From: Gracilaria domingensis
Taxonomy: Eukaryota; Rhodophyta; Florideophyceae; Gracilariales; Gracilariaceae
Reading direction: 5' to 3'
Length of the DNA stretch: 64,000 nucleotides
Assembly: GCA_022539475.1 (NCBI GenBank)
Contig: VCMS01000159.1
Location: 141,376 to 205,375, forward strand
Within the stretch, counting starts at the first letter, position 1; each line of letters opens with the position of its first letter. The translations under genes and the position numbers were made by a program. Shown piece after piece: positions 1 through 64,000 of this stretch. The notes below the pieces were generated by a model. That model was given only the letters and a program-made list of their open reading frames with translations. It was not told the origin of the DNA and ran no database searches.

Positions 1-78
1 TTCAAATACCATGTGCGCAAAGTTCAAGAGCACAGGCACGGTAGCTCAACAGCGAATATATAAGATAGCCTCCAAACC
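1..78 (+). repeat. Direct repeat, copy 1 (5' end of window)
   Basis: The first ~75 bases recur in the same orientation at 4236-4312, sharing the opening ttcaaataccatgtgcgc and scattered identities after it. The copies are clearly diverged. They may be remnants of flanking repeats of an older element occupying 1-4.3 kb, but the left copy is cut by the window edge, so its extent is unknown. Confidence 0.55.
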
Positions 79-705
79 ATCCATTCTCCGCACCATTCTC
101 TCAACCTTGAAGCCCGGTGCACAATCCACTAACGCATACGAAGACGATGCACAAGGACTAGGTGCAACAACCAGATTCCCAGAGCTACATCCCGTACATT
201 CACAGCTATTTCCAACAGACATCACGTCGCCATTTCTGAGGCAGCAGCACACGAGATCGTAGATTTGTATTCGGAGATGGGCAACCGGACAGGTGACGGC
301 GACGCAGCCAGTGTCGAATGTCTATTCCAGGCCACCTGGCGTCTCGATGCAGATCTCGTCGTCGGAGCAGTTGAGCGTCGAACGATCGGACGGTGGTTGT
401 GGATCAGTCGGTAGGGGTGAAGTAATCGGAAAACATTCAGCGCCGTTTGGACCTTCTACGCATCGAGCGCCTTCGATACAGAGAGATACGGCGAGTGATG
501 TTGGACTCGGGGGTGGCAAGGCGGGGGTTGGGAGACATTGAGGGCTTTTTTCCGTTTCAATTCATCTGGTGTAGGAGGGGCAGACAAAGACGAGGGAGCC
601 GACGGAGATTGGAGCAATTGGGAAGGCAGTGCTGGCGAGGGTGCCGAAAAGAAGGGCGGCAAGCAGCACGATGAGGAAGATGTTATGGTGACGTTGCGCG
701 GTGTA
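45..705 (-). pseudogene. Decayed cysteine-rich secreted protein
   Basis: One minus-strand frame stays coding-like from about 705 down to 45. It starts with a hydrophobic, signal-peptide-like stretch (around 690-600, with the core FLIVLLAALLFGTLAS). A proline-rich linker and a cysteine-rich region follow, the latter including CIEGARCVEGPNGAEC. The frame has no ATG at its start and is broken by an in-frame TGA near 578 and a TAG at 322-324. I do not recognise the family. The composition suggests a secreted disulfide-rich protein gene that has lost function. A chance open frame is possible, but the signal peptide plus regular cysteines argue against it. Confidence 0.4.
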
Positions 706-1096
706 CTTCCATCACGGTCGTGGGGGCTCGAATGGACTTCCGAGTGTAAACTGCTGTGCCAAGACTCTTGCGTGAAGCTGCCGCGCACGGGGTTGTGTAT
801 CATCTGGATCATCATCCAGCATCATCAATGACTCATCATGATGATACTTGTGTAGACACAATGCATCTTCTACAGCAACACTGTACATTTCGCTGATGCA
901 CAGTAAACTTCACTACTGATGATTACGGGCTACTCATTCATCGGGCTGGCCGTATCTACTAGCGCCCCATGAACCCCATGCGACCGTAAATCAGTGACGG
1001 TGGCTTTCGCTACTTTCTGTTCAAAGATCATCTTGGATCTTCTGGTCTTGATGCGTATGATTCGCACGATGCGCAGGGAATGATTTAAGAGTATGT

Positions 1097-1581
1097 TTGA
1101 TCGCGATAATGGTGGAGCTAGAGCGCCAGGAGCAAGATACTGTTTCCCTCTTCTACCAGTACACTGAAATCAACGATTTACCATGCGTTGTCCGGGATGC
1201 GACATTGCTCGGCAATCCACAAAACGTGGCCGAAAGAACCCGTACTAGCTCGGAGCGCATCAACCGCACATTTGGCGCTATCGAAGCCGATGCGCAAGCC
1301 TTTCACGGGCTTATTTCGGACTGCTGAATGAGATCTTTCAAAAGGGTCGGATCACGGCATTGGAGTGTGCCAAAGCGGTAGAAATAGGAATAAGCAATAA
1401 TAGAGGTGCCCCTTCGAAAGCCAGAGCGCAATTTAAGCGGCGAACGAATGTCAGAAGTTCACGCATTGGCCACAAAGTCGACTCTCATACTAAAGACGCC
1501 GAAGGGGGCAGTTCCCATGGTATGTTCCATGACGTGAGGGAAATCGTCACCGAGACAGAAGGACTCGTTGTCGATAAAAAC
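1097..1581 (+). pseudogene. Unrecognised coding remnant
   Basis: Two plus-strand frames (1097-1327 and about 1325-1581) read as one charged, non-repetitive protein if a single frameshift near 1325 is allowed. There is no good start codon context and no recognised domain. It is followed by several hundred bases with only short, unconvincing frames. It is most likely a fragment of an old mobile-element or host gene, and could be chance. Confidence 0.25.
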
Positions 1582-2289
1582 TGATAGGTCATGGTTTCGA
1601 AGACTTTTATATAATGGTCGGGCAAGAGTGTCCTTGTCTTCGCCGGCATGGCTCAGAAATACCCGAAACTGTGGTGTTCGGAGAGAAAATTGTTTTGCGG
1701 CATGGGAGAAATATGAGCTGCTAGCTCCTACCAGCCAACTAGCACAGGACTCAACGCATAGTATCGTTGCAGGAGATGAATGTCCAGCAAAACATCCGTT
1801 ACATGGCCAAAGCTAACAGCATCTCTTTCCCTTATGTCACAAGTCGCGCATTCTGCGCAGACACCACGGTGTCGAATCTTTCTCAGCCATGCCGGTGAAG
1901 ACAAGGAAACTATCGCTCGCCCATTGTAAAACCGACTTCGCTTGCGTGGCTTATCCGTTTCGAAATATCGGCTTGCTCAGTTCCACGCTGTCGCTGGGCT
2001 TCCAGAAAATAGAGCGGCGTTCTAAGGTCTTTCAAACAGCGATCAGGCGCATCACGTCCCGCACTAGGCAACGTGAGAAGCAAACCATGATGAGCCAGCC
2101 GCAAAATTGAGCACACAGCCGTCGTGGCCGGCAAGGCAGCACCCGGAATAGAAAAATGCGCGCATTGTGACGCTCGAGAATTCTCTCATGATGAAAGCGT
2201 ATTGCGCGCGGTTTGGTGTCTTTCTATGCTTCTCCTCGCTGATTACCCTTGCTAAACTCTTTCACGGCCAGGCCTCGAGATGGTCTTTG

Positions 2290-3733
2290 TTAGAATCGCA
2301 CAACACGGCGCGATCGAAATTCTCCTGTGAAGTACCGACGGCACGCATCACCACCGAGGAAGTTGGCCAACGAGCTCACAACGGCCAAGCACAATCTCGG
2401 AGCCGTCGTCAGAGTCTTCGTGCATCGCTAGCCGTGACCGTGATGCCCATCATGAGTGCTCAAACCGCGAATGCTCAAGCGTTTCGATGTTAAACCGCCC
2501 CGCAACGATTTGGCGGGGAGAACTGCACGAATGCAGTTCCGAGCTCGATGACTTGGTGCATGTGAGGGCAGTTCAAAATATGCGCGATCTCAAAAACCTC
2601 TCTCTACTACACGTAGTGCAGAACCAGTTCTGTAGCATGTCTTACACTTACCAAAAGGTAGTCTTCTATCCCTGGGTAGCGTTCTAACCCTTTAGCTTCA
2701 TGTGTAAGACAAGCAAAAAGTGATGATGACGTCACACAACGGCAGATAACGCTTGTCGCAACGGTGATCAATGCTGTGCAGTTGTTGCGGACTCCACAAT
2801 GTGGAGATGATGTCGTCGTACAAAGTTGTGGTCTTCCAGATGAAACAACAGCGCTACATCGTGCCACGACGCTCACGCCAGTCATTCCAAGCTCAGTTTC
2901 GGCAAACGGCGCTGCGACAGCATGACATAGCTCATCCTCCTTAGTTCTGGCAAATGCACGTCGTGGCTGTCGATGTTTGCCACGCCTCACTCGCAAGTGC
3001 CCGAGATGTGAATCTCCGAGCCGTTTTCTTCGACATTGCACACCGCAACGAAAAGCTCTGTGCTCGCAAGTGATGAACCTTGGCGAACAGAACGCCGTCC
3101 CCACGCAGAATGTTCACACAATATTCGCAGCCGATTTCACGTTGTCGCAATTAAGTCGCACACCGTCTACAGTACATCGACTTCGGCGTCATCCCGTGTA
3201 CACGGCAAGCATTTACTCATGCTCGAGGAGAGTGCCATCCTTGCCCAGGCAACGGTCATATCGATCACGACCCCAGCACGCAGCGTGAAAGGCAGATCGC
3301 AGTGAACGCACAGCACTAACATTTGCCCAAAGCTATGAAATCCAGACCGGGGGACAAGAGAGATGTTTTCACCGGCAAGACGACGTGAGGCAGGTGGTTG
3401 ACGCCAATTGCTGTCGCGCGTGGCAATCAGAAGCGATGGCTCTTTCTGGCGTCAGCGCACAAAACGGCACGGCTGGAAATCTTTTGTAAAGTACACATCA
3501 CCACCGTGAAAGTTGCCCAACGCGCGTTCGCAAAGTCCCAGAACAATCTCAGAGCCGTCCTCTGCGACGTCGCGCAGGTCGTTCTCTACAGCGTAGATTT
3601 TAACTTCTACCAAGCGCTTTGCTATCCACTGTGGTTTTGACAACAGCCACAGAAGCTCGTCAACTTGTCCGGGACCGCGCAGAATTCTACATAAGTTGTA
3701 ATGAACGTAGAACTGAATCCTGCAGCCCAACAT
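2290..3733 (-). pseudogene. Decayed gene for a repeat protein (GSEI-type units)
   Basis: At least three minus-strand stretches (about 3600-3450, 3090-2945 and 2440-2295) encode variants of the same ~45-residue unit. The unit has the pattern NGSEI or DGSEI, then IVLGxCE, then NFxGGD and an aromatic-rich strand. The middle copy reads EENGSEIHISGTCE and the first reads AEDGSEIVLGLCERALGNF. Units are separated by stops and frameshifts, so no full protein survives. Repeats of this type suggest a beta-solenoid or extracellular adhesin-like protein, but I cannot name the family. At DNA level the copies at 2290-2440 and 3440-3600 are visibly related, which supports the reading. Confidence 0.4.
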
Positions 3734-4235
3734 ATACTAGTTCCCTTTTTGGTACAACTAAAACATCAGCTAACGATTCCATCACAAGTCTGGTTTTCTC
3801 AAGTGTATCCAAGTTCCACAGCTTGTGCAATTCTCCATGATACTTTGATCTCGAGTGCGCAAATGCGTTCAGCGCGACAATAACTGCATCCTTGAGATGC
3901 ATCAAGCCTGTCGACAGCATTGCAGGTATCAGTGAGCCACGACGGCATTCTTCTGTACAGCCTACAGTTGCGTTCTAAGTTGTCTTAGATTCTCTGATCC
4001 ACATGATCTTGTTGATATTGTTAAGACCGGTTGTCACGATTGAAGGAATATAGATGTTCAACCTCGATTAATAATCGCACGATAGCATCTAGGACGCAAA
4101 CCTGATGACATTGACGCAGTGACACATTAGGGCGTTTCACTCTTGTCTAACCTTTCCCAAATGCGTTTCGGACATCATCAGTAACAGAATGACATCCTCA
4201 AGGCGCTCATTGCCTACAGGTTGCACCGTTGTAAG

Positions 4236-4312
4236 GTTCAAATACCATGTGCGCCGAGTCCAAGAGCAGAGGCATTGTGGCTTAACAGCGAATACATACG
4301 AGCGATTCTAAA
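4236..4312 (+). repeat. Direct repeat, copy 2
   Basis: This is the partner of the repeat at the start of the window. It ends about 35 bases before the left arm of the large inverted repeat, so it may mark DNA into which that structure inserted. Confidence 0.5.
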
Positions 4313-4345
4313 CAATCCGATCCTTTACGACACAGTTTGGTGGTC

Positions 4346-5800
4346 ACATTCCGCGAGCCAAAATCTTAGATAAGGATAATTCTGTGTACGCAGAACTATC
4401 GTTCTCCTTTCAAGACCAGCGTTAAATTACAAATTACGACATCTCTATCCTCGCAAAGTGAACGCAAAGGAAAAGTTTCCGCACGATTTGCACAAGAGAA
4501 CTACGACGTTTAAATTGAAACACACTCGCAATCTTGTTTCCCAATCTGTGCTTTCTTCTTCTTTTGTGCCATGCATTGATGAGTCAATGTACATCACTGC
4601 TTTTCATTTTATGCCACACAAACTTCTAATTCAATGAACCGCCCATCTTCTTCTCTCCTGCAGCAGCTCAAACTCTATATATTTGTCCCACCATGGAGCC
4701 AGAAGCCTCTACATCGCTGCTCTGTCACCAAGCCACATCTCTCACCCCTGGTTTGCACCGTCTCAACTCCCAACGTTGTTGTTTCTCCTCCCCACTCTTG
4801 AAACACAACACGCACCCAACAATCACCTCGCCCCCCCCCCCCCGGAAACCTTTGGAACTGGCATCTTCTCTGGAATTTTGTCACTCTTCGACTTTCTTCC
4901 ACACTCTTGTTCATCAGACACCCATCTCTGTCTCTGTTGGACGTTTTTCTGCACAGTTTCTTTCCTTTTCTATCACACTACCATCATGAAATCGAACTCT
5001 GACCTGGCTTTTCTAGTGTGGGACATACTCATTTGGCTTCGCTGTTTCCCTCGCGTATTTAAAGAATGGTTCTTGGACCCTACGGTTTGGCTATGACTCT
5101 TTCGCTTCATGACTCGTACTTTTTGGATCTTGCCCTCCGGATCTCGCTCTAAGGATTTCTCTGGCTCGCTTAACTTCTGACTCTTTTTTCTTCTGACTGA
5201 TATATTTCTAGCTGTTTCTCAATGGAATTCTTTGGCAGTTGCTTTTTTGACTTCAGCTCTCTCTATGATTCTTACTCTTGGAATCTTGCGCTCTTTGCGT
5301 CTTAATTTTTCTTGTGGCTTAAACTTGGATACTTTGGAAACATAGAAGCTGGGAAAACTTGGATAGTTTGGAAACATTGATACTTGGGAAACTTGGATAT
5401 TTTGGAAACTTGGATACTTTGGAAACTTGGATACTTTGGAAACTTGGCGGCTTTAAATCTGGGCTTTAATCAACAAACAAACAAACAAAACAAAACAACA
5501 TAACAACAAAAGAACAAACAAAAAATCTTCAAGTGTCAATATTAACAATTGGAAATATGAAACCTCCACCAAACAACTTGGAATCTTTAGATCTGGGTGT
5601 TAATCAACCAACCAACAATCTTCAAGTCTCAACGTTAACAACTTGAAGTCTTACAACCTCGGTCAACTTGGAGTAAATGTAAACTACAACTTGATCAAGT
5701 TGAAATTTACATTCACTCCAAGTTGACCGAGGTTGTAAGAATTTAAGTTGTTAACTTTGAATGTGTTCAGCTTTCAGCTTTCATGTTCAACAGTTCGTGC
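4346..5800 (+). repeat. Left arm of large inverted repeat
   Basis: This arm matches 8370-9800 on the opposite strand with few indels. Both arms keep a ~98-residue open frame starting at an ATG in a ccaccatgg context just after tatatatt (4693 here, 9453 there). Arm identity alone explains that conservation. The arm holds a run of ten C at about 4832 and many copies of a short ttggaaacttggatac-type motif around 5330-5450. Confidence 0.85.
5628..5761. repeat. 134-bp palindrome inside the left arm
   Basis: The sequence is an imperfect inverted repeat centred on tgatca (5692-5697). The inner 90 bp (5650-5739) pair almost completely. It would form a long hairpin or cruciform at the inner end of the left arm. 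Confidence 0.85.
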
Positions 5801-6050
5801 ATCTGAGGCGGAATGTGGCCAAAGCAACCTCCGCGGTCCATGTCGAGCGCCTCGAATGCTCGCAGGGTTTACGCTTCAACTCTACTGTAAGTACAGCCTC
5901 AAACTTTCTCTCAAGGACCTTGAGTCAAGGGGCTGCACGTCGTGTTGGACGTTTTGGCGGGAACGTCGACCAGCCCCATGCCCGAAGGGTGAGGAAAAAT
6001 CGTCACCTTTTTTCCTGGGTGAGTTCGTGTGATTTGGGGACAAGAACAAG

Positions 6051-6103
6051 GAGAGCTCACCCGGCTTGGGGAGAGCTCACCCGGCTTGGGGTGAGCTCAC
6101 CCA
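6051..6103 (+). repeat. Short tandem repeat, 20 bp x ~2.6
   Basis: The unit gagagctcacccggcttggg is repeated head to tail, with the last copy partial. It lies between the left arm and the MYND-like frame. Confidence 0.8.
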
Positions 6104-6171
6104 AATTATCACCCGCAACCTTCGTCGTTATCACCCAAGTGAAGTTGCAATGAATGCCCATCACGATCTGA

Positions 6172-7290
6172 GGCCATCGCCGCGTCAATCTCCCGCCGTC
6201 ATCGCAACCACCTGACGTTCCTCGCGCCCCACCTCAACGCACCAACCCACAGCATTGTGCCCCCGCTGCCGCGCCGCCGCCGCCTTGCTCCGCGCCCAAA
6301 GCCCAATGGCTCTGCAACACCTGCCACAAGCAGCCGCCGGCTCGCGCCGCCGGCCAGCTCACCGCCTGTTCGCGCTGTCGCCTCGCGCGCCACCGCAGCC
6401 CCATCCGCAACCAGCGCCACGCCGCGCACCACGCCACGCTCTGTGAGCGCATAGACGCGCCCTGCAGCCACTTCCATGACACCACCGACAGCCGGCAGCA
6501 CGTGCTCGTGCGCGCCAAGCGGGCGTACGAGCCCGAGCACCTGGCGGAGGAGTACGCCGTGGTGCCGCTGCCAGAGAAGGCATTGTCGCACCGCCTGGAG
6601 ATCCTGCGCCTCAACGCGCGCGATCGCATGCGCATCCGCGAGACCGCGCCGCTCAAGCGGCAGCACCTGCGCAGGGACACCCAGTTCGTGGCGTTCGTCG
6701 CCCATTGGCTGCTCCGCCAACAGGGCCTACTGGACCCGATGCGCCGCCACGAGCGCCCGCAGTACGGACAGTGGTTGTACGGGGACGCCGACTGCTTGGC
6801 CGACGTTTTCGTGCCCACGGACGCGGAGCTGCACGATGCCCGACCTATCATTTCTTCTGCGCTCTGCATTGTCAACCTGCGCCTGCTTGCAAGCCCCGCT
6901 GTGGTTGCCGAGCGCATGGCGGAGCAAGAGGCGATGCCGGAGCGGTACTCGGACGTCTTTGCAGCGGAGGTACCCCGTGCTGCTGCTGCCATTGCTCAAC
7001 CCCGAGTCGCTCACGAGCACGTGCATGATGCGTCTGCGCCGCGTCATCAGGCGGACGCGGACGTGATGCTTTTCTTCTGCGGAAAACTACTCATAGCGTG
7101 CCGGCCGCAAAGGAACGCTTGGCGAAGCGGCTTGGTGCCACTGAGCAGTATCACCGCGAGCTCTTCAGCTTTTAGTCAACGTAGTCAAAGACTTACGAAG
7201 AACTTTTCAATGGTCGTACGCAACTTGCGTACTGCGCCGACTTTCTACGATGGCGACGATCGTCAGCATTTCTGTGTGTATCGGGCCTGA
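6172..7290 (+). pseudogene. Degenerate MYND-finger protein
   Basis: The plus frame is open from after a TGA at 6169-6171 to the TGA at 7288-7290, but it has no ATG before the finger. Codons at 6313, 6322, 6367, 6376 and 6442 give C-x2-C, C-x2-C and a final Cys exactly 22 codons after the fourth, which is the MYND spacing. His at 6430 is also in place. The two remaining zinc positions (6394 and 6406) are Arg codons CGC, each one transition from TGC. After the finger comes a ~250-residue charged region ending near HDASAPRHQ that I do not recognise. An overlapping ATG at 6155 would need a frameshift. It is a helper or passenger gene of the inverted-repeat structure, probably inactive. Confidence 0.5.
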
Positions 7291-7790
7291 CATATGGCAC
7301 TTCCGACCTCCTGCTGTGCTTCACGAACCAGAGTGCAACCACTCGATGTCGACACCGACTTTGAACACAGCCTTGTACGGCGTGCCTTGGGGAGGATGCG
7401 TTTTTGCTTGTGTCGCGGATACGGAGCTGGATTTGGAAACCTGGTTCAACTCTACCCACTACGCAAAACCTTTCAATCCGATACACGTAATTACAAGTAA
7501 GCAATAGAGCAACGTGCAAGCCATAGTTGTTGACGATCATCGGGATGGAACTGAAGTGTTGACGGTTGCTGGTAATGATGGCAACGCTAACTTTAACACA
7601 TCAGCGCGTGCTAGAAAACGAGCGCTGCGTTCACGACAGCAACACAAGCTACGTGGAGAAGCAAGCGATATGCTGTCTTGCTGGCTCGAAGCGACAGCGA
7701 GCGACTCGCAGTGAGGGTGCGGGCCGACGATGAGGATTCACGTTTGGAACAGTTATCAGTTGGTAGCTTACCCGCCTTGGTGTACCATTG

Positions 7791-8128
7791 CTAAAAGATT
7801 AGATTGCTTAAGAACTCTAGTATCGAGTACGCCTCTGCTTGCGCCTCGTGACGCGGAGCAGATGCGTCATGCTCGAAAACGGTAGTCAACGGCTCAGGAT
7901 TGAATGCTGCAGGAGCACAGGGTTCTTCCGCTGCGAGGAGTCCAAATATCGCCCTAGCATAGCCATCTCCTGCTCCATACGCTCGGCGCCTATACCGGGC
8001 CGTGAGAGCAAGCGGAACTGCACAATGCAAAGCGGCAGAACAAAATTGGACGACGTCGGTGTGTCATTTAATGACACACCGACGTCATCCAGCGCCGTGC
8101 CAGTAGGGGCAAAAACGTCGCTGCTCAC
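7791..8128 (-). pseudogene. Second, truncated copy of the MYND-protein C-terminus
   Basis: Two minus-strand frames together match the C-terminal part of the 6172-7290 product. Shared landmarks are DVFAPTG against DVFVPTD, LCIVQFRLLSRP against LCIVNLRLLASP, and HDASAPRHEA against HDASAPRHQA. The copy lacks the finger, contains a frameshift, and is interrupted near 8050-8090 by a short palindrome that repeats the local coding sequence. It lies in mirror-image position to the first copy, so the inverted repeat once included the gene itself. Confidence 0.6.
8052..8086. repeat. Perfect 16-bp hairpin with 3-nt loop
   Basis: gacgtcggtgtgtcat (8052-8067) and its exact reverse complement (8071-8086) flank tta. 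It sits inside the truncated MYND-protein copy and looks like a recent local inverted duplication. Confidence 0.9.
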
Positions 8129-8369
8129 GTCGGTGATCGATGACCAGGGATGATCGAAAAACCGGAGAAGGTAGAGCGTGCTCCCGATGGTCTTAGGTCA
8201 GCGGTAGACATCATCATGACATTCACCGCTGATCTCAGACGGTGATCAGCATGAAGTAACAGGTATCTTCAATCAGTAAAACCTACCTTACGCAAGAAAG
8301 CTTCCACCAACCCTTAAGCGAGAACTAGAAGTTTCACATTACCATAGAAGAAGTTGTGAGATAGTGTGA

Positions 8370-9800
8370 ACTGTTGAAGATGAAAGCTGAAGATAGTCAA
8401 AGTTACCAACTTGAAACCTTACAATTTCGTTCAGCTTGGAGTAAATGTAAACTTCAACGTGATCAAGCTGTAGTTTACATTTACTCCAAGCTGAACGAAA
8501 TTGAAAGATTTCAAGTTGTCAAAATTGAGACTTAAGATTGTTGGTCGATTAGGGCCCAGATCAAATGATTCCAAGTTGTTTGAGATAGAGATTTCATATT
8601 TCCAATTGTTAAGATTGAGACTTGAAGACTGTTTGTCTGTTTTGTTCTTTTGCTTGTTTGTTTTGTTTGTCTGTTTTGTTCTTTTGTTTGTTTGTTTTGT
8701 TTGCCTGTTTTGTTTGTTCGTTTTGTTTGTTCGTCTCGTTTGTTTGTTGATTAAACCTCTGATTCAAAGCTTCCAAGTTTCCAAAGTATCCAAGTTTAAA
8801 ACTTGCCAAGCTTCTATGTTTCCAAAGTATCCAAGTTTAAGCCACAAGAAAAATTAAGACGCAAAGAGCGCAAGATTCCAAGAGTAAGAATCATAGAGAG
8901 AGCTGAAGTCAAAAAAGCAACTGCCAAAGAATTCCATTGAGAAACAGCTAGAAATATATCAGTCAGAAGTTAAGCGAGCCAGAGAAATCCTTAGAGCGAG
9001 ATCCGGAGGGCAAGATCCGAAAAGTACGAGTCATGAAGCGAAAGAGTCATAGCCAAACCGTAGGGTCCAAGAACCATTCTTTAAATACGCGAGGGAAACA
9101 GCGAAGCCAAATGAGTATGTCCCACACTAGAAAAGCCAGGTCAGAGTTCGATTTCATGATGGCAGTGTGATAGAAAAGGAAAGAAACTGTGCAGAAAAAC
9201 GTCCAACAGAGACAGAGATGGGTGTCTGATGAACAAGAGTGTGGAAGAAAGTCGAAGAGTGACAAACTTCCAGAGAAGATGCCAGTTCCAAAGGTTTCCG
9301 GGAGGGAGGGGGGGGCGAGGTGATTGTTGGGTGCGTGTTGTGTTTCAAGAGAGGGGAAGAGAAACAACAACGTTGGGAGTTGAGACGGTGCAAACCAGGG
9401 GTGAGAGATGTGGCTTGGTGACAGAGCAGCGATGTAGAGGCTTCTGGCTCCATGGTGGGACAAATATATAGAGTTTGAGCTGCTGCAGGAGAGAAGAAGA
9501 TGGGCGGTTCATTGAATTAGAAGTTTGTGTGGCATAAAATGAAAAGCAGTGATGTACATTGACTCATCAATGCATGGCACAAAAGAAGAAGAAAGCACAG
9601 ATTGGGAAACAAGATTGCGAGTATGTTTCAATTTGAACGTCGTAGTTTTCTTGTGCAAATCGTTTGGAAAACGTTTCCTTTGCATTCACTTTGCAAGGAT
9701 AGTGTTGAGATGTAGTAATTTAACGATGGTGTTGAAAAGGAAATGATACTTTGCGTACGCACAAGTATCGCTACGTGAGAATTTGGCTTTCGGATTGTGC
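8370..9800 (-). repeat. Right arm of large inverted repeat
   Basis: This arm is the reverse complement of 4346-5800. It contains a matching ~98-residue frame and, at 8640-8745, an expanded TTTGT-rich microsatellite that is shorter in the left arm. Confidence 0.85.
8396..8529. repeat. 134-bp palindrome inside the right arm
   Basis: This is the mirror partner of the palindrome at 5628-5761, centred on tgatca at 8460-8465. Substitutions that occurred since duplication are mostly matched on both sides of the stem, for example tcagcttgga with tccaagctga here where the other copy has tcaacttgga with tccaagttga. That suggests the stem is kept symmetrical, by selection or by within-palindrome conversion. 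Confidence 0.85.
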
Positions 9801-10561
9801 CGTCTGAACATTAGTCATGAATAGCCTTTTGGTTGTTCCGCTTTTCATCTGGCAGGTGCGCGCCCACGATCGATGTCAATTCGCCCAGCTCACCGATTGC
9901 AAGGCGTTCTACCGCTGTCGAAGTCGATCTGTTCCAATGCAGCCTCGTCGATTAGGGGTGTAGATATTCATACAATGTCTTCAAATTCAAGAAACTTGTT
10001 CAAGAGATCTGCCTCTGGCCCTGTGCGGGAAGCTCGCACTTGTGCAGCTGTAGATGCTGGTTTTCATCCTGGAAAATGGCGACTTTGGGGAAGTGCTTCA
10101 GACACCAGGTTCGTCTATTTCAAACGGCATCTATTCTCGGTATCATAGAGCGAGCCGTCAAATTCCATACGTGTCTAAGGTAGAGAGGTAAGACAACCGC
10201 TTCTTTAGCTAGGGCGCCAACATGAAAGGCGGCTATGGGTCAAGAGAGTAATGAATTTTCTCGTGAAAGGGGGCTTCTTTCAACAGAAATGATCTGCACA
10301 ACATAGGAATCAGACTGGTGCGCCCGTATTAGAAAGAGAAAGAGAGAGAGAGTTGATCTTGATAATTCTCGCCGTCTAACCCAGAAAAGTTCCAGAACCG
10401 TCTTCTCGCATTTGGCGTTTGGGTCGCGGTGCGCAATACGTTTTCCCGACAGATTTCCGTGTGAGATATCTGCGATGTATGCATCGTACACCATTTGGTA
10501 CTATATAGAGGTGCAAGGGTACGGCATTAACGTAGCCGCTTCTGCATTGGGCCAGGAAGCC

Positions 10562-10850
10562 TTACTCCGAGCCATGCAGTGAGTCACAAAAATCGGGTAT
10601 CTTCCCTATCACGCACTCACGCATATTCGTTTCTTCAGAACGTGGGACAGTATCGGGTAGAAGATGAGACATCTTTCCCCTCTCGGCCTTCACTTCAAAT
10701 ATTTGACCGTAGTCTTCAACTGCCACATATATCTTGCTGTTCTTGACGTTGTAGTAACACAAGCATTCCCCGACAGCCCGTCCAGGGATCGCTCCCCTGA
10801 TCTCATGACCATTCGGACTTGTCTTCACACCATTACCAAGATAACATTTT
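10562..10850 (-). pseudogene. Coding-like fragment next to LTR-like repeat
   Basis: The last ~90 residues of a minus-strand frame read like ordinary protein (for example CYYNVKNSKIYVAVEDYG) and end in TAA at 10562. The frame runs upstream into the repeat at 10855, where it stops looking coding. It is probably a piece of a retroelement or host gene cut by the repeat. No family is recognised. Confidence 0.25.
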
Positions 10851-10854
10851 CTTC

Positions 10855-11475
10855 GACCTGGGTGGTAAGTCGTAAAAAGGCCCCCGACTAGCTGCACGCA
10901 AGCAGCAGGCCACGAGCTGATCACTGGGAACGGTCCTACCGATGTTTTCCCTGGCTTTCCCTCCCCATGGTGTGATACATCCAACGGAGGCAACCATGTG
11001 GCGGTTTTCTACAGGGTTTTTCTTCGTAAAAGCTTTTACGCACATGCCTAGGGTCGAAGAACGATGTGAAGCGACTGGCTGCTCCTTTGCCTGGTGTCGC
11101 CAAAGAAATGAGGACTGAGTGAAGGAGAGCCGTCACAACCTCTTGTTCGGCGCAATGAGGTACGTGCAGAGCGCCTTGCCGTGGTGTACCCCTTAGCCGA
11201 TGACCTCAAGAGGAAGAAGGAAGAGGTACTACAAAAAGAAGGAGAGATGAAGAGGCTGAATCATCGGTGACGAAATGCTCACGCAGACGAGAGAACACTT
11301 TAGAGGTTAATGCTTTTGCTGACACGAAGCTCAGTGAGCGTAACACGGTACAAATCAGATTTGTAGTCAGCAGCTACGTTGATAGGGAAAATATTATAAG
11401 TGCTGGGGGTCCTTAGCAAAACCCCACGTGATACGAGCAATAAGCGTATCACGCTCATAATAAAGAAAGAAGAAG
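10855..11475 (+). repeat. LTR-like direct repeat, copy A
   Basis: About 620 bp match 12810-13388 in the same orientation at low identity. Shared landmarks are gacctgggtgg at the start, ggcccccg then tagctgca, agcaggccacgagct, a purine-rich tgacctcaagagg block and an aataaag-type end. The spacing of ~2 kb with 1.33 kb between copies fits two old LTRs around a shrunken interior, or two independent solo repeats. Confidence 0.5.
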
Positions 11476-12809
11476 ATAACATTTTCTAGCCGATTTGGGA
11501 TCCACATCCACTGCCCCACCTCTTATCATTCCCCAAATCCAACGGGCTACTATTGTTCCATGCGCTCCTCGAAGGAGGCAGTTTGCAACCACATCAGGTG
11601 TGGATCGATAAGCTATCGGGGGGAAATGGGAGATATGGCGGGAGATTGTAGAGGGTTCTGTTTGGTCCCTTTTCAGAGTGGTATTTATTGTGCGACGGGT
11701 TGAGTCGCGACTGCTGTTGATGGTCAGAGTTTCAGAAGGTCGTTATTACCATCGTGCTCTCATTCTGCAGTGAACGCCTCTCGTGAGGCCGTTCGGCGCC
11801 TGTGCGCCGTTCTAACTGCCACCCCTCGACATGGGTGCTGTTCTACGACACTGACGACTCCGCCAGGGCCGTCAGCGCCCGCCTACCGCGGGAGCTAGAG
11901 CCGCTACTCTACGCAATAAACACCGTCTCTTGCTCGCGTCTCTACACCTCCGACGAGGAGCATATCACCAGGCCTCACTGGTTCACATGACTCAACTTCC
12001 AATGCAATGGTCGTAAGCTTCGATGAGTTGAAAAGAATCTCATCGTCAACAGCACCAGGAAGACTTAAGTCATTCGTCGCGAAGAATTCGAAGGTCAACG
12101 AGAACTGAATGACTCGAATGGCGAATTGCATCAACGGCACTTCGTACAGAGAAGGTATTCCGAGCCAGTCTGCTTGAGGTACCTCCGAGGATTCTGTCGT
12201 TCTCTGCGAAAGGCAGCATGACACCACCACCTCGCTCAACAGAAGCTTTTACCACAGCGTAGAAAGATGGTGACAAGCCTGCCATTGTTTAGCTTGCACG
12301 GGATTCAGGCAACAGCTGTCGCGGAAAGAGAGAAGATGGTATGAACACCTCGCAAGATGGAGATCCACTCCGTTGATTCTACTGTATATGAATGTGCAAT
12401 CTCTCAAGAACGTGATTTAAAGTGCCTCCGAAGCACTTTATTGAATACTTGATTGGATAAAGATATTGTCAGGATAGGATACGAAGAAGACCACGTTTCA
12501 TAAGTGGTGCTGTTTATGAAATACTTTCTCGATAATATCAACTTCTCAGCAGTTCAAAATATTCTGCCTTGAACAGAAAACCAGAAACAGAAACCCAGCT
12601 AGAAGGGAAAAAAAGGCCAGCCACTTGCAAAATGATTCGAAGCCAGCTGGCCTTTTCACTCTGGGATACAGAAAGACAGCTAAAACCTACATTAAAATTG
12701 TAACACCTACAGTAGCTTGGTGCAACAGATGAATGAATGAACGCAACTAACGACCCGAGAGGTAGTTAAACTCGTCCGAGTGATCGGTCAGCTCGCTGGT
12801 CGCCCTCTG
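11476..12809. other. Interval between LTR-like repeats
   Basis: No gene is recognised. Overlapping frames exist on both strands at 11802-12239. The minus-strand one, with VESCEPVRPGDMLLVGG, is the more protein-like, but it has no start or neighbours to support it. A small stem (aaagtgc / gcacttt) lies at 12419-12439. Confidence 0.4.
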
Positions 12810-13388
12810 GACCTGGGTGGCACGTCGCTAAAATGCCCCCGTTTAGCTGCACCTAAGCAGTAGGTCACGAGCTAGTCATTGGAGCAAGATCCTACCGCCG
12901 TTTCCCTGAATTTTTCCCGCTGAAGGAAGAGCTCCAACGGGGCACTGGAGGGGGGTTTTTCCAGGGCTTGCTCGGACGGACTACACTAGGGTTGGATTAC
13001 AGTGAAAGGCTACGAACTGGTTCTTGCACCTGGTTTCGCCGATGATATGAGGATCGGGTGGAAAGAACGTCGCTCATGGTTTCTTCAGTGGCCAATGTGG
13101 TACATGCGGAGCTCCTTGTCGTGGTGTGCCCCTCTGTCGACGGTCTCAAGAGGATGAATGAAGAGAGTAGTGGGAGGAAGAAGGCGGTAAGCGTCGGTAG
13201 CAAAACGCCCGCGGTCGGAAACACCTAAGATATCTCATATTTCTCACCGTAGTCCAGTAAGTGTAGTAAGACCACTTAGTTGTGGTCAGTGGCTGCGATG
13301 TAGAGGTATTATAGGTCGTTGGGTCTTGAGCAAACCAAACGTAGAAGCGTAATTGGCTTCAGCGTTTCTATAAACAGAGAGAGAGAGA
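12810..13388 (+). repeat. LTR-like direct repeat, copy B
   Basis: This is the partner of 10855-11475. It ends in a tataaacagagagagagaga simple tract. Confidence 0.5.
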
Positions 13389-13530
13389 ACACAACTAAAC
13401 GTGATTTTTGATCTTTAGGACCTTTGGGGTCTTAGCGTGTATATGATTAAGCCATGGAGCTGTTGACGGTACACTCGTGTGGTCGCCTCGTCCGCGAAGG
13501 CGCGTCAACGCCTCCTTACCAAAGAAAAAC

Positions 13531-14046
13531 CTATGTCGTTCGATGAGCCTGAAAGCATAGTTCAGCATATCGATTTGGTAGCCCACAAGCATCAAAAAAT
13601 GTTACTGATAATGTCTTTATGAGCATCTGCGCAATTGTAAGATGTTGGAGGATACTAACGTGGCACAGGAAGAAAAATATAGTGCCCCCAGTGTCATTAC
13701 GGAGTTCCACGATTGTGCCATAGATGAAGTATCTTTGTTGGTTTACACTTGGCGTGATCAATTAATAAGAAGAGGGAAGCAGATTCCCACCTAAGCGGAA
13801 GAGCTGGCCCGCGCAGACTTCTGTCATGACGTAGCTACTTTTCAGGTATACCTCATGGTCACTGTCATCAGAGCTGTCAGAATCATACAAACAAGGGTTA
13901 GAGTTCCGAGTTGTCCCCAGTCCGCCAGATCCTCGGCAGCGTTTGAGAGATTGCTGTTGTATTATACTGACACCATGTCTGAGCAGCGATGGCTCCCTGT
14001 CGCGGTTAATCACCAACAACCACAATTTCCTGTTATCGAAGCGCAT
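13531..14046 (-). pseudogene. Unrecognised coding remnant with in-frame TAA
   Basis: An ATG at 14046 opens a 94-codon frame ending in TAA (13762-13764). The same frame then continues coding-like to 13531. The first part has an acidic serine run (DSDSSDDSDHE). The second carries the strand-like YFIYGTIVELRNDTGG. The continuous frame across one stop suggests a nonsense mutation in a former gene. A BAH- or Tudor-like small beta domain is conceivable but not supported well enough to call. Confidence 0.3.
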
Positions 14047-14598
14047 GGGACAGCGGCATGACTCGTGGCACGCATCCTCTTTGCCACGACATGACCAAAA
14101 GGGCCAAACGTTGGTTAGCTTTGATTGGGGAAAAAGTGCACATACACAAGTATACAGGCGCAGTCACGCAGCTCACGTGAGCACATGCATGGGTTGCAAA
14201 TTCGGCTGCAGCAGCTTGTGCTCGCGCTTACAGCACTGAGCTCAAACAGATGGCGCAACAAACAAAAGGGGGCGGAATGAGATGTTTGGTTTGCTGATGG
14301 GAATGTGCTGTCTGAATGCGAGTGAAGGAGGAGGAGGAGGCTGCTCGATGGTGACGGTGAGGGACGAGCTGGGGCGCGTAGGAGGTGCGCTACTATTGAT
14401 GAGGTGAAGTATGATTTTAAATATGAGTGGTTACGGTCTTTTTGAATGGTCAAAAGGGCGCGTTTTATTGCGGGTTTTGGATCAGAAGATTGCGGGCGAA
14501 AAATGTGACTATTTCGAAACGATAGGACAATGAAGAACAAGTGGGAAAAAAGTATTCACAAGAAAAAAAAAGGATTCGAGCATCTGGTACACGAGGGG
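14047..14598. other. Intergenic, no gene seen
   Basis: Only short overlapping frames with poor composition are present. The stretch nearest 14599 is the presumed 3' end and downstream region of the neighbouring minus-strand gene. Confidence 0.5.
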
Positions 14599-15240
14599 TT
14601 ACATCAAACAGAACTGATGCGTGTATGCTAGGGTGATGAAGAAACCTATGATTCCCTCGACTTCGGGGAAAGTAGGTTGAGAAGACATCATCGAGGGCAT
14701 CATGGTATCGTCGGGACTCTCCATCGGTTCTTCAGGGGATATGGTGGGCTCATCAGTCGAAATGAGCTCGATACCCATATGCATGCCCATCATCTCCGGA
14801 CAAGTGCCAAACTTCATGCGTTCGAGCATCATGGCCATGTCAGAGACAGAATCGACAAAGCTGACGCGGGTAGGGCCGTTCAGAAAGAAGGTTTCCCGTG
14901 CCATCATTTGCATGGCGTTGCATTCGGACGCGTTGGTGGTGCTCATCTCCGGCAGATGGATGATGAAGGGGAGAACGGGAGCCGGTCTGAAATGGAAGAC
15001 CAGTCGCTTGGGGCATGTGGTGGGGGACGGAACATGAGACGGAGTGTACACCATGACGGTCATGAAGAGCTCAAAGGTTTGACGCGCGACCATGGGCGAC
15101 GCGGGGCAGGAATCAAACAAGATGAACTGTCGTTGCAGAAGCGACGAGCGGAACGGAAACGTTTGCGGCGGACAGGTCTGTGCGCCAGCTACGGCGAAGA
15201 AGAGCGCGGCGACAAAGAAAGCGTTGAGGGAAGAGATCAT
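14599..15240 (-). CDS. Secreted methionine-rich protein (213 aa)
   Basis: The ATG at 15240 opens a 213-residue protein with a clear signal peptide (residues 1-20, cleavage after AVAGA). Five of its six mature Cys lie between residues 23 and 147 (C23, C45, C76, C107, C147), in a domain of two halves. A Met-rich segment (about 134-185, several MM pairs) follows, then acidic Ser/Pro/Glu linker repeats (SPEEP, ESPDD) and a hydrophobic C-terminal stretch (194-206) that could be a GPI-anchor signal. The open frame extends upstream of this ATG, but the TATA box at 15329-15334 and the signal peptide fix the start. I do not recognise the family. The Met residues could bind copper or simply reflect composition. 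No intron is seen. Confidence 0.7.
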   Translation of the reverse strand: MISSLNAFFVAALFFAVAGAQTCPPQTFPFRSSLLQRQFILFDSCPASPMVARQTFELFMTVMVYTPSHVPSPTTCPKRLVFHFRPAPVLPFIIHLPEMSTTNASECNAMQMMARETFFLNGPTRVSFVDSVSDMAMMLERMKFGTCPEMMGMHMGIELISTDEPTISPEEPMESPDDTMMPSMMSSQPTFPEVEGIIGFFITLAYTHQFCLM

Positions 15241-15328
15241 GGTGGTTGAAAGCGAGGAAGACAAGGAAAACGGGGCGAGGCGGATGGGGGGGACGACCTG
15301 AGGCAGGCAGCGGCGGGCAGGCGGGCCA

Positions 15329-15334
15329 TTTATA
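15329..15334 (-). promoter_or_regulatory. TATA box for the 14599-15240 gene
   Basis: On the minus strand the sequence reads cgTATAAAtggcc, about 90 bp before the ATG. The gene at 37922-40162 has a very similar cATAAATGGCC element. Confidence 0.6.
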
Positions 15335-15357
15335 CGAACGGACGGAGCTCCCAAACA

Positions 15358-15396
15358 GGCGGTGGCGGCGGCGGTGGCGGCGGCGGCGGCGGCGCT
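15358..15396 (+). repeat. GGC/GGT trinucleotide repeat
   Basis: This is a run of ggcggt and ggc units immediately upstream of the TATA box of the methionine-rich protein gene. It creates a spurious polyproline frame on the minus strand. Confidence 0.85.
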
Positions 15397-15399
15397 AGA

Positions 15400-17210
15400 T
15401 CGACACACAGCGTGACTGGCTGCTGCGCAGACGGGCGCGTAGGGGGGCGGGAGCGCAGTGACGGCGTAGCGGTAGCACTGTCGGAGCGGGACGGGCGATA
15501 GCTCGAACAGATGCACGCAAAAAGCCACGTACGCCAGCGTACGGCTGTAAACCGCGGCGGAGCGCCGCCGCGTGGGTTGCGCCTTCGCGCCAGCAGCGCG
15601 CCCCGCGTGCCACGCAGTGCGTGGGTGACAGATCGCGCGGCTGCACGCGCGCGCGCGCGCGGCGCGTCGCTGTGTAATGCACGGCGCGTCGCGCTCGGCC
15701 AACAATGCGGCAGTGCGGCGCGCTGTGCCACGCGTACACTGCTTCCACGCGAACAACAGTGCCACGCGCACATCGTGACCCGTGGACACGGCGGCTGTGG
15801 TTGTGCATTTAATATTATTAAGCCAGGCGTGCACGGTTGGGTGCGCGGACCAGCAGCCATGCGGCTACCAAGGGTAGCAGCATCATGCTGATGGTCACGT
15901 GCGCGGCAAGCGCGCAGCGTGCCGCACGGATCGTTGGCGCTTCTAAAAAGCGGTCGGCTGTGCGGTCGGCTGTGCGGTCGGCTGCACAGCTCGCTCTGAC
16001 CCGTATCATATCTTGGCAGAAACTTGTGAGAAGCGGTGGCGTAAGCTGGAATGCAAACTTTACTGGTAGAAACTACGCCATACCACGCCGTCGGGCGGCA
16101 CGACTCAAATGCGAGCACATGCTGTGCACTTGGGCCGCCGCATCAAGTTGATGAATAACGACAGCTCGTGCAAGCGCCCTGATGGTAAAGAGTTGTCGCG
16201 CTCGCAATGTTGGTACGTACGCGTGCATCAAAATGAGCGCATCTACACACAAGCGCCGCCGTGGTATTGCCGTCGATTCGGGAAGCGCTAGAGCCACGGC
16301 TCTAGTCTACACGTACAAGAACCACAAGTACCGAGTGTACAATGTGCAACTTAGGATATTCTTACACCCACGTTTTGCGCCAATCACGTCGCACGCCTGC
16401 GCGATATTATGCTCAAACGCTCCACTCACGCCGCCCTTCCGCACAACGGATGGCGCAGCGCCCATGATCACATCGGCTATCGCGCCACACAAACAGCGCT
16501 GTTCGAGAAACGACTCTCACCGCATACCCTCACGGCGCACTAGTCTTGCGCCGTTTCGAACATTGTGCTGCACACACCCAATGGGGCACACACACACACA
16601 CCCCCCCCCCTCCGTTTGTGCTTTGTTTACCCGGAAGCCGACTCAATCATATCAAAAGCTCAGCACGTTTCATAATCTCAACATACAATTGAAGCCCACA
16701 GCCCTTCTATGATAATCATTATGGATACTTTTGAACATACCATACGTTTTGCAGTTCAAACTTGTCAGCTCGTGCAGACCGCACGACACACGCTCCCAAG
16801 TAAACCTTTAAATGAGTCAACATCATGTTGCGGACAACAATCCTTCCAATACAGCGGCACGTGCATACCCTTTATTCCACATTCCTTCGCGCAACACTCA
16901 TTATTAGCTCGCCCTCTTACATTTAACCTCAACTCCCTCTTTTGGCAGCATATCGATGAACTCAGTGCCCTGACGACTACTCGCAGAGAAACTTATCATC
17001 CGCCGCTTTCTGCCCGTACAACAGCAAATCTACCTCATAACCCCACTTCGAAACATCTTTCACTCCCACACCAAATAATATCCCTTGCAACGCTCCTTTT
17101 CTCTCCGCCTCTCATACTTCGTACCTCCAATCTTACCCCTGCTCAATTATTATCAACAGCCATCATGACACTCACTCACGTACATATCCGTCCATCCATC
17201 CGTCTATCAT
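15400..17210. other. GC-rich upstream region, no gene accepted
   Basis: 15.4-16.0 kb is strongly GC-rich with CG-dinucleotide runs, and it has several long overlapping frames on both strands that look like compositional artefacts. A 12-bp tandem repeat (gcggtcggctgt, three copies) lies at 15950-15984. A (CA)n followed by a run of eleven or more C lies at 16587-16611. The rest is probably the distal upstream region of the Rboh gene. Confidence 0.5.
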
Positions 17211-17214
17211 CGCA

Positions 17215-17222
17215 TATAAAAG
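17215..17222 (+). promoter_or_regulatory. TATA box for Rboh gene 1
   Basis: tataaaag lies 112-119 bp upstream of the ATG at 17334, within cgcatataaaagc. The paralogue at 25475 has cgcatctattaaagc at the same distance. Confidence 0.65.
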
Positions 17223-17333
17223 CGCTGTGCTCCCCCAACCACAACGATCACCCAGAAAGCAGTTCCCTACCTTCCCTCCTCCTCTCACTTTCCCTGTCGC
17301 ACTGTCCGTCTACATTGTCCGCTTCTCAGCGCA

Positions 17334-19877
17334 ATGTCTCAGCCACACCAGCCACAGCCGCGGACTTCCCCTCAGCATCGAGCCCCCATCACCAAGCGTA
17401 TTGCCCATTTCTTTGCCAGGGTCGAGGCTAATCTATCCACATATGCGCTACTCCACCTGTTTCTGGTATTTTACTTTGCCGTCAATCTGCTCATGTTCCT
17501 ATGGGGCTTTCGCGGCGAACTCGTGTACCAACCCAACATTGAACGAGGACCAGTTATGCGTTACATCATTGGCGTCGCACGGGGCGCTGGATACATGCTA
17601 AACCTCAACACAGCGTTCGTGATCTTGCTCGCCGCACGGCTTACCTTCACTAAGCTCAGGGATACTCCCGTGGCGAACGTCCTGCCGTTGGATAAGGCCT
17701 TCCCGATGCTACACATCATCGTGGGCTACACTACTGCAATCACGGTCCTCGTGCACGCGGGTTTCCACTTTGGCTGGTTGTTTGGTTACAATTTGTGGGA
17801 ATGGGGTTTGTGGAGCTTCAACATGAGCGTCATCACCGGCGCCCTTTTGTTCGCCGTCTTCGGCACCATGTTGTTTTTCTTGCGTCCGTCCATAAGAAAG
17901 AACCACTTTCTTCTCTTCTATCGTGTGCACATCATCGGCGCCACTCTGTTCTTCACGCTGCTTATATTCCACGGCATGTACAGAAACAGGCCAGAGACCT
18001 ACAAGTACATCGTACCGACACTCATTATCTATCTCACCGATCGTATTTTGCGCCGCCTTCAAGTGTCTACAACAACCCTGAAGCTTTCCGCCTCAAACAG
18101 TTTCTTCAAAGATGACAACGTGTTGGAGTTACGTGTTCCGAAACCGTTCCAGTACCGCTCGGGTCAGTACGCTGAGCTACAAGTACCTTCTATCAACCGA
18201 GAGTGGCATCCCTTCACCATTGCTTCTGCGCCTCATGAGGAGACACTTGCCATGTACATCAAGAAGCTTGGAGACTGGACCGGTGCGTTGCATGAGGAGT
18301 TTGCTAGCCGTATCAACGGTGAAGAACTCGAACCCATCTCAGTTTTGGTCCGTGGTCCGTATGGTGCACCATGCCAACATGTGCAGGGATATGAACGAGT
18401 TGTGCTCATCTCAGGTGGTATTGGATCCACACCCTTCTCCGCCGTGTGCAAGGAGTTGCATCACCTCAACAGCGAAGCTGCGGTATGGGAGCCCGAGCCA
18501 CAGAAAGCACTGCAAACGGGATATGAGGCTGGAGTGGAGATGAAGCAGGTTGAGAAACGTATGTACAAGGCTATCAGGAAGTTGTACAATGTCAATGTCG
18601 ACGCCGCTGTTCATCAAGTATCGGCTGTTGATGAACAGCGTTCGCAGTTTGTCACCGGCATGCTCGACATTGCAGCCTTGCATCGTGAACATAGCCAATT
18701 GCAAGGAAAAGGCACACAGGACCTCGTAATTGACGCTGACGATGCCACGGTAACAAATGAAACGAGTGATTCTAACTCTGGGGACTCATTCTACGAGGAG
18801 AAGTCGGGACTCACCGTCACAGAAGCTCCGAAGAAGAAACAATTCCAGAAAGACGATGCCATCTTCGTGTCGAGCATGAAGGCTCTACCAAACGCGAGAC
18901 AGAAGATGCTACATCTCTTTGACTCTCGTTCTCATGTGCTCACGTTTCTCCACTCTACTCGGGTGCAGTTCTTCTTGCTTGTCACTCTCATCGCCAGAGT
19001 CGTGGTTCTCTGCATTGGCAGCATCTGGAAGTCCGATTTCGTACGACTGATATCTGACGCAGATGGAAATAGTGGGCTTTGGGTCGTAATTCTGGATACC
19101 ATTCTTTCTTCTGTTGCAGCTGTTATCATTCCCGTGACAGTAATGTTAGAGATTGCAGTGATGGGATATGGTTTCTTCTCTGGGAAGCGATTGGCGGACT
19201 TTTTCCTACTTTTGCCCGCATCTATTGCCACCCTCGTTCTGGACATAGTTACGTGGATCGCCGGGGAACCTCAAGACAATGGTGTGATTGGTCTCAAATA
19301 CGTCGTTTTCTTGCCAGTGATGTTCGTTTTACTACTTGCTCGTCTGCATGGTACGCTGGGCGGACGTAGACTGACTGACACAACGAGGAGGTGCGTGTGC
19401 CACTTCCACTCTAAAGCACCCGAAGTTGACTTTGTGTGGACGACGCCCAAGGCTGATAACGATCTATGGCTCAGGCAAGAACTGGCACCGCTGGCAGGCG
19501 GCACAAAACTGCGTCTGCACCGGTATGTGACAAGGGAGAAGGAATTGGACGAAGAGATGATAATGGGCGATGATTTCATCCTAAACACGAACAGTGGTCG
19601 GCCTGACTGGGACTCTGTGTTTTCGGATGTTGCTTCGAGGGCTAGAACTGATAGCACTGTTGGAGTGTTCTTCTGTGGCCCGCACAAGATGGGAGATGCA
19701 ATTCAGAAGAGCATCCGGAAGGTTGAAATCGTGAGCGCTCTGAAAGGGGCGTATCTGCGGGGTTTGGATGTTTCTACAGTGAGTAGGGACGTTGGTGTTG
19801 GGAAAAGAGTGGTGAGGAAACTTGAAGAATATGGCTGCTCTGTGAGATTTGCGTTCCGGGAAGAGAATTTTGGATGA
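17334..19877 (+). CDS. rboh: NADPH oxidase, respiratory burst oxidase type, red-algal layout
   Basis: The 847-residue membrane protein should move electrons from NADPH through FAD and two haems to oxygen, making superoxide. The N-terminal ferric-reductase-like membrane domain (about 35-235) has the haem ligands as two H-x13-H pairs: His127/His141 and His199/His213. FAD contacts are at HPFTIASAP (292-300), and the first NADPH motif is GGIGSTPF (361-368). A linker and four extra membrane segments (about 543-563, 582-605, 622-642, 651-671) then interrupt the NADPH half. That half resumes with FFCGPHKMG (779-787) and ends in the usual FREENFG-like tail. This interrupted layout is known from red algal oxidases. 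There are no EF-hands. The ATG chosen has a TATA box 115 bp upstream. The gene has no intron and faces a close paralogue (22962-25475) tail to tail. Confidence 0.93.
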   Translation: MSQPHQPQPRTSPQHRAPITKRIAHFFARVEANLSTYALLHLFLVFYFAVNLLMFLWGFRGELVYQPNIERGPVMRYIIGVARGAGYMLNLNTAFVILLAARLTFTKLRDTPVANVLPLDKAFPMLHIIVGYTTAITVLVHAGFHFGWLFGYNLWEWGLWSFNMSVITGALLFAVFGTMLFFLRPSIRKNHFLLFYRVHIIGATLFFTLLIFHGMYRNRPETYKYIVPTLIIYLTDRILRRLQVSTTTLKLSASNSFFKDDNVLELRVPKPFQYRSGQYAELQVPSINREWHPFTIASAPHEETLAMYIKKLGDWTGALHEEFASRINGEELEPISVLVRGPYGAPCQHVQGYERVVLISGGIGSTPFSAVCKELHHLNSEAAVWEPEPQKALQTGYEAGVEMKQVEKRMYKAIRKLYNVNVDAAVHQVSAVDEQRSQFVTGMLDIAALHREHSQLQGKGTQDLVIDADDATVTNETSDSNSGDSFYEEKSGLTVTEAPKKKQFQKDDAIFVSSMKALPNARQKMLHLFDSRSHVLTFLHSTRVQFFLLVTLIARVVVLCIGSIWKSDFVRLISDADGNSGLWVVILDTILSSVAAVIIPVTVMLEIAVMGYGFFSGKRLADFFLLLPASIATLVLDIVTWIAGEPQDNGVIGLKYVVFLPVMFVLLLARLHGTLGGRRLTDTTRRCVCHFHSKAPEVDFVWTTPKADNDLWLRQELAPLAGGTKLRLHRYVTREKELDEEMIMGDDFILNTNSGRPDWDSVFSDVASRARTDSTVGVFFCGPHKMGDAIQKSIRKVEIVSALKGAYLRGLDVSTVSRDVGVGKRVVRKLEEYGCSVRFAFREENFG

Positions 19878-20304
19878 GCGAAATGCTGACGCGGTCAGTG
19901 ACCAGTGGTCACTTTGACTGCCAACACTCACCAACTTGTGATCCAGAACTCTTAAAAGTTTTTCGACCCCACCCGAATGCGGTTCGAACTCAGTAAGTTT
20001 AAACAGCATGTCTTTGTGTAAGACCTCCCTGTACCGATATTGATGTTAATTAAAAATGCGAGTGTTTGTTTGAAGTTTCGACGATGACAACGGTCTACAA
20101 CAAAAGTATCTCTGGGAGATCTGAGCTCGACGTCCGATATCCTAGAAGCTTGTAGTGAGCGTAAGAGAGGCTGGTTAATTGAGGTACATACTCTGGGCCA
20201 CACATTGTGTATGGCAAGAAGATGTTCTGATGGTCAACCGTTAAAGAATCATAACATGTGCATGTTGCTCTGTACAGTGGCAAACAACGGAAAGATGTAC
20301 GTGT

Positions 20305-20364
20305 ATCATGGCGTGATGGATCACTGCTCCGTAGCTCCCACGGAGCAGGCCATCACGCCATGAT
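20305..20364. repeat. Two-part perfect hairpin
   Basis: A 15-bp outer stem (atcatggcgtgatgg at 20305-20319 with 20350-20364) and an 8-bp inner stem (tgctccgt at 20325-20332 with 20340-20347) are both exact. They surround the loop agctccc. It lies ~430 bp beyond the Rboh gene 1 stop. Confidence 0.9.
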
Positions 20365-21830
20365 TCTTACACTACGAATAATGTCGTTTTATCGATACAA
20401 ATGCAGTTGACATCGTTAATCTAGGTATGGAACCCTTGGTATATTTCTCAGAATTAATGTTAGAGCAACTGTCGGAGCTGTAGTCAAGCCAGGAGCTCGA
20501 GAAGCGGGCGTGCGTGATTTGTTGCGCTAGAAAAGATAAGGCGTTCGATGCTGCTTATGCCAGGTAATCCACTAACCAGGGACAAGGAAGCACTCGTGGC
20601 TTGGATACCCTGAGACGACGGCAAAGACCAACTTGGCTTCCATGGTGCAAAATGGAGGAGGCTTCGGGCGGCCCCGCATTGCTGTATTCTTGTGCAATGT
20701 TTGGTGTATCCTGTATATCATTTGAACTTCTAAAACCACCGCTGCCAAACCTGACTCAACGCAGATAGCTCAAGTCTTGACATTTTTCTTATCTCCGATG
20801 TTGCCCAAGAATGACCACAACGGAGACAATCAGGTTCAGCACACCCATGAGCAGGCTGCTCACGATATCTACCAGTAGCTTGACAGCTGGAAAAACCTGG
20901 TCATCAATCGACGAGGAAAGAATTGTTGTGTTGCGTATGTGTGTTGATCATCATTAAACCTGGCCCAGTTCAAGTTCTTAAAATATAACGCCATCAAGGA
21001 AGTAGAAGAAGCGGGTTCCGAAAACCGTCAAAATCGTGAGGCTGCCAATAGACTGGTCAATTGGCAAACGTATCTACATACATTTTAATCCGTTTGATTA
21101 TCTGCTTTTGTTTGGCCGATATTAATCACTAAAATTAGCTGTGAATATCTATTATGATATCTATTCTAGAATAATTTGGCAGAATTTTCTAAAAACGTCT
21201 TGGAAGCTCTTGGAATGATACGATTGAAAGACAATGGGATGGAAAATGTTCAGCAACGGAGCCGTTTCCGGCGACGCAATCCAACATGTGGCAAAATGAT
21301 TTTGTATCAGCCACAGTGACTGTGGACGGCCTCCCTGAACATGTAGTTGCCGGGACTACACTCTAGTGAGAGAATTGGTTTGTGCGCGCCATGTTTTGTG
21401 CGTCATTCGCTTTTGACGAAAAGGCGGCTGTAGCAAGATTACAAACCGGACATAAGGCTACTTGCACAACGCCACGCAACCCATCATCGGTATCATTGTT
21501 TGTTGTCTGTTATGTTGCGCAATTCTTCGGTGGATGTGTCAGGGGGTTTTTGTTACCATTAATAATCGCAGCCGCCAACCAATATGCCGCCTCGCGCAAT
21601 AACAACTTCGATCTATCCTTACTGCTTTCTGGATGAAACGTAACTGGGTAGTAAGGATGGAGGCTTGAGAGACCTGAATGTTGCTGCCTGGCAGATGAAT
21701 CAAACAGCACGTTGCTGTGGACTCATTGGCAGTGCCATGCTTTGCCGAGCTCGCCACATTCGAAGGCCGACAATGACCGCGAATGTGAAGAGCTAGCCAT
21801 GAAGTCAAACAGTCCAAAGACATGCGCCAA

Positions 21831-21861
21831 ACTGGAGTGAGGTGTTCTGGATCACTCCAGT
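21831..21861. repeat. 10-bp hairpin
   Basis: actggagtga (21831-21840) pairs exactly with 21852-21861 across an 11-nt loop. Confidence 0.8.
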
Positions 21862-21942
21862 CTCGTGAGGTCCGCTGGGCCGATCAACAAGGCGCATGTG
21901 CGGCATTTCCAAATGGCTCAGTATTAGCATTTTGCACACTTC

Positions 21943-22619
21943 ATGAAATTACAGAATTTTACAAAAAAGAACCATACTCACCTTCAAGGTGAGTATCTGC
22001 GGGCTTTCTCCTTGCTGCTCCCAACTTGGCTGCGAGGACTTGTCTCCCATGATTGCACGTTGGATAGATACAGAAAAGATACTCCATCTGACGAAACTGC
22101 GCGTGCGCGTGTAGCCATCTTGTCAGCTATCATCGATATCACATTCCTGCTCATTGGCCCATTTCCAAAGCAGAACGAGAACTCTTGCTACTGGAGCAGC
22201 CAATCCATGACGGGAACGCTCAACATGTTTGATTGCCGTGTATTGGTCTTAGATCCCCCATTTACGGAGCAGGACAATGAAACAGATGAGTGTCTCATAT
22301 CCTTGTTATTGAATGTGATTAGATACCGGCTTGCAGCGCAGCCATTAATCCACAACATTCGACACCAACAATATAACCTTACCCGTACATTTTGTTCATC
22401 AGTGCAGCGTCGTCCTCTCTTTCACATGTCTTTAATAGGTGCAAAGACACGTGCGTCAAATATCGCAATTGCTTGTCATGCAATTCAAACTGCAGCATTA
22501 CGTCTGCTTCAGCTCTCGCACTTTACCCCTACTACGTTTTCTTCGCAGTGTGCATGCGGAGGTCGAGAGGAGGAACCGCAGCATTCCAACTTTTGGTTCT
22601 CCTGTTCGTCCTAGAGTAG
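21943..22619 (+). pseudogene. Membrane or cysteine-rich protein remnant
   Basis: An ATG at 21943 opens a 223-codon frame. From about 22385 an overlapping frame ending at 22619 is more protein-like, with clustered Cys (CKDTCVKYRNCLSCNSNC) and two hydrophobic segments. Read together they suggest one gene broken by a frameshift near 22385, or an unrecognised intron. The family is not recognised. It lies between the two convergent Rboh genes. Confidence 0.3.
21974..21996. repeat. 23-bp perfect palindrome
   Basis: atactcacctt (21974-21984) and its exact complement (21986-21996) flank a single C. Confidence 0.85.
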
Positions 22620-22961
22620 GAACTCCAGTAAATGTCTGCTCGCGGCGTCCGTATTTTCGCCATTATGCATTACGCTTAATTGATTTTGAGGGTTAACAAG
22701 GCTTGCATGCTTTGTACAGTACAAGCTAAAAATGCCCTATCCCTGCTCCGCCGTGGGAGCTACTAACAGTTACTCTAGACAACAAAATTGCAACCAGGGC
22801 ATCACAAACATTTTACAAAGTTCATTATTCACACCCCTCGTAATCGAGAGGCCGAGGTGAAAGTCCTGTGCTGAATAGAATGAAAACAATCCATGTTAGA
22901 CTACTATTATTGACTTCAAGTTTTTGGTGGTAAGCTTATCTCGGAAATGAACACCAGCCGT

Positions 22962-25475
22962 CTATCCAAAGTTCTCTTCTCGGAATGCGAATCTTACTGA
23001 GCATCCGTGCTCTTCCAATCGCTTCACAACCCTTTTACCGACACCAACATCACGACTCACAGTCGAAACGTCAAGACCCCGTAGATAAGCACCTTTCAGA
23101 GCACTCACAATTTCCACCTTTCGAATACTCTTCTGGATCGCATCTCCCATTTTATGCGGTCCGCAGAAAAATACTCCAACAGTTGTGTCACTCTTGGCCC
23201 TCCATGCAACATCAGAGAAAACAGAATCCCAGTCGGGACGTCCAAGATTCGAATCATGGATGAATTCGTCGCCGGGACCCATCTCCTCGTCGAGCTCCTT
23301 CTCTCGAGTAACGTATCTGTGCAGGCGTAGCTTTGTTCCGCTGGCCAGGGGCTCCAGTTCTTGTCTGAGCCACAGATCGGCGTCACGCTTAGGAGTTGTC
23401 CATACGAAGTCCACCTCTGGTGCCTTCTTGTGTACATGGCATTGACACCTTTTCGAAGTATCAGTCAGACGACGTCCACCTAAAGTACCATGCAAGCGGG
23501 TAAGCAACAAAACAAACATGACGGGGAGGAGCACAAGATAGTTGAGGCCAACAACCCCGTTGTCCATCGGTGTACCTTGAACCCATGTGCGAATATCAAG
23601 GGCGGTAGTGGCTATCGCAGCCGGTACGAGTACGAAAAAGTCTAACAGCCGTGTCCCCGAGAAGAAGCGCGATCCCATCACAGCGATCTCCAGCGCCACG
23701 GTCAAAGGAATCAAAATGGTAACAAACAAACTCAGGAAAGTATCCAAGATGACGACCCACAGGCCATTACTAGTTGTGGGCTCAGACAGAACAGAGACAA
23801 AATCAGAAGCCCAGATGCTGCCAATGGAGAGAGCCACAATTCTGGCAGTAAGACTGACCAAAAGAAGGAACTGAACACGAGTGGAATGCAAAAAGGTGAG
23901 GATGTGGGAGCGAGAGTCGAACAAGTTGATCATCTTTTGGCGAGCATTCGGAATTGCCTTCATGCTCGATACAAAGATAGCATCATCCTTGTGGAATTCC
24001 TTCTTGCGGCGGTGTTGTGCTCCTCCTTCTCCATCGTAGAATGAATCTGAGGAGGTCAAGTCGTTTAGCTCGTGAGGGCCGTCATCTGCGTCTGTAGAAG
24101 AATCTTCGGTACTGGAAATTTGCGGATCGTTCTGATTTCTGCTCAAAGCGGCGAGGTGCAACATTCCGGTCACGAAAGCAGAACGCTGCTCATCAACAGC
24201 GGATACCTGATTAACTGCGGCGTCGATATTGACATCGTAAAGCTTATTGATGGCCTTGTACATGCGCTTCTCGACCATCTTCATTTCAACGCGCCTATCG
24301 GTTTCTGAAACATCACGCTCCTCGGGCTCATTGGTTCCATGTTCGCGATTGAGATGATGCAACTCCTTGCACACGGCGGAGAAGGGTGTGGATCCAATAC
24401 CTCCAGAGATTAGCACAACTCGCTCATATCCCTGCACATGTTGGCATGGTGCACCGTACGGACCACGGACCAAAACTGAGATAGTATCCAATTCCTCACC
24501 GTTGAGACGGCGGGCAAATTCCTCATGCAATGCACCGGTCCAATCTCCAAGCTTCTTGATGTACAGGGCAAGTGTCTCCTCATGAGGCGCGGAAGCAATG
24601 GTGAACGGATGCCACTCACGGTTAATGGAAGGTACCTGGAGCTCGGCGTACTGGCCCGATCGGTACTGGAACGGCTTTGGAACACGTAACTCCAACACGT
24701 TGTCATCCTTGAAGAAACTGTTTGAGGCCGTTAGCTGTAGTGTAGTAGTGGACACCTGTAAGCGGCGCAAAATACGATCGGCAAGATAGACGATGAGTGT
24801 CGGCACGATGTACTTGTAGGTCTCTGGCCTGTTTCTGTACATGCCGTGGAATATAAGCAGCGTGAAGAACAGAATGGCGCCGATGATATGCACGCGGTAG
24901 AAGAGCAGGAAGTGCTTTTTCCGCACAGATGGACGGACAAACCACAGCATTGTGGCAAACACAACTGTGAGCAGTGCTCCAGTGAGGACGCTCATGTTGA
25001 AGCTCCATAACTTCCATCCATCCCACAAGTTGAAGCCGAAAAGCCAGCCAAAGTGGAAGCTGGCATGGATGACGACGCTGATGGCGATGACGTACCCAAC
25101 GATAATGTGCAACATTGGGAAGGCCTTGTCGAGAGGCAGAGCATTGGCGATAGGGGTATCACGAAGCTTTGTGAAAAGCAGACGAGCAGCCAGCAGAATA
25201 ACCAAGGCGGTGTTGAGATTGAGGACGTAGCCGGCGCCACGAGCTACACCAATGATATAGCGCATGACAGGGCCTCGCGCAATGTTGGGGGGGAATTTGA
25301 TTTCGCCGCGGAAGCCCCACAGGAACATGAGCAGGTTGACGGCGCCATAGAAGATGAGGAAAAGGTACAGGAGGGCGTATGTGGACAGGTTGGCCTCCAC
25401 GCGAGCGAAGAAGCGCGTGATGCGCTTGCCCATGGCCGGGTGCGCATGAGCGGTGGGTGGCTCTGAGGGAGGCAT
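22962..25475 (-). CDS. rboh: NADPH oxidase, respiratory burst oxidase type, paralogue 2
   Basis: The 837-residue protein is closely similar end to end to the product of 17334-19877. It has haem ligands His123/His137 and His196/His210, the FAD motif HPFTIASAP, the NADPH motif GGIGSTPF, the same inserted four-segment membrane block, and FFCGPHKMG near the end. Most difference lies in the acidic linker after the first NADPH motif. The open frame extends 59 codons upstream, but the ATG at 25475 aligns with the paralogue's start and follows a TATA-like element by ~123 bp. The next Met (residue 15) is possible. The gene has no intron. It is convergent with gene 1 about 3 kb away, which implies an inverted duplication of the locus. 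Confidence 0.93.
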   Translation of the reverse strand: MPPSEPPTAHAHPAMGKRITRFFARVEANLSTYALLYLFLIFYGAVNLLMFLWGFRGEIKFPPNIARGPVMRYIIGVARGAGYVLNLNTALVILLAARLLFTKLRDTPIANALPLDKAFPMLHIIVGYVIAISVVIHASFHFGWLFGFNLWDGWKLWSFNMSVLTGALLTVVFATMLWFVRPSVRKKHFLLFYRVHIIGAILFFTLLIFHGMYRNRPETYKYIVPTLIVYLADRILRRLQVSTTTLQLTASNSFFKDDNVLELRVPKPFQYRSGQYAELQVPSINREWHPFTIASAPHEETLALYIKKLGDWTGALHEEFARRLNGEELDTISVLVRGPYGAPCQHVQGYERVVLISGGIGSTPFSAVCKELHHLNREHGTNEPEERDVSETDRRVEMKMVEKRMYKAINKLYDVNIDAAVNQVSAVDEQRSAFVTGMLHLAALSRNQNDPQISSTEDSSTDADDGPHELNDLTSSDSFYDGEGGAQHRRKKEFHKDDAIFVSSMKAIPNARQKMINLFDSRSHILTFLHSTRVQFLLLVSLTARIVALSIGSIWASDFVSVLSEPTTSNGLWVVILDTFLSLFVTILIPLTVALEIAVMGSRFFSGTRLLDFFVLVPAAIATTALDIRTWVQGTPMDNGVVGLNYLVLLPVMFVLLLTRLHGTLGGRRLTDTSKRCQCHVHKKAPEVDFVWTTPKRDADLWLRQELEPLASGTKLRLHRYVTREKELDEEMGPGDEFIHDSNLGRPDWDSVFSDVAWRAKSDTTVGVFFCGPHKMGDAIQKSIRKVEIVSALKGAYLRGLDVSTVSRDVGVGKRVVKRLEEHGCSVRFAFREENFG

Positions 25476-28400
25476 CGCGGTGGGCAGACCGAGCGCAAAA
25501 GGCGCAAAGAATAAGGTGGGTGTTGGGGGGCGGGGGAAGACTGGGAGAGGAGGTTGCGAGCTGCAGGGCGGACGGAAAAGTAGGACGAGAGCGGGAGCTT
25601 TAATAGATGCGGTGCGGGCGGGGAGGGGCAACAGGAAAGGGGGAGGTGGCAAATAGCAAAATACGGGGGGAAATCGAGAAATGGGGAGCGATTATACTAT
25701 AGAGCTGGAAAGCCACGAAGCTTATGAGTAGAAACCGGTGAGCGGGGGGGAGATGAGGGAGGTGGGCTTAATTGCGGGCGCTCCATAATGAAGCTGATGC
25801 CTGCAAATTCATCGCTGCGCCAGGCGCGGCAGTTAGCAAGCGGCGCGGGTCGCGGCGGCGCTTGTTGTGCGTTTTCTATGGTGCCACGGCTGCAATGCAG
25901 CAATTGGCTCGGGAAAGACGCACATGCTGGGCTGTACAACGCAGCCTCGTACGCGTCTTGTTGCAGTCGCTCCGCATGCCACCAATGGAACCGGGCGCAG
26001 CGCGGCGCGCGCCTCGCCCGCGCCGCGCCGTGGTCGGCACTGTGCGCGCGCGCGTGTCCTCCTCCGCTAGCATCGGCGCCCCCCACCGCTTCTAGATCAG
26101 ATGAACGGCCGAAAAAAGCGCGCGCTTTTATTGACGCTGGCCAGCTTTGGGCGCCGCCGCGCTGCTTACAGCCCGTCCTCCGCCGCGCGCGCGCCCCGCG
26201 TCTCCCTCTGCCCGCGCGCTTCGTTGGTCTCTGCAACCGTCTCGCGCCTCTGTCGTCATGTTCGCTCGGCGGCACTCCATGTCCTAGTTGGTGCTTTTGC
26301 AGCATGCGCACAAGACACACGCCGTCGCCGTTGCACCTTTTCGTCATTCGTATCCGCCCCCTCAGGGGGACCGTACTCTCAGCCTCAAGACTCTCGGCCT
26401 CAAGACTCTCAGCCTAGACGTGCAGCGCACACGCCATTTCTACAGAGCCGCTCACAAAAGTGTTTCCTCGCTTATGCGCCCTGACTAGACGTGTGCCTCC
26501 AGCTTGCGCCCTCTGCCCCACATTCCTGCTTTCACTGCTTGAGGGAACGGCCAACGGCCTGCATCCGATGCTACACGCCCCGCGCGCAGTTACAGCCGCT
26601 TAATCGCATTCGATAACCGACAATCTCCCGCTTTCTTTTCTCTCCAAGCAACTGACTAAAAGTGCAGTTCGCGTGAATTCTGCTGCTCAGCAACTTGCGT
26701 ATGTTAAGTGTTCGACACTCACCACGATGCTCCGCTGCCCGCACCTGCGATTTCTATTACAGAAAGTAAACCAAACAACCCAAAACGAACCCATCAATAT
26801 ATCCCATTTTCTCGCTTTTTTTTTTCGACATAAAAAGGGGGAAACGTTTTGGTTCTGGAAACGAAATCTCCTCAACAATTTCTCTGCACCTGACCATCAG
26901 TCCCAGTGGGACCCCCATCAGCAGCTCAGCACCTTTTTCAGCTCCATTCCAAGCAGTTGTAACTCCAACGCGAAGCGAGCATGGCGTGTACAACGTTTAG
27001 CGTTGAAAAAGCAACAGGACGCAACAATACTCTCAGTGATGTTCATTCAGGTTACATTTTGGCACTCTCTCCACATACGATATGGCACCAATGTGATTCT
27101 TTTTGACCTCCGCATCTTCATCCGCTCATAGCTCACCTTTTCTGCTCAGAGCTTGCCATCAGATCTATCAATGTCGATCTCCCCTTCTTTGAAACAAAAC
27201 TACCATTCTCACATGAGCCGAGCGCAACAGCCCTGCTGTTGTCAACATCCTTTCTCTCTTATCATAATAACACTCCGGAGATGAATCCTAGCTCAATATT
27301 CGCTCAAGTACAGTACCAATCTCCCAATCCAAACAGCACCTGCTTGGAACCATCTACACTTTAAATTCGGAACTGGTGCTATCCTCATCATGCCCTGCCC
27401 AAGTCCAAACACCGGCTCCTATCACTCTTACTGCCTATTAATAATCTGCGCAAAGTGGACAACTGTGCATGGGCAACAATCTTCCATTATCATACAACCT
27501 TTCCCTTACTGACTATCTGTTGAGGGTAAGTATCTAATTACATCACAAAAAGTACAAGATGAATTCTAAAAGCCCCTTTCCTGAGTAGTACTTCACAGGA
27601 TAAAATCAGTACGATCTCAAAGCTCTCATTACCTAACTCGTCTGTCTACCTCAGAAGTTGATCTTGCTTTTGGGAACATCCATGTTACACATTACTTTCT
27701 GTAACGAAACATTTCTTCACATTTAAATTACAGCATCAGATATTGCCACAATTTTCGTTCAATTTCGTCAGAAGCAATGTTCAACATGTATACATATCAA
27801 TGTTCAATGCAGTTCATTCGGTGCTAGGATTCATATTGGCCATAGAAAAAAAATACAAAACACTTTGGACAGTTCTTCCACTAGATCTTGCTCCGATTTA
27901 CAGAGAAAAGTCGAGAAAACGTAGTAAAGACGTAGAAAAAGACACTTAAACAGCAAATATTATTCAGTAGCATGTAGATTAGTTGTGAGTAAAGCTCAGT
28001 TTTGTCTAATTAAAACGCAAATGCGCATGAGACAACCCTAATCATTTCAACACAACAACTTCATGGATCCCGGGTTTCGTTTTCGCAACAACAGTCTTAA
28101 ACTTTTCTTCGCGCAAAGACAAAAACTTCTGTACATGTCCGCACAGGATGCCTTGTAACATGTGCCTTCGTATGTCGGGGCTTAGATAGAAGGCTTAAGT
28201 CTGCAAAGAGAGTAAAACTAATATCATTTGTATTTCTCCGTCAACTATACTCTAAGCTAAAAATATGCAACAATATCAACATAACAATTCTCTAAAATGA
28301 TTTGATAAAAAATTTAAACAAGTATTTTATTTTTGTAGATAAAGAACACAGCACGTTTGCCAACCTTTTTACAGAAATATAATGAATTTTCAAAGACGCC

Positions 28401-29418
28401 AATTGGTGAGGCAACAGAGGCAGGACTTGAGTCGACATGTTGACATATTGATGTCACAACGACAAAGGATGATAGTTGGCAGACCGGTGAGACAAGTCAA
28501 TTGTCAACGGGATCTCTCTATTGCTGGCCACGATATCATCTGAGTTCATTATCAATCTGTGCACGCTGTAGCCCCAAACATGCAAAGGCGCTGTGCCAAA
28601 TTGTTGTGTCAGGATCGGCATGCTATCGTCTTCACCGCGTCCAAGAGACGCCGCCATGATCCTCACTCTTGGAAACTCTTTTGCTGTGCTGCTTTTCACC
28701 CATCTTCTGCCCGCCCTTGGGATAGCCCGTTAGACATCACATGCAATTATATCTTCTGCACTCTATTTCGGGTTGCTTGTAGCCCAACGAATTTCATTCA
28801 ACCAGCTGAGGCTCTTGCCCTCTATGACACACTCTGTCCCAGAGTCTCTCTCCTGCAGTCGAGAAGACGCCTGGGGCAGCACGTGTTCCAAGTTGTAGCA
28901 ACAAACTGCCTTTTATTTCGTTCTCCAAAACACGTTCTGGCTCCATATCAAGCTATCCAACTGAGAACTCTTCTTCTTAGTGGAAGAAGCGTAACAAGAC
29001 TCGTGCGATTGTTTACAAGGATACGGGGGCACAGATACTTCCTGAAATGTTTGGAATTGTGTAATGCTAAGTACCCTTGGTAATATAGTAATTAGGGCGG
29101 TTGCTCGCTGTCCGCGAATCTTAAACACTCATTCGGTTTTAAACTTCTTACAGCCGTTCCACCTTTTCGCAGTTGTACACCAAGGAGCAGAATTTAACTA
29201 TAGCAAAAGTTTTACTACATGTCCCTCGGAAATCTAAATATTATGAGTAGTTGATAGGTCTAGCCCTATTACAGCCCCGAGCCATGCTAGAACTATTTCT
29301 TGAGGGGCGCTAACGTACTAGAAGTGTCATTGCTACATTTTCCGGCCATTTTTCCTGTTCCTCTCGCAACAAAGCTTTGTCTGGGGTTTCTCAAGAGAAG
29401 AAATTGCACATAACTTGG
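25476..29418. other. Long intergenic region, no accepted gene
   Basis: 25.7-26.5 kb is GC-rich with overlapping frames on both strands that I treat as compositional. A 15-bp tandem repeat (actctcagcctcaag, three copies) lies at 26375-26419. 26.6-28.4 kb is AT-richer with no good frame. A 174-codon plus frame at 28559-29083 starts on GTG and has atypical composition, so I did not accept it. Confidence 0.5.
25598..25606 (-). promoter_or_regulatory. TATA-like element for Rboh paralogue 2
   Basis: On the minus strand it reads ctattaaag, inside a block resembling the TATA region of paralogue 1 and ~123 bp before the ATG. Confidence 0.5.
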
Positions 29419-30504
29419 TCAACAATTGTCATAGCTGTTGGCCGGCTCTGAAAGAGTTTCAGACGACGCCCCATAGCTTTCCAGCTCACTAAGATCTATT
29501 AGATCTTCGGACAAATTCAAGACTGGTTTTCCATCTCTGTAGTAACATGATACAACTGCATCGTCTAAAGATGGACGTCTTGAAAGCAGCTGAAGCTTGG
29601 TCCAATGAAGAGGGTTGCTCATGTCGTAAAAGATATGTCGCCTGAGGGCCAACGAGAACGCGTAGCACACAACAGAAAGGACCCAAATGAATACCATAAA
29701 CACTAATAAGGCCGGATGTATCAGGGTTGCAGCGCCTTGATCCACTCCGAACGCACATTCAGTTCGGTTGGACTGCAAAAAGATCCTGCGACGCAAATCA
29801 TTCTCATCTGTGACATCGGCTGCGTACTGTTCTGATGTTAGTTGAGCAATCGTTTCGGAGGTTCCGAAGTCATTTTCTTTGTGAAGTTGTGTTGCAAAGA
29901 AGCGGAGCGCACTGCTCGCGCCACTGGAGTTCTTCGGTACTGGTTTCGAGACGAACACGAATGGTTTCCGAATATGCACGTAGCTACAAACATCGTCGGT
30001 ACACCTTTCGGTCACAAGGTTGCGGGGGAATATTTGATACGGCTTGGAAATGTTGAACGAGTAGGCGACATCGTCGGCACACTGAGTTCTGAGATTGATC
30101 AGACTGACATTTCCATATCGCTGCGTCATCACGCCGTCGGTTACTTCCGTGCAGTTGAGAGCAACGATGTTTGCTTCTGGAAATGTGGGAAACTTGTGAG
30201 AGTTGCTAGGCGCCAGATCAACTGATATGCAAGGTTGAGTTTGTGGGCCCATGACCCGAGCACAGTCACTGAATAACGAGTAGATGATTTCCACTGCAAT
30301 GAAGGTAATGGCAGACAGAAATGTGATTAATCGCGTTCTTCGAACGTGACGGCGGTATCTGAGCGGAGCTCCACGTTGCAAGGCACGACATTCGAAGAAC
30401 TTGCTAGCTGATAATGCAGCTGCAAATGCCAAGAGTTCGCAAGCGCTCGAAACGACCGTCGCGAGCAGACTGATGTACTGAGATTTGACCGGAATCAAAA
30501 CCAT
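29419..30504 (-). CDS. Three-pass membrane protein with glycosylated ectodomain (361 aa)
   Basis: The first ATG of the frame is at 30504. An upstream GTG is not needed. Membrane segments are predicted at about 10-33, 58-79 and 261-287. Between segments 2 and 3 is a ~180-residue loop with seven Cys (81, 92, 118, 142, 168, 173, 250) and five N-glycosylation sites (N117, N132, N151, N192, N246), so it should face the outside or lumen. The acidic, serine-rich C-terminal tail (about 330-361) would be cytosolic. No family is recognised and no enzyme motif is present. A TTTTAAAG element lies ~95 bp upstream. The gene is intronless. Confidence 0.7.
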   Translation of the reverse strand: MVLIPVKSQYISLLATVVSSACELLAFAAALSASKFFECRALQRGAPLRYRRHVRRTRLITFLSAITFIAVEIIYSLFSDCARVMGPQTQPCISVDLAPSNSHKFPTFPEANIVALNCTEVTDGVMTQRYGNVSLINLRTQCADDVAYSFNISKPYQIFPRNLVTERCTDDVCSYVHIRKPFVFVSKPVPKNSSGASSALRFFATQLHKENDFGTSETIAQLTSEQYAADVTDENDLRRRIFLQSNRTECAFGVDQGAATLIHPALLVFMVFIWVLSVVCYAFSLALRRHIFYDMSNPLHWTKLQLLSRRPSLDDAVVSCYYRDGKPVLNLSEDLIDLSELESYGASSETLSEPANSYDNC

Positions 30505-30660
30505 ATTTTCGTCCCATGTTCCAGAGAGAGCAGTGTTGAAGAGGAAAGCCTCATGCACTTGAAGTCGGGTTGGAGAAACAGGGGCGTTGCCGTGGCTTTA
30601 AAACAGTAGAAAGTGAGAAAGAAGCATTCAGTAGGACATGTGCCCTTGACAAGTCCCATC

Positions 30661-30742
30661 ATTGAGAGCGAAACAGCCATCATGACTGTTTCGCTCTCAA
30701 TTGGTGCCGAACCAGGACATGATGTCCTGGTTCGGCACCAAT
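30661..30742. repeat. Twin abutting perfect palindromes
   Basis: Stem A is 16 bp exact (30661-30676 with 30686-30701) with a 9-nt loop. Stem B is 21 bp exact (30700-30720 with 30722-30742) around one G. The two overlap by two bases. They lie ~160 bp upstream of the three-pass membrane protein start. Confidence 0.95.
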
Positions 30743-31856
30743 TTGCGTGATTCCCAAAAAAATTCCTTCAGGCATACGGCACGAGGTTCGAAGCGAAGAT
30801 GAAAAGGCCGATTGTTGGCAGACGATATGGTTTCATGTCCGGTCGGATCGGGGTTCGAACCGGCATAGCTCGCAAGATGCGCAACAAAAGTGAAGTCTTG
30901 TGAGGCGCGAGAGTCTAGTGCCTTTCTCGAAGAGAGGCTCTTTGAAACATTTTCCGCAAGTGGAATATTTGTTTCCCTTCAAATGTGAGCTGGTTCGCAT
31001 GTAAAGCACGGTTTACAGAAGTGGAATAGACGCGCAGCGAACGCGTGCTACTGCGTGGCACTGCGTCTGAGGGCGTCGGCACCGCATGTCGACAAAGATC
31101 AGACTTCGAGAGCATTTAACAGTCATTTCTCACATGATACTGATATATACGAACCAATCTGTAGCAGAGACAAGTGAGAAGGTAGTTATGCTTAACAGAT
31201 GTGGAAACCGCCACCTAGGAATGGAGATATATCCCCAGAACTCTCTTGACATTGAGGGAAGCATCTGCCGAACGAGATGCATCCATTCGGCTAGTGAAAC
31301 GAATATATGAAACGAATATCGGCTCTTGGTGCATTGGAGGCAATCAGCATCTCAATACCCGAGAGACTAAAAACTTCTCACGCCCAGAAATTGCAACATG
31401 TTGCCCAGTCCGAAACCCACAACAAGGATTCACAAGTCTATCATGAAGGTCTGCCTCCGCCTTTGACAACATATGACATCTAGTGGGTCCGTTCGAAAAT
31501 GTGCAGCTCAAGGCAGAAAGCCAAAACAAGGAGTCAAAGAAGGTGCTCCGTGCCCCTACACATTGTTGTATGGCATTGTCACATCACTTATTCTGAGAAA
31601 TCTGGGCTTCCGCTTTGACTTGATCAAAAATTGAACGCATTTGAGACGAATGAAGTACAGGTATCCTTCTACCCTCTTTCAGCGTTGACCCCGTGTGCCT
31701 TGCTAACAACTTGCTTCCACGGTCTCGATACACTGAGGAGCGACGTTGTTCTTGGAGATAACCTAAGGGCTACCTCGTAGATGCTGAGAATTTCGAGGAA
31801 CGAAGAAGTGGATTTATGTAAGCGAATGGCACGCGGCAGCTCAAGATGCTCTTTAC

Positions 31857-31891
31857 AGCAAGCGCTGGCGGATGTACCGCCGGCGCTTGCT
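31857..31891. repeat. 15-bp hairpin, 5-nt loop
   Basis: agcaagcgctggcgg pairs with 31877-31891 with one wobble position. Confidence 0.85.
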
Positions 31892-32034
31892 GATCCACCT
31901 TCTTGCTCCCTCGGATGGTGTTGCGGTCACCATCAACCTCGGGAGCTAGCATTCTGTTTCGCTGCGTTGGTTTTCTTTTCCCAACCCTCCCTGCCCTTGG
32001 GAGCAGCACCCCTCTTGTCGAGGAGTGTTGTGTG

Positions 32035-32087
32035 TGCTGATGGACGGTCTCCATCAGCACGACGAGATCCATGTCCGGATCTCGTCG
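32035..32087. repeat. Two tandem hairpins with no spacer
   Basis: tgctgatgg (32035-32043) pairs with 32051-32059. The next base starts cgacgagatcc (32060-32070), which pairs with 32077-32087. Both stems are exact. The arrangement repeats the twin-palindrome design at 30661-30742. Confidence 0.9.
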
Positions 32088-32642
32088 CCCCTACCTACCG
32101 ACACATAAAGATCTTGAGCGAGAGCTCGTCAACTAGCGAACTATAATACTTCATAATACCGTTGTGGCAGGCCAGCAAGGTTATCAGAGACTCCTAGCTA
32201 TATCTAAGACTGAGAAAGGCGGATACATGTGCAATGAGAAGCTTAGCTATGCGCTTGTGTGTGGTCAATGACAGAGAGTGGCTTTGAAAACAAGGTCAAT
32301 CGCGCTTGACCGTTCTCTTTCAAATTGTTTCTTGATGTTTTCGGTACGGATTGACTCTTGTGTGACAGCAGTACCAAAGTTTGCTTCGGCTTTCATAGAG
32401 AACCAGCACGTGATTTTGAGCACATACCCTTGTACATGTCAAATAATGATTATTCTCGCGAACTTCACCAACGTCATGAAATACTCTTACCTGGGCCGTA
32501 GCCTGTTGTAGCCATTTCGGGCAGCCTGACGCCGAATACTTCCGTAGTTCGCCACACCTGTACTATTCCGGATTTGAACATTCCGGCGCCAATCCTTGCG
32601 CGTACTTCTTTGACGAAAGATACATACTGTAACACAGACGTA

Positions 32643-32691
32643 GAGCTACAAGCCAATATCACGCCAGATCACCGAGATCGGCTTGTAGCTC
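32643..32691. repeat. 12-bp hairpin, 25-nt loop
   Basis: gagctacaagcc (32643-32654) pairs exactly with 32680-32691. A ctag follows 7 bp later, but the large loop makes a Helitron end unlikely. Confidence 0.75.
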
Positions 32692-32999
32692 ACGCTCTAG
32701 GAGACAGTAGGTCACTCTGTGATGACATGTCCGCTAGCTTGTAGTTTAGTTTGACAGCTCGATAGACAGCTACAGCGGCTATTAGTCACTCATTTTTGAG
32801 CGTAGTCGGTCAGTCACGAATAAGCCCCCGAGGAATATGTTATGAGTCCAGAAACGTTTAGAACAATTAGAAAACAGAATATAAGTAAGCTCGACAGAAC
32901 TGGTTTGATAGAAGAACGAAGCCACGCCGAGTCGTCCGATAAATCAACACTGTGCTTATTGAAGTTTGTCCTATGCTAAGTACTACATTCTACAACAGC

Positions 33000-33380
33000 C
33001 ACTGTGGCCATTGCGGAGAGGTTTTTGAAACTGCTTCGGTAAAATCCTCTTCAGGATGCAATAGAGCCTCATGTGCTCAAACTGCGAGAAACTTCAACGC
33101 ATTTCACGCAGTCTGAAGACAATCGAATGGGAGTAGAGTCCCCCATCTTCCAAAGCAATTGATTCATCGTTTTCGTCCAGGAACACTGCTAGACTCGCCT
33201 CATCCATCACATGTATTGAGACAACCAAAGGACAACGGGAAAAACGCTCGTAGTTTAGTAGACCCGCATCTATGCTCAGAATAGTTTACAGCAAAAAGTC
33301 GATGGGACCAAATGCTAAAACTGAGAACACATCTACCATTATGTGGTGTATTCTCAAGCTCTACAGATAAAAAACTTGTA
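33000..33380 (-). pseudogene. Unrecognised coding remnant
   Basis: A minus-strand frame reads like protein for ~120 codons, including MVDVFSVLAFGPIDFLL, MDEASLAVFLDENDES and FEHMRLYCILKRILPKQF. It is crossed by a TAA near 33296 and a TGA near 33098. No family is recognised. It is probably a decayed gene or mobile-element piece just downstream of the cysteine-rich gene at 33748. Confidence 0.3.
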
Positions 33381-33747
33381 TTCTCAGGACATCTGTTTAG
33401 CTTTTTCCGAGAAGGAAGCAATACGCAATGAGCAGGCTTGTTTAATGCAGCTCATTGGAAAAAGGCGGTCTGAAACATGGTAGTAATGATCAATTACGGT
33501 ACTTTGATGAATTATCCAATAAAGAGTAACGAAGTAACAGAAAGTAGCGGCTATATCCACACCAAAGAAGGGTACAGAAGATCAAAAGTGTTGTAAACAT
33601 CTTGTATCTTATGCAAGAAGTTGTTGGATTGGTGATTGCAATTTCTTCCTTCATGTGAGAGAGGCTGCTCCGGGCCCGGGCCAAATTTGAGCAGAAACGT
33701 CTTCGTGAACGCTTGCTATCACTCACGTGCTGCGAAAGTTTGGGGGA

Positions 33748-34551
33748 TTAGCAGTCTGGTCCATGGCAAAGAGTACAGCTCGCTCTGTCTTCAGTTGGAC
33801 GTGTGGGAGGCGGGCAGCGTTGGCAGTATGAAAGAATGTTTCCACTGGGGGAGAAGTGGCCGGGTCCGCAAGGAACGCACCTTCGCGTAGTCGGGTTGTA
33901 TCTCTGACCCGGCTCACATGTTCCACAAGTGCCATCATCAAGAGGAGCCTGATTGAGCGTGCAGCCGTTGCAAGCAGTACCTTCGGCGTTGGGCAGACTT
34001 CCCGCGGGACACAGCGTACACCGTCCTCGTTCATCAACGATTCCAAGGTTGCACTCGATACACGCGCCTGAACGGGCATTGTATGTCAAACCTCGCGGAC
34101 ATTCGCCGCACTCTCCATTGATAAGCACGCGGCCAGGCGGACAAGTGGAACAGAATCTAGCACCACCAGTCGAGAAGGTTCCAGGCTGACACGGAAGACA
34201 ACTGGAAGAAGAGGAGACGGGCTGGTACGTTTGAGGCGGGCACGGGTGGCAGGTGAACATATCGCCTGGAATGGTACGCGTTCCTGCGGGGCACGATGTG
34301 CAATAGGCGAGCTCAGTGTTCCACGCGGTTCCGGGCACACAGATGCAAAGATCCTTCTCCGGGTTCGGGGCGGAGTTGAACGGACAGCTCCAACATTCCC
34401 GCGCGTTGGCATTGGGCATGAAGAGGCCGTCGCGACACGGCACGCAGCCGTGGTCGGAAATGAAGTTTCCGGGCGGGCAATACGATGCGGACGAGCCCAG
34501 AGCGAGTGGCAGCAGCGCCAACACTGCAAGCAGCGACGTTGAGGCATACAT
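33748..34551 (-). CDS. Secreted cysteine-rich protein, GCC2/GCC3 (ephrin-receptor-like) repeats, 267 aa
   Basis: The ATG at 34551 begins a signal peptide (about 1-21). The rest of the protein is cysteine-rich modules of the CxPGT/CxxCPPG type, such as CLPCQPGTFSTGGARFC and CTSCPAGTR. This pattern is that of GCC2/GCC3 or TNFR-like extracellular domains. Each module would be held by two or three disulfides. There is no membrane anchor, so it should be secreted to the wall or matrix; its partner is unknown. A longer relative is at 40857-42686 on the same strand. A TATA box lies 95-102 bp upstream and no intron is seen. The overlapping 312-codon frame on the same strand is an artefact. Confidence 0.85.
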   Translation of the reverse strand: MYASTSLLAVLALLPLALGSSASYCPPGNFISDHGCVPCRDGLFMPNANARECWSCPFNSAPNPEKDLCICVPGTAWNTELAYCTSCPAGTRTIPGDMFTCHPCPPQTYQPVSSSSSCLPCQPGTFSTGGARFCSTCPPGRVLINGECGECPRGLTYNARSGACIECNLGIVDERGRCTLCPAGSLPNAEGTACNGCTLNQAPLDDGTCGTCEPGQRYNPTTRRCVPCGPGHFSPSGNILSYCQRCPPPTRPTEDRASCTLCHGPDC

Positions 34552-34645
34552 GGCGATCGTGCGACGAGAGAGGACTATGGCTTTCGCGCGGAGCAGTGTA
34601 GGAAGTGTGCAGACAGGCGGATAAAGGTGGGATGATGATCGCGCT

Positions 34646-34653
34646 CTTTATAG
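34646..34653 (-). promoter_or_regulatory. TATA box for the 33748-34551 gene
   Basis: The minus strand reads ctataaag, 95-102 bp upstream of the ATG. Confidence 0.6.
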
Positions 34654-35740
34654 CGGTTGAAGGGTGAAGACGACGCATGACGGTGACGGGGACGTGGGGT
34701 GCCAACGAATTTGGTGGAACGTGTACGTTGTCGCGGAGCGTAGAAGCAAGGTTTGGTTTGAAGGAGTTGCAAAGGTTGTAAGCAAATGATGCAGATTCAA
34801 TTGAAGGCTCATCGCTGCCGCCAGTTAGGAAGCGGGGTGTGAAGGAGCACTGTGGTGAGAGAGAGCATCGTTTGCTTGCTGAAAACATTATCGATGCAGT
34901 CAAAAAGGGTGCGAAGTTGGCGTGTGAACAAACGCTAAAACCTAAGCGATTCGCATTGCTGCCGGCGCCGACGTTGTTTATGTTTACGGTTTGCTCATTC
35001 TCAGCCTCAGTGGCGGAGTCAGCAACGGGAGCGGTTTGTTTACGTTGTGTTTGGTACGCCTTTTCCCCGAATGATGCAAGGGCAGTTTGAATTATTATGC
35101 TGACATGGTTTGTGATGATGAGTTTGCAGCATTGCGAGAAGCGATTGAAAGCCCACTGGGCTAATTCAGTGCATGAGCAACAAGTTGATACAAGAAGTTG
35201 AAAGCAATCTGCAAGCGCTGTTTCTACGCGCTTTGCGTGCTGAAGCACCAATGAAAAAAGTGAGGCGAGTGGTTTGCATTGCGCGCCAGTGCTTCACAGG
35301 CGGTTCCTTCTGAGGACATGAAAGCGGAATGTTGAGGATGATGGAATCATCATCCGCCATGATGGGAGAAACGCATTCGCGTTGTTTGCAATTTGTGAAC
35401 TGCTCTGTATCGTAATTTGCATGTGAAAGCGAGGATGACATTGCTGGGAGCAGCCGCACAGCACGTATTGCGCGTGTACACTTGTGCCGCGTATTGAGCA
35501 TCACGTACGTGTACTCGTCGTAGAGGTAATAATGGATTATACCGCCTCTAATTGTACGCAACGACGGGGTGAACACAAAAGAGATGGCGGAGACAAAGAG
35601 TTTTGAAAGTTGGATGCAGCCGGGGGCGGTGTGGCAGGGCGGCGAGAGAGAGGGCCACAGCAGCACGTCCCTCGCGCGCATCTGGTGGCGTGCGCGTCGC
35701 CTTCGCGCGAGGAGTCGGTCAGAACGGCACGCGAGTGGCG
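34654..35740. other. Divergent intergenic region
   Basis: This lies between two divergent TATA boxes. A 221-codon minus frame at 35166-35831 overlaps the promoter of the plus-strand gene and has no supporting start or domain, so nothing is called here. Confidence 0.5.
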
Positions 35741-35748
35741 TATAAAAA
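35741..35748 (+). promoter_or_regulatory. TATA box for the small basic protein gene
   Basis: tataaaaa lies 76-83 bp before the ATG at 35824. An in-frame ATG at 35755 is only 7 bp past it and would fall outside the transcript, which decides the start. Confidence 0.6.
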
Positions 35749-35823
35749 AGCAAAATGCAACGCGGTGGCGCACGCTTTCTCAGCGCTGGGCGCGCAGCGC
35801 GCAGTGGACTGGCGGCGACGAGA

Positions 35824-36246
35824 ATGGGCAAGGGCGAGATTTGCTACCCAAGCTCGTTTTCAAACGACTCGTTCGCAGACGGCGCAGACGCGCGCTCGCT
35901 GCACTTTTCCGACGGCGAGACGCCGTCCGGCGCGATGCGGCGGCGGCAGCGGCTGCAGACCATGTGCCTGCGCTCCGTGAGCCGGCTCAACAAGCGCGGC
36001 CAGCGCGCGGCGCCGACGCAGCGGCTGCTCGACGCGGGGCGCGGCGACGCGCGCGCGGCGGCGGCGGCGGGCTCGCAGCCGGGGGCGGGCTCGCAGCCGG
36101 GGGCGGGCACGAAGAGCGCGAGCGGGCGCGCCTCGGGGGCGCGCGCGGGGCGCAGGCGGCGCGGGCGCGCGCGGCGGTACTGGCGCAGGCTGCGGCGGCG
36201 CGCCGAGGAGTTGTCTCCGACGCGCGACGGACAACAAGTAAATTAA
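35824..36246 (+). CDS. Small basic hypothetical protein (140 aa)
   Basis: The N-terminal third is acidic and serine-rich (residues 1-37, including FSNDSFADGADARSLHFSDG). The middle has an 18-bp tandem repeat encoding GSQPGA twice (about 83-94). The C-terminal half is very Arg-rich (RRRRGRARRYWRRLRRR, 110-126). That could be a nuclear targeting or nucleic-acid-binding tail, or just a product of the high GC. There is no signal peptide or known domain. The gene converges on the LPMO-like gene with only 88 bp between stops. Support comes from the TATA box and a stop before the AT-richer gap; the long GC-rich frames around it weaken the call. Confidence 0.5.
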   Translation: MGKGEICYPSSFSNDSFADGADARSLHFSDGETPSGAMRRRQRLQTMCLRSVSRLNKRGQRAAPTQRLLDAGRGDARAAAAAGSQPGAGSQPGAGTKSASGRASGARAGRRRRGRARRYWRRLRRRAEELSPTRDGQQVN

Positions 36247-36334
36247 GGCGCAGTTTTTCAAGATTCTTGGTGTTACGAATACAGGCCGCAGCAGTGGCGG
36301 TGCCGCCTTGCTCCAGACAAGAACGATGTGAACG

Positions 36335-37504
36335 TCACAACGCGCACGCGGCGCGCACGCGCTGGCGCCGGCACACGTCGCGCACCTGCCGGTGGCGCCG
36401 GCACATGGCGCAGCACATGGCGCGGCACTTTGGCGGCTGCCGCCGCGCGCGCGTGCGCGCGCGGCAGCTCCACGCCGTGTCGCGCGCCGCGCGCGCCGCG
36501 CAGCCGCCGCCGTCGGCCAGGCAGCGGCACGCCCCCAGCGCGCGCCGCCAGTACGCGCCCGGCGCCGCCGCGGGCGCCGCCGCGGGCGCCGCCGCGGGCG
36601 CCGCGGGTCGAAACAGCGCGCGCGTGAGCGGCGGCGGGCGCCGCCCGCGCGCAAACGGCTGCGGGCGGCGGAACCACGCCTTGCGGATGCACGGCTCGCG
36701 CGCGCACACGCCCAGCCGGTCGGTGGACGCCATGCAGCCGGCGGCCGAGAACGCGGCCATGTCGTTGACGAAGCGCGGGCGGTAGCGCCGCGTGGAGCGC
36801 CCGCCGCGCACGCGCACAAACGCGCACGAGTAGTAGTCGCCAAAGTAGCCGACGCCGTTGGGGCGCTGCTGGCGCGTCGCGCTGCGCAGCCGCCCGCCCG
36901 TGCCGCCAAACCAGCTCCAGCCGAGCACGTAGTCGCCGTCGGGCACCACCGTGGGGATCGTCGCGTTCAGCTGGTAGTACCCCTTGGCGAAGCGGTGCCG
37001 CGCGCCGTCCGAGCCCACCATGGAGAAGCCGAAGCGGTCGCGCCGCAGCTCGTGCCGCCGCGCCGTCACCGCGCGCGCGCCCCAGCAGCTGTAGTGGAAC
37101 GCGTTGCGCGCGTGCGCGCGCTTGTGCATCATCTGCTGCGGCCGCACCAGCGTCAGGCGCACAAAGCCGCCGGGCGCGTGGTTGTTGCGCGCGTACTTGA
37201 TCGTCACGCGCTGCCCGCGCCGGAACGTGGCCGCCGGGTGCGCGGGCGACCAGAAGTTGGCGCGCCGCGGCCGCGCGCGCACCGAGCTCAGGTCGCACGG
37301 CCCGCGGCACCTCCGCACGCCGTACCTGGGCTGCCCGCCCACGCGGCACACGTTCGCCGCCGTCGACTGCGGCTGCGTCATCTGCGAGTGCGCCGCGCCG
37401 CCGCCGCACAGCGCCGCCAGCAGCAGCGGGAGCAGCAGCGGGAGCAGCAGCGGAAGCAGCGAGCCCAACGCGCCAAACGCGCCAAACGCGCCCGCGGCGG
37501 TCAT
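36335..37504 (-). CDS. LPMO-like secreted protein with cysteine-rich tail (389 aa)
   Basis: The ATG at 37504 opens a signal peptide with a long Leu/Pro core (about 12-32). If cleaved after GGGAA, His39 becomes the new N-terminus, as needed for a copper histidine brace. A second candidate brace His is His109 in YARNNHAPGGFVRLTLV. A beta-sandwich-like core follows, with HYSCWG (137-142), GYYQLNATIP, DYVLGWSWFGG and DYYSCAFVRV (223-232). A Pro/Ala linker (about 298-316) leads to a C-terminal domain with ten Cys (326-387). Together these fit lytic polysaccharide monooxygenases, which cut polysaccharides oxidatively; a structural binder without activity is the alternative. The region is extremely GC-rich, producing long false frames on both strands. 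Confidence 0.62.
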   Translation of the reverse strand: MTAAGAFGAFGALGSLLPLLLPLLLPLLLAALCGGGAAHSQMTQPQSTAANVCRVGGQPRYGVRRCRGPCDLSSVRARPRRANFWSPAHPAATFRRGQRVTIKYARNNHAPGGFVRLTLVRPQQMMHKRAHARNAFHYSCWGARAVTARRHELRRDRFGFSMVGSDGARHRFAKGYYQLNATIPTVVPDGDYVLGWSWFGGTGGRLRSATRQQRPNGVGYFGDYYSCAFVRVRGGRSTRRYRPRFVNDMAAFSAAGCMASTDRLGVCAREPCIRKAWFRRPQPFARGRRPPPLTRALFRPAAPAAAPAAAPAAAPGAYWRRALGACRCLADGGGCAARAARDTAWSCRARTRARRQPPKCRAMCCAMCRRHRQVRDVCRRQRVRAACAL

Positions 37505-37921
37505 CACGCGGCGTCAGGCGCTGCGCGCCGCGCGGCCGCCGCTCGCCGCCCCGACGCGTCGCGGCGCGCACTTTTGAGCGCGCGCCACGCGTGAGACGCG
37601 CGAGACGCGCCGCGGTAAGCGCGCCGCATATCTGCTCAGCAGTGCTCTTCTCGCTGCTCCGCCGTGATCATCTCGCGCTGGCCTCTTCCAGCACATACGC
37701 CGCGCGTGGGCGCCTCGGCACGCGGCGGCGCGTCGCTGCGTTGGCGCCACTCGCGCCTCGCTCCGCGCAGCGTAAGCGGCTGTCGGCGCGCCGCTTGGTG
37801 CTGCCTCACCAGAATAATTGCCGCCAATCGCCCCAGTATCATGCAAAAGGTCGCGAGTGCCGTCATCAGCGTCATGCTGTAGCGAAGCGACTTACCGCTC
37901 AATTGGCAAACTTCTCTTGCG
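37505..37921. other. GC-rich upstream region of the LPMO-like gene
   Basis: This is a short intergenic stretch between the LPMO-like start and the stop of the kinase-fusion gene. A weak agatatgc element lies ~125 bp before the LPMO-like ATG. Other frames here look like shadows. Confidence 0.4.
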
Positions 37922-40162
37922 TCATACCTCACCCTCAGCCGTCGAAAAACGCCCTATGTGCCTCACTAGAGCTTCAAGTGAACTCCTGTTATAAACACAG
38001 TATACACATCTGTACCCCGCCTCCACATCGTCAGAACCAGGACGCTCAAAAGTCCCTTGGTCACAGCAATCTGCAGTGCACCCATATATTCTGCTGTATA
38101 CTCTGTGTGATGGTGGTATTGTGCGCTGACTCCATCGTCGTGGAGCCCTTAACATGCAAATCATTTGCCCAGGGTCCATGCAAACGATTGCGGCAGAGCT
38201 CGGAGAGAACGCACAACGTAACCACTCTCGTCTGTCGCTCCGTGTTTCACTAAATCCGTCAACAACCGCACAAATCGTGCCTTTCTGCGCTGCGTTGGAT
38301 ACAACAGATCTGCATGCATCTCTAGAGCCGAGTGTGTCCTGGCATGCCACAACAAACCTGCTGTTCCGATTGGCGAGACGTTCGGCAAAGTAACTTTTGC
38401 CACTTCCAGCTAGTCCGCAAACAACGATCAACCGCGGCAACTTCTTCAACGGACGTCCCTCCGTACGAAATGGTTCATGATAAGGTGAAAAACGGTCAGT
38501 GATATAGTATATCGAAGGGTATACAAGCTCCAGCGGATTGGCGTGCTCATCTGCCTCCTGCAGCACCGAATATCTCCACTGCAGCTCTGTGTGGTACTGG
38601 TTCAGAAACATTTCTTGGTCATAGCGCATCACCGGTCCGCCGCGTTGACGCTCCACCATTTCAACAGCTTCGCGAGCCGACATCTTAGGTTGCTGTCTTG
38701 TCAACGCGCATTTTGGGTCTCGACAACAACCGATAAACTGCTTGGTTCCGTCCCACCCGTTCACCAACGAACAGTTTGAACATAGCGTTGGACCAGAAGA
38801 GCAGCCGAACAGCATAAGCCACACAGCCAGCAGCATCGCAGTACGTGTGTCATTTTCCGCACCATGAATCAGAGTCATTCTCGCTTCCACAGCGTGAGCA
38901 ACAAACGCATCAATCTGGTGGAAGTTTAGTTCGTCCCTTTTGTGTAAGGGGAGAAACAAATTACGACAAGACGCACTAAACCACTTCGACGGCAAACGCT
39001 TTTCCTGCGCAACAGAAACAACCAGCTTGAAGCCCACACTTTCGATTGCAGCGAGCTGCGCCCTTGAACACACTGCAGCGCACACTGCCACACGCAGCGG
39101 GGCGAACCACATCAACTTCTGTGGCAGTGCGACCGTAGTAGCAATTCCCTCGCCATCTAGAAAAGCCCAACTGTATGCTATGTAGTTCGAAGCAGATGGA
39201 GGCAAAGTGTCGTCAGCCCTTAACGGCACTGTGTTCTCTCCCATGTTGGAGCGGACATCATTCATGACTTGGTGGTGTTTCGCCTTCTGTTGAGGCGATA
39301 AACGTTCCCAGAAGAGCGACTCGTACGGAGGCGGGTAAACATGCTGAACTGCAGCATCGCGCGGCACGAAGACCACATCCAGGCCAATGTACAGGACGTT
39401 TGGCAAACATCGAGCCAGAAGTGACGCCCCTCGACCTCGACCAGACTCCGGCGCGTCGAGGATCAGCACAGCATACCACACATCCAACGCAGCGAACCAG
39501 AATTGTTTGGCCGCGCATCGAGCTTGAGCGCGGTATAAATACGAGCCGGCAACAGACGGGTCAAGGTGGACGAGCGAATCGGCTTCGGACAACACGCGGG
39601 GGTGACGTGGATCAAGGCGCGCCGCGGCGATCATGCGAATGGTTGCAATCTGAAGCTGCATTTGTATCGAAGTGTGAGTTTGTTGAATCAACGCGGTCAG
39701 CTGATACAAGTCGTCAACCACAGACTCATACTGCGGCGACAATGTGGCGGCGCTTGTGGCAAGCTGTAACAAACTGGCAACTTTGGCAGCCGCGTGAAGC
39801 TGTCGTGCGGGTTTGACTGGCGTGCGAGCGGCAGAACACGGTGGAGTGAATAGCACCTCAAAAGTTGTGCGCGGTAGCCCAACAGCTGCGCGGGCGTGTT
39901 GCGCGTGAGGCCAGAACACGGTAGCACGTCGCGGGTGAGTACTTGCAAGAAACAGTGGTGGGTGCGACACAGATGCGGAGAGGTGGCGCAAGAGTAGCGA
40001 GCTGGTGTGGCTTCCCAGGGCGCGACACTCGGAGACGGAGGCAATGACGACGCAGTGAGCAGGTGGCAGCGAGTCAGGCAGTAAGGCGTGCAGGAAGCGT
40101 CCGGTGGCGCTTATGGCGCCATTGGAGGACGAGAAGATGAGTGCAGGGCCGGGCGACGCCAT
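37922..40162 (-). CDS. Phosphatase-like / polynucleotide-kinase-like fusion (746 aa)
   Basis: Residue numbers count from the ATG at 40162. That start is preferred to the ATG at 40216 because a TATA-like element at 40242-40249 places the transcript start near 40214. An unrecognised N-terminal region is followed by a helical, TPR-like part (about 145-240). A dual-specificity-phosphatase-like domain (about 352-455) follows, where the P-loop HCxxGxxRT reads HGAENDTRT (433-441), so the catalytic Cys is Gly. After a Cys-rich linker comes a P-loop kinase domain with GLAGSGKS (583-590), CQDTLGS and VVDGFSETRSDRREW. That series is the polynucleotide-kinase pattern of 5'-end phosphorylation enzymes. 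The RTIPPSHRVYSRIY segment also fits. It may act in RNA or DNA end repair. It is intronless. Confidence 0.78.
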   Translation of the reverse strand: MASPGPALIFSSSNGAISATGRFLHALLPDSLPPAHCVVIASVSECRALGSHTSSLLLRHLSASVSHPPLFLASTHPRRATVFWPHAQHARAAVGLPRTTFEVLFTPPCSAARTPVKPARQLHAAAKVASLLQLATSAATLSPQYESVVDDLYQLTALIQQTHTSIQMQLQIATIRMIAAARLDPRHPRVLSEADSLVHLDPSVAGSYLYRAQARCAAKQFWFAALDVWYAVLILDAPESGRGRGASLLARCLPNVLYIGLDVVFVPRDAAVQHVYPPPYESLFWERLSPQQKAKHHQVMNDVRSNMGENTVPLRADDTLPPSASNYIAYSWAFLDGEGIATTVALPQKLMWFAPLRVAVCAAVCSRAQLAAIESVGFKLVVSVAQEKRLPSKWFSASCRNLFLPLHKRDELNFHQIDAFVAHAVEARMTLIHGAENDTRTAMLLAVWLMLFGCSSGPTLCSNCSLVNGWDGTKQFIGCCRDPKCALTRQQPKMSAREAVEMVERQRGGPVMRYDQEMFLNQYHTELQWRYSVLQEADEHANPLELVYPSIYYITDRFSPYHEPFRTEGRPLKKLPRLIVVCGLAGSGKSYFAERLANRNSRFVVACQDTLGSRDACRSVVSNAAQKGTICAVVDGFSETRSDRREWLRCAFSPSSAAIVCMDPGQMICMLRAPRRWSQRTIPPSHRVYSRIYGCTADCCDQGTFERPGSDDVEAGYRCVYCVYNRSSLEALVRHIGRFSTAEGEV

Positions 40163-40241
40163 GCGAGCAACACCGTTTGAGCTGCGACAGATGTGCAGCC
40201 TTCGACGGGTGCTCAAGGAATCGGGATGCTTGCTAGTCGGC

Positions 40242-40249
40242 CATTTATG
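40242..40249 (-). promoter_or_regulatory. TATA-like element for the kinase-fusion gene
   Basis: The minus strand reads cataaatg followed by gcc, matching the element of the 14599-15240 gene, 80-87 bp before the chosen ATG. Confidence 0.5.
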
Positions 40250-40856
40250 CGGCGTTCACCGGAGGGCTTCCCTCCTAAGGAAGATGGAGATTGAACAGCG
40301 CGACCACGGCAGCACCGAAGAGCTGCGTTGCGTGCATGTAGGACAACTCGCTCATGTCGCACACATGCAGTGCGGCGCTGATTGTTGGGGTTGCCACCAA
40401 AACATGGTTTGACCTGCTCAGCCATGATCATCAGCAACTGGGTTCGCGTAACCAAGGAACCATATTTGGTGCCTGTGGAACCATGGACCACCAAGACCCC
40501 TCAGTTGAACCGCACGAACATTCATCAGGATTCCTGATTCAGGAACCAAAGTGCCCATGGCACAGAAACTTACAGCCCGGACGGCTTACAGTTTCAAACA
40601 ATCCTCCTTTTTGACCGCGTTTTCACGTTCCTGGCTTGGTTTTACGGCGGATCGTTCCTCCGACAGCATTTTTTTGGCAACCGATCATTACTTTGGAACG
40701 GACAAAACGGTGCTCCAATTGGCGATGATGGCCAAGGTGCACGACGCTGGCGCTCCCGCCGACATGGAAGGTGTGGATGAACGGATTCTTCGACAATTCT
40801 TCTCCACAATCAACTAACAATTCTTTTACGGGCTCCTTAATTGTAGTGTTTACGCT
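40250..40856. other. Intergenic, no gene seen
   Basis: Only short frames are present. A small perfect stem (atcaggattcctgat) lies near 40525-40540. Confidence 0.5.
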
Positions 40857-42686
40857 TCACTGCGACTCGTCCCACCAGAAGCGATATCGTGCGATATCTC
40901 TCTCCACACTCATATCTAACGGATCGTTAAAGCTCACCGGCCCAGTTGCATCGCCGTAACGCAAACATGTTGTGTCACCACTGCCATAGCTGAACGTGCC
41001 AGCACCACACTTCTCACATTCAGTTGCTCCCGCTTGTCTGCTTACGAACCCAGCTGCACACTTCTTGCACGGTCGCGGCGTAGAGCACCGGGGGCACATA
41101 GAACTCAGCAAACTTTCATATGTTGCCACCACTCGAAAAGTTCCGGCTGCGCACTGCACACACTCATTTCCAGCTTCTCCGCTCACAGCCTTTCCATAGC
41201 TGCCCGCGGCGCATGGCGAACAAGTCCCGTTCACAATTCCGAGATTAGCCGCTAGACGTCCCCGACAGCCACACGAAAAGTCGACATCACGAACTTCATT
41301 TCCGGCGCATTCATCACATCCTTCGAAGCTGAAACTGCCATAATAGGACCCCGTACACGGTGGGCACTGCGAAACGCCGTCTTCGGATATCCAACATTCA
41401 TTCCTTAGACAAAACGAACGGTTACCGCTCGATACAAGCTGAGTACCGATGGCACAGTTTGTCTCTTCATCCAAGCATTCTTGGCGGGACTCATCGGGCA
41501 CCATTCCTTCAGGGCACAGTTCACAGCTTGTTGCCCCATGGTCTGTAGAAACAGTGCCAATGGGGCACCGAATGCACTCAGCAGCATCAGATTCCGAACT
41601 GAAGTGCCCTGCACCACAGAGGCTGCAGAAGCGCGCAAATTCTGTCTCACGAATATGTGTTCCAGGCGCACAGCTGCCATTCACGGCAAGTGTATCCAAA
41701 TCTGGATGAACCCCTCGCATGCAATGCGAATTCTGCACGCCAGCTCGGATCACTTCGGCACAAGGTGCGCAGTGTAGAGTAAGACCCCCAACGCTTCCCT
41801 CCGATCTGGAACACGGAACGCACCTTTCTTTCTCCATGTCGTATCGTTCATCCGTATTGCAGCGTTCGCAGTCGCCGGCCGATGTTTGGATGAAACCTTG
41901 AGGACACGGTCCGTTCACTTGCCGGCAAAACCTTGATCCATGCTCGTATGATGTGGTGTTTGCTGGACAATCATAACACTGAGGATGAACACTGTATCCT
42001 TGAACGATTCTACCATACTGGCCGGGGTCACATGGTACGCATCTCGTTGATCCAAAGGGTTTCTCGGGTTTGGAACCTGCTTGGCATGGTGTACATTCCG
42101 TAGATGCTGCCGCGCTGAACGTCCCGGGTTGGCAAGGCAGACATGGATTGTACCCGTTAGTATCTGTACCAGCTGGGCATGGGGAGCATTGATCAATCGA
42201 GGTAGCTCCGGGAGGAGCCGCAGATCCTGGAGGACAGAGCTTGCATTCTAAAAGGTTTTCTTCGTCACTGTATCCTGCCCGACATGGCTCACAGGGGTTT
42301 GTGTCTTGTTCGCCCCATCGAAATGTGATAAAAGTTCCAAGCGGACAAGAGACACATTCGGAAGAACGCTCTGAAGAATATGTGCCGTTTGAGCATGGCG
42401 TACAAGACTCCGAGCCGGCGTGGGAAAACGTTCCAGCGGGACAATTTCTGCATCTACCCGCACTCTGAGATCCAGAGAATGGGAGGTATTTCCCGGGCTC
42501 ACATTGCATACAGAACGTGGCATTTCTTGAATGTTGGTATGTTCCAGGAGGACAGAGCTCGCAATCGCATGTGTCGGGAATCCGAAACGAACCTCTCGGA
42601 CAATCGCACGCGGACGCAGTTGTGATGCATAACAGCAGTGCGACGCTCAATATGATCCGTATCATGTCATTAGCAGAGGTGGACAT
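40857..42686 (-). CDS. Large secreted cysteine-rich protein, GCC2/GCC3 repeats (609 aa)
   Basis: A signal peptide (about 8-26, IRIILSVALLLCITTASA) is followed by more than ten ephrin-receptor-like cysteine modules, for example CPPGTYQHSRNATFCMQCEP and CPAGTFSHAGSESCTPC. They run to about residue 575. A short Cys-free tail ends at the TGA at 40857-40859. There is no membrane anchor. The start may be the ATG at 42686 or the next in-frame ATG at 42665. A ttaaataa element at about 42718 sits close to the first, so the second could be the real one. It belongs to the same family as the 33748-34551 gene, and both flank the LPMO-like and kinase-fusion genes on the same strand. It is probably an extracellular matrix or recognition protein. 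Confidence 0.88.
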   Translation of the reverse strand: MSTSANDMIRIILSVALLLCITTASACDCPRGSFRIPDTCDCELCPPGTYQHSRNATFCMQCEPGKYLPFSGSQSAGRCRNCPAGTFSHAGSESCTPCSNGTYSSERSSECVSCPLGTFITFRWGEQDTNPCEPCRAGYSDEENLLECKLCPPGSAAPPGATSIDQCSPCPAGTDTNGYNPCLPCQPGTFSAAASTECTPCQAGSKPEKPFGSTRCVPCDPGQYGRIVQGYSVHPQCYDCPANTTSYEHGSRFCRQVNGPCPQGFIQTSAGDCERCNTDERYDMEKERCVPCSRSEGSVGGLTLHCAPCAEVIRAGVQNSHCMRGVHPDLDTLAVNGSCAPGTHIRETEFARFCSLCGAGHFSSESDAAECIRCPIGTVSTDHGATSCELCPEGMVPDESRQECLDEETNCAIGTQLVSSGNRSFCLRNECWISEDGVSQCPPCTGSYYGSFSFEGCDECAGNEVRDVDFSCGCRGRLAANLGIVNGTCSPCAAGSYGKAVSGEAGNECVQCAAGTFRVVATYESLLSSMCPRCSTPRPCKKCAAGFVSRQAGATECEKCGAGTFSYGSGDTTCLRYGDATGPVSFNDPLDMSVERDIARYRFWWDESQ

Positions 42687-42726
42687 TAGGGAAGATAGAT
42701 GGGATCCAAATTGGTCTTATTTAACA

Positions 42727-45700
42727 CCCTAATGAAGAAGAAGAAGAATGATTGTACCACTTGCTTAGGATTGAGTTGATCATTTTACTGCAAGACAATA
42801 TTCGGACTACATCATGTTGATGATCACGGCTTGAGACAAACCCTCCTATTTCCAATAATGTATCTGTGGCAAGTAAGCAAAGTTTCACTCGTGGACATGA
42901 CACGTAGGTGCCCAACCATGACAAAAGCCACGAACAAAACTGACCTTCAAAGCTCGTTTTGTTTCGTTCTTGATACATGCGGGGAATCTTCGGTTATGCT
43001 GAGCAGAAACATGAGTTGCTTTTAGCAAGAATGAAGTGAATTCTGTAACAGACCAATGCAAGCACAACCCCGTAAGTTTTTGCATACTCTTATTACAATA
43101 GAAAGCCTAGAGATAGGTCTAATTAGAATCTATAGAGCTAGAGAAACTCTCCGTGGTTTAATTAGAACTGGCTTGGCCTGAGCGGCAGCCTGAGACTACC
43201 ATAAAGGCACCTGATCGCGGAGATTCGCGATCAGGAGGAGGTCAGAGAGGAGGCAGAGAGCCCGCTGACACTCTCTTCTTTGGTGCCGTATCGTTGTTCT
43301 AGGGCTTGATTTGCCACAACTCTCACCGTAGTATCACATTTTTGAGAGAGAATGTAAGAACCACAAAACGAGCATAATCATTTCTTTTCAACCTTTGGGC
43401 CATGGCAGTAGAATACTTCTTTCCGTACAGGTCCCTCGAACTGCTGAAAACAAAAGTTCGTGTAACAAGATGGTAACCAAAAATCTTTCCTTAATGATTG
43501 ATAAATATACCCATGCAGCATCGTCGGAACAAAGATTGCGCAAAACGGTGTACCCCTGGCACCAGCCTGCTGACGTCCCTGAGCGGCATGTGCAGTCCGC
43601 CAAAAGTTTGCAATACTCCTGGCCCCCTCCATCCCCTACCCACCCGCTTAACCCCATGCTCTCAAGGTGACAAAAAATTGTCACCGTTTCGCTAGATGAC
43701 TTTTGGGTGACCTGGTCCACTTTGACTCGGCTGGTCTCACGTCACCCTGGCCGGGTGATGCTCACCCATCCAGAATGATGTGTTGAGTGACGTGGGACCA
43801 GCAAAGGTGATGTCAGACCGGCTCAGGGTGAAGCCACCTTGTTTTGAAAGATCACTAAAGCACGGTGAGGCAAACGGCCCTTGTGTTCATGAATTTGGGC
43901 AGCAGCAGTGATGTAAAGTTTCTTTCCCTGCTGATCACCTCATGGTCGCCTTGAACTGCACAGCGTCGCAGACCAAAACTTACACCTTTGCGCGATCCGC
44001 CTTGGACTCTAAGCAAGTCAACTGCATGAACGCGTTCCAAGTTTCAGAATCGTGATCAATACCTGATGTGTCTTTGCAGCAGTTAATAATTATAAGCTTT
44101 TTCCTGCGGCGTAATCCTCATCGCCATCCCTTTCCCTCTCACTAACGTTGAATTCTGTTGAATGATACTCTGTTCGCTCGGTAGGCACTTTGCTCTGTGC
44201 GTATAGCCCACTTGCTTTGGAAATATATAAAGTGAGTTAGCAGCGTGATTTTGCTCAACTTTTAGCACCGTTTCTTTTTGATCTGGCCATTGAAGCTGAA
44301 GTAGTCTAATTAAAACTCTCCGCAATCCTCAAATGGTTAGCATTTGTCACACCGTGCGTCACTATCAGCGGCGCAAACTGCGTCCAGCAAACATGTTCCA
44401 GAAAACGAACCTAACGTTGCAAATGTGATAGCAAATCAACAGGATGAGCAGAAAGACAAAAGTAGTGACTCCAATACAGACAGCAGTTTTCTGTAGAAAG
44501 CACCAAACAGTTCTTCTGGATTCAGCTGTTTTCGAACTACAGATAAGAGCTCATCAACGGCAAAGAAAGACAATATTATCTGCAATTCTGACATTAAGTG
44601 AAACCTGTACCCACCTTATAACCCTAATATGAAACAAAATCCCTACCCCTGCAAAAGCCCCTAAAATCAGGGTTCTTTTTCAAATCTGTACCCACCCAAA
44701 ACCCCCTAAAATCGCACCCCGCTAAAAAAACCTCTAAAATCTGGGTACCTTGATGCCTTCCAGAGGCAACATTTGCTGACACGTGTATTTGGATTTTTAG
44801 GCAAAAATCTATGCGAAGGGTACAGATCACCGATTAATATACCATTGAGATCAGAGATTTATACTTTGGACGTCATTTTTGTAACAGAATCACGCAGGTG
44901 GTGACACACCCAACGGACGTGCGAGGTATTACCAGCTAAGTTAATGGAAATCTGCAGATGTGCACAATAAAATAGACAACAAATAAAAACGGAAAACGCC
45001 CACGCCATCTCCAGACGAGAACTCAGAATAATTCGACTAAAACCTGCGTCAAATTTTAAACACAAATTCGAAACCAAACGGCTAAAAAAAAAAATAAGAG
45101 CCAATCCTCAGAGATAAACGAAGGAAAAAGAAAAAATAAGAAATGAAAAGGCAAGAACCACCAAGTAGCCAAAAGAGGTGGTCAATAATGATTGAGGAAA
45201 ACCCATTTAACTAAAAAGAAGAAGAAAGAAAAGAGTGAAAAGAAGGTTGACAAGCAGGTGCTGCTCTTTGTGTGGGGGTGTTGTAAGTGGTGGGTGGTTA
45301 GAGAGACCGAAAAAAAGTCGACTCGAATGCCACGTTTCTTATATAGAAGATTAATACCCTTCATTCTAGCTTTTCTTTGTAGGCAGCAAATCGTAAAAAC
45401 CATTTCTATTCGTTTCTAATTTCTACTCCATTGCAAAATTAATTCCAGACACTTTGTCGCCTTACTAATGTCTTACTAGTTCCTTCTCTGAAGCTCCGAG
45501 CCACATCTTTTCTCCTAACAGGTTGTGCGAGAGATTTAAGAATTTCTAGGATAATCAGAGAACTTCTAAACAGGTCATTCAACAAAATTCTAGACCGCCC
45601 CGTGTCCTAAATATATTGACTTAAACGGTTCCGTCAGGAGATCTCGATACTCTCCGGAGTCTATCCAGAACCTTCCGGTTTGTTCAGAAGGGGGGGTTCA

Positions 45701-45900
45701 GAACCTTCTAGTATTTTCTAGAATATTCCAGAAAGTCCCTGAGTCCCTGAATACCCCCTGGAATTACCGTTGCTTACGGTGCGTCAGTACCCGAACAACT
45801 TGTCCTTTGACTCGTCACAGAGTGATGCTGAGTGCGAAAACCTGTCACACTCAGTCACGTTCAGTTGATATCACTCGCATCAGCGTAACCAAGTGCAGTT
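42727..45900. other. Long intergenic region, no gene
   Basis: Frames are short and inconsistent on both strands. A 9-bp exact hairpin lies at 43211-43234. GGGTGA-rich motifs at 43690-43830 resemble those at 6030-6140. 44.6-44.8 kb has repeated ccctaaaatc-type phrases. 45.6-45.8 kb has repeated cagaaccttc / cagaaagtcc-type phrases. Confidence 0.5.
43211..43234. repeat. 9-bp hairpin, 6-nt loop
   Basis: ctgatcgcg (43211-43219) pairs exactly with cgcgatcag (43226-43234). Confidence 0.8.
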
Positions 45901-45950
45901 CGCAGTGAACTTAGCGCTGTAGTCATTGTCTCTCCATTCAGCCTCCGGTC

Positions 45951-46378
45951 CCCGCCATGGCTCCCGCTACATCCCTGGCGTGAGTGCGCCTGCTGCTGCC
46001 GTCCCTGGCGAGGGTGTGCTCGCTGCTGCCGCCCCTATCGATTCCATCCCGTACGCCGCGGCCGGTGCTCACGTGGATGGCGTGAAAGCCGAGGACGCCG
46101 CGAAATACACCGAATCGTTGGAGTTCGTTGCCGAATTTCAGGCAGCGCCTCCGTCGGTGCCGCGTGTTACCCTCTCACCGCCGTCGAGGACCCCCGCCCT
46201 GTCCACGTTCCACCTTATTCGGACTTATTTGGCGTTGTGGCAAGATTCCTATAGGTGTGTTGAGGAGTCAATGGCCAGGCATCGTCCTTTGGGAATCACT
46301 TCTTCAGTTCTCGTGCGCACCCTTCGCACTCTGCGCTGTTTCATAAGGGCTTTAGAGGCCCGTTTGTTGGACTCCTAG
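45951..46378 (+). pseudogene. Gag-like or passenger ORF remnant
   Basis: An ATG at 45957 begins MAPATSLA and hits a TGA. A shifted frame then continues as an Ala/Pro-rich N-terminus followed by a helical region (FHLIRTYLALWQDSYRCVEE to EARLLDS) ending in TAG at 46376-46378. The composition resembles the N-terminal part of retroelement gag proteins, but there is no diagnostic motif. It directly precedes the transposase-like remnant. Confidence 0.3.
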
Positions 46379-46398
46379 CTTCGGTCAGATCTCTTTTC

Positions 46399-48440
46399 TT
46401 GCTTCCTTGTAAACTCTTGATGCCTTTTGTCCCTCCAAACCTTTCTTGTCTTCGCATATACGAAGAAAATCTTCTTGGAAAGTATTCAACAGACCATCAA
46501 ATGCAAATATCGAGTGCTTTCGAAGCAAGGACGACAGTGGTTGAAGATGTATGGTCTTTCCTTTTCCTGAATGGCATAGAATGTTTCATGGACGACGCAA
46601 ATGAGTCTGAAGAAGAAAAGGCCAACGAAGATAGTGTGGATGAAACACGAGTTTTGGAGCGCGCGCGTAAGAGCCAAAAAGAAAGCTTAAGCGATTGGAA
46701 ATATAGCTCACCCTTTGTGGACGTAACTATTGACGTCGACGGCATGAATTCAGACCTGGCTAAAAGATTTATATCGGAAGCAAATCAGGTTCTGCAGACG
46801 GTAGTTCAAGAAATTCAAAGAAAGGAGAAACACTTTGTTGTTGTGACAGAAACAAACATATCCCGAATGGCTGTCTTCGACGTTTTCCTTCCTGAATATT
46901 TTCTTTCAAAGACAAACCATAACGTCAACAAAGTCCTGGTTTGTCGGGAACAAGAACCAATCACATCCTTTGAGCTTAAAGACATTATCATTCTACACGT
47001 TCTCGCAGCCTCATACTTGGCATCAGTAAGCACAGTTAGTGCAAAGAAGAACTACGATTTTTTTTTCAAATGGGCATTCCATACAAAAGATACACAGAGA
47101 TATGGGCTGCATTATCATGCACAGCTTCAAGGAGACAGAGAATAGAGCAGTGGATGAGGGTTGGTCAAATTTCCCACAACGTGCAAATGCTTTGATTACG
47201 GTGCTCGAAGACGAATTTGCGGCGGTGAATAGACTGTATTTGTATGTTCCGGGTGTCAGTATCTTCAGTTTTGATGATGATCATCAACATTTGAGATCAA
47301 GGTCTGTGGCTGAGCTTACACTTTTAAGCCAAATCTATAACTCAAGGAAGGCAATGGGTCCTGTAAACATGCTTTGTGTTCGGCTCTGAATCCCTTCATC
47401 TTGGCTAGCTATTTTCCTAGACCTTGTGAAAGTGTTACGGATGTGTGGGCGAGAATTGTACGCTTAGTACAAGGAGTCCCAACTTTTGGCCCAGTTCGGG
47501 CTATGACAGATTCAATATTTGCGTCTGATCGGGGATTTAAAAGCCCTGAAACAATCGACTACATCACAGATCGCTTGGGTGGAACTGGAATTGGAACGCA
47601 TAAGCGACGCTATGACTATTCTTTCGTTTCGCGGATGAAGCCATCTGCAGACGCCATATGAGAATGGTTGTTAGCGAAAAAGGTTGCAGAGCGATTTATA
47701 GTGCACGCAGAAATACCAAATCATCCTTTGGGTATCAAGTGCAAGCTGCTGTGTATCGCGAAAGCCATAGCTGCCGAATAGGGGCTGTGTATCACAACAA
47801 CGACCAAATATTCAAGGCCACAAAGTTTACTTTAATACCGAAGACGAGGTATGCAAACGTAAATGTTTCAAAACAGGAAAGCACATTTCAAATTGTATTC
47901 GACATATCTCAGCCTTGCCCAAGACATGAGACACGTCAATGTGCAAAGAGTGACGCGCTTTTTCTACCTAGAATGAAGTTTGAGCATGCAATGACCCGAG
48001 TCGATCAAGTAACCCTACTGCAGTCCATAGACCCAGGATGGTTCTTGGCGCGAGCATTCCGCTTTACGTCTCGTACCTCGCAAGGATTTAAAACAGAGTT
48101 AGCAAAGGATCATGAACGAAACATGGACATAATTGCAATGCTTGTTAGTAAGAAACCAATGGGAAAGGGAGCGCAGACCTTTCCGATGAACAAAGAGCAC
48201 ACGAGACAACATTTAATTGACAAAAGCACTAAGCTCTTCAAAGTGCTCAACATTCAGATAACAGCATCTCTCAGCATTGAGGAGCGGAGTGCAGCGAGAG
48301 CATTGGTACGTACAGCATCTGCAGGATCGCTTAACCAGAAGACAGAGAGTGACATTCTGTTAAGCGTGCATTGCAGTTCTGTGACATCGGACAACGTCAA
48401 CATTGCATCTTTGATATTATCGATACTCTGCAGTGTATAG
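46399..48440 (+). pseudogene. DDE transposase-like protein, broken
   Basis: Four consecutive plus frames (46399-47145, 47039-47389, 47374-47661, 47658-48440) overlap end to end and read as one ~650-residue protein with at least three frameshifts. The diagnostic piece is MTDSIFASDRGFKSPETIDY followed by GGTGIGTHKRR, in which the ASDRG is placed like the second catalytic Asp of DDE enzymes. A Cys-containing region comes later (VVSEKGCRAIYSARR). An acidic insert near the start (DDANESEEEKANEDS) is typical of such proteins. I cannot assign a superfamily, and no terminal repeats were identified. It is inactive. Confidence 0.45.
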
Positions 48441-48714
48441 ACAATTGTTTGTATTGAACCGGATAGTTACATGTCTGCTAGAGAAGGAACTGTCTCCTTG
48501 CTGGCCTTCTTCTCCGGGAGGAACTATCATCGCACAGTAAAACCACTACTGCTAAAGCATTTGACCTGTGTCAGTGCCCGCGTTTGTTCCTTGCTCGACG
48601 CTCCCGTGAGCAGGTAGAAGACCGGTGTCTTTTACTGAGAGGATCAAGTGTTGATTTGCTAGACATTCGCGAATTAAGACTATCAACCACAATTACATTT
48701 CATTTCACACAACC

Positions 48715-50310
48715 ATGTCAACTGACTCCTCGCAGCAACCCAAGGCGTGGGGCATCCTTTCGTTGCAAAACGACGTCCAAACAGGTCTCGAGAGCCTCTT
48801 TGCATCATACATGAAAGCAGATCCGCCACTTGAGGGAGATAATCTTTTAAAAGTGATCAGAGAAGACTTTGGTCCAATGCAGCTTGCGAGTCCCAATGTT
48901 GTAAGTCATTATGACATGCTGAAGCGCATCCGAGTTTTTCTCGAAACTCGCGCTATAGTCATACTCCGAAATCCGAGAACTGGTTCACTAATTGGCAAAC
49001 GTGTCATCGCGGCTATATGGAATGAAGAAGAGCACTATGAGGAGCGAAAAAAGGCTTTGGAATATTTAGATGTTGTCCGTAGGGGTGACGTTGTGTTGTA
49101 CTCTGCCACCAGCACTTCAACTTCACCGCCTTCTATCCCATTTCGTCTTCAAGAACCAGACGCGTCATCCACGGCTGGACCGGCGCCCCCTGCGCCAGCA
49201 GTATGGCGACGGACGGAACTGTGGTCACAAACAACGACCGCATGGTGATGACGCGTATGAAAACAAACAGTCCACTTCGCCGCAAAATACCGCTCGTGTC
49301 GAGACAAATTTTGCGGAGATCTCGAAGAGGATTGGGGTGATCATATTTCGACCTTCATGGACTTCTGTACGGACCAAAACCTACGTGGTAACGAAAGAGC
49401 GCAGTATCTTCATTATTCTTTACATGGAGACGCCTTACATTTCTACAGAACGAATGTCCGCGACAAGATACGGTCTTGGGGATCTGTTGTAAGCGCTTTT
49501 AACGACAGGTATTCTTCCCTAACACCAGAAAAGACATATCAAAGAAGCTAGAATCCTTGCATTTGACCGACTTCATGAAGTCCGACGTGTCCCCACGAGA
49601 AGCTCTCGACATCCTCATCAAAGAAATTGACAGACTGTCACCTATGTCCCATACGGAAGACCGAACCGACCGTTGCAAGAGAAAGTTTCTCAGCCAGTCC
49701 CGCCAGGGAATTTCTTTGGCACGCAATGCCTTGTCACAGACTGAGTCAAAACACTTTGCATATCGAGAGCTCTGCTCTGAATTGTTCAGTGCCGAATTCA
49801 ATGAGCGTAAATAAGCTGAAGAGGATAGACGTGTGAAAATGAACTCACAGTCGCACGATACAGACGACGTACAATATCGCCCACGTTTGACTTCTAAAGC
49901 AGTGAACATCACCATTGAAGAACCTGATGACCCTGAAGCTCTTTTCTCGGGACCAGGTCTATTTGGAAGAACCCTAACGAGTCGCTCTTCCTTTAAGGCA
50001 GCTAATGGCATGCGCCCAAACAACACGCGCCGAGATACAGACATACCAGCAATTCTGCATGCGTGCTGGAACTGTGAGAAGAACTGTCGGTTGTACTCTT
50101 GTCTCCATCCTGGCAATGAAGCCCTCTCTGGACGTCATTTTGGTGGCAAACGACGCGGGTGTTTACAAACCCTTACACTTGCTTCTTGTAGCAGAAGGAG
50201 AGTCAGGGTAGAACAGCCAGACACTCAAAAAGACCAACGTGGGCCCAGAATCCACCAAATAAATAAACGTAGTATGCCCATGGGAACGTCTGTGTTCTCT
50301 TTTTGCTAGT
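48715..50310 (+). pseudogene. Ty3/gypsy-type gag remnant
   Basis: The ATG at 48715 opens a 177-codon frame (MSTDSSQQPKAWGILSLQND). Shifted frames continue with the typical gag core: EEDWGDHISTFMDFC, QYLHYSLHGDALHFY, and SWGSVVSAFNDRYSSL (about 49330-49540). A helical region follows, then a knuckle-like C-x2-C-x3-C-x4-C at 50064-50102 in which the usual His is Cys. At least three frameshifts and a TAA near 49812 break it. No protease, reverse transcriptase or integrase follows, so the element is 3'-truncated or its pol was deleted. Confidence 0.6.
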
Positions 50311-50639
50311 TAGGTGCATTAGAATAAGATTATGGGACGAAATTAGTCAAAAAATCTGCAAAAATTGCGTATAGGGCTATGTGCAAGCAATTATTTTCAG
50401 TTTTTCGTATACTACGCCTTCATGTACTAGGGCTTTTTCTGGATTCAATGCAGAACAGTTGACGTACGCCACGATTGCTAGTATATGTTCATGAAATGAA
50501 AGTGTCAGACGTATTATTTGTTGTCGTGTGAAGACATCATGTGGTGTCCACCTGTACCGCCATATTTACGTTCGCCAATTTTCTGCAAATACTCTAGAAT
50601 AGTCATCATTACTACGACTACCTAGTAGAACATTCATCT

Positions 50640-51524
50640 TATGAAACCGCGCGCATGCATCTCGCCACCCCCATACCACTTCAAGTTGCATTCTACTTAC
50701 AAGAGGCTACCGCCACCACCCTCCTCTATCTCCGCATCTGCGAAAGACAACGGCCCAAACCCTTTCGCCACATCATCGCCCTTTTCCTCCTCCTTTTTCT
50801 CTTCCTCCACATCTTCCCAGCTCCACTGCTCCTGATATCCCTCAACGCTGCTTCCCTTCCACACCGGCTTCGGAACACACCTGAATCAAACCCTAGTCTT
50901 CTTCTTTTTCTCCATTTTCTCCTTCTTCTCCTTTCCAACCTTCGGCCTCACTTCATCCTCCTCCACCTCCAGCTTTCTCGCCACGATTGGCCACTTCTCC
51001 CCTCACTTACTCTTTCGGTCCCTCTTCTTTCCTCCATTACCCGCATCAATTGCATCCTCACCCAAACTCTCCGTAGCCGACACAGAATCCCTCGCATCCT
51101 CATCTGCATCCACACGAGCTCCATCGACCCCAACCCCAGCTCCGACCCCGTTCACAATCCTCAGCGCAGGAGTCACCGGAGTACCTTGGACTTGACGTAT
51201 ATCCTCCCGCTTCTCACTGAGTTCCTTCAGCTTCCCCTCCATCCCTTGCACTCGACCCATCAACTGTGTTTGCCCATCCTCCAATCCCCTCAGCTCCCTA
51301 GCAACAAATCCTGTGACCTTCTTCGTCAGTTGACGCACATCCTCACCAATGCGGGTCCCCATCGCCCCTGTGCACCCCAACATCGCCATCGACCACCAGT
51401 CCAGCTCATCCTTGTCCTCCCCTTCATCTTCCTTCGCAAAAATCCTCTTAATCTTCTTATGCGACCTTTCCCCATCGCTGGGATCCCACGTCCACTTCAC
51501 GTTCAAATTTGACTTGCCCCTCAT
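50640..51524 (-). pseudogene. Coiled-coil/acidic protein, broken by two TGA
   Basis: An ATG at 51524 opens MRGKSNLNVKWTWDPSDGER. A Trp-containing segment (KDELDWWSMAMLGCTGAMG) and a coiled coil (about residues 65-110) follow. The frame meets a TGA at 51003-51005 but continues in phase as basic and acidic coding sequence. It crosses a second TGA near 50893 into VPKPVWKGSSVEGYQEQWSW and an acidic tail ending in TAA near 50702. Nothing identifies its function. Placement beside the other polyproteins suggests it belongs to the same class of element. Confidence 0.45.
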
Positions 51525-51544
51525 GACCAGATTTCAATGAGCGG

Positions 51545-51670
51545 GAACGTATCGGATTGAAGAAGGGAAAGGAAACGGAAAAAGAGGGAAGGGAACGGGA
51601 ACGGGAACGAGGGGGAACGGAAACGAAAGAGATCCGAAACGAAAGGGATCCGAAACGGGAGAAGACGAAA
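51545..51670 (+). repeat. GGAAC/GAAAC simple repeat
   Basis: This purine-rich tract of ggaacg, gaaacg and gatccgaaac units lies immediately upstream of the coiled-coil protein start. Confidence 0.8.
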
Positions 51671-52108
51671 CTCTATTCGTGCGTAGGCTCTCCGCGAACT
51701 TATCACGGCGCGACAACCCTGTCATGTATGTACGCGCGTTCACTACCACTGCCTAGCACCCGTTATTATCCCTGTGAAACAAGTTGTTTCTCAAAAATAA
51801 TTTCATAAATTCGAGCCCAATTCCCCAGTTTTCAACCGTCTCCCCCTCTTCATATTACCAATTCTTCATCATACATGTACCTTATTCCTTACTTATATCA
51901 CTGTCTCGTCTCATAGTATAGTATAAAAGCAACCAGTCTAAGCAATCGTTTATGAAAACCATGTTCTCTACATGTTAGTAGCCTCCACTTTTAAAGAAGC
52001 GTAATAGTAGAGTTATTTTCCTATGTATTGTAACTCACAAACAGTCCACGTTCTAACGAATAAATATACCGCATCTCTACAACCATCAAAAGCCCCCTTT
52101 ACTCTCCT
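51671..52108. other. Intergenic, divergent
   Basis: No gene is seen between the minus-strand coiled-coil remnant and the plus-strand membrane-protein remnant. A tataaaag lies at about 51924-51931, ~180 bp before the next coding-like frame. Confidence 0.4.
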
Positions 52109-53285
52109 TTGGTACGAATTCGAAAACGAAACTGTTCCGCAATGGTCTTTCGCAATACACACCAAGTACGGGAAATCCCGCTAAACAATCGACTGCGTTC
52201 TGTACGTATCCAGCTGGATGCTTTCCCACATGCAACGTACATCACTTTCAACAACTGCCTTCAGTTACAGTACGACTTCGATGCTGAAGAAGCTCACATT
52301 CGTGGGGTGCAAACTCTCATCACTCCCGCACTGCAGAATGAGCTCAATGATCTCTATGACATACTACATGACAAACCCCGTCACGAAAGTATTCTGGAGC
52401 ACCCACCCTTTACTCACGCTATTTGAACTCTCCCAGAGCTTTCGAATTATATATATCAGTCAAGATTCTACTCTCGGAATCCTCTCAGCATGCTTTCGCC
52501 ACCTTCAATGGTGTTATTTGCTTCACTTTTAACGGTAGCCATAGGCGCGCTTTACCGTGTCATGAAGCCCGTCTTGGCTCAAGCTCTTCTATTCAAGCGC
52601 TCCTCTCGCCATGCTCAGCTGGGTTTCAACATTCTCTATAGCATTCTGGAGACCATGTTACACATTATTCTCTTCGACCGCGCCGTTTCCCTACATGCCG
52701 CAAGATACGGTACCCAATAAATACTTGGGAATAGCGGTCGGTGGCCTTTTCGCTCTCAATATCTCCATCTTCGTCACCTATCAACTCCGTCCATCCCCCT
52801 CCAATCTTATAGATTCTGTCAGAACAGCCTCTATAGCTTTCTTTCCAGCTGGATTTCTATTCGGGCTATTCACTATCGTCGTGAACGCACTCTCTATCTT
52901 CTACTCTACAGGCAACACCTTTAACAACATTGTACCGCTCTCGCACCGCGTAGGAACTCGATGGGAAAGGCTCTGTCTCTACAACCGTTGTGTCCTGCAC
53001 TCCTTCAGAAAGGCTCTCTTTTTCCATGATTTATTGCTCTCCATCAGAATGTTTTTGAACAGAGTGGTCCCAGTATTCTCCGCCCACACGCTTTCTGAGT
53101 CGCTAAAACCATCAGCCTTTCGTATGTACAGAGACATCCCCCCTCTTCTTACAAACATCCTATTCGTTGCACTTCTTGTGCGTGCCGGTATCGTCAAGCA
53201 GGAACCACGGGTCAACCTCAAGAGGTACTTGTGTGCACTCGGAGAGCATCCTAGACCCCAGACTCGGCATCTATTGGAGAAATAA
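52109..53285 (+). pseudogene. Multi-pass membrane protein, broken
   Basis: A frame from 52109 (first ATG at 52142) is stopped by TGA at 52424-52426. It continues in phase through two hydrophobic segments to 52720, and shifts near 52700 into the frame ending at 53285. The combined ~390-residue product has about six hydrophobic segments, including LGIAVGGLFALNISIFVTYQ, IAFFPAGFLFGLFTIVVNAL and LTNILFVALLVRAGIV. A basic C-terminus follows. I do not recognise the family; it could be a transporter-like or viral-type passenger. One nonsense codon and one frameshift mean it is probably inactive. Confidence 0.4.
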
Positions 53286-53519
53286 TTTAGACACTAACTA
53301 CGATAGTTATTAGTAGTAAATAGATAAAGAACAAACATTGAACTCTTTCTTAATGAATTCCCTTTGTCGAAACATATAAACATATATATAGCACTTGTGA
53401 CATAGAATTTTACGCAAAACAACAATCAATATCTTCAAAAACAACAAAACATGGTGACGACATCTCTGGATATCCACTCGTCAACTACAATATCATAAAA
53501 TCATAAATTCATGGCTGGT

Positions 53520-54638
53520 TCAGTTCTCCTCCCCATCCTCTGTCTCTTCCTCCATCCCCTGCGCTCCATAGTTCTCGTCTTCTTCGTCGCTGTCCCCTTC
53601 CTCCACTATCAACTAATCCTCTTCGTCCTCGTCCTCCCCATTCTCCACCAATTCTATGTTCACCGCAGGACCACCTGTGTTGTCCTTCATTCCCATGAAG
53701 TCGTCTTCTTCCACAAAAGTCGGTCGAAAATAGTGATTCAGATGAACTGCATCAGGCAAACTGTACTTCTCTGGTACCATATACATATGGTAGCAAAACA
53801 GTGGGTTTTCCGGAAATCTTCCATCTTTAGTGCCCGCACCGGCATGAAATACATCCCCCCTCCCAATGAACAAAGACATAGGTGGGACAAAGAACTTTCT
53901 CACAACCATTCCTCGTGCCAACCCTTCAAATGCCTCTGCTGTTACAGCAAAGTGACTGTAGGATCCTTCAAATATCCAAAGTGGGAACGACACAGTTCCG
54001 GAGACCATCACAAAGTACCCCGGGTTCTTCCCCTGCAGCTTGTCTTCGTTTGTCAAGGTCTCGAAGTCGGTATGTAGTTGCTGTCGCTGGCAAGCCACTC
54101 CGGTACATAAGATCCTCCCTCCGGTCTTCGGTGCATACATTCTCTCATTCGGTTGCTTGTTGTCTTGTAGCCCCAACGCCGCACATATCTGACCAACCCG
54201 GGCATCTAACAACGCCCTCTTCTTCACAAGCAAATGCGTCTCCGGTTTATTCTCCAGCTCGTCCACTATACCTCTTCTCGTCGTCGTACACCTCCCATTG
54301 TCCGCGTCGATTATAGAAATCCATGTAGTTCGATTCTCTGGTACCGTGAGGTCCGGGGCTTCTTCGAAACTTTTTTTGAAGAAGTCTAATAACTCGACGC
54401 TTACATCCCCATCGATGAGCTTGCTGGGACTTTCAGCCATCTTCAAAAGGTCGTTGTCACAAGCAGAGTCTTCCAAAATACAGAAACCTCTCTCCCGAAG
54501 CTCAGCCTTCTTGTTCACAAAATACATATACGCGACGGAATCGTTCTTCACTGCCTCCGCCCATAGGGTCCTATCATCAACCTCCCCTTCTCCTACCGCC
54601 TCGTTGAGAGCTTCTGACTCTGATAGGCAGCATGCCAA
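53520..54638 (-). pseudogene. 2-oxoglutarate/Fe(II) dioxygenase-like domain (C-terminus of broken polyprotein)
   Basis: The 341-codon frame has no ATG at its beginning and connects upstream to other frames. The iron-binding triad is visible: His189-x-Asp191 in RQQLHTDFETL and His265 in GRGDVFHAGAG. A candidate 2-oxoglutarate Arg (Arg274) follows, and then the strand FCYHMYMVP. This matches 2OG oxygenases, the superfamily that includes TET/JBP and AlkB DNA oxidases; the substrate cannot be told from sequence. The frame stops at a TAG (53613-53615) inside an acidic tail that continues 30 more codons, still acidic, to TGA at 53520-53522. The upstream half (about 1-110) is a helical linker. Confidence 0.62.
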
Positions 54639-57401
54639 AATACAGCATGATGTACTCCTTTAAAGTCCTTTGGGTCGAGCAAATGGCCTCGGTGCTCCTT
54701 CTAGAGATGTATCGCATCCATCCACGGATATACCGACTTAATCCCGTCCACTCCAGCAGGCCACTTGGTAGGAACTGCTTTCAACAATTTCAACCACGAA
54801 TTCCCCCTTCGTAAGGTCCTTCGTCTGCTTTCTTCAGCCCCGGGGGTAGAATTTCCCGGACTGTGTCGTCGAAAGGATCCGTGTCGTCTCCTCGCGTCTC
54901 AACATTCGGCGCTGAATCAGAGTCCTTGTCGCTGCTGAAGGAGATTTGATGAGCTTTGAGGAAGCTCTGACCGCTTCTTTCCGAGCTTACGCAGATGACT
55001 AATGAAGATTGTTTCATCTTGGGGCACTTCGTTTACTTTCGCCTTCTTCTGAGCCCTGAGGTTGTTATCGCTCATCATCTTCCTTCGTGGACAACTTCTT
55101 TTGGTGCTCGTTCTCAACCCCGCACCACATGCCTCCACTAAAACCACGTCGCTTACCCCTTCCTGAACGTCTCCCCCGGCATTCTTCGCCTTAACAAGTT
55201 TAAAACGCGACGCCCGAGTATCCGGTTTAGTGACTTGGGTCGTCGGCGTGGTCGCTTTTCCCCCTCCCGCCGTAGCAGACGGCCCCACAGTCGAATTGAA
55301 ATCCACCCCGACGGACTTCTTCAGCTTTTCACGAGCATAAGCCACCCTTCTCTATATCTTTCCGTCCAAAAGCTTCTTTGTCGCTGCAGTTTCCATGCGT
55401 GCGGCCTGTGTCGCAAGATACTCACGAAGGCTGAGTTTCTCAAACCTAGTGACTTCAATCTGCATCTCGTACACTTCCTTCAGAGAGAGTCTCTTTCTTT
55501 TCGATACTTCAACGGCCAGCTCATTTAGGGACCGGCAGCATATAAAGAATTACTTTCGTATATCTTCCAAGCGGCCCTTCAGTTTGGACTCTCGTCTCCT
55601 CGCAAAGTATGCTGCCAGGGCGTCCAGAGTGAAATCGGTTGTGTCCTCATCCATAGAAAAGAACTCATCACTAGGGATACATGTAATACCAATTTCATTT
55701 TACTCCCGACACACACTTTCCAAACGCTTCAACAATCGAGGACTCTTAGCCACCTTAAAACCCATCTCCACAAATCTCGATAGATGCCTGATCTGATACT
55801 GACGTATGATTCCGCATACACTTAAGGCACCCGCTACAGCGATCCTTGTCATGTTGTTCAACAGTTTCTTCTCCTCTTCAACCATCGCGGTTATAAAGGG
55901 TACAATGGAATAAACCTTGTCGGCGAAGTTCATAAGTCGGGCCTGCTTCAGTCCATCGTTCAAAGCATTACCCAGGCTCAGAAGCTCCTTCGTTTTCATC
56001 TTTTGTCCATCCTTTCTCCTCCATAAGAAAACGGTAAGTCCTTTACACAGTTTCTTTATCTTTGCATCCTTCTCACATAGTACCTTGCGTGCCACAAGAA
56101 GATGAGCCCCATCTATAAAGATGCACGTAACTTTCACGCGATTGCCCTCCACCATCTCCTTCTCAGACTTATCCGTGATCAAAATAGCAACACTCATCGT
56201 TTCAAGGGCCTGAAGAAACCCTTTCCTTCGAATCTCCGCCTTCAGAGCTTCAACATGCTCCCGAACTGTTCCTCTCACAGTTGCGTCCGGGATTTCGATT
56301 AGGTCGATGTCAAACTTCACGGACTCGTACTCATAATGGTCCAGGGTGAACTTGAGCGATGCCAGACTCATATCCACGTCATCCAAAGGTAGTTCATCAC
56401 CTTAGTCGAATAGTTCATTGACTTTTCCAGCCAAGTTCTCCTTCACCAAAGCAACGTCATCATCATCCACTTCATCCACATCCACAACTTCCATCCTAGC
56501 TCCACTGCGACTCCCAGCCATTGCAATCGCTTCAGCAGTGCTATTTATGGACGACCCAGAGAGCACATTCATCTCTGGTCGCTTCCGTAATGCAGAGATC
56601 GCACTATCTGGAGTTGTGGTCAATTGTGCAGTTCCTACCTTTGTACCACCCTGGTCTCGCTCAGATAGAGTTTTAGGCACAGGCTCAGGCGCTGGGGGCG
56701 GTACTTCCTTCCCCTCTTTGTTCTTCTGTTGTTTGCCTGGTGCTTTGGTCTGGGCTACCTGAGGTGGAAACTGATTCCCACTCGGTGTACGCGGGGGTTT
56801 CGGTGTGTCCGCCATACGCACTCGTTTTCCTCCTGTCGTGGACGATGCATTGGTATGCTTTGATTTCTTACTCGGCACCTGCGGCGTGGTGCCCTGAACG
56901 GTCTCACGCGAAGCCATTAATTTTAAGTCCCAAGCATAGAAACCCATCTTTTTTAAGTCCGCAACGGTCTTCGGAATGCAGTCCATCCGTACAATTAAAG
57001 GGATACGGGTACGTCGTATGGAGCTCCTTCGATACATCAGCTCGCCATATACCGACTATATCCTCTCCCGGCTTCCCTTCCAGTGTGTGACCATGCATTT
57101 CTCTTCGATATTCTTTGCGGTCGCCGGCGGACTCGATGGCCACCACATCAGCCGTGCCAATTGGGACCTTGTCCCGTCCATTCCCGGCCATAAGAAGCGT
57201 CACCTTGTCCCCCGGTGCGGGTTTCGCTTTCCCCCGGTTAGAGCTCATACTGGTCTCCGGATTCTGTGCTTCCTCACTACTCTTCTTCCCTCCTTCTTTT
57301 GTCTTCTTCGCACTTCGAAGATGCGACGCCATGGGGTTGCGAACTTTCCGCGGCTTTCGGGAGCGCCTCATCTGCCGGTTCTCCAATCCTCTTGGCTCCA
57401 T
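54625..57401 (-). pseudogene. ParB-like polyprotein N-terminus, broken, leading into the dioxygenase
   Basis: The ATG at 57401 starts a basic region and a small domain (GDKVTLLMAGNGRDKVPIGT) in one frame. Near 57000 coding moves to a second frame that stays in phase for over 2 kb. It is crossed by TAA at 56402, 55700 and 55550 and TAG at 55352. Its 56386-55700 part resembles a ParB/sulfiredoxin-fold domain: IEIPDATVRGTVREHVEALK, then AEIRRKGF, then the box FIDGAHLLVARKVL, where ParB has DGxHRxxA. Coiled-coil, basic and acidic linkers follow, and two more shifts lead to WLKLLKAVPTKWPAGVDGIK and the dioxygenase. The ParB assignment is moderate; the continuity is strong. Confidence 0.5.
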
Positions 57402-57854
57402 TATATAGCTTGTTTGAATTTAGCTTCGTCAAACACCTATAAAGATTGAATGCAGAACAAAGCGGTAATCGTATAATGCTCTGATCACGTCAGCAAACGG
57501 CGCACCCGCTCGGTTTGAACACAGTACACGCTTCGCTGTCGGGTGAAGTGTCGCACCCGTTCGTATCGCAGATTTGTAGTGCAGCTCGCGGAAATGCTCG
57601 CGTGAACATTCGCGTCACTTTCAAAGAGTGGTACAGGCGGTTGGAGAGGGTGTAGAAGGCTTAGATGCATACCAGACAGCATGATCAACCCTCACTGTTC
57701 CCCCCTGGTACCCCACCACCCTACAGGGGGTGGGAAAGCAGGTTGTAGGTAAAACGTAGAGCTGAGTAGAGCTACGCAGAGCACATTTGTCGTTTCACAT
57801 CGCAGTTTATACGTATGTACGCAGAGGCAACAAACAATTTCCCGCGGATTTGGT
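57402..57854. other. Intergenic, no gene
   Basis: A tatataatgg overlaps the first ATG of the ParB-like gene, so that ATG may not be the true start. A run of CCCCCTGG / CCCACCACCCTACAGGGGGTGGG near 57700-57735 can form a short G/C stem. Confidence 0.4.
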
Positions 57855-58121
57855 TTAATCGATGTTCAGTTTGAATGCCGAAGAGCAGAGCCATTCGAGA
57901 ATGAGGGTAGTGGTGGCAGCACCAATCGCAAATGTACTGGTATTTTGATCATGGCTGTTTGTCGTGAAAGCAGTCTCAGAAGGATCCTCATCACGTTCAG
58001 TGGGGGGCGGTGACTGTACAGATCGTGTCATTGACGTGTTCTGCTCTTGGTGTGGGTGATAAGAAGTGTGTTGGCGCTGTATCATCAACACGGTGTGAGC
58101 CAGAAAGTGCAATCCACGCAA
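57855..58121 (-). pseudogene. C-terminal fragment of a secreted or GPI-type protein
   Basis: An 88-codon frame has a Ser/Thr/Pro-rich part (SVQSPPPTERDEDPSETAFT) and a hydrophobic end (FAIGAATTTLILEWLCSSAF), like a GPI-anchor signal. No convincing start is present. The call is weak. Confidence 0.22.
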
Positions 58122-58368
58122 TATGCGCTAGCTCGTATCAAACTGAGCGCCTGAGAGATACATCCAGCCCGGCGGTGGGTGTGTAGCGCAGTCATTAGAC
58201 ATACCCAGATCAGCAGCTGCGGCCACGGCGGCTGCAGTCGTCAAGGCAGCGCTATTATGGGTGTTTGCGCCTTGCGACGGTCGTCTGCATTACGTGAAAG
58301 GCGCGGCGAACGTCTGGCAAAGAGGAATGTGAGCGCTGTAAAACGTCATGCTCGTTACTACATTGGTA

Positions 58369-58830
58369 TTACCAGTACGGGGAGTGGGAAAACCTAAGCT
58401 GCATGTTGTTCCGGACGCTCTTGTTGTTGAGTGCGACGGATGCGGTGGTCGAATGTTGCGATGACGATGGCGTCTGGACGCTTTGCGCCTGCGCAATGCA
58501 ACCGCTCCTTGGGTGCGCGTCGGCGCTGGAGCGCAAGCGGCGAGAGTAGAAGCGGAGAGCGTACAGGAGAATTGTATGCAGCCCTACGATGGCGGCTATG
58601 ATGATGATGCAAATAATGATGTGGGGGGAGCCGGTCGGTGGCAGAGTACGCCGATTCCGAGTCGTATAGGACCATATCTCATCTGCCCCATGCGCGCTAA
58701 TATCCTCTCTACACGTGGCCTGATACCTGGTTTCACAGTCTCCAGACGGCGGTCTGGACACGCCGCATCCGGCCACCAGGGGGGTTACTACTAGGTGTAC
58801 TAGGTGATTTTACACAAGTCTGCGTACTAC
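58369..58830 (-). pseudogene. C-terminal fragment of a single-pass membrane protein
   Basis: The frame has no ATG. It encodes a Cys-containing ectodomain end (VAGCGVSRPPSGDCETRYQ), a strong membrane segment (IIICIIIIAAIVGLHTILLYAL) and a ~60-residue cytosolic tail. It ends at 58369 and is truncated at its 5' end near 58830. Confidence 0.35.
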
Positions 58831-58904
58831 ACCCGCTCTCGCAACCCTGTTCACGCCCTCCTGCGTACGACTAACACCCGCTCAAATACGAATTTAGAAT
58901 AACG

Positions 58905-58986
58905 TTTCATCACCGCCGTCTACTACTCTTTCGAGAACTCCTCCAGCGAGTTTCATCGCCACCGTCTATTCCGCTTTCGCGAGTTC
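58905..58986 (+). repeat. Direct repeat, ~36 bp x 2
   Basis: tttcatcaccgccgtctac at 58905 recurs as tttcatcgccaccgtctat at 58951, each followed by ctttcgagaactc or ctttcgcgagttc. It lies ~60-140 bp upstream of the methyltransferase polyprotein ATG. Confidence 0.75.
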
Positions 58987-59047
58987 TTGCGAGAGTTACA
59001 TAGCGATCATCGGAAACAGACCCCTCTGTGGTCTTAACAGCAGAGCG

Positions 59048-60543
59048 ATGTCGACTACCGCATCTTCCGTGGCATCTACGGAGTCTAGCTGCGGCAAGAA
59101 GGATACTATGGCGACGCGGTTCCTTCGTTTGTTCAGCATACTTCTCGAGCTGAGAGACTCGTTTGCGGCGTTTCGAGGCGGCATTGGTTCCCCTCGTCCG
59201 GTTGGATACACGTCTCTCGTTAAATACGCTGTCGCAAACCGTGCCAGTCTGGCTTGTGCACGGAAATTTCTCACGGATGTTACGAAGATCACGTACGCAA
59301 ACTATACGCCGCAGGAGCTAGTGAAGATAAGTACCGATATTAGGTTCATAAGTCGGGTCTAGAAGTATTTCCGTATCATTGACGTGGATGACTGGAGTGA
59401 GGATCGTTGGGTGAGGGATCTTTTCGAATGGAGTTTGGATAAGAATGTGGATGGCGGGAATTCTTTTATGGAGCGTGTGTTCTAGAATGACTCATTCAAA
59501 GAGCATGGTCCCGCATCTAAGCAGACGAAGAAAACTACCTTCTGGATTGAGCCTGCTACTCGTTTTCAGCAGTTGCTCTATCTATCCCTAGTGAAGCGTA
59601 TCACTATGGAGAGGCTACTTCCAGTTGCGAAGAAGGCGAGGACTGCAACTGGTTCTCGGAGACAGGTACCGTTTGTTGATGGTTTCGTCATTTCACACCA
59701 AGCGCACATAAGGCGGATGGGTTATGCTGTGCAGATGGTATGTCTAGGATGGGATTCCTTTGGTTCCAGTCTTGGATTTCGTGTGACGCAGAACAAATGC
59801 TGTTACTGTTTCTTGCCATGGAGAAAGCGACGCTTTCTTTTGGCGCAATTGAGTCCCGTTCTTCCGGATACAGCCCAGCATCGGTGTTCAAAACATTGGG
59901 GATCGAAGCGAAGGCAACCACAGAGATCAACGCTACTGTGCCTTGGGTTCACATTGTTTCGGATGATATCGATACCAAACTAAGGGATTTGTCAAAAGAA
60001 TTCCTGTCCGATTTGAACAAGGTTGTCTTAAATGGATTTCTGTTCAAAATGTTAGCTACGACCAATTGGGAACTGCTGGAAGGCTTTCAAAGAAAACTTC
60101 GGACAAGGTTGCCATCTCGTTTTGATGCTTTCTCCGATGAGTATTTGGCTACTCTTCGTGCCGCTATTGTCCAGCTGAACCTGAGACCTTCCTAGCAGCC
60201 ATCTCAAGCCACTCTGTCAGGACGTCAGGAAGGAAACAACATGGTCACGGTGAAGATTGAGGATAAGGTTACGGCACAGAGAACCATTTCCTTCATGCCA
60301 ATAGCTAGGGCGGTGGGTAAAACATCTGGTAAAACATCCGGTGCAGACCCGGGTCCGGTGGATGTCATTGTCATAGACGACACGAATGATGAAGACGATG
60401 GAGCGCACCGCCTTTCTAATGTTCCTGATGGTATTCTTCCACCTCACGACTTTGGCGATGTAAGGACTACGAATGCTCTCGGTGTGGTCAAAAAAACATG
60501 GAGAAACAGTTCTCTATGCATTGCGTTGGTTATGAAGAGTTAG
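59048..60543 (+). pseudogene. N-terminal part of the methyltransferase-SET polyprotein, broken
   Basis: The ATG at 59048 starts a coding-like frame that runs to about 59750 through TAGs at 59360-59362 and 59483-59485. It then shifts into a frame ending at TAG 60193-60195 and continues in phase to about 60490. A run of seven A (60490-60496) sits exactly where the methyltransferase frame takes over, so one indel would join them. The region is helical and charged (WSEDRWVRDLFEWSLDKNVDG, WELLEGFQRKLRTRLPSRF), with an acidic VIVIDDTNDEDDGA like a SUMO-interacting motif. No enzyme motif is seen. The role may be targeting or DNA binding (inferred). Confidence 0.45.
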
Positions 60544-62183
60544 TGGAGACTCATGGTACACTGTTTCCTTCCGATAATTCCCTAGAGAGCAATGTTCAAC
60601 TCGTACTCACGCACCCACCTTATGGTATACGTGACAGTGTATATGATGAGCTTCCCTACGAAGATATGGTTAATACTGCAGAAATGATGGCCTCAATGCT
60701 TCTTTCTGGCGCTCATTTTATAATGCTCAGTACTATCGAACAGTTCGCGGACTGGGAGGAGATTCTACATGAGCACAAATCGGAGAATGCAGTGGGGAGG
60801 CAAAGTGCTTCGTTCATAGTCGACCCCACACCGATGCAATTCATTCGCTCTCGTACGCACACTTTGAAGGACCCTGGAAGGAACACAACACGGTTGTTCT
60901 CTGCAACCGAGTATGCCGTGCACGGAGTCCGGAATGGAAACGCGTACGAGGAGCAGAAGGTGATGGTGAACTACAAAACTTTCAACTACGTTCCCACGCA
61001 GTACCCCGGGCATTACTCCATTATCGATCAAGTCCCGCATCTAGAGGCTTGTGAAGGACTCCGTTGGAGGGTAAAGAAGCGTTCCAAAATACACTCGGTT
61101 CAGCAGGTTCGCCCCGAACAGAAACCGAGGGCACTGCCAAAGGAACTCATTGCCAGGTTCTCAAATCCCGAGGACGTCGTGGTTGATCCCTATAGTGGAA
61201 CATTTTCCCGTGCCTTGGCGTGCATGTACATGGAAGAGCCCCGACGCTTCATTGGATGTGAGAGGGATGACCAGTGCTTCGCTCATGCTGAACAAAATGT
61301 TGTAGTGATGTATGCGAGGAAGGTTTGGGGTACCGAGTTCAACGCAAGAATAACTGTCAGTAATGAGGTCGTTCAAGCCTCGTCTTTAGTACAGACAAAG
61401 TTCCCTGAAGGGAAGCAAAGAACCTCGCGTATATGGACCACACTGAAAGGATTCCTGCCATACCAATGTTTCCCGTTTCATATCAATTCCTACATCCCAA
61501 CTTTTTGCAGAGAACCGAGTCTCATCGCGCAGCACAAGGAGAAACCGGTGCACGAGTGGCCTCTGAATCTCCAAGGCACATTGGAGACGATGGATGTACA
61601 GACTTTGCTCGCCGCTGAGGCAGCAGGTTTATGGTTGTACAGAAAGAAATCAAACATGAAACATCCCATAAGTAGAGATGGAGTTTTCAGTACTAGATCG
61701 TTCTCGGAAGAAGAGGGTATCGGGTACTTCTATGGGACATTGGTATATCGTGACATAAGCCGACGCAATGCAAAACAGATGAAACACGGAAGCCGACTGC
61801 TCGATGCCACCGTTTCTCGTTTCAGGAGGTATTGCATGGAAGTGAAGCTGAAAGGGCAGATGTACAGCACGCTTCCTCACTATGATTCCGGAATCAATAC
61901 TGCGATTGCCTGGGTAGTACCCGCTCCTTTCTGTATAGCGGGCTACATCAATGATTCTTCGTACCGGGATGCGGACGAAGAGATGGATTTGGGCGAGATG
62001 GAGCCTTACCGAGGCCGCTTACCAAACGTTACTATTCGACAGCCCTCCGAGCATCAAACTACCACATTGGGTACACTCGCAAGTTATAGACTACTGTTGG
62101 TGACGGCTACAATGGATATTCATGAACACGACGAACTGTACGTAGACTATGGACCCAGCTATCCATGGGAGAGGTATTTGTAA
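60498..62183 (+). CDS. Beta-class amino DNA methyltransferase fused to a SET domain (561 aa)
   Basis: The frame is intact from ATG 60498 to TAA 62183. Residues 33-115 hold the catalytic motif LTHPPYG (37-43), the (D/N/S)PPY box of N6-adenine or N4-cytosine methyltransferases with His in the variable place. Residues 212-260 hold PKELIARFSNPEDVVVDPYS, then GTFSRALACMYMEEPRRFIG and CERD, the AdoMet-binding motifs. Catalytic before AdoMet motif is the beta-class order. Residues ~385-561 look like a SET histone-lysine methyltransferase: DGVFSTRSFSEEEGIGYFYG, YINDSS where SET has NHS-like residues, and DELYVDYGPSY. It may write both DNA and histone marks. It is probably the 3' half of the polyprotein starting at 59048. 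In-frame coding may continue beyond the TAA to a TGA at 62448. Confidence 0.68.
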   Translation: MEKQFSMHCVGYEELVETHGTLFPSDNSLESNVQLVLTHPPYGIRDSVYDELPYEDMVNTAEMMASMLLSGAHFIMLSTIEQFADWEEILHEHKSENAVGRQSASFIVDPTPMQFIRSRTHTLKDPGRNTTRLFSATEYAVHGVRNGNAYEEQKVMVNYKTFNYVPTQYPGHYSIIDQVPHLEACEGLRWRVKKRSKIHSVQQVRPEQKPRALPKELIARFSNPEDVVVDPYSGTFSRALACMYMEEPRRFIGCERDDQCFAHAEQNVVVMYARKVWGTEFNARITVSNEVVQASSLVQTKFPEGKQRTSRIWTTLKGFLPYQCFPFHINSYIPTFCREPSLIAQHKEKPVHEWPLNLQGTLETMDVQTLLAAEAAGLWLYRKKSNMKHPISRDGVFSTRSFSEEEGIGYFYGTLVYRDISRRNAKQMKHGSRLLDATVSRFRRYCMEVKLKGQMYSTLPHYDSGINTAIAWVVPAPFCIAGYINDSSYRDADEEMDLGEMEPYRGRLPNVTIRQPSEHQTTTLGTLASYRLLLVTATMDIHEHDELYVDYGPSYPWERYL

Positions 62184-62731
62184 TTCTCCCATGCTTTATA
62201 GTTTGACGTAGTACAAACTGTTGTAGTGTATTTCATAACTACTGCGTCATTTACTGAATGCATTCATCATTCCAGTAAACCTATTGTTGCAGGAATCGAC
62301 ACCGTGGCACAAGGACACATTGTCGTGCTAAGCAAAGAGCTACTAAGAATACTCCACAGCGGTCAGAGCTACTACCTCAAAAGCAACACCTCAGAATTAA
62401 CACCTCACACCCGGGAGGTTGTACCAAGGAGCAGGGGACCTTCATCATGAAGGGACCCGACCGACGGACCTGGCACATAGAACATAGCCAATGAAAAATA
62501 CGGCCATGGGAAATGTAGAAATTGGTATGAATGTCTGCCATAGGGATGAACCAGCTCCCTCAGGGCTCATGAATCACTGAAGGTCTCAATCATCTGCTTC
62601 AAAAGGTTCACAAGCTTCCTCCCTTCCGCTCTTTCAACCCACACTACGATCAAAACTCCAAAAGCTTCCGTTTTCCCACTTCGTAATCCGAACATAATCC
62701 CTTCCTTTTCACGCGATTCTGAAGCGCAATC
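62184..62731 (+). other. Possible read-through extension and spacer
   Basis: After the TAA the frame meets a TAG at 62199-62201 and is then open to TGA at 62448-62450, including HIVVLSKELLRILHSGQSYY. It may be a former C-terminal extension or 3' UTR. From 62451 to 62731 nothing is seen. Confidence 0.3.
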
Positions 62732-63975
62732 ATGGCTCCACAAAAGTCCAGCAACGCGGAGGACCGGGAGACGAAGGGATCCCAAACAATCCCGCGATAT
62801 GGTATTGGCGTCGCTATACGCAAGAACCCTCCGCCTGCCGCGACCCAAAGGAGTACTCGACGACGAGCTCCGCGTGTCGGGCTTACTGGAAAGAAGTCTG
62901 GTTCGAAGTCAGGACTCCGGGCTTCGAAGGCAAAACCGAAACCGAAGCTGGGTGTTAGTACGACCACAACGGAAGTGACAGAGAGCGAAATAGTGTTACC
63001 ACACCACGCTCAGTGGGAGGGCGGGTTACATGACACATGGCTGCAGAGGAAGTGCCAAGAATAATCGACGATGCGAATGTGGAAGAGAACGGTGCCGAGA
63101 GATGTACGAAAGCGAAAGGAACAGGGATTAGAAATTTTGGAAACAATGTCATGGAAGAAGAGTTGGACAGACATGAAAGAGCAATCTCACCTGGTAAGAC
63201 GGGGGGCACTACAAACGATTTCATTACACCTCTACGTAGTAGGGACGAAGACGAAGCCGATGATATACATCCCACTGTACGTGCGCTCGCAACATCGCGA
63301 AGGGAGATCAAAAATCGGAACAATTCCCTTCATGCCGATCGTGCTAGTGACGAGGAAGAAGTCGATAATATACAGTCCTTTGTACGTGCGCCTGCACCGT
63401 CGAGGAAGAGTTTCCGGAATGGAAACGATTCCATTCATTCCGAAAGTTGTACGAATGAAGAAGAAGTCGACGAGATACAGCCTGCTTCTCGTACGGTCTT
63501 ACCATCGCAGAATAGTTTCAACCAAAAGAGATGGAAGGGTTAGACCTCGATTTCCTTTAGCGAGATGCGTAGGGAACGGACAGAGGTGGAATCAGAATTA
63601 CCAAGAGAGCCATGGAACGAAAGGGTTCGTAATGTGGCAAGTCGCCGGAAAATTAGCCGTACGCTTCCATCTCGTGCTCTTGCTGGTGGAAACGAAGAAG
63701 GTGAAGAAGATGAAAGTCTAACGCCACGCTACGAGCTGTTGGACCAAGATTGGAGACTTGAAAGCGGGATCTCTTTCGAGTAGCCGAGGATTATCAAAGT
63801 CTGAAGATGAGCGTAAGAATAGCACAGAAAAGCGTCACGGAACTAGAGCTAAAGGTGAAGGAGCAAAATGTTCTAATACAATCACTTCGAAAGGCACTGA
63901 AGCGAGGAGCAACACGGAGGGACCGTGATTCGCACAGGGAAAGAAAAGATACGAGCATTGATGTGAACGACGCGT
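62732..63975 (+). pseudogene. Charged coiled-coil protein with 35-aa repeats, broken
   Basis: The ATG at 62732 starts a basic N-terminus (RRRAPRVGLTGKKSGSKSG). Near 63030 coding shifts by one into the frame of 63037. That frame carries three imperfect 35-residue repeats (63244-63348, 63349-63453, 63454-63540), each opening with an acidic DEEEVDNIQ-type block. TAGs at 63541 and 63781 interrupt it. A last shift gives a leucine-rich coiled coil (VTELELKVKEQNVLIQSLRK) ending in TAG near 63975. Its place directly after the methyltransferase gene suggests a structural or partner protein of the same element. No family is recognised. Confidence 0.42.
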
Positions 63976-64000
63976 AGTGTAGGGTAGTGAAACAGTATAC

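Follow-up and report, generated by a model that had tools for sequence, protein, structure and literature searches.

A Plavaka-related transposon of a red alga carries a predicted DNA amino-methyltransferase–SET fusion gene

Introduction

Can a mobile element carry, in a single polypeptide, one domain for marking DNA and another of the kind that marks histones? The question is raised by a 64,000-nucleotide stretch of DNA from the red alga Gracilaria domingensis (hereafter the window), near the end of which a long open frame had been read, from its letters, as a bacterial-type DNA amino-methyltransferase fused to a SET domain. This sequence-only reading placed the frame in a mobile-element protein that would write DNA and histone marks together, and saw in its intactness a hint of recent activity. 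The passages of PMC12730594 on captured genes describe transposons with a SET gene or a TET dioxygenase, and those of PMC8885841 describe, in rotifers, the fusion of a histone reader with an amino-methyltransferase of bacterial origin. Among the open-licence papers that our searches ranked highest, we found no DNA writer and histone-type writer that are spread together by a transposon in one polypeptide; such a protein may be in print elsewhere. If the reading is true, one could test whether red algae use amino-methylated DNA as a signal in chromatin and whether it helps elements to escape silencing.

Results and discussion

The reported frame and the decay of the window copy

The reported frame encodes 561 amino acids (Table 1). 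When positions 50287-64000 were shuffled 200 times by single nucleotides, no ATG-to-stop frame was longer than 263 amino acids, and the longest frame per shuffle had a mean of 128, which excludes a chance long frame. The frame is uninterrupted and contains, as had been described, a PPY box, a DPYSG/CERD site from residue 230 and DELYVDYG close to its C-terminal end. Motif IV thus precedes AdoMet motif I, which is the permuted, beta-class order that had been assigned to it. Profile searches bore out one of the two domains: the PF01555 match scores 48.8 bits, above the Pfam cut-off of 26.7, whereas the SET match (PF00856) stays at 16.4 bits, under its cut-off of 22.4. Had only the window frame been available, there would be little ground for calling a SET domain. 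The catalytic box likewise holds in part. The PPY is present, but the full motif reads HPPY, against DPPY in the intact copies of lineages 1 and 2 described below, and falls outside the pattern (D/N/S)PP(Y/F/W).

Table 1 Features of the window element and of the gene A copy within it (positions in the window)
Feature	Position	Strand	Basis and remarks
Left terminal inverted repeat	50287..50313	+	27 bases identical to the right repeat on contig C509 (L053:6401-6427)
Region D	50722..51423	.	blastn 71% to copy C12; in relatives, both strands have open frames
Gene E remnant	52716..53276	+	blastn 72% to C12; 435-aa frames in copies C200 and C42
Gene C, broken	53613..57401	-	Pieces 53613-54638, 55700-56386, 56402-57037, 56904-57401
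Whole gene A remnant (DNA methyltransferase-SET gene)	59000..62183	+	tblastn of the 1057-aa intact paralogue; three frames
Reported open frame (gene A, 3' half)	60498..62183	+	561 codons; begins with ATG at 60498, stop codon ends at 62183
N6_N4_Mtase domain (PF01555)	60594..61289	+	Residues 33-264; Pfam E=1.2e-12
Motif IV, HPPY in the window copy	60612..60623	+	Residues 39-42
SET domain (PF00856)	61680..62153	+	Residues 395-552; Pfam E=0.012
Start of gene B, broken here	62732..64000	+	Contig C159 ends with the window; a near-identical stretch continues in C509

The frame is indeed open over 561 codons, but it covers just the 3' half of a gene of some 1055-1100 codons (gene A), the 5' part of which lies in two other frames. 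Residues 1-261, 262-510 and 497-1057 of an intact paralogue align by tblastn to positions 59000-59782, 59785-60525 and 60489-62180, respectively, and an in-frame TAG stands at 60193-60195 in the upstream part. The upstream damage hence amounts to two frame changes and one stop. One upstream frame (ORF 60241-60543) contains VDVIVIDD at 60358..60381 (+), a putative SUMO-interaction-like motif.

Both catalytic motifs of the window copy are altered as well. Its SET motif reads RDGVF (RxGVF), with an arginine replacing the first glycine of GxGVF. Among 19 rows representing 16 distinct places, neither HPPY nor RDGVF occurs outside the window, L001 (an excerpt of it) and L002 (its duplicate); other alterations in the listed motifs occur in L003/L011, L005, L006, L007, L008, L012 and L017. 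Compared with the intact lineage-1 copy, the window copy has a dN/dS of 0.64 (dN 0.059, dS 0.092), as for a decaying copy. Because of HPPY, RxGVF and the upstream breaks, we infer that the window copy is catalytically dead. Judged by its sequence, it is a remnant of a member of the N6_N4_Mtase family and not a working enzyme. The frame changes, the stop, the altered motifs and the dN/dS together run counter to the suggestion of an intact, recently active copy. The methionine at the start of the reported frame is kept in lineages 1, 2 and 4 and is one residue off in lineage 3; a shorter product starting from it is conceivable.

Intact relatives carry both domains in one frame

We searched the genome that the window comes from, which comprises 77.9 Mb in 680 contigs; the window protein found at least 90 matching rows there. 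Twelve phycobilisome matches in this genome (ten on contig C680, eight of them close to full length) fit a red-algal host, and going by their number, the eight may include phycoerythrin. The intact relatives were assigned to four lineages: lineage 1 comprises L009 and the window copy, and lineages 2, 3 and 4 are represented by L010, L057 and L058. Their identities to the window protein in the alignment are 87% (L009), 67% (L010), 35% (L057) and 31% (L058). In intact copies, gene A runs without interruption for about 1055-1170 codons when counted between stops, and the intact relatives read are roughly double the length of the window frame. L010 (L010:3839-7123:-) has 1094 codons from a TTG and 1055 from the first ATG, and L009 (L009:3638-6811:-) encodes 1057 amino acids; the N-termini of L057 and L058 are cut off by the limits of the fetched stretch.

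In all four relatives, PF01555 and SET match above their Pfam cut-offs within a single frame. The E-values for the two domains are 1.4e-14 and 2.5e-6 in L010 and 3.3e-14 and 8.8e-5 in L009, and those for SET in L057 and L058 are 1.3e-7 and 3.6e-7. The four PF01555 scores are 55.1, 53.8, 56.1 and 61.1 bits (cut-off 26.7), and the SET scores, which are modest, are 28.3, 23.3, 32.4 and 31.0 bits (cut-off 22.4). When the alignment was compared as a profile with the PDB, its first half matched DpnA, MboIIA, CcrM and RsrI, and its second half matched SETD8/KMT5A, EZH2 and KMT2 weakly (best E=0.0081).

The four-lineage alignment has PP, GTFS, GVF, YGT, YIN, NV and the final tyrosine as invariant motifs, and the linker between the domains also holds invariant residues. 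Motif IV is DPPY in L009 and L010, DPPF in L057 and EPPY in L058, so that three of the four agree with (D/N/S)PP(Y/F/W); the PF01555 match of lineage 4 begins at profile position 80, beyond its EPPY. The AdoMet loop of all four lineages reads D-x-(Y/F)-x-G-T-F-S, in contrast to FxGxG: the first glycine is kept and the second is replaced by phenylalanine. GxGVF is present in the four intact relatives, and YIN and the final tyrosine are unchanged across the five aligned sequences.

Between lineages 1 and 2, pN and pS are 0.146 and 0.78 in the methyltransferase domain and 0.155 and 0.64 in the SET domain, and pN is freer in the N-terminal part (0.27) and in the linker (0.24). With pN at about 0.15 in both domains and synonymous sites near saturation, both halves have therefore been kept by selection. 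Saturation of synonymous sites makes dN/dS uninformative for comparisons with lineages 3 and 4. On this comparison of sequences, we regard the methyltransferase-SET fusion as genuine and as predating the four lineages. The joining of the two domains that had been proposed from the window frame is thus upheld by its relatives.

Gene A is present in many copies

Stop-free rows spanning the whole query were found for every lineage. There are at least 12 for lineages 1 and 2 (12 of 90 rows, including the window and its duplicate on contig C509), at least 11 for lineage 3 (11 of 50) and at least 3 for lineage 4 (3 of 47); the remaining 44 lineage-4 rows are partial, nearly all of them to places already found for lineages 1-3. 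As the genome searches score the best candidates only, these copy counts are lower bounds. Every one of the best 150 of 328 candidates scored for PF01555 matched, and the same was true of the best 150 of 311 for PF00856.

L013, a lineage-2 copy, agrees with the L010 protein, in two pieces, at 1093 of 1094 residues. This near-identity suggests that lineage 2 has moved recently or that the assembly contains a duplicated stretch. The contig of L058 (C382, 115 kb) bears three lineage-4 copies that are 99-100% identical, with none elsewhere among the 47 scored rows. A 634-aa frame at C6:482972-484339 shares 38% identity with lineage 4 across query residues 479-973, which include both domains; it may represent a fifth lineage or belong to the host. 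When viral contigs were scanned, a single locus matched, at 27% and across query residues 215-269. Among 53 matching phage records, the best 10 were 23-26% identical and were generic DNA methylases or unannotated.

The carrier is a Plavaka-related DNA transposon

The carrier of gene A is a multi-gene, Plavaka-related DNA transposon of about 20 kb. In the copy on contig C12, 19,977 bp lie between the terminal repeats (CGTCTGTGTTTCCGG), and the gene order is D, C (-), A (+), B (+), F (-). Gene F of this copy is a Plavaka transposase (PF18759, E=3.1e-24), the protein of which has at least 60 matching rows in the genome. Copies C200 and C42 have gene E between D and C, and the parts read for lineage 3 preserve the C12 order for genes C, A, B and F. 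Genome-wide, the terminal word was counted 73 times and a reversed control once. With this transposase and these terminal repeats, the earlier description of gene A as a mobile-element protein proved correct.

Ten facing pairs of ends were picked by nearness, leaving out a pair on C469. Six of the ten are flanked by a 2-bp target duplication (chance 1e-5), which is missing in the other four. C12 and the window element (AA/AC) also lack it, giving 6 of 12 overall. The element termini, CGTCTGTG..CACAGACG, do not match the published ends of the fungal PlavakaA and PlavakaB; by these ends, the element appears related to PlavakaA and PlavakaB and not a member of either.

The window element starts at the left repeat, and its right end lies on C509, which differs from the window by 1 mismatch over 4683 bases. 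Over the last ~326 window bases, the two are 97.9% identical with 7 gaps. C509 may represent the same locus or a duplicate. The transposase part of the window element is expected beyond the window, where C509 shows only short frames. For genes B, D and E and the C-terminal part of F, Pfam gave matches below cut-off or none.

Copies of gene C (window 53613-57401 (-), L018:2-2398, L059:1-1755 and L062) contain IDGAH/VDGLHR, of ParB-like appearance, and those of lineages 1 and 2 also contain GFCIL...QLHTDF...GDVFHAG, which looks like a 2OG-dioxygenase; lineage 3 was read for the first part only. Searches of gene C against Pfam and the PDB lent no support to a ParB or dioxygenase assignment, and both parts remain motif-only leads.

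A proposed role and its rivals

An intact gene A protein would comprise an N-terminal region and a beta-class N6_N4 amino-methyltransferase, joined through a conserved linker to a C-terminal SET domain in which the catalytic tyrosine is kept. The N-terminal region presumably includes SUMO-interaction-like motifs. We propose that the protein would methylate adenine in the DNA of the element and lysines on nearby nucleosomes, and that element copies would thereby carry a joint DNA and histone mark that keeps them expressible. Lysine is suggested as the second target because of the SET domain. N6-methyladenine is suggested because lineages 1 and 2 have DPPY and lineage 3 has DPPF; the relevant passages of PMC8885841 give DPPY for bacterial N6A enzymes and SPPY for most N4C enzymes, and add that the N6_N4_MTase domain evolved 6mA and 4mC specificity repeatedly, so that the base is not readable from the domain.

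One protein writing DNA and histone marks together would fit this anatomy. We consider it fairly probable that gene A is a transposon gene for a dual enzyme and, at the same time, that its role is in some way directed at chromatin. The role that we favour, by analogy with the TET-bearing transposons in the passages of PMC12730594, is that the joint mark counters host silencing, and we put it forward tentatively. With similar reserve, a family of red-algal transposons can be pictured that would combine a single bifunctional enzyme, writing 6mA and histone methylation on the same chromatin, with gene C (maybe with ParB-like and dioxygenase-like parts) into a mobile epigenetic toolkit that would set its own chromatin state. 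The GTF of motif I, the EPPY of lineage 4, the modest SET scores, the weak SET matches to histone enzymes in the PDB, the absence of pre-SET and post-SET families from the Pfam matches, the half of the end pairs without a duplication and the termini unlike those of PlavakaA and PlavakaB all speak against our reading of gene A and its transposon.

It could also be that the DNA methyltransferase alone acts on chromatin and that SET is aimed at the element's own proteins (the transposase or the gene C product) or at other non-histone proteins. Many SET enzymes methylate non-histone proteins, and pre-SET, post-SET and chromatin-reader families are absent from the Pfam matches of the four intact relatives, both of which favour this explanation. 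In the PDB, SET nevertheless comes nearest to the histone methyltransferases SETD8, EZH2 and KMT2, weak as these matches are, and we judge a non-histone target rather unlikely. A further explanation would have the methyltransferase mark element DNA to control transposition, with any marking of chromatin secondary. In some bacterial transposons, methylation of the ends by Dam tells old strands from new ones, and the gene A methyltransferase is of the bacterial beta-class type, nearest to DpnA and CcrM. We counted the 16 four-base palindromes in the C12 element, in window positions 50288-64000 and in the host part. In this exploratory count, GATC is rarer than expected in both elements (observed/expected 45/78.7 in C12 and 31/51.2 in the window element), but it is low in the host part too (160/194.4), and CATG is low in both elements as well (104/139.7 and 61/78.4). 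CATG in the host part stands at 265/273.6. No clear methylation target emerged from the 16 palindromes in the two elements, and the terminal 400 bases of C12 at either end contain no 9-base word six times or more. We judge control of transposition improbable.

The protein might instead restrain its own element by setting repressive histone and DNA marks. According to the passages of PMC8885841 on bdelloid rotifers, a fusion of N6_N4_MTase with a chromodomain marks transposons for silencing. That enzyme is host-encoded, however, whereas the element itself spreads gene A, which has reached many copies, and self-restraint seems to us improbable too. Finally, the fusion could be an accident in which one long frame reads through two unrelated remnants. 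The window SET match, alone under its cut-off, would allow this; the same domain order, linker and motifs in one frame across four lineages, with constraint on both domains, make it extremely improbable, and we rejected it.

Comparison with known systems

DIRS elements encode an adenine-type methyltransferase domain, as the element of gene A is predicted to do; they are retrotransposons, and we know of no SET fusion in them. The proposed dual enzyme has another counterpart in N4CMT of bdelloid rotifers, which the passages of PMC8885841 describe as a permuted, bacterial-type N6_N4_MTase that was captured by a eukaryote, fused to a chromatin domain and linked to transposons. Unlike gene A, N4CMT belongs to the host according to the same passages; its motif is SPPY, its partner is a chromodomain (a histone reader), and it writes 4mC. 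Gene A is transposon-borne, has DPPY in intact lineages 1 and 2 and has a writer-type partner, SET.

The HarbingerS and MuDR transposons of Phytophthora are, in the passage of PMC12730594 that treats them, also DNA transposons carrying a SET methyltransferase gene; they belong to other transposase families, and that passage mentions no fusion to a DNA methyltransferase. The fungal TET/JBP Plavaka elements of the same source, as far as its passages describe them, resemble the present element in combining a Plavaka transposase with a captured epigenetic enzyme and in their 2-3-bp target duplications. Their cargo is a dioxygenase, and their termini are TGT..ACA or CATCA..TGATG, in contrast to those given above. 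Plavaka giant repeats of Amoebidium form, according to the passages of PMC11244446 that concern them, intron-poor gene clusters of up to 50 kb next to a Plavaka transposase. Those passages name tyrosine recombinases with matches in dinoflagellates or red algae, and they contain no SET domain or amino-methyltransferase.

Other genes in the window

Outside the element, two similar genes at 17334-19877 (+) and 22962-25652 (-) resemble ferric reductases or NADPH oxidases (PF01794, PF08022, PF08030). A frame at 37922-40216 (-) combines a dual-specificity-phosphatase-like domain (PF22784) with an AAA-like P-loop stretch that scores under the cut-off. Cys-rich proteins with Ephrin_rec_like repeats (PF07699) are encoded at 33748-34551 (-) and 40857-42686 (-).
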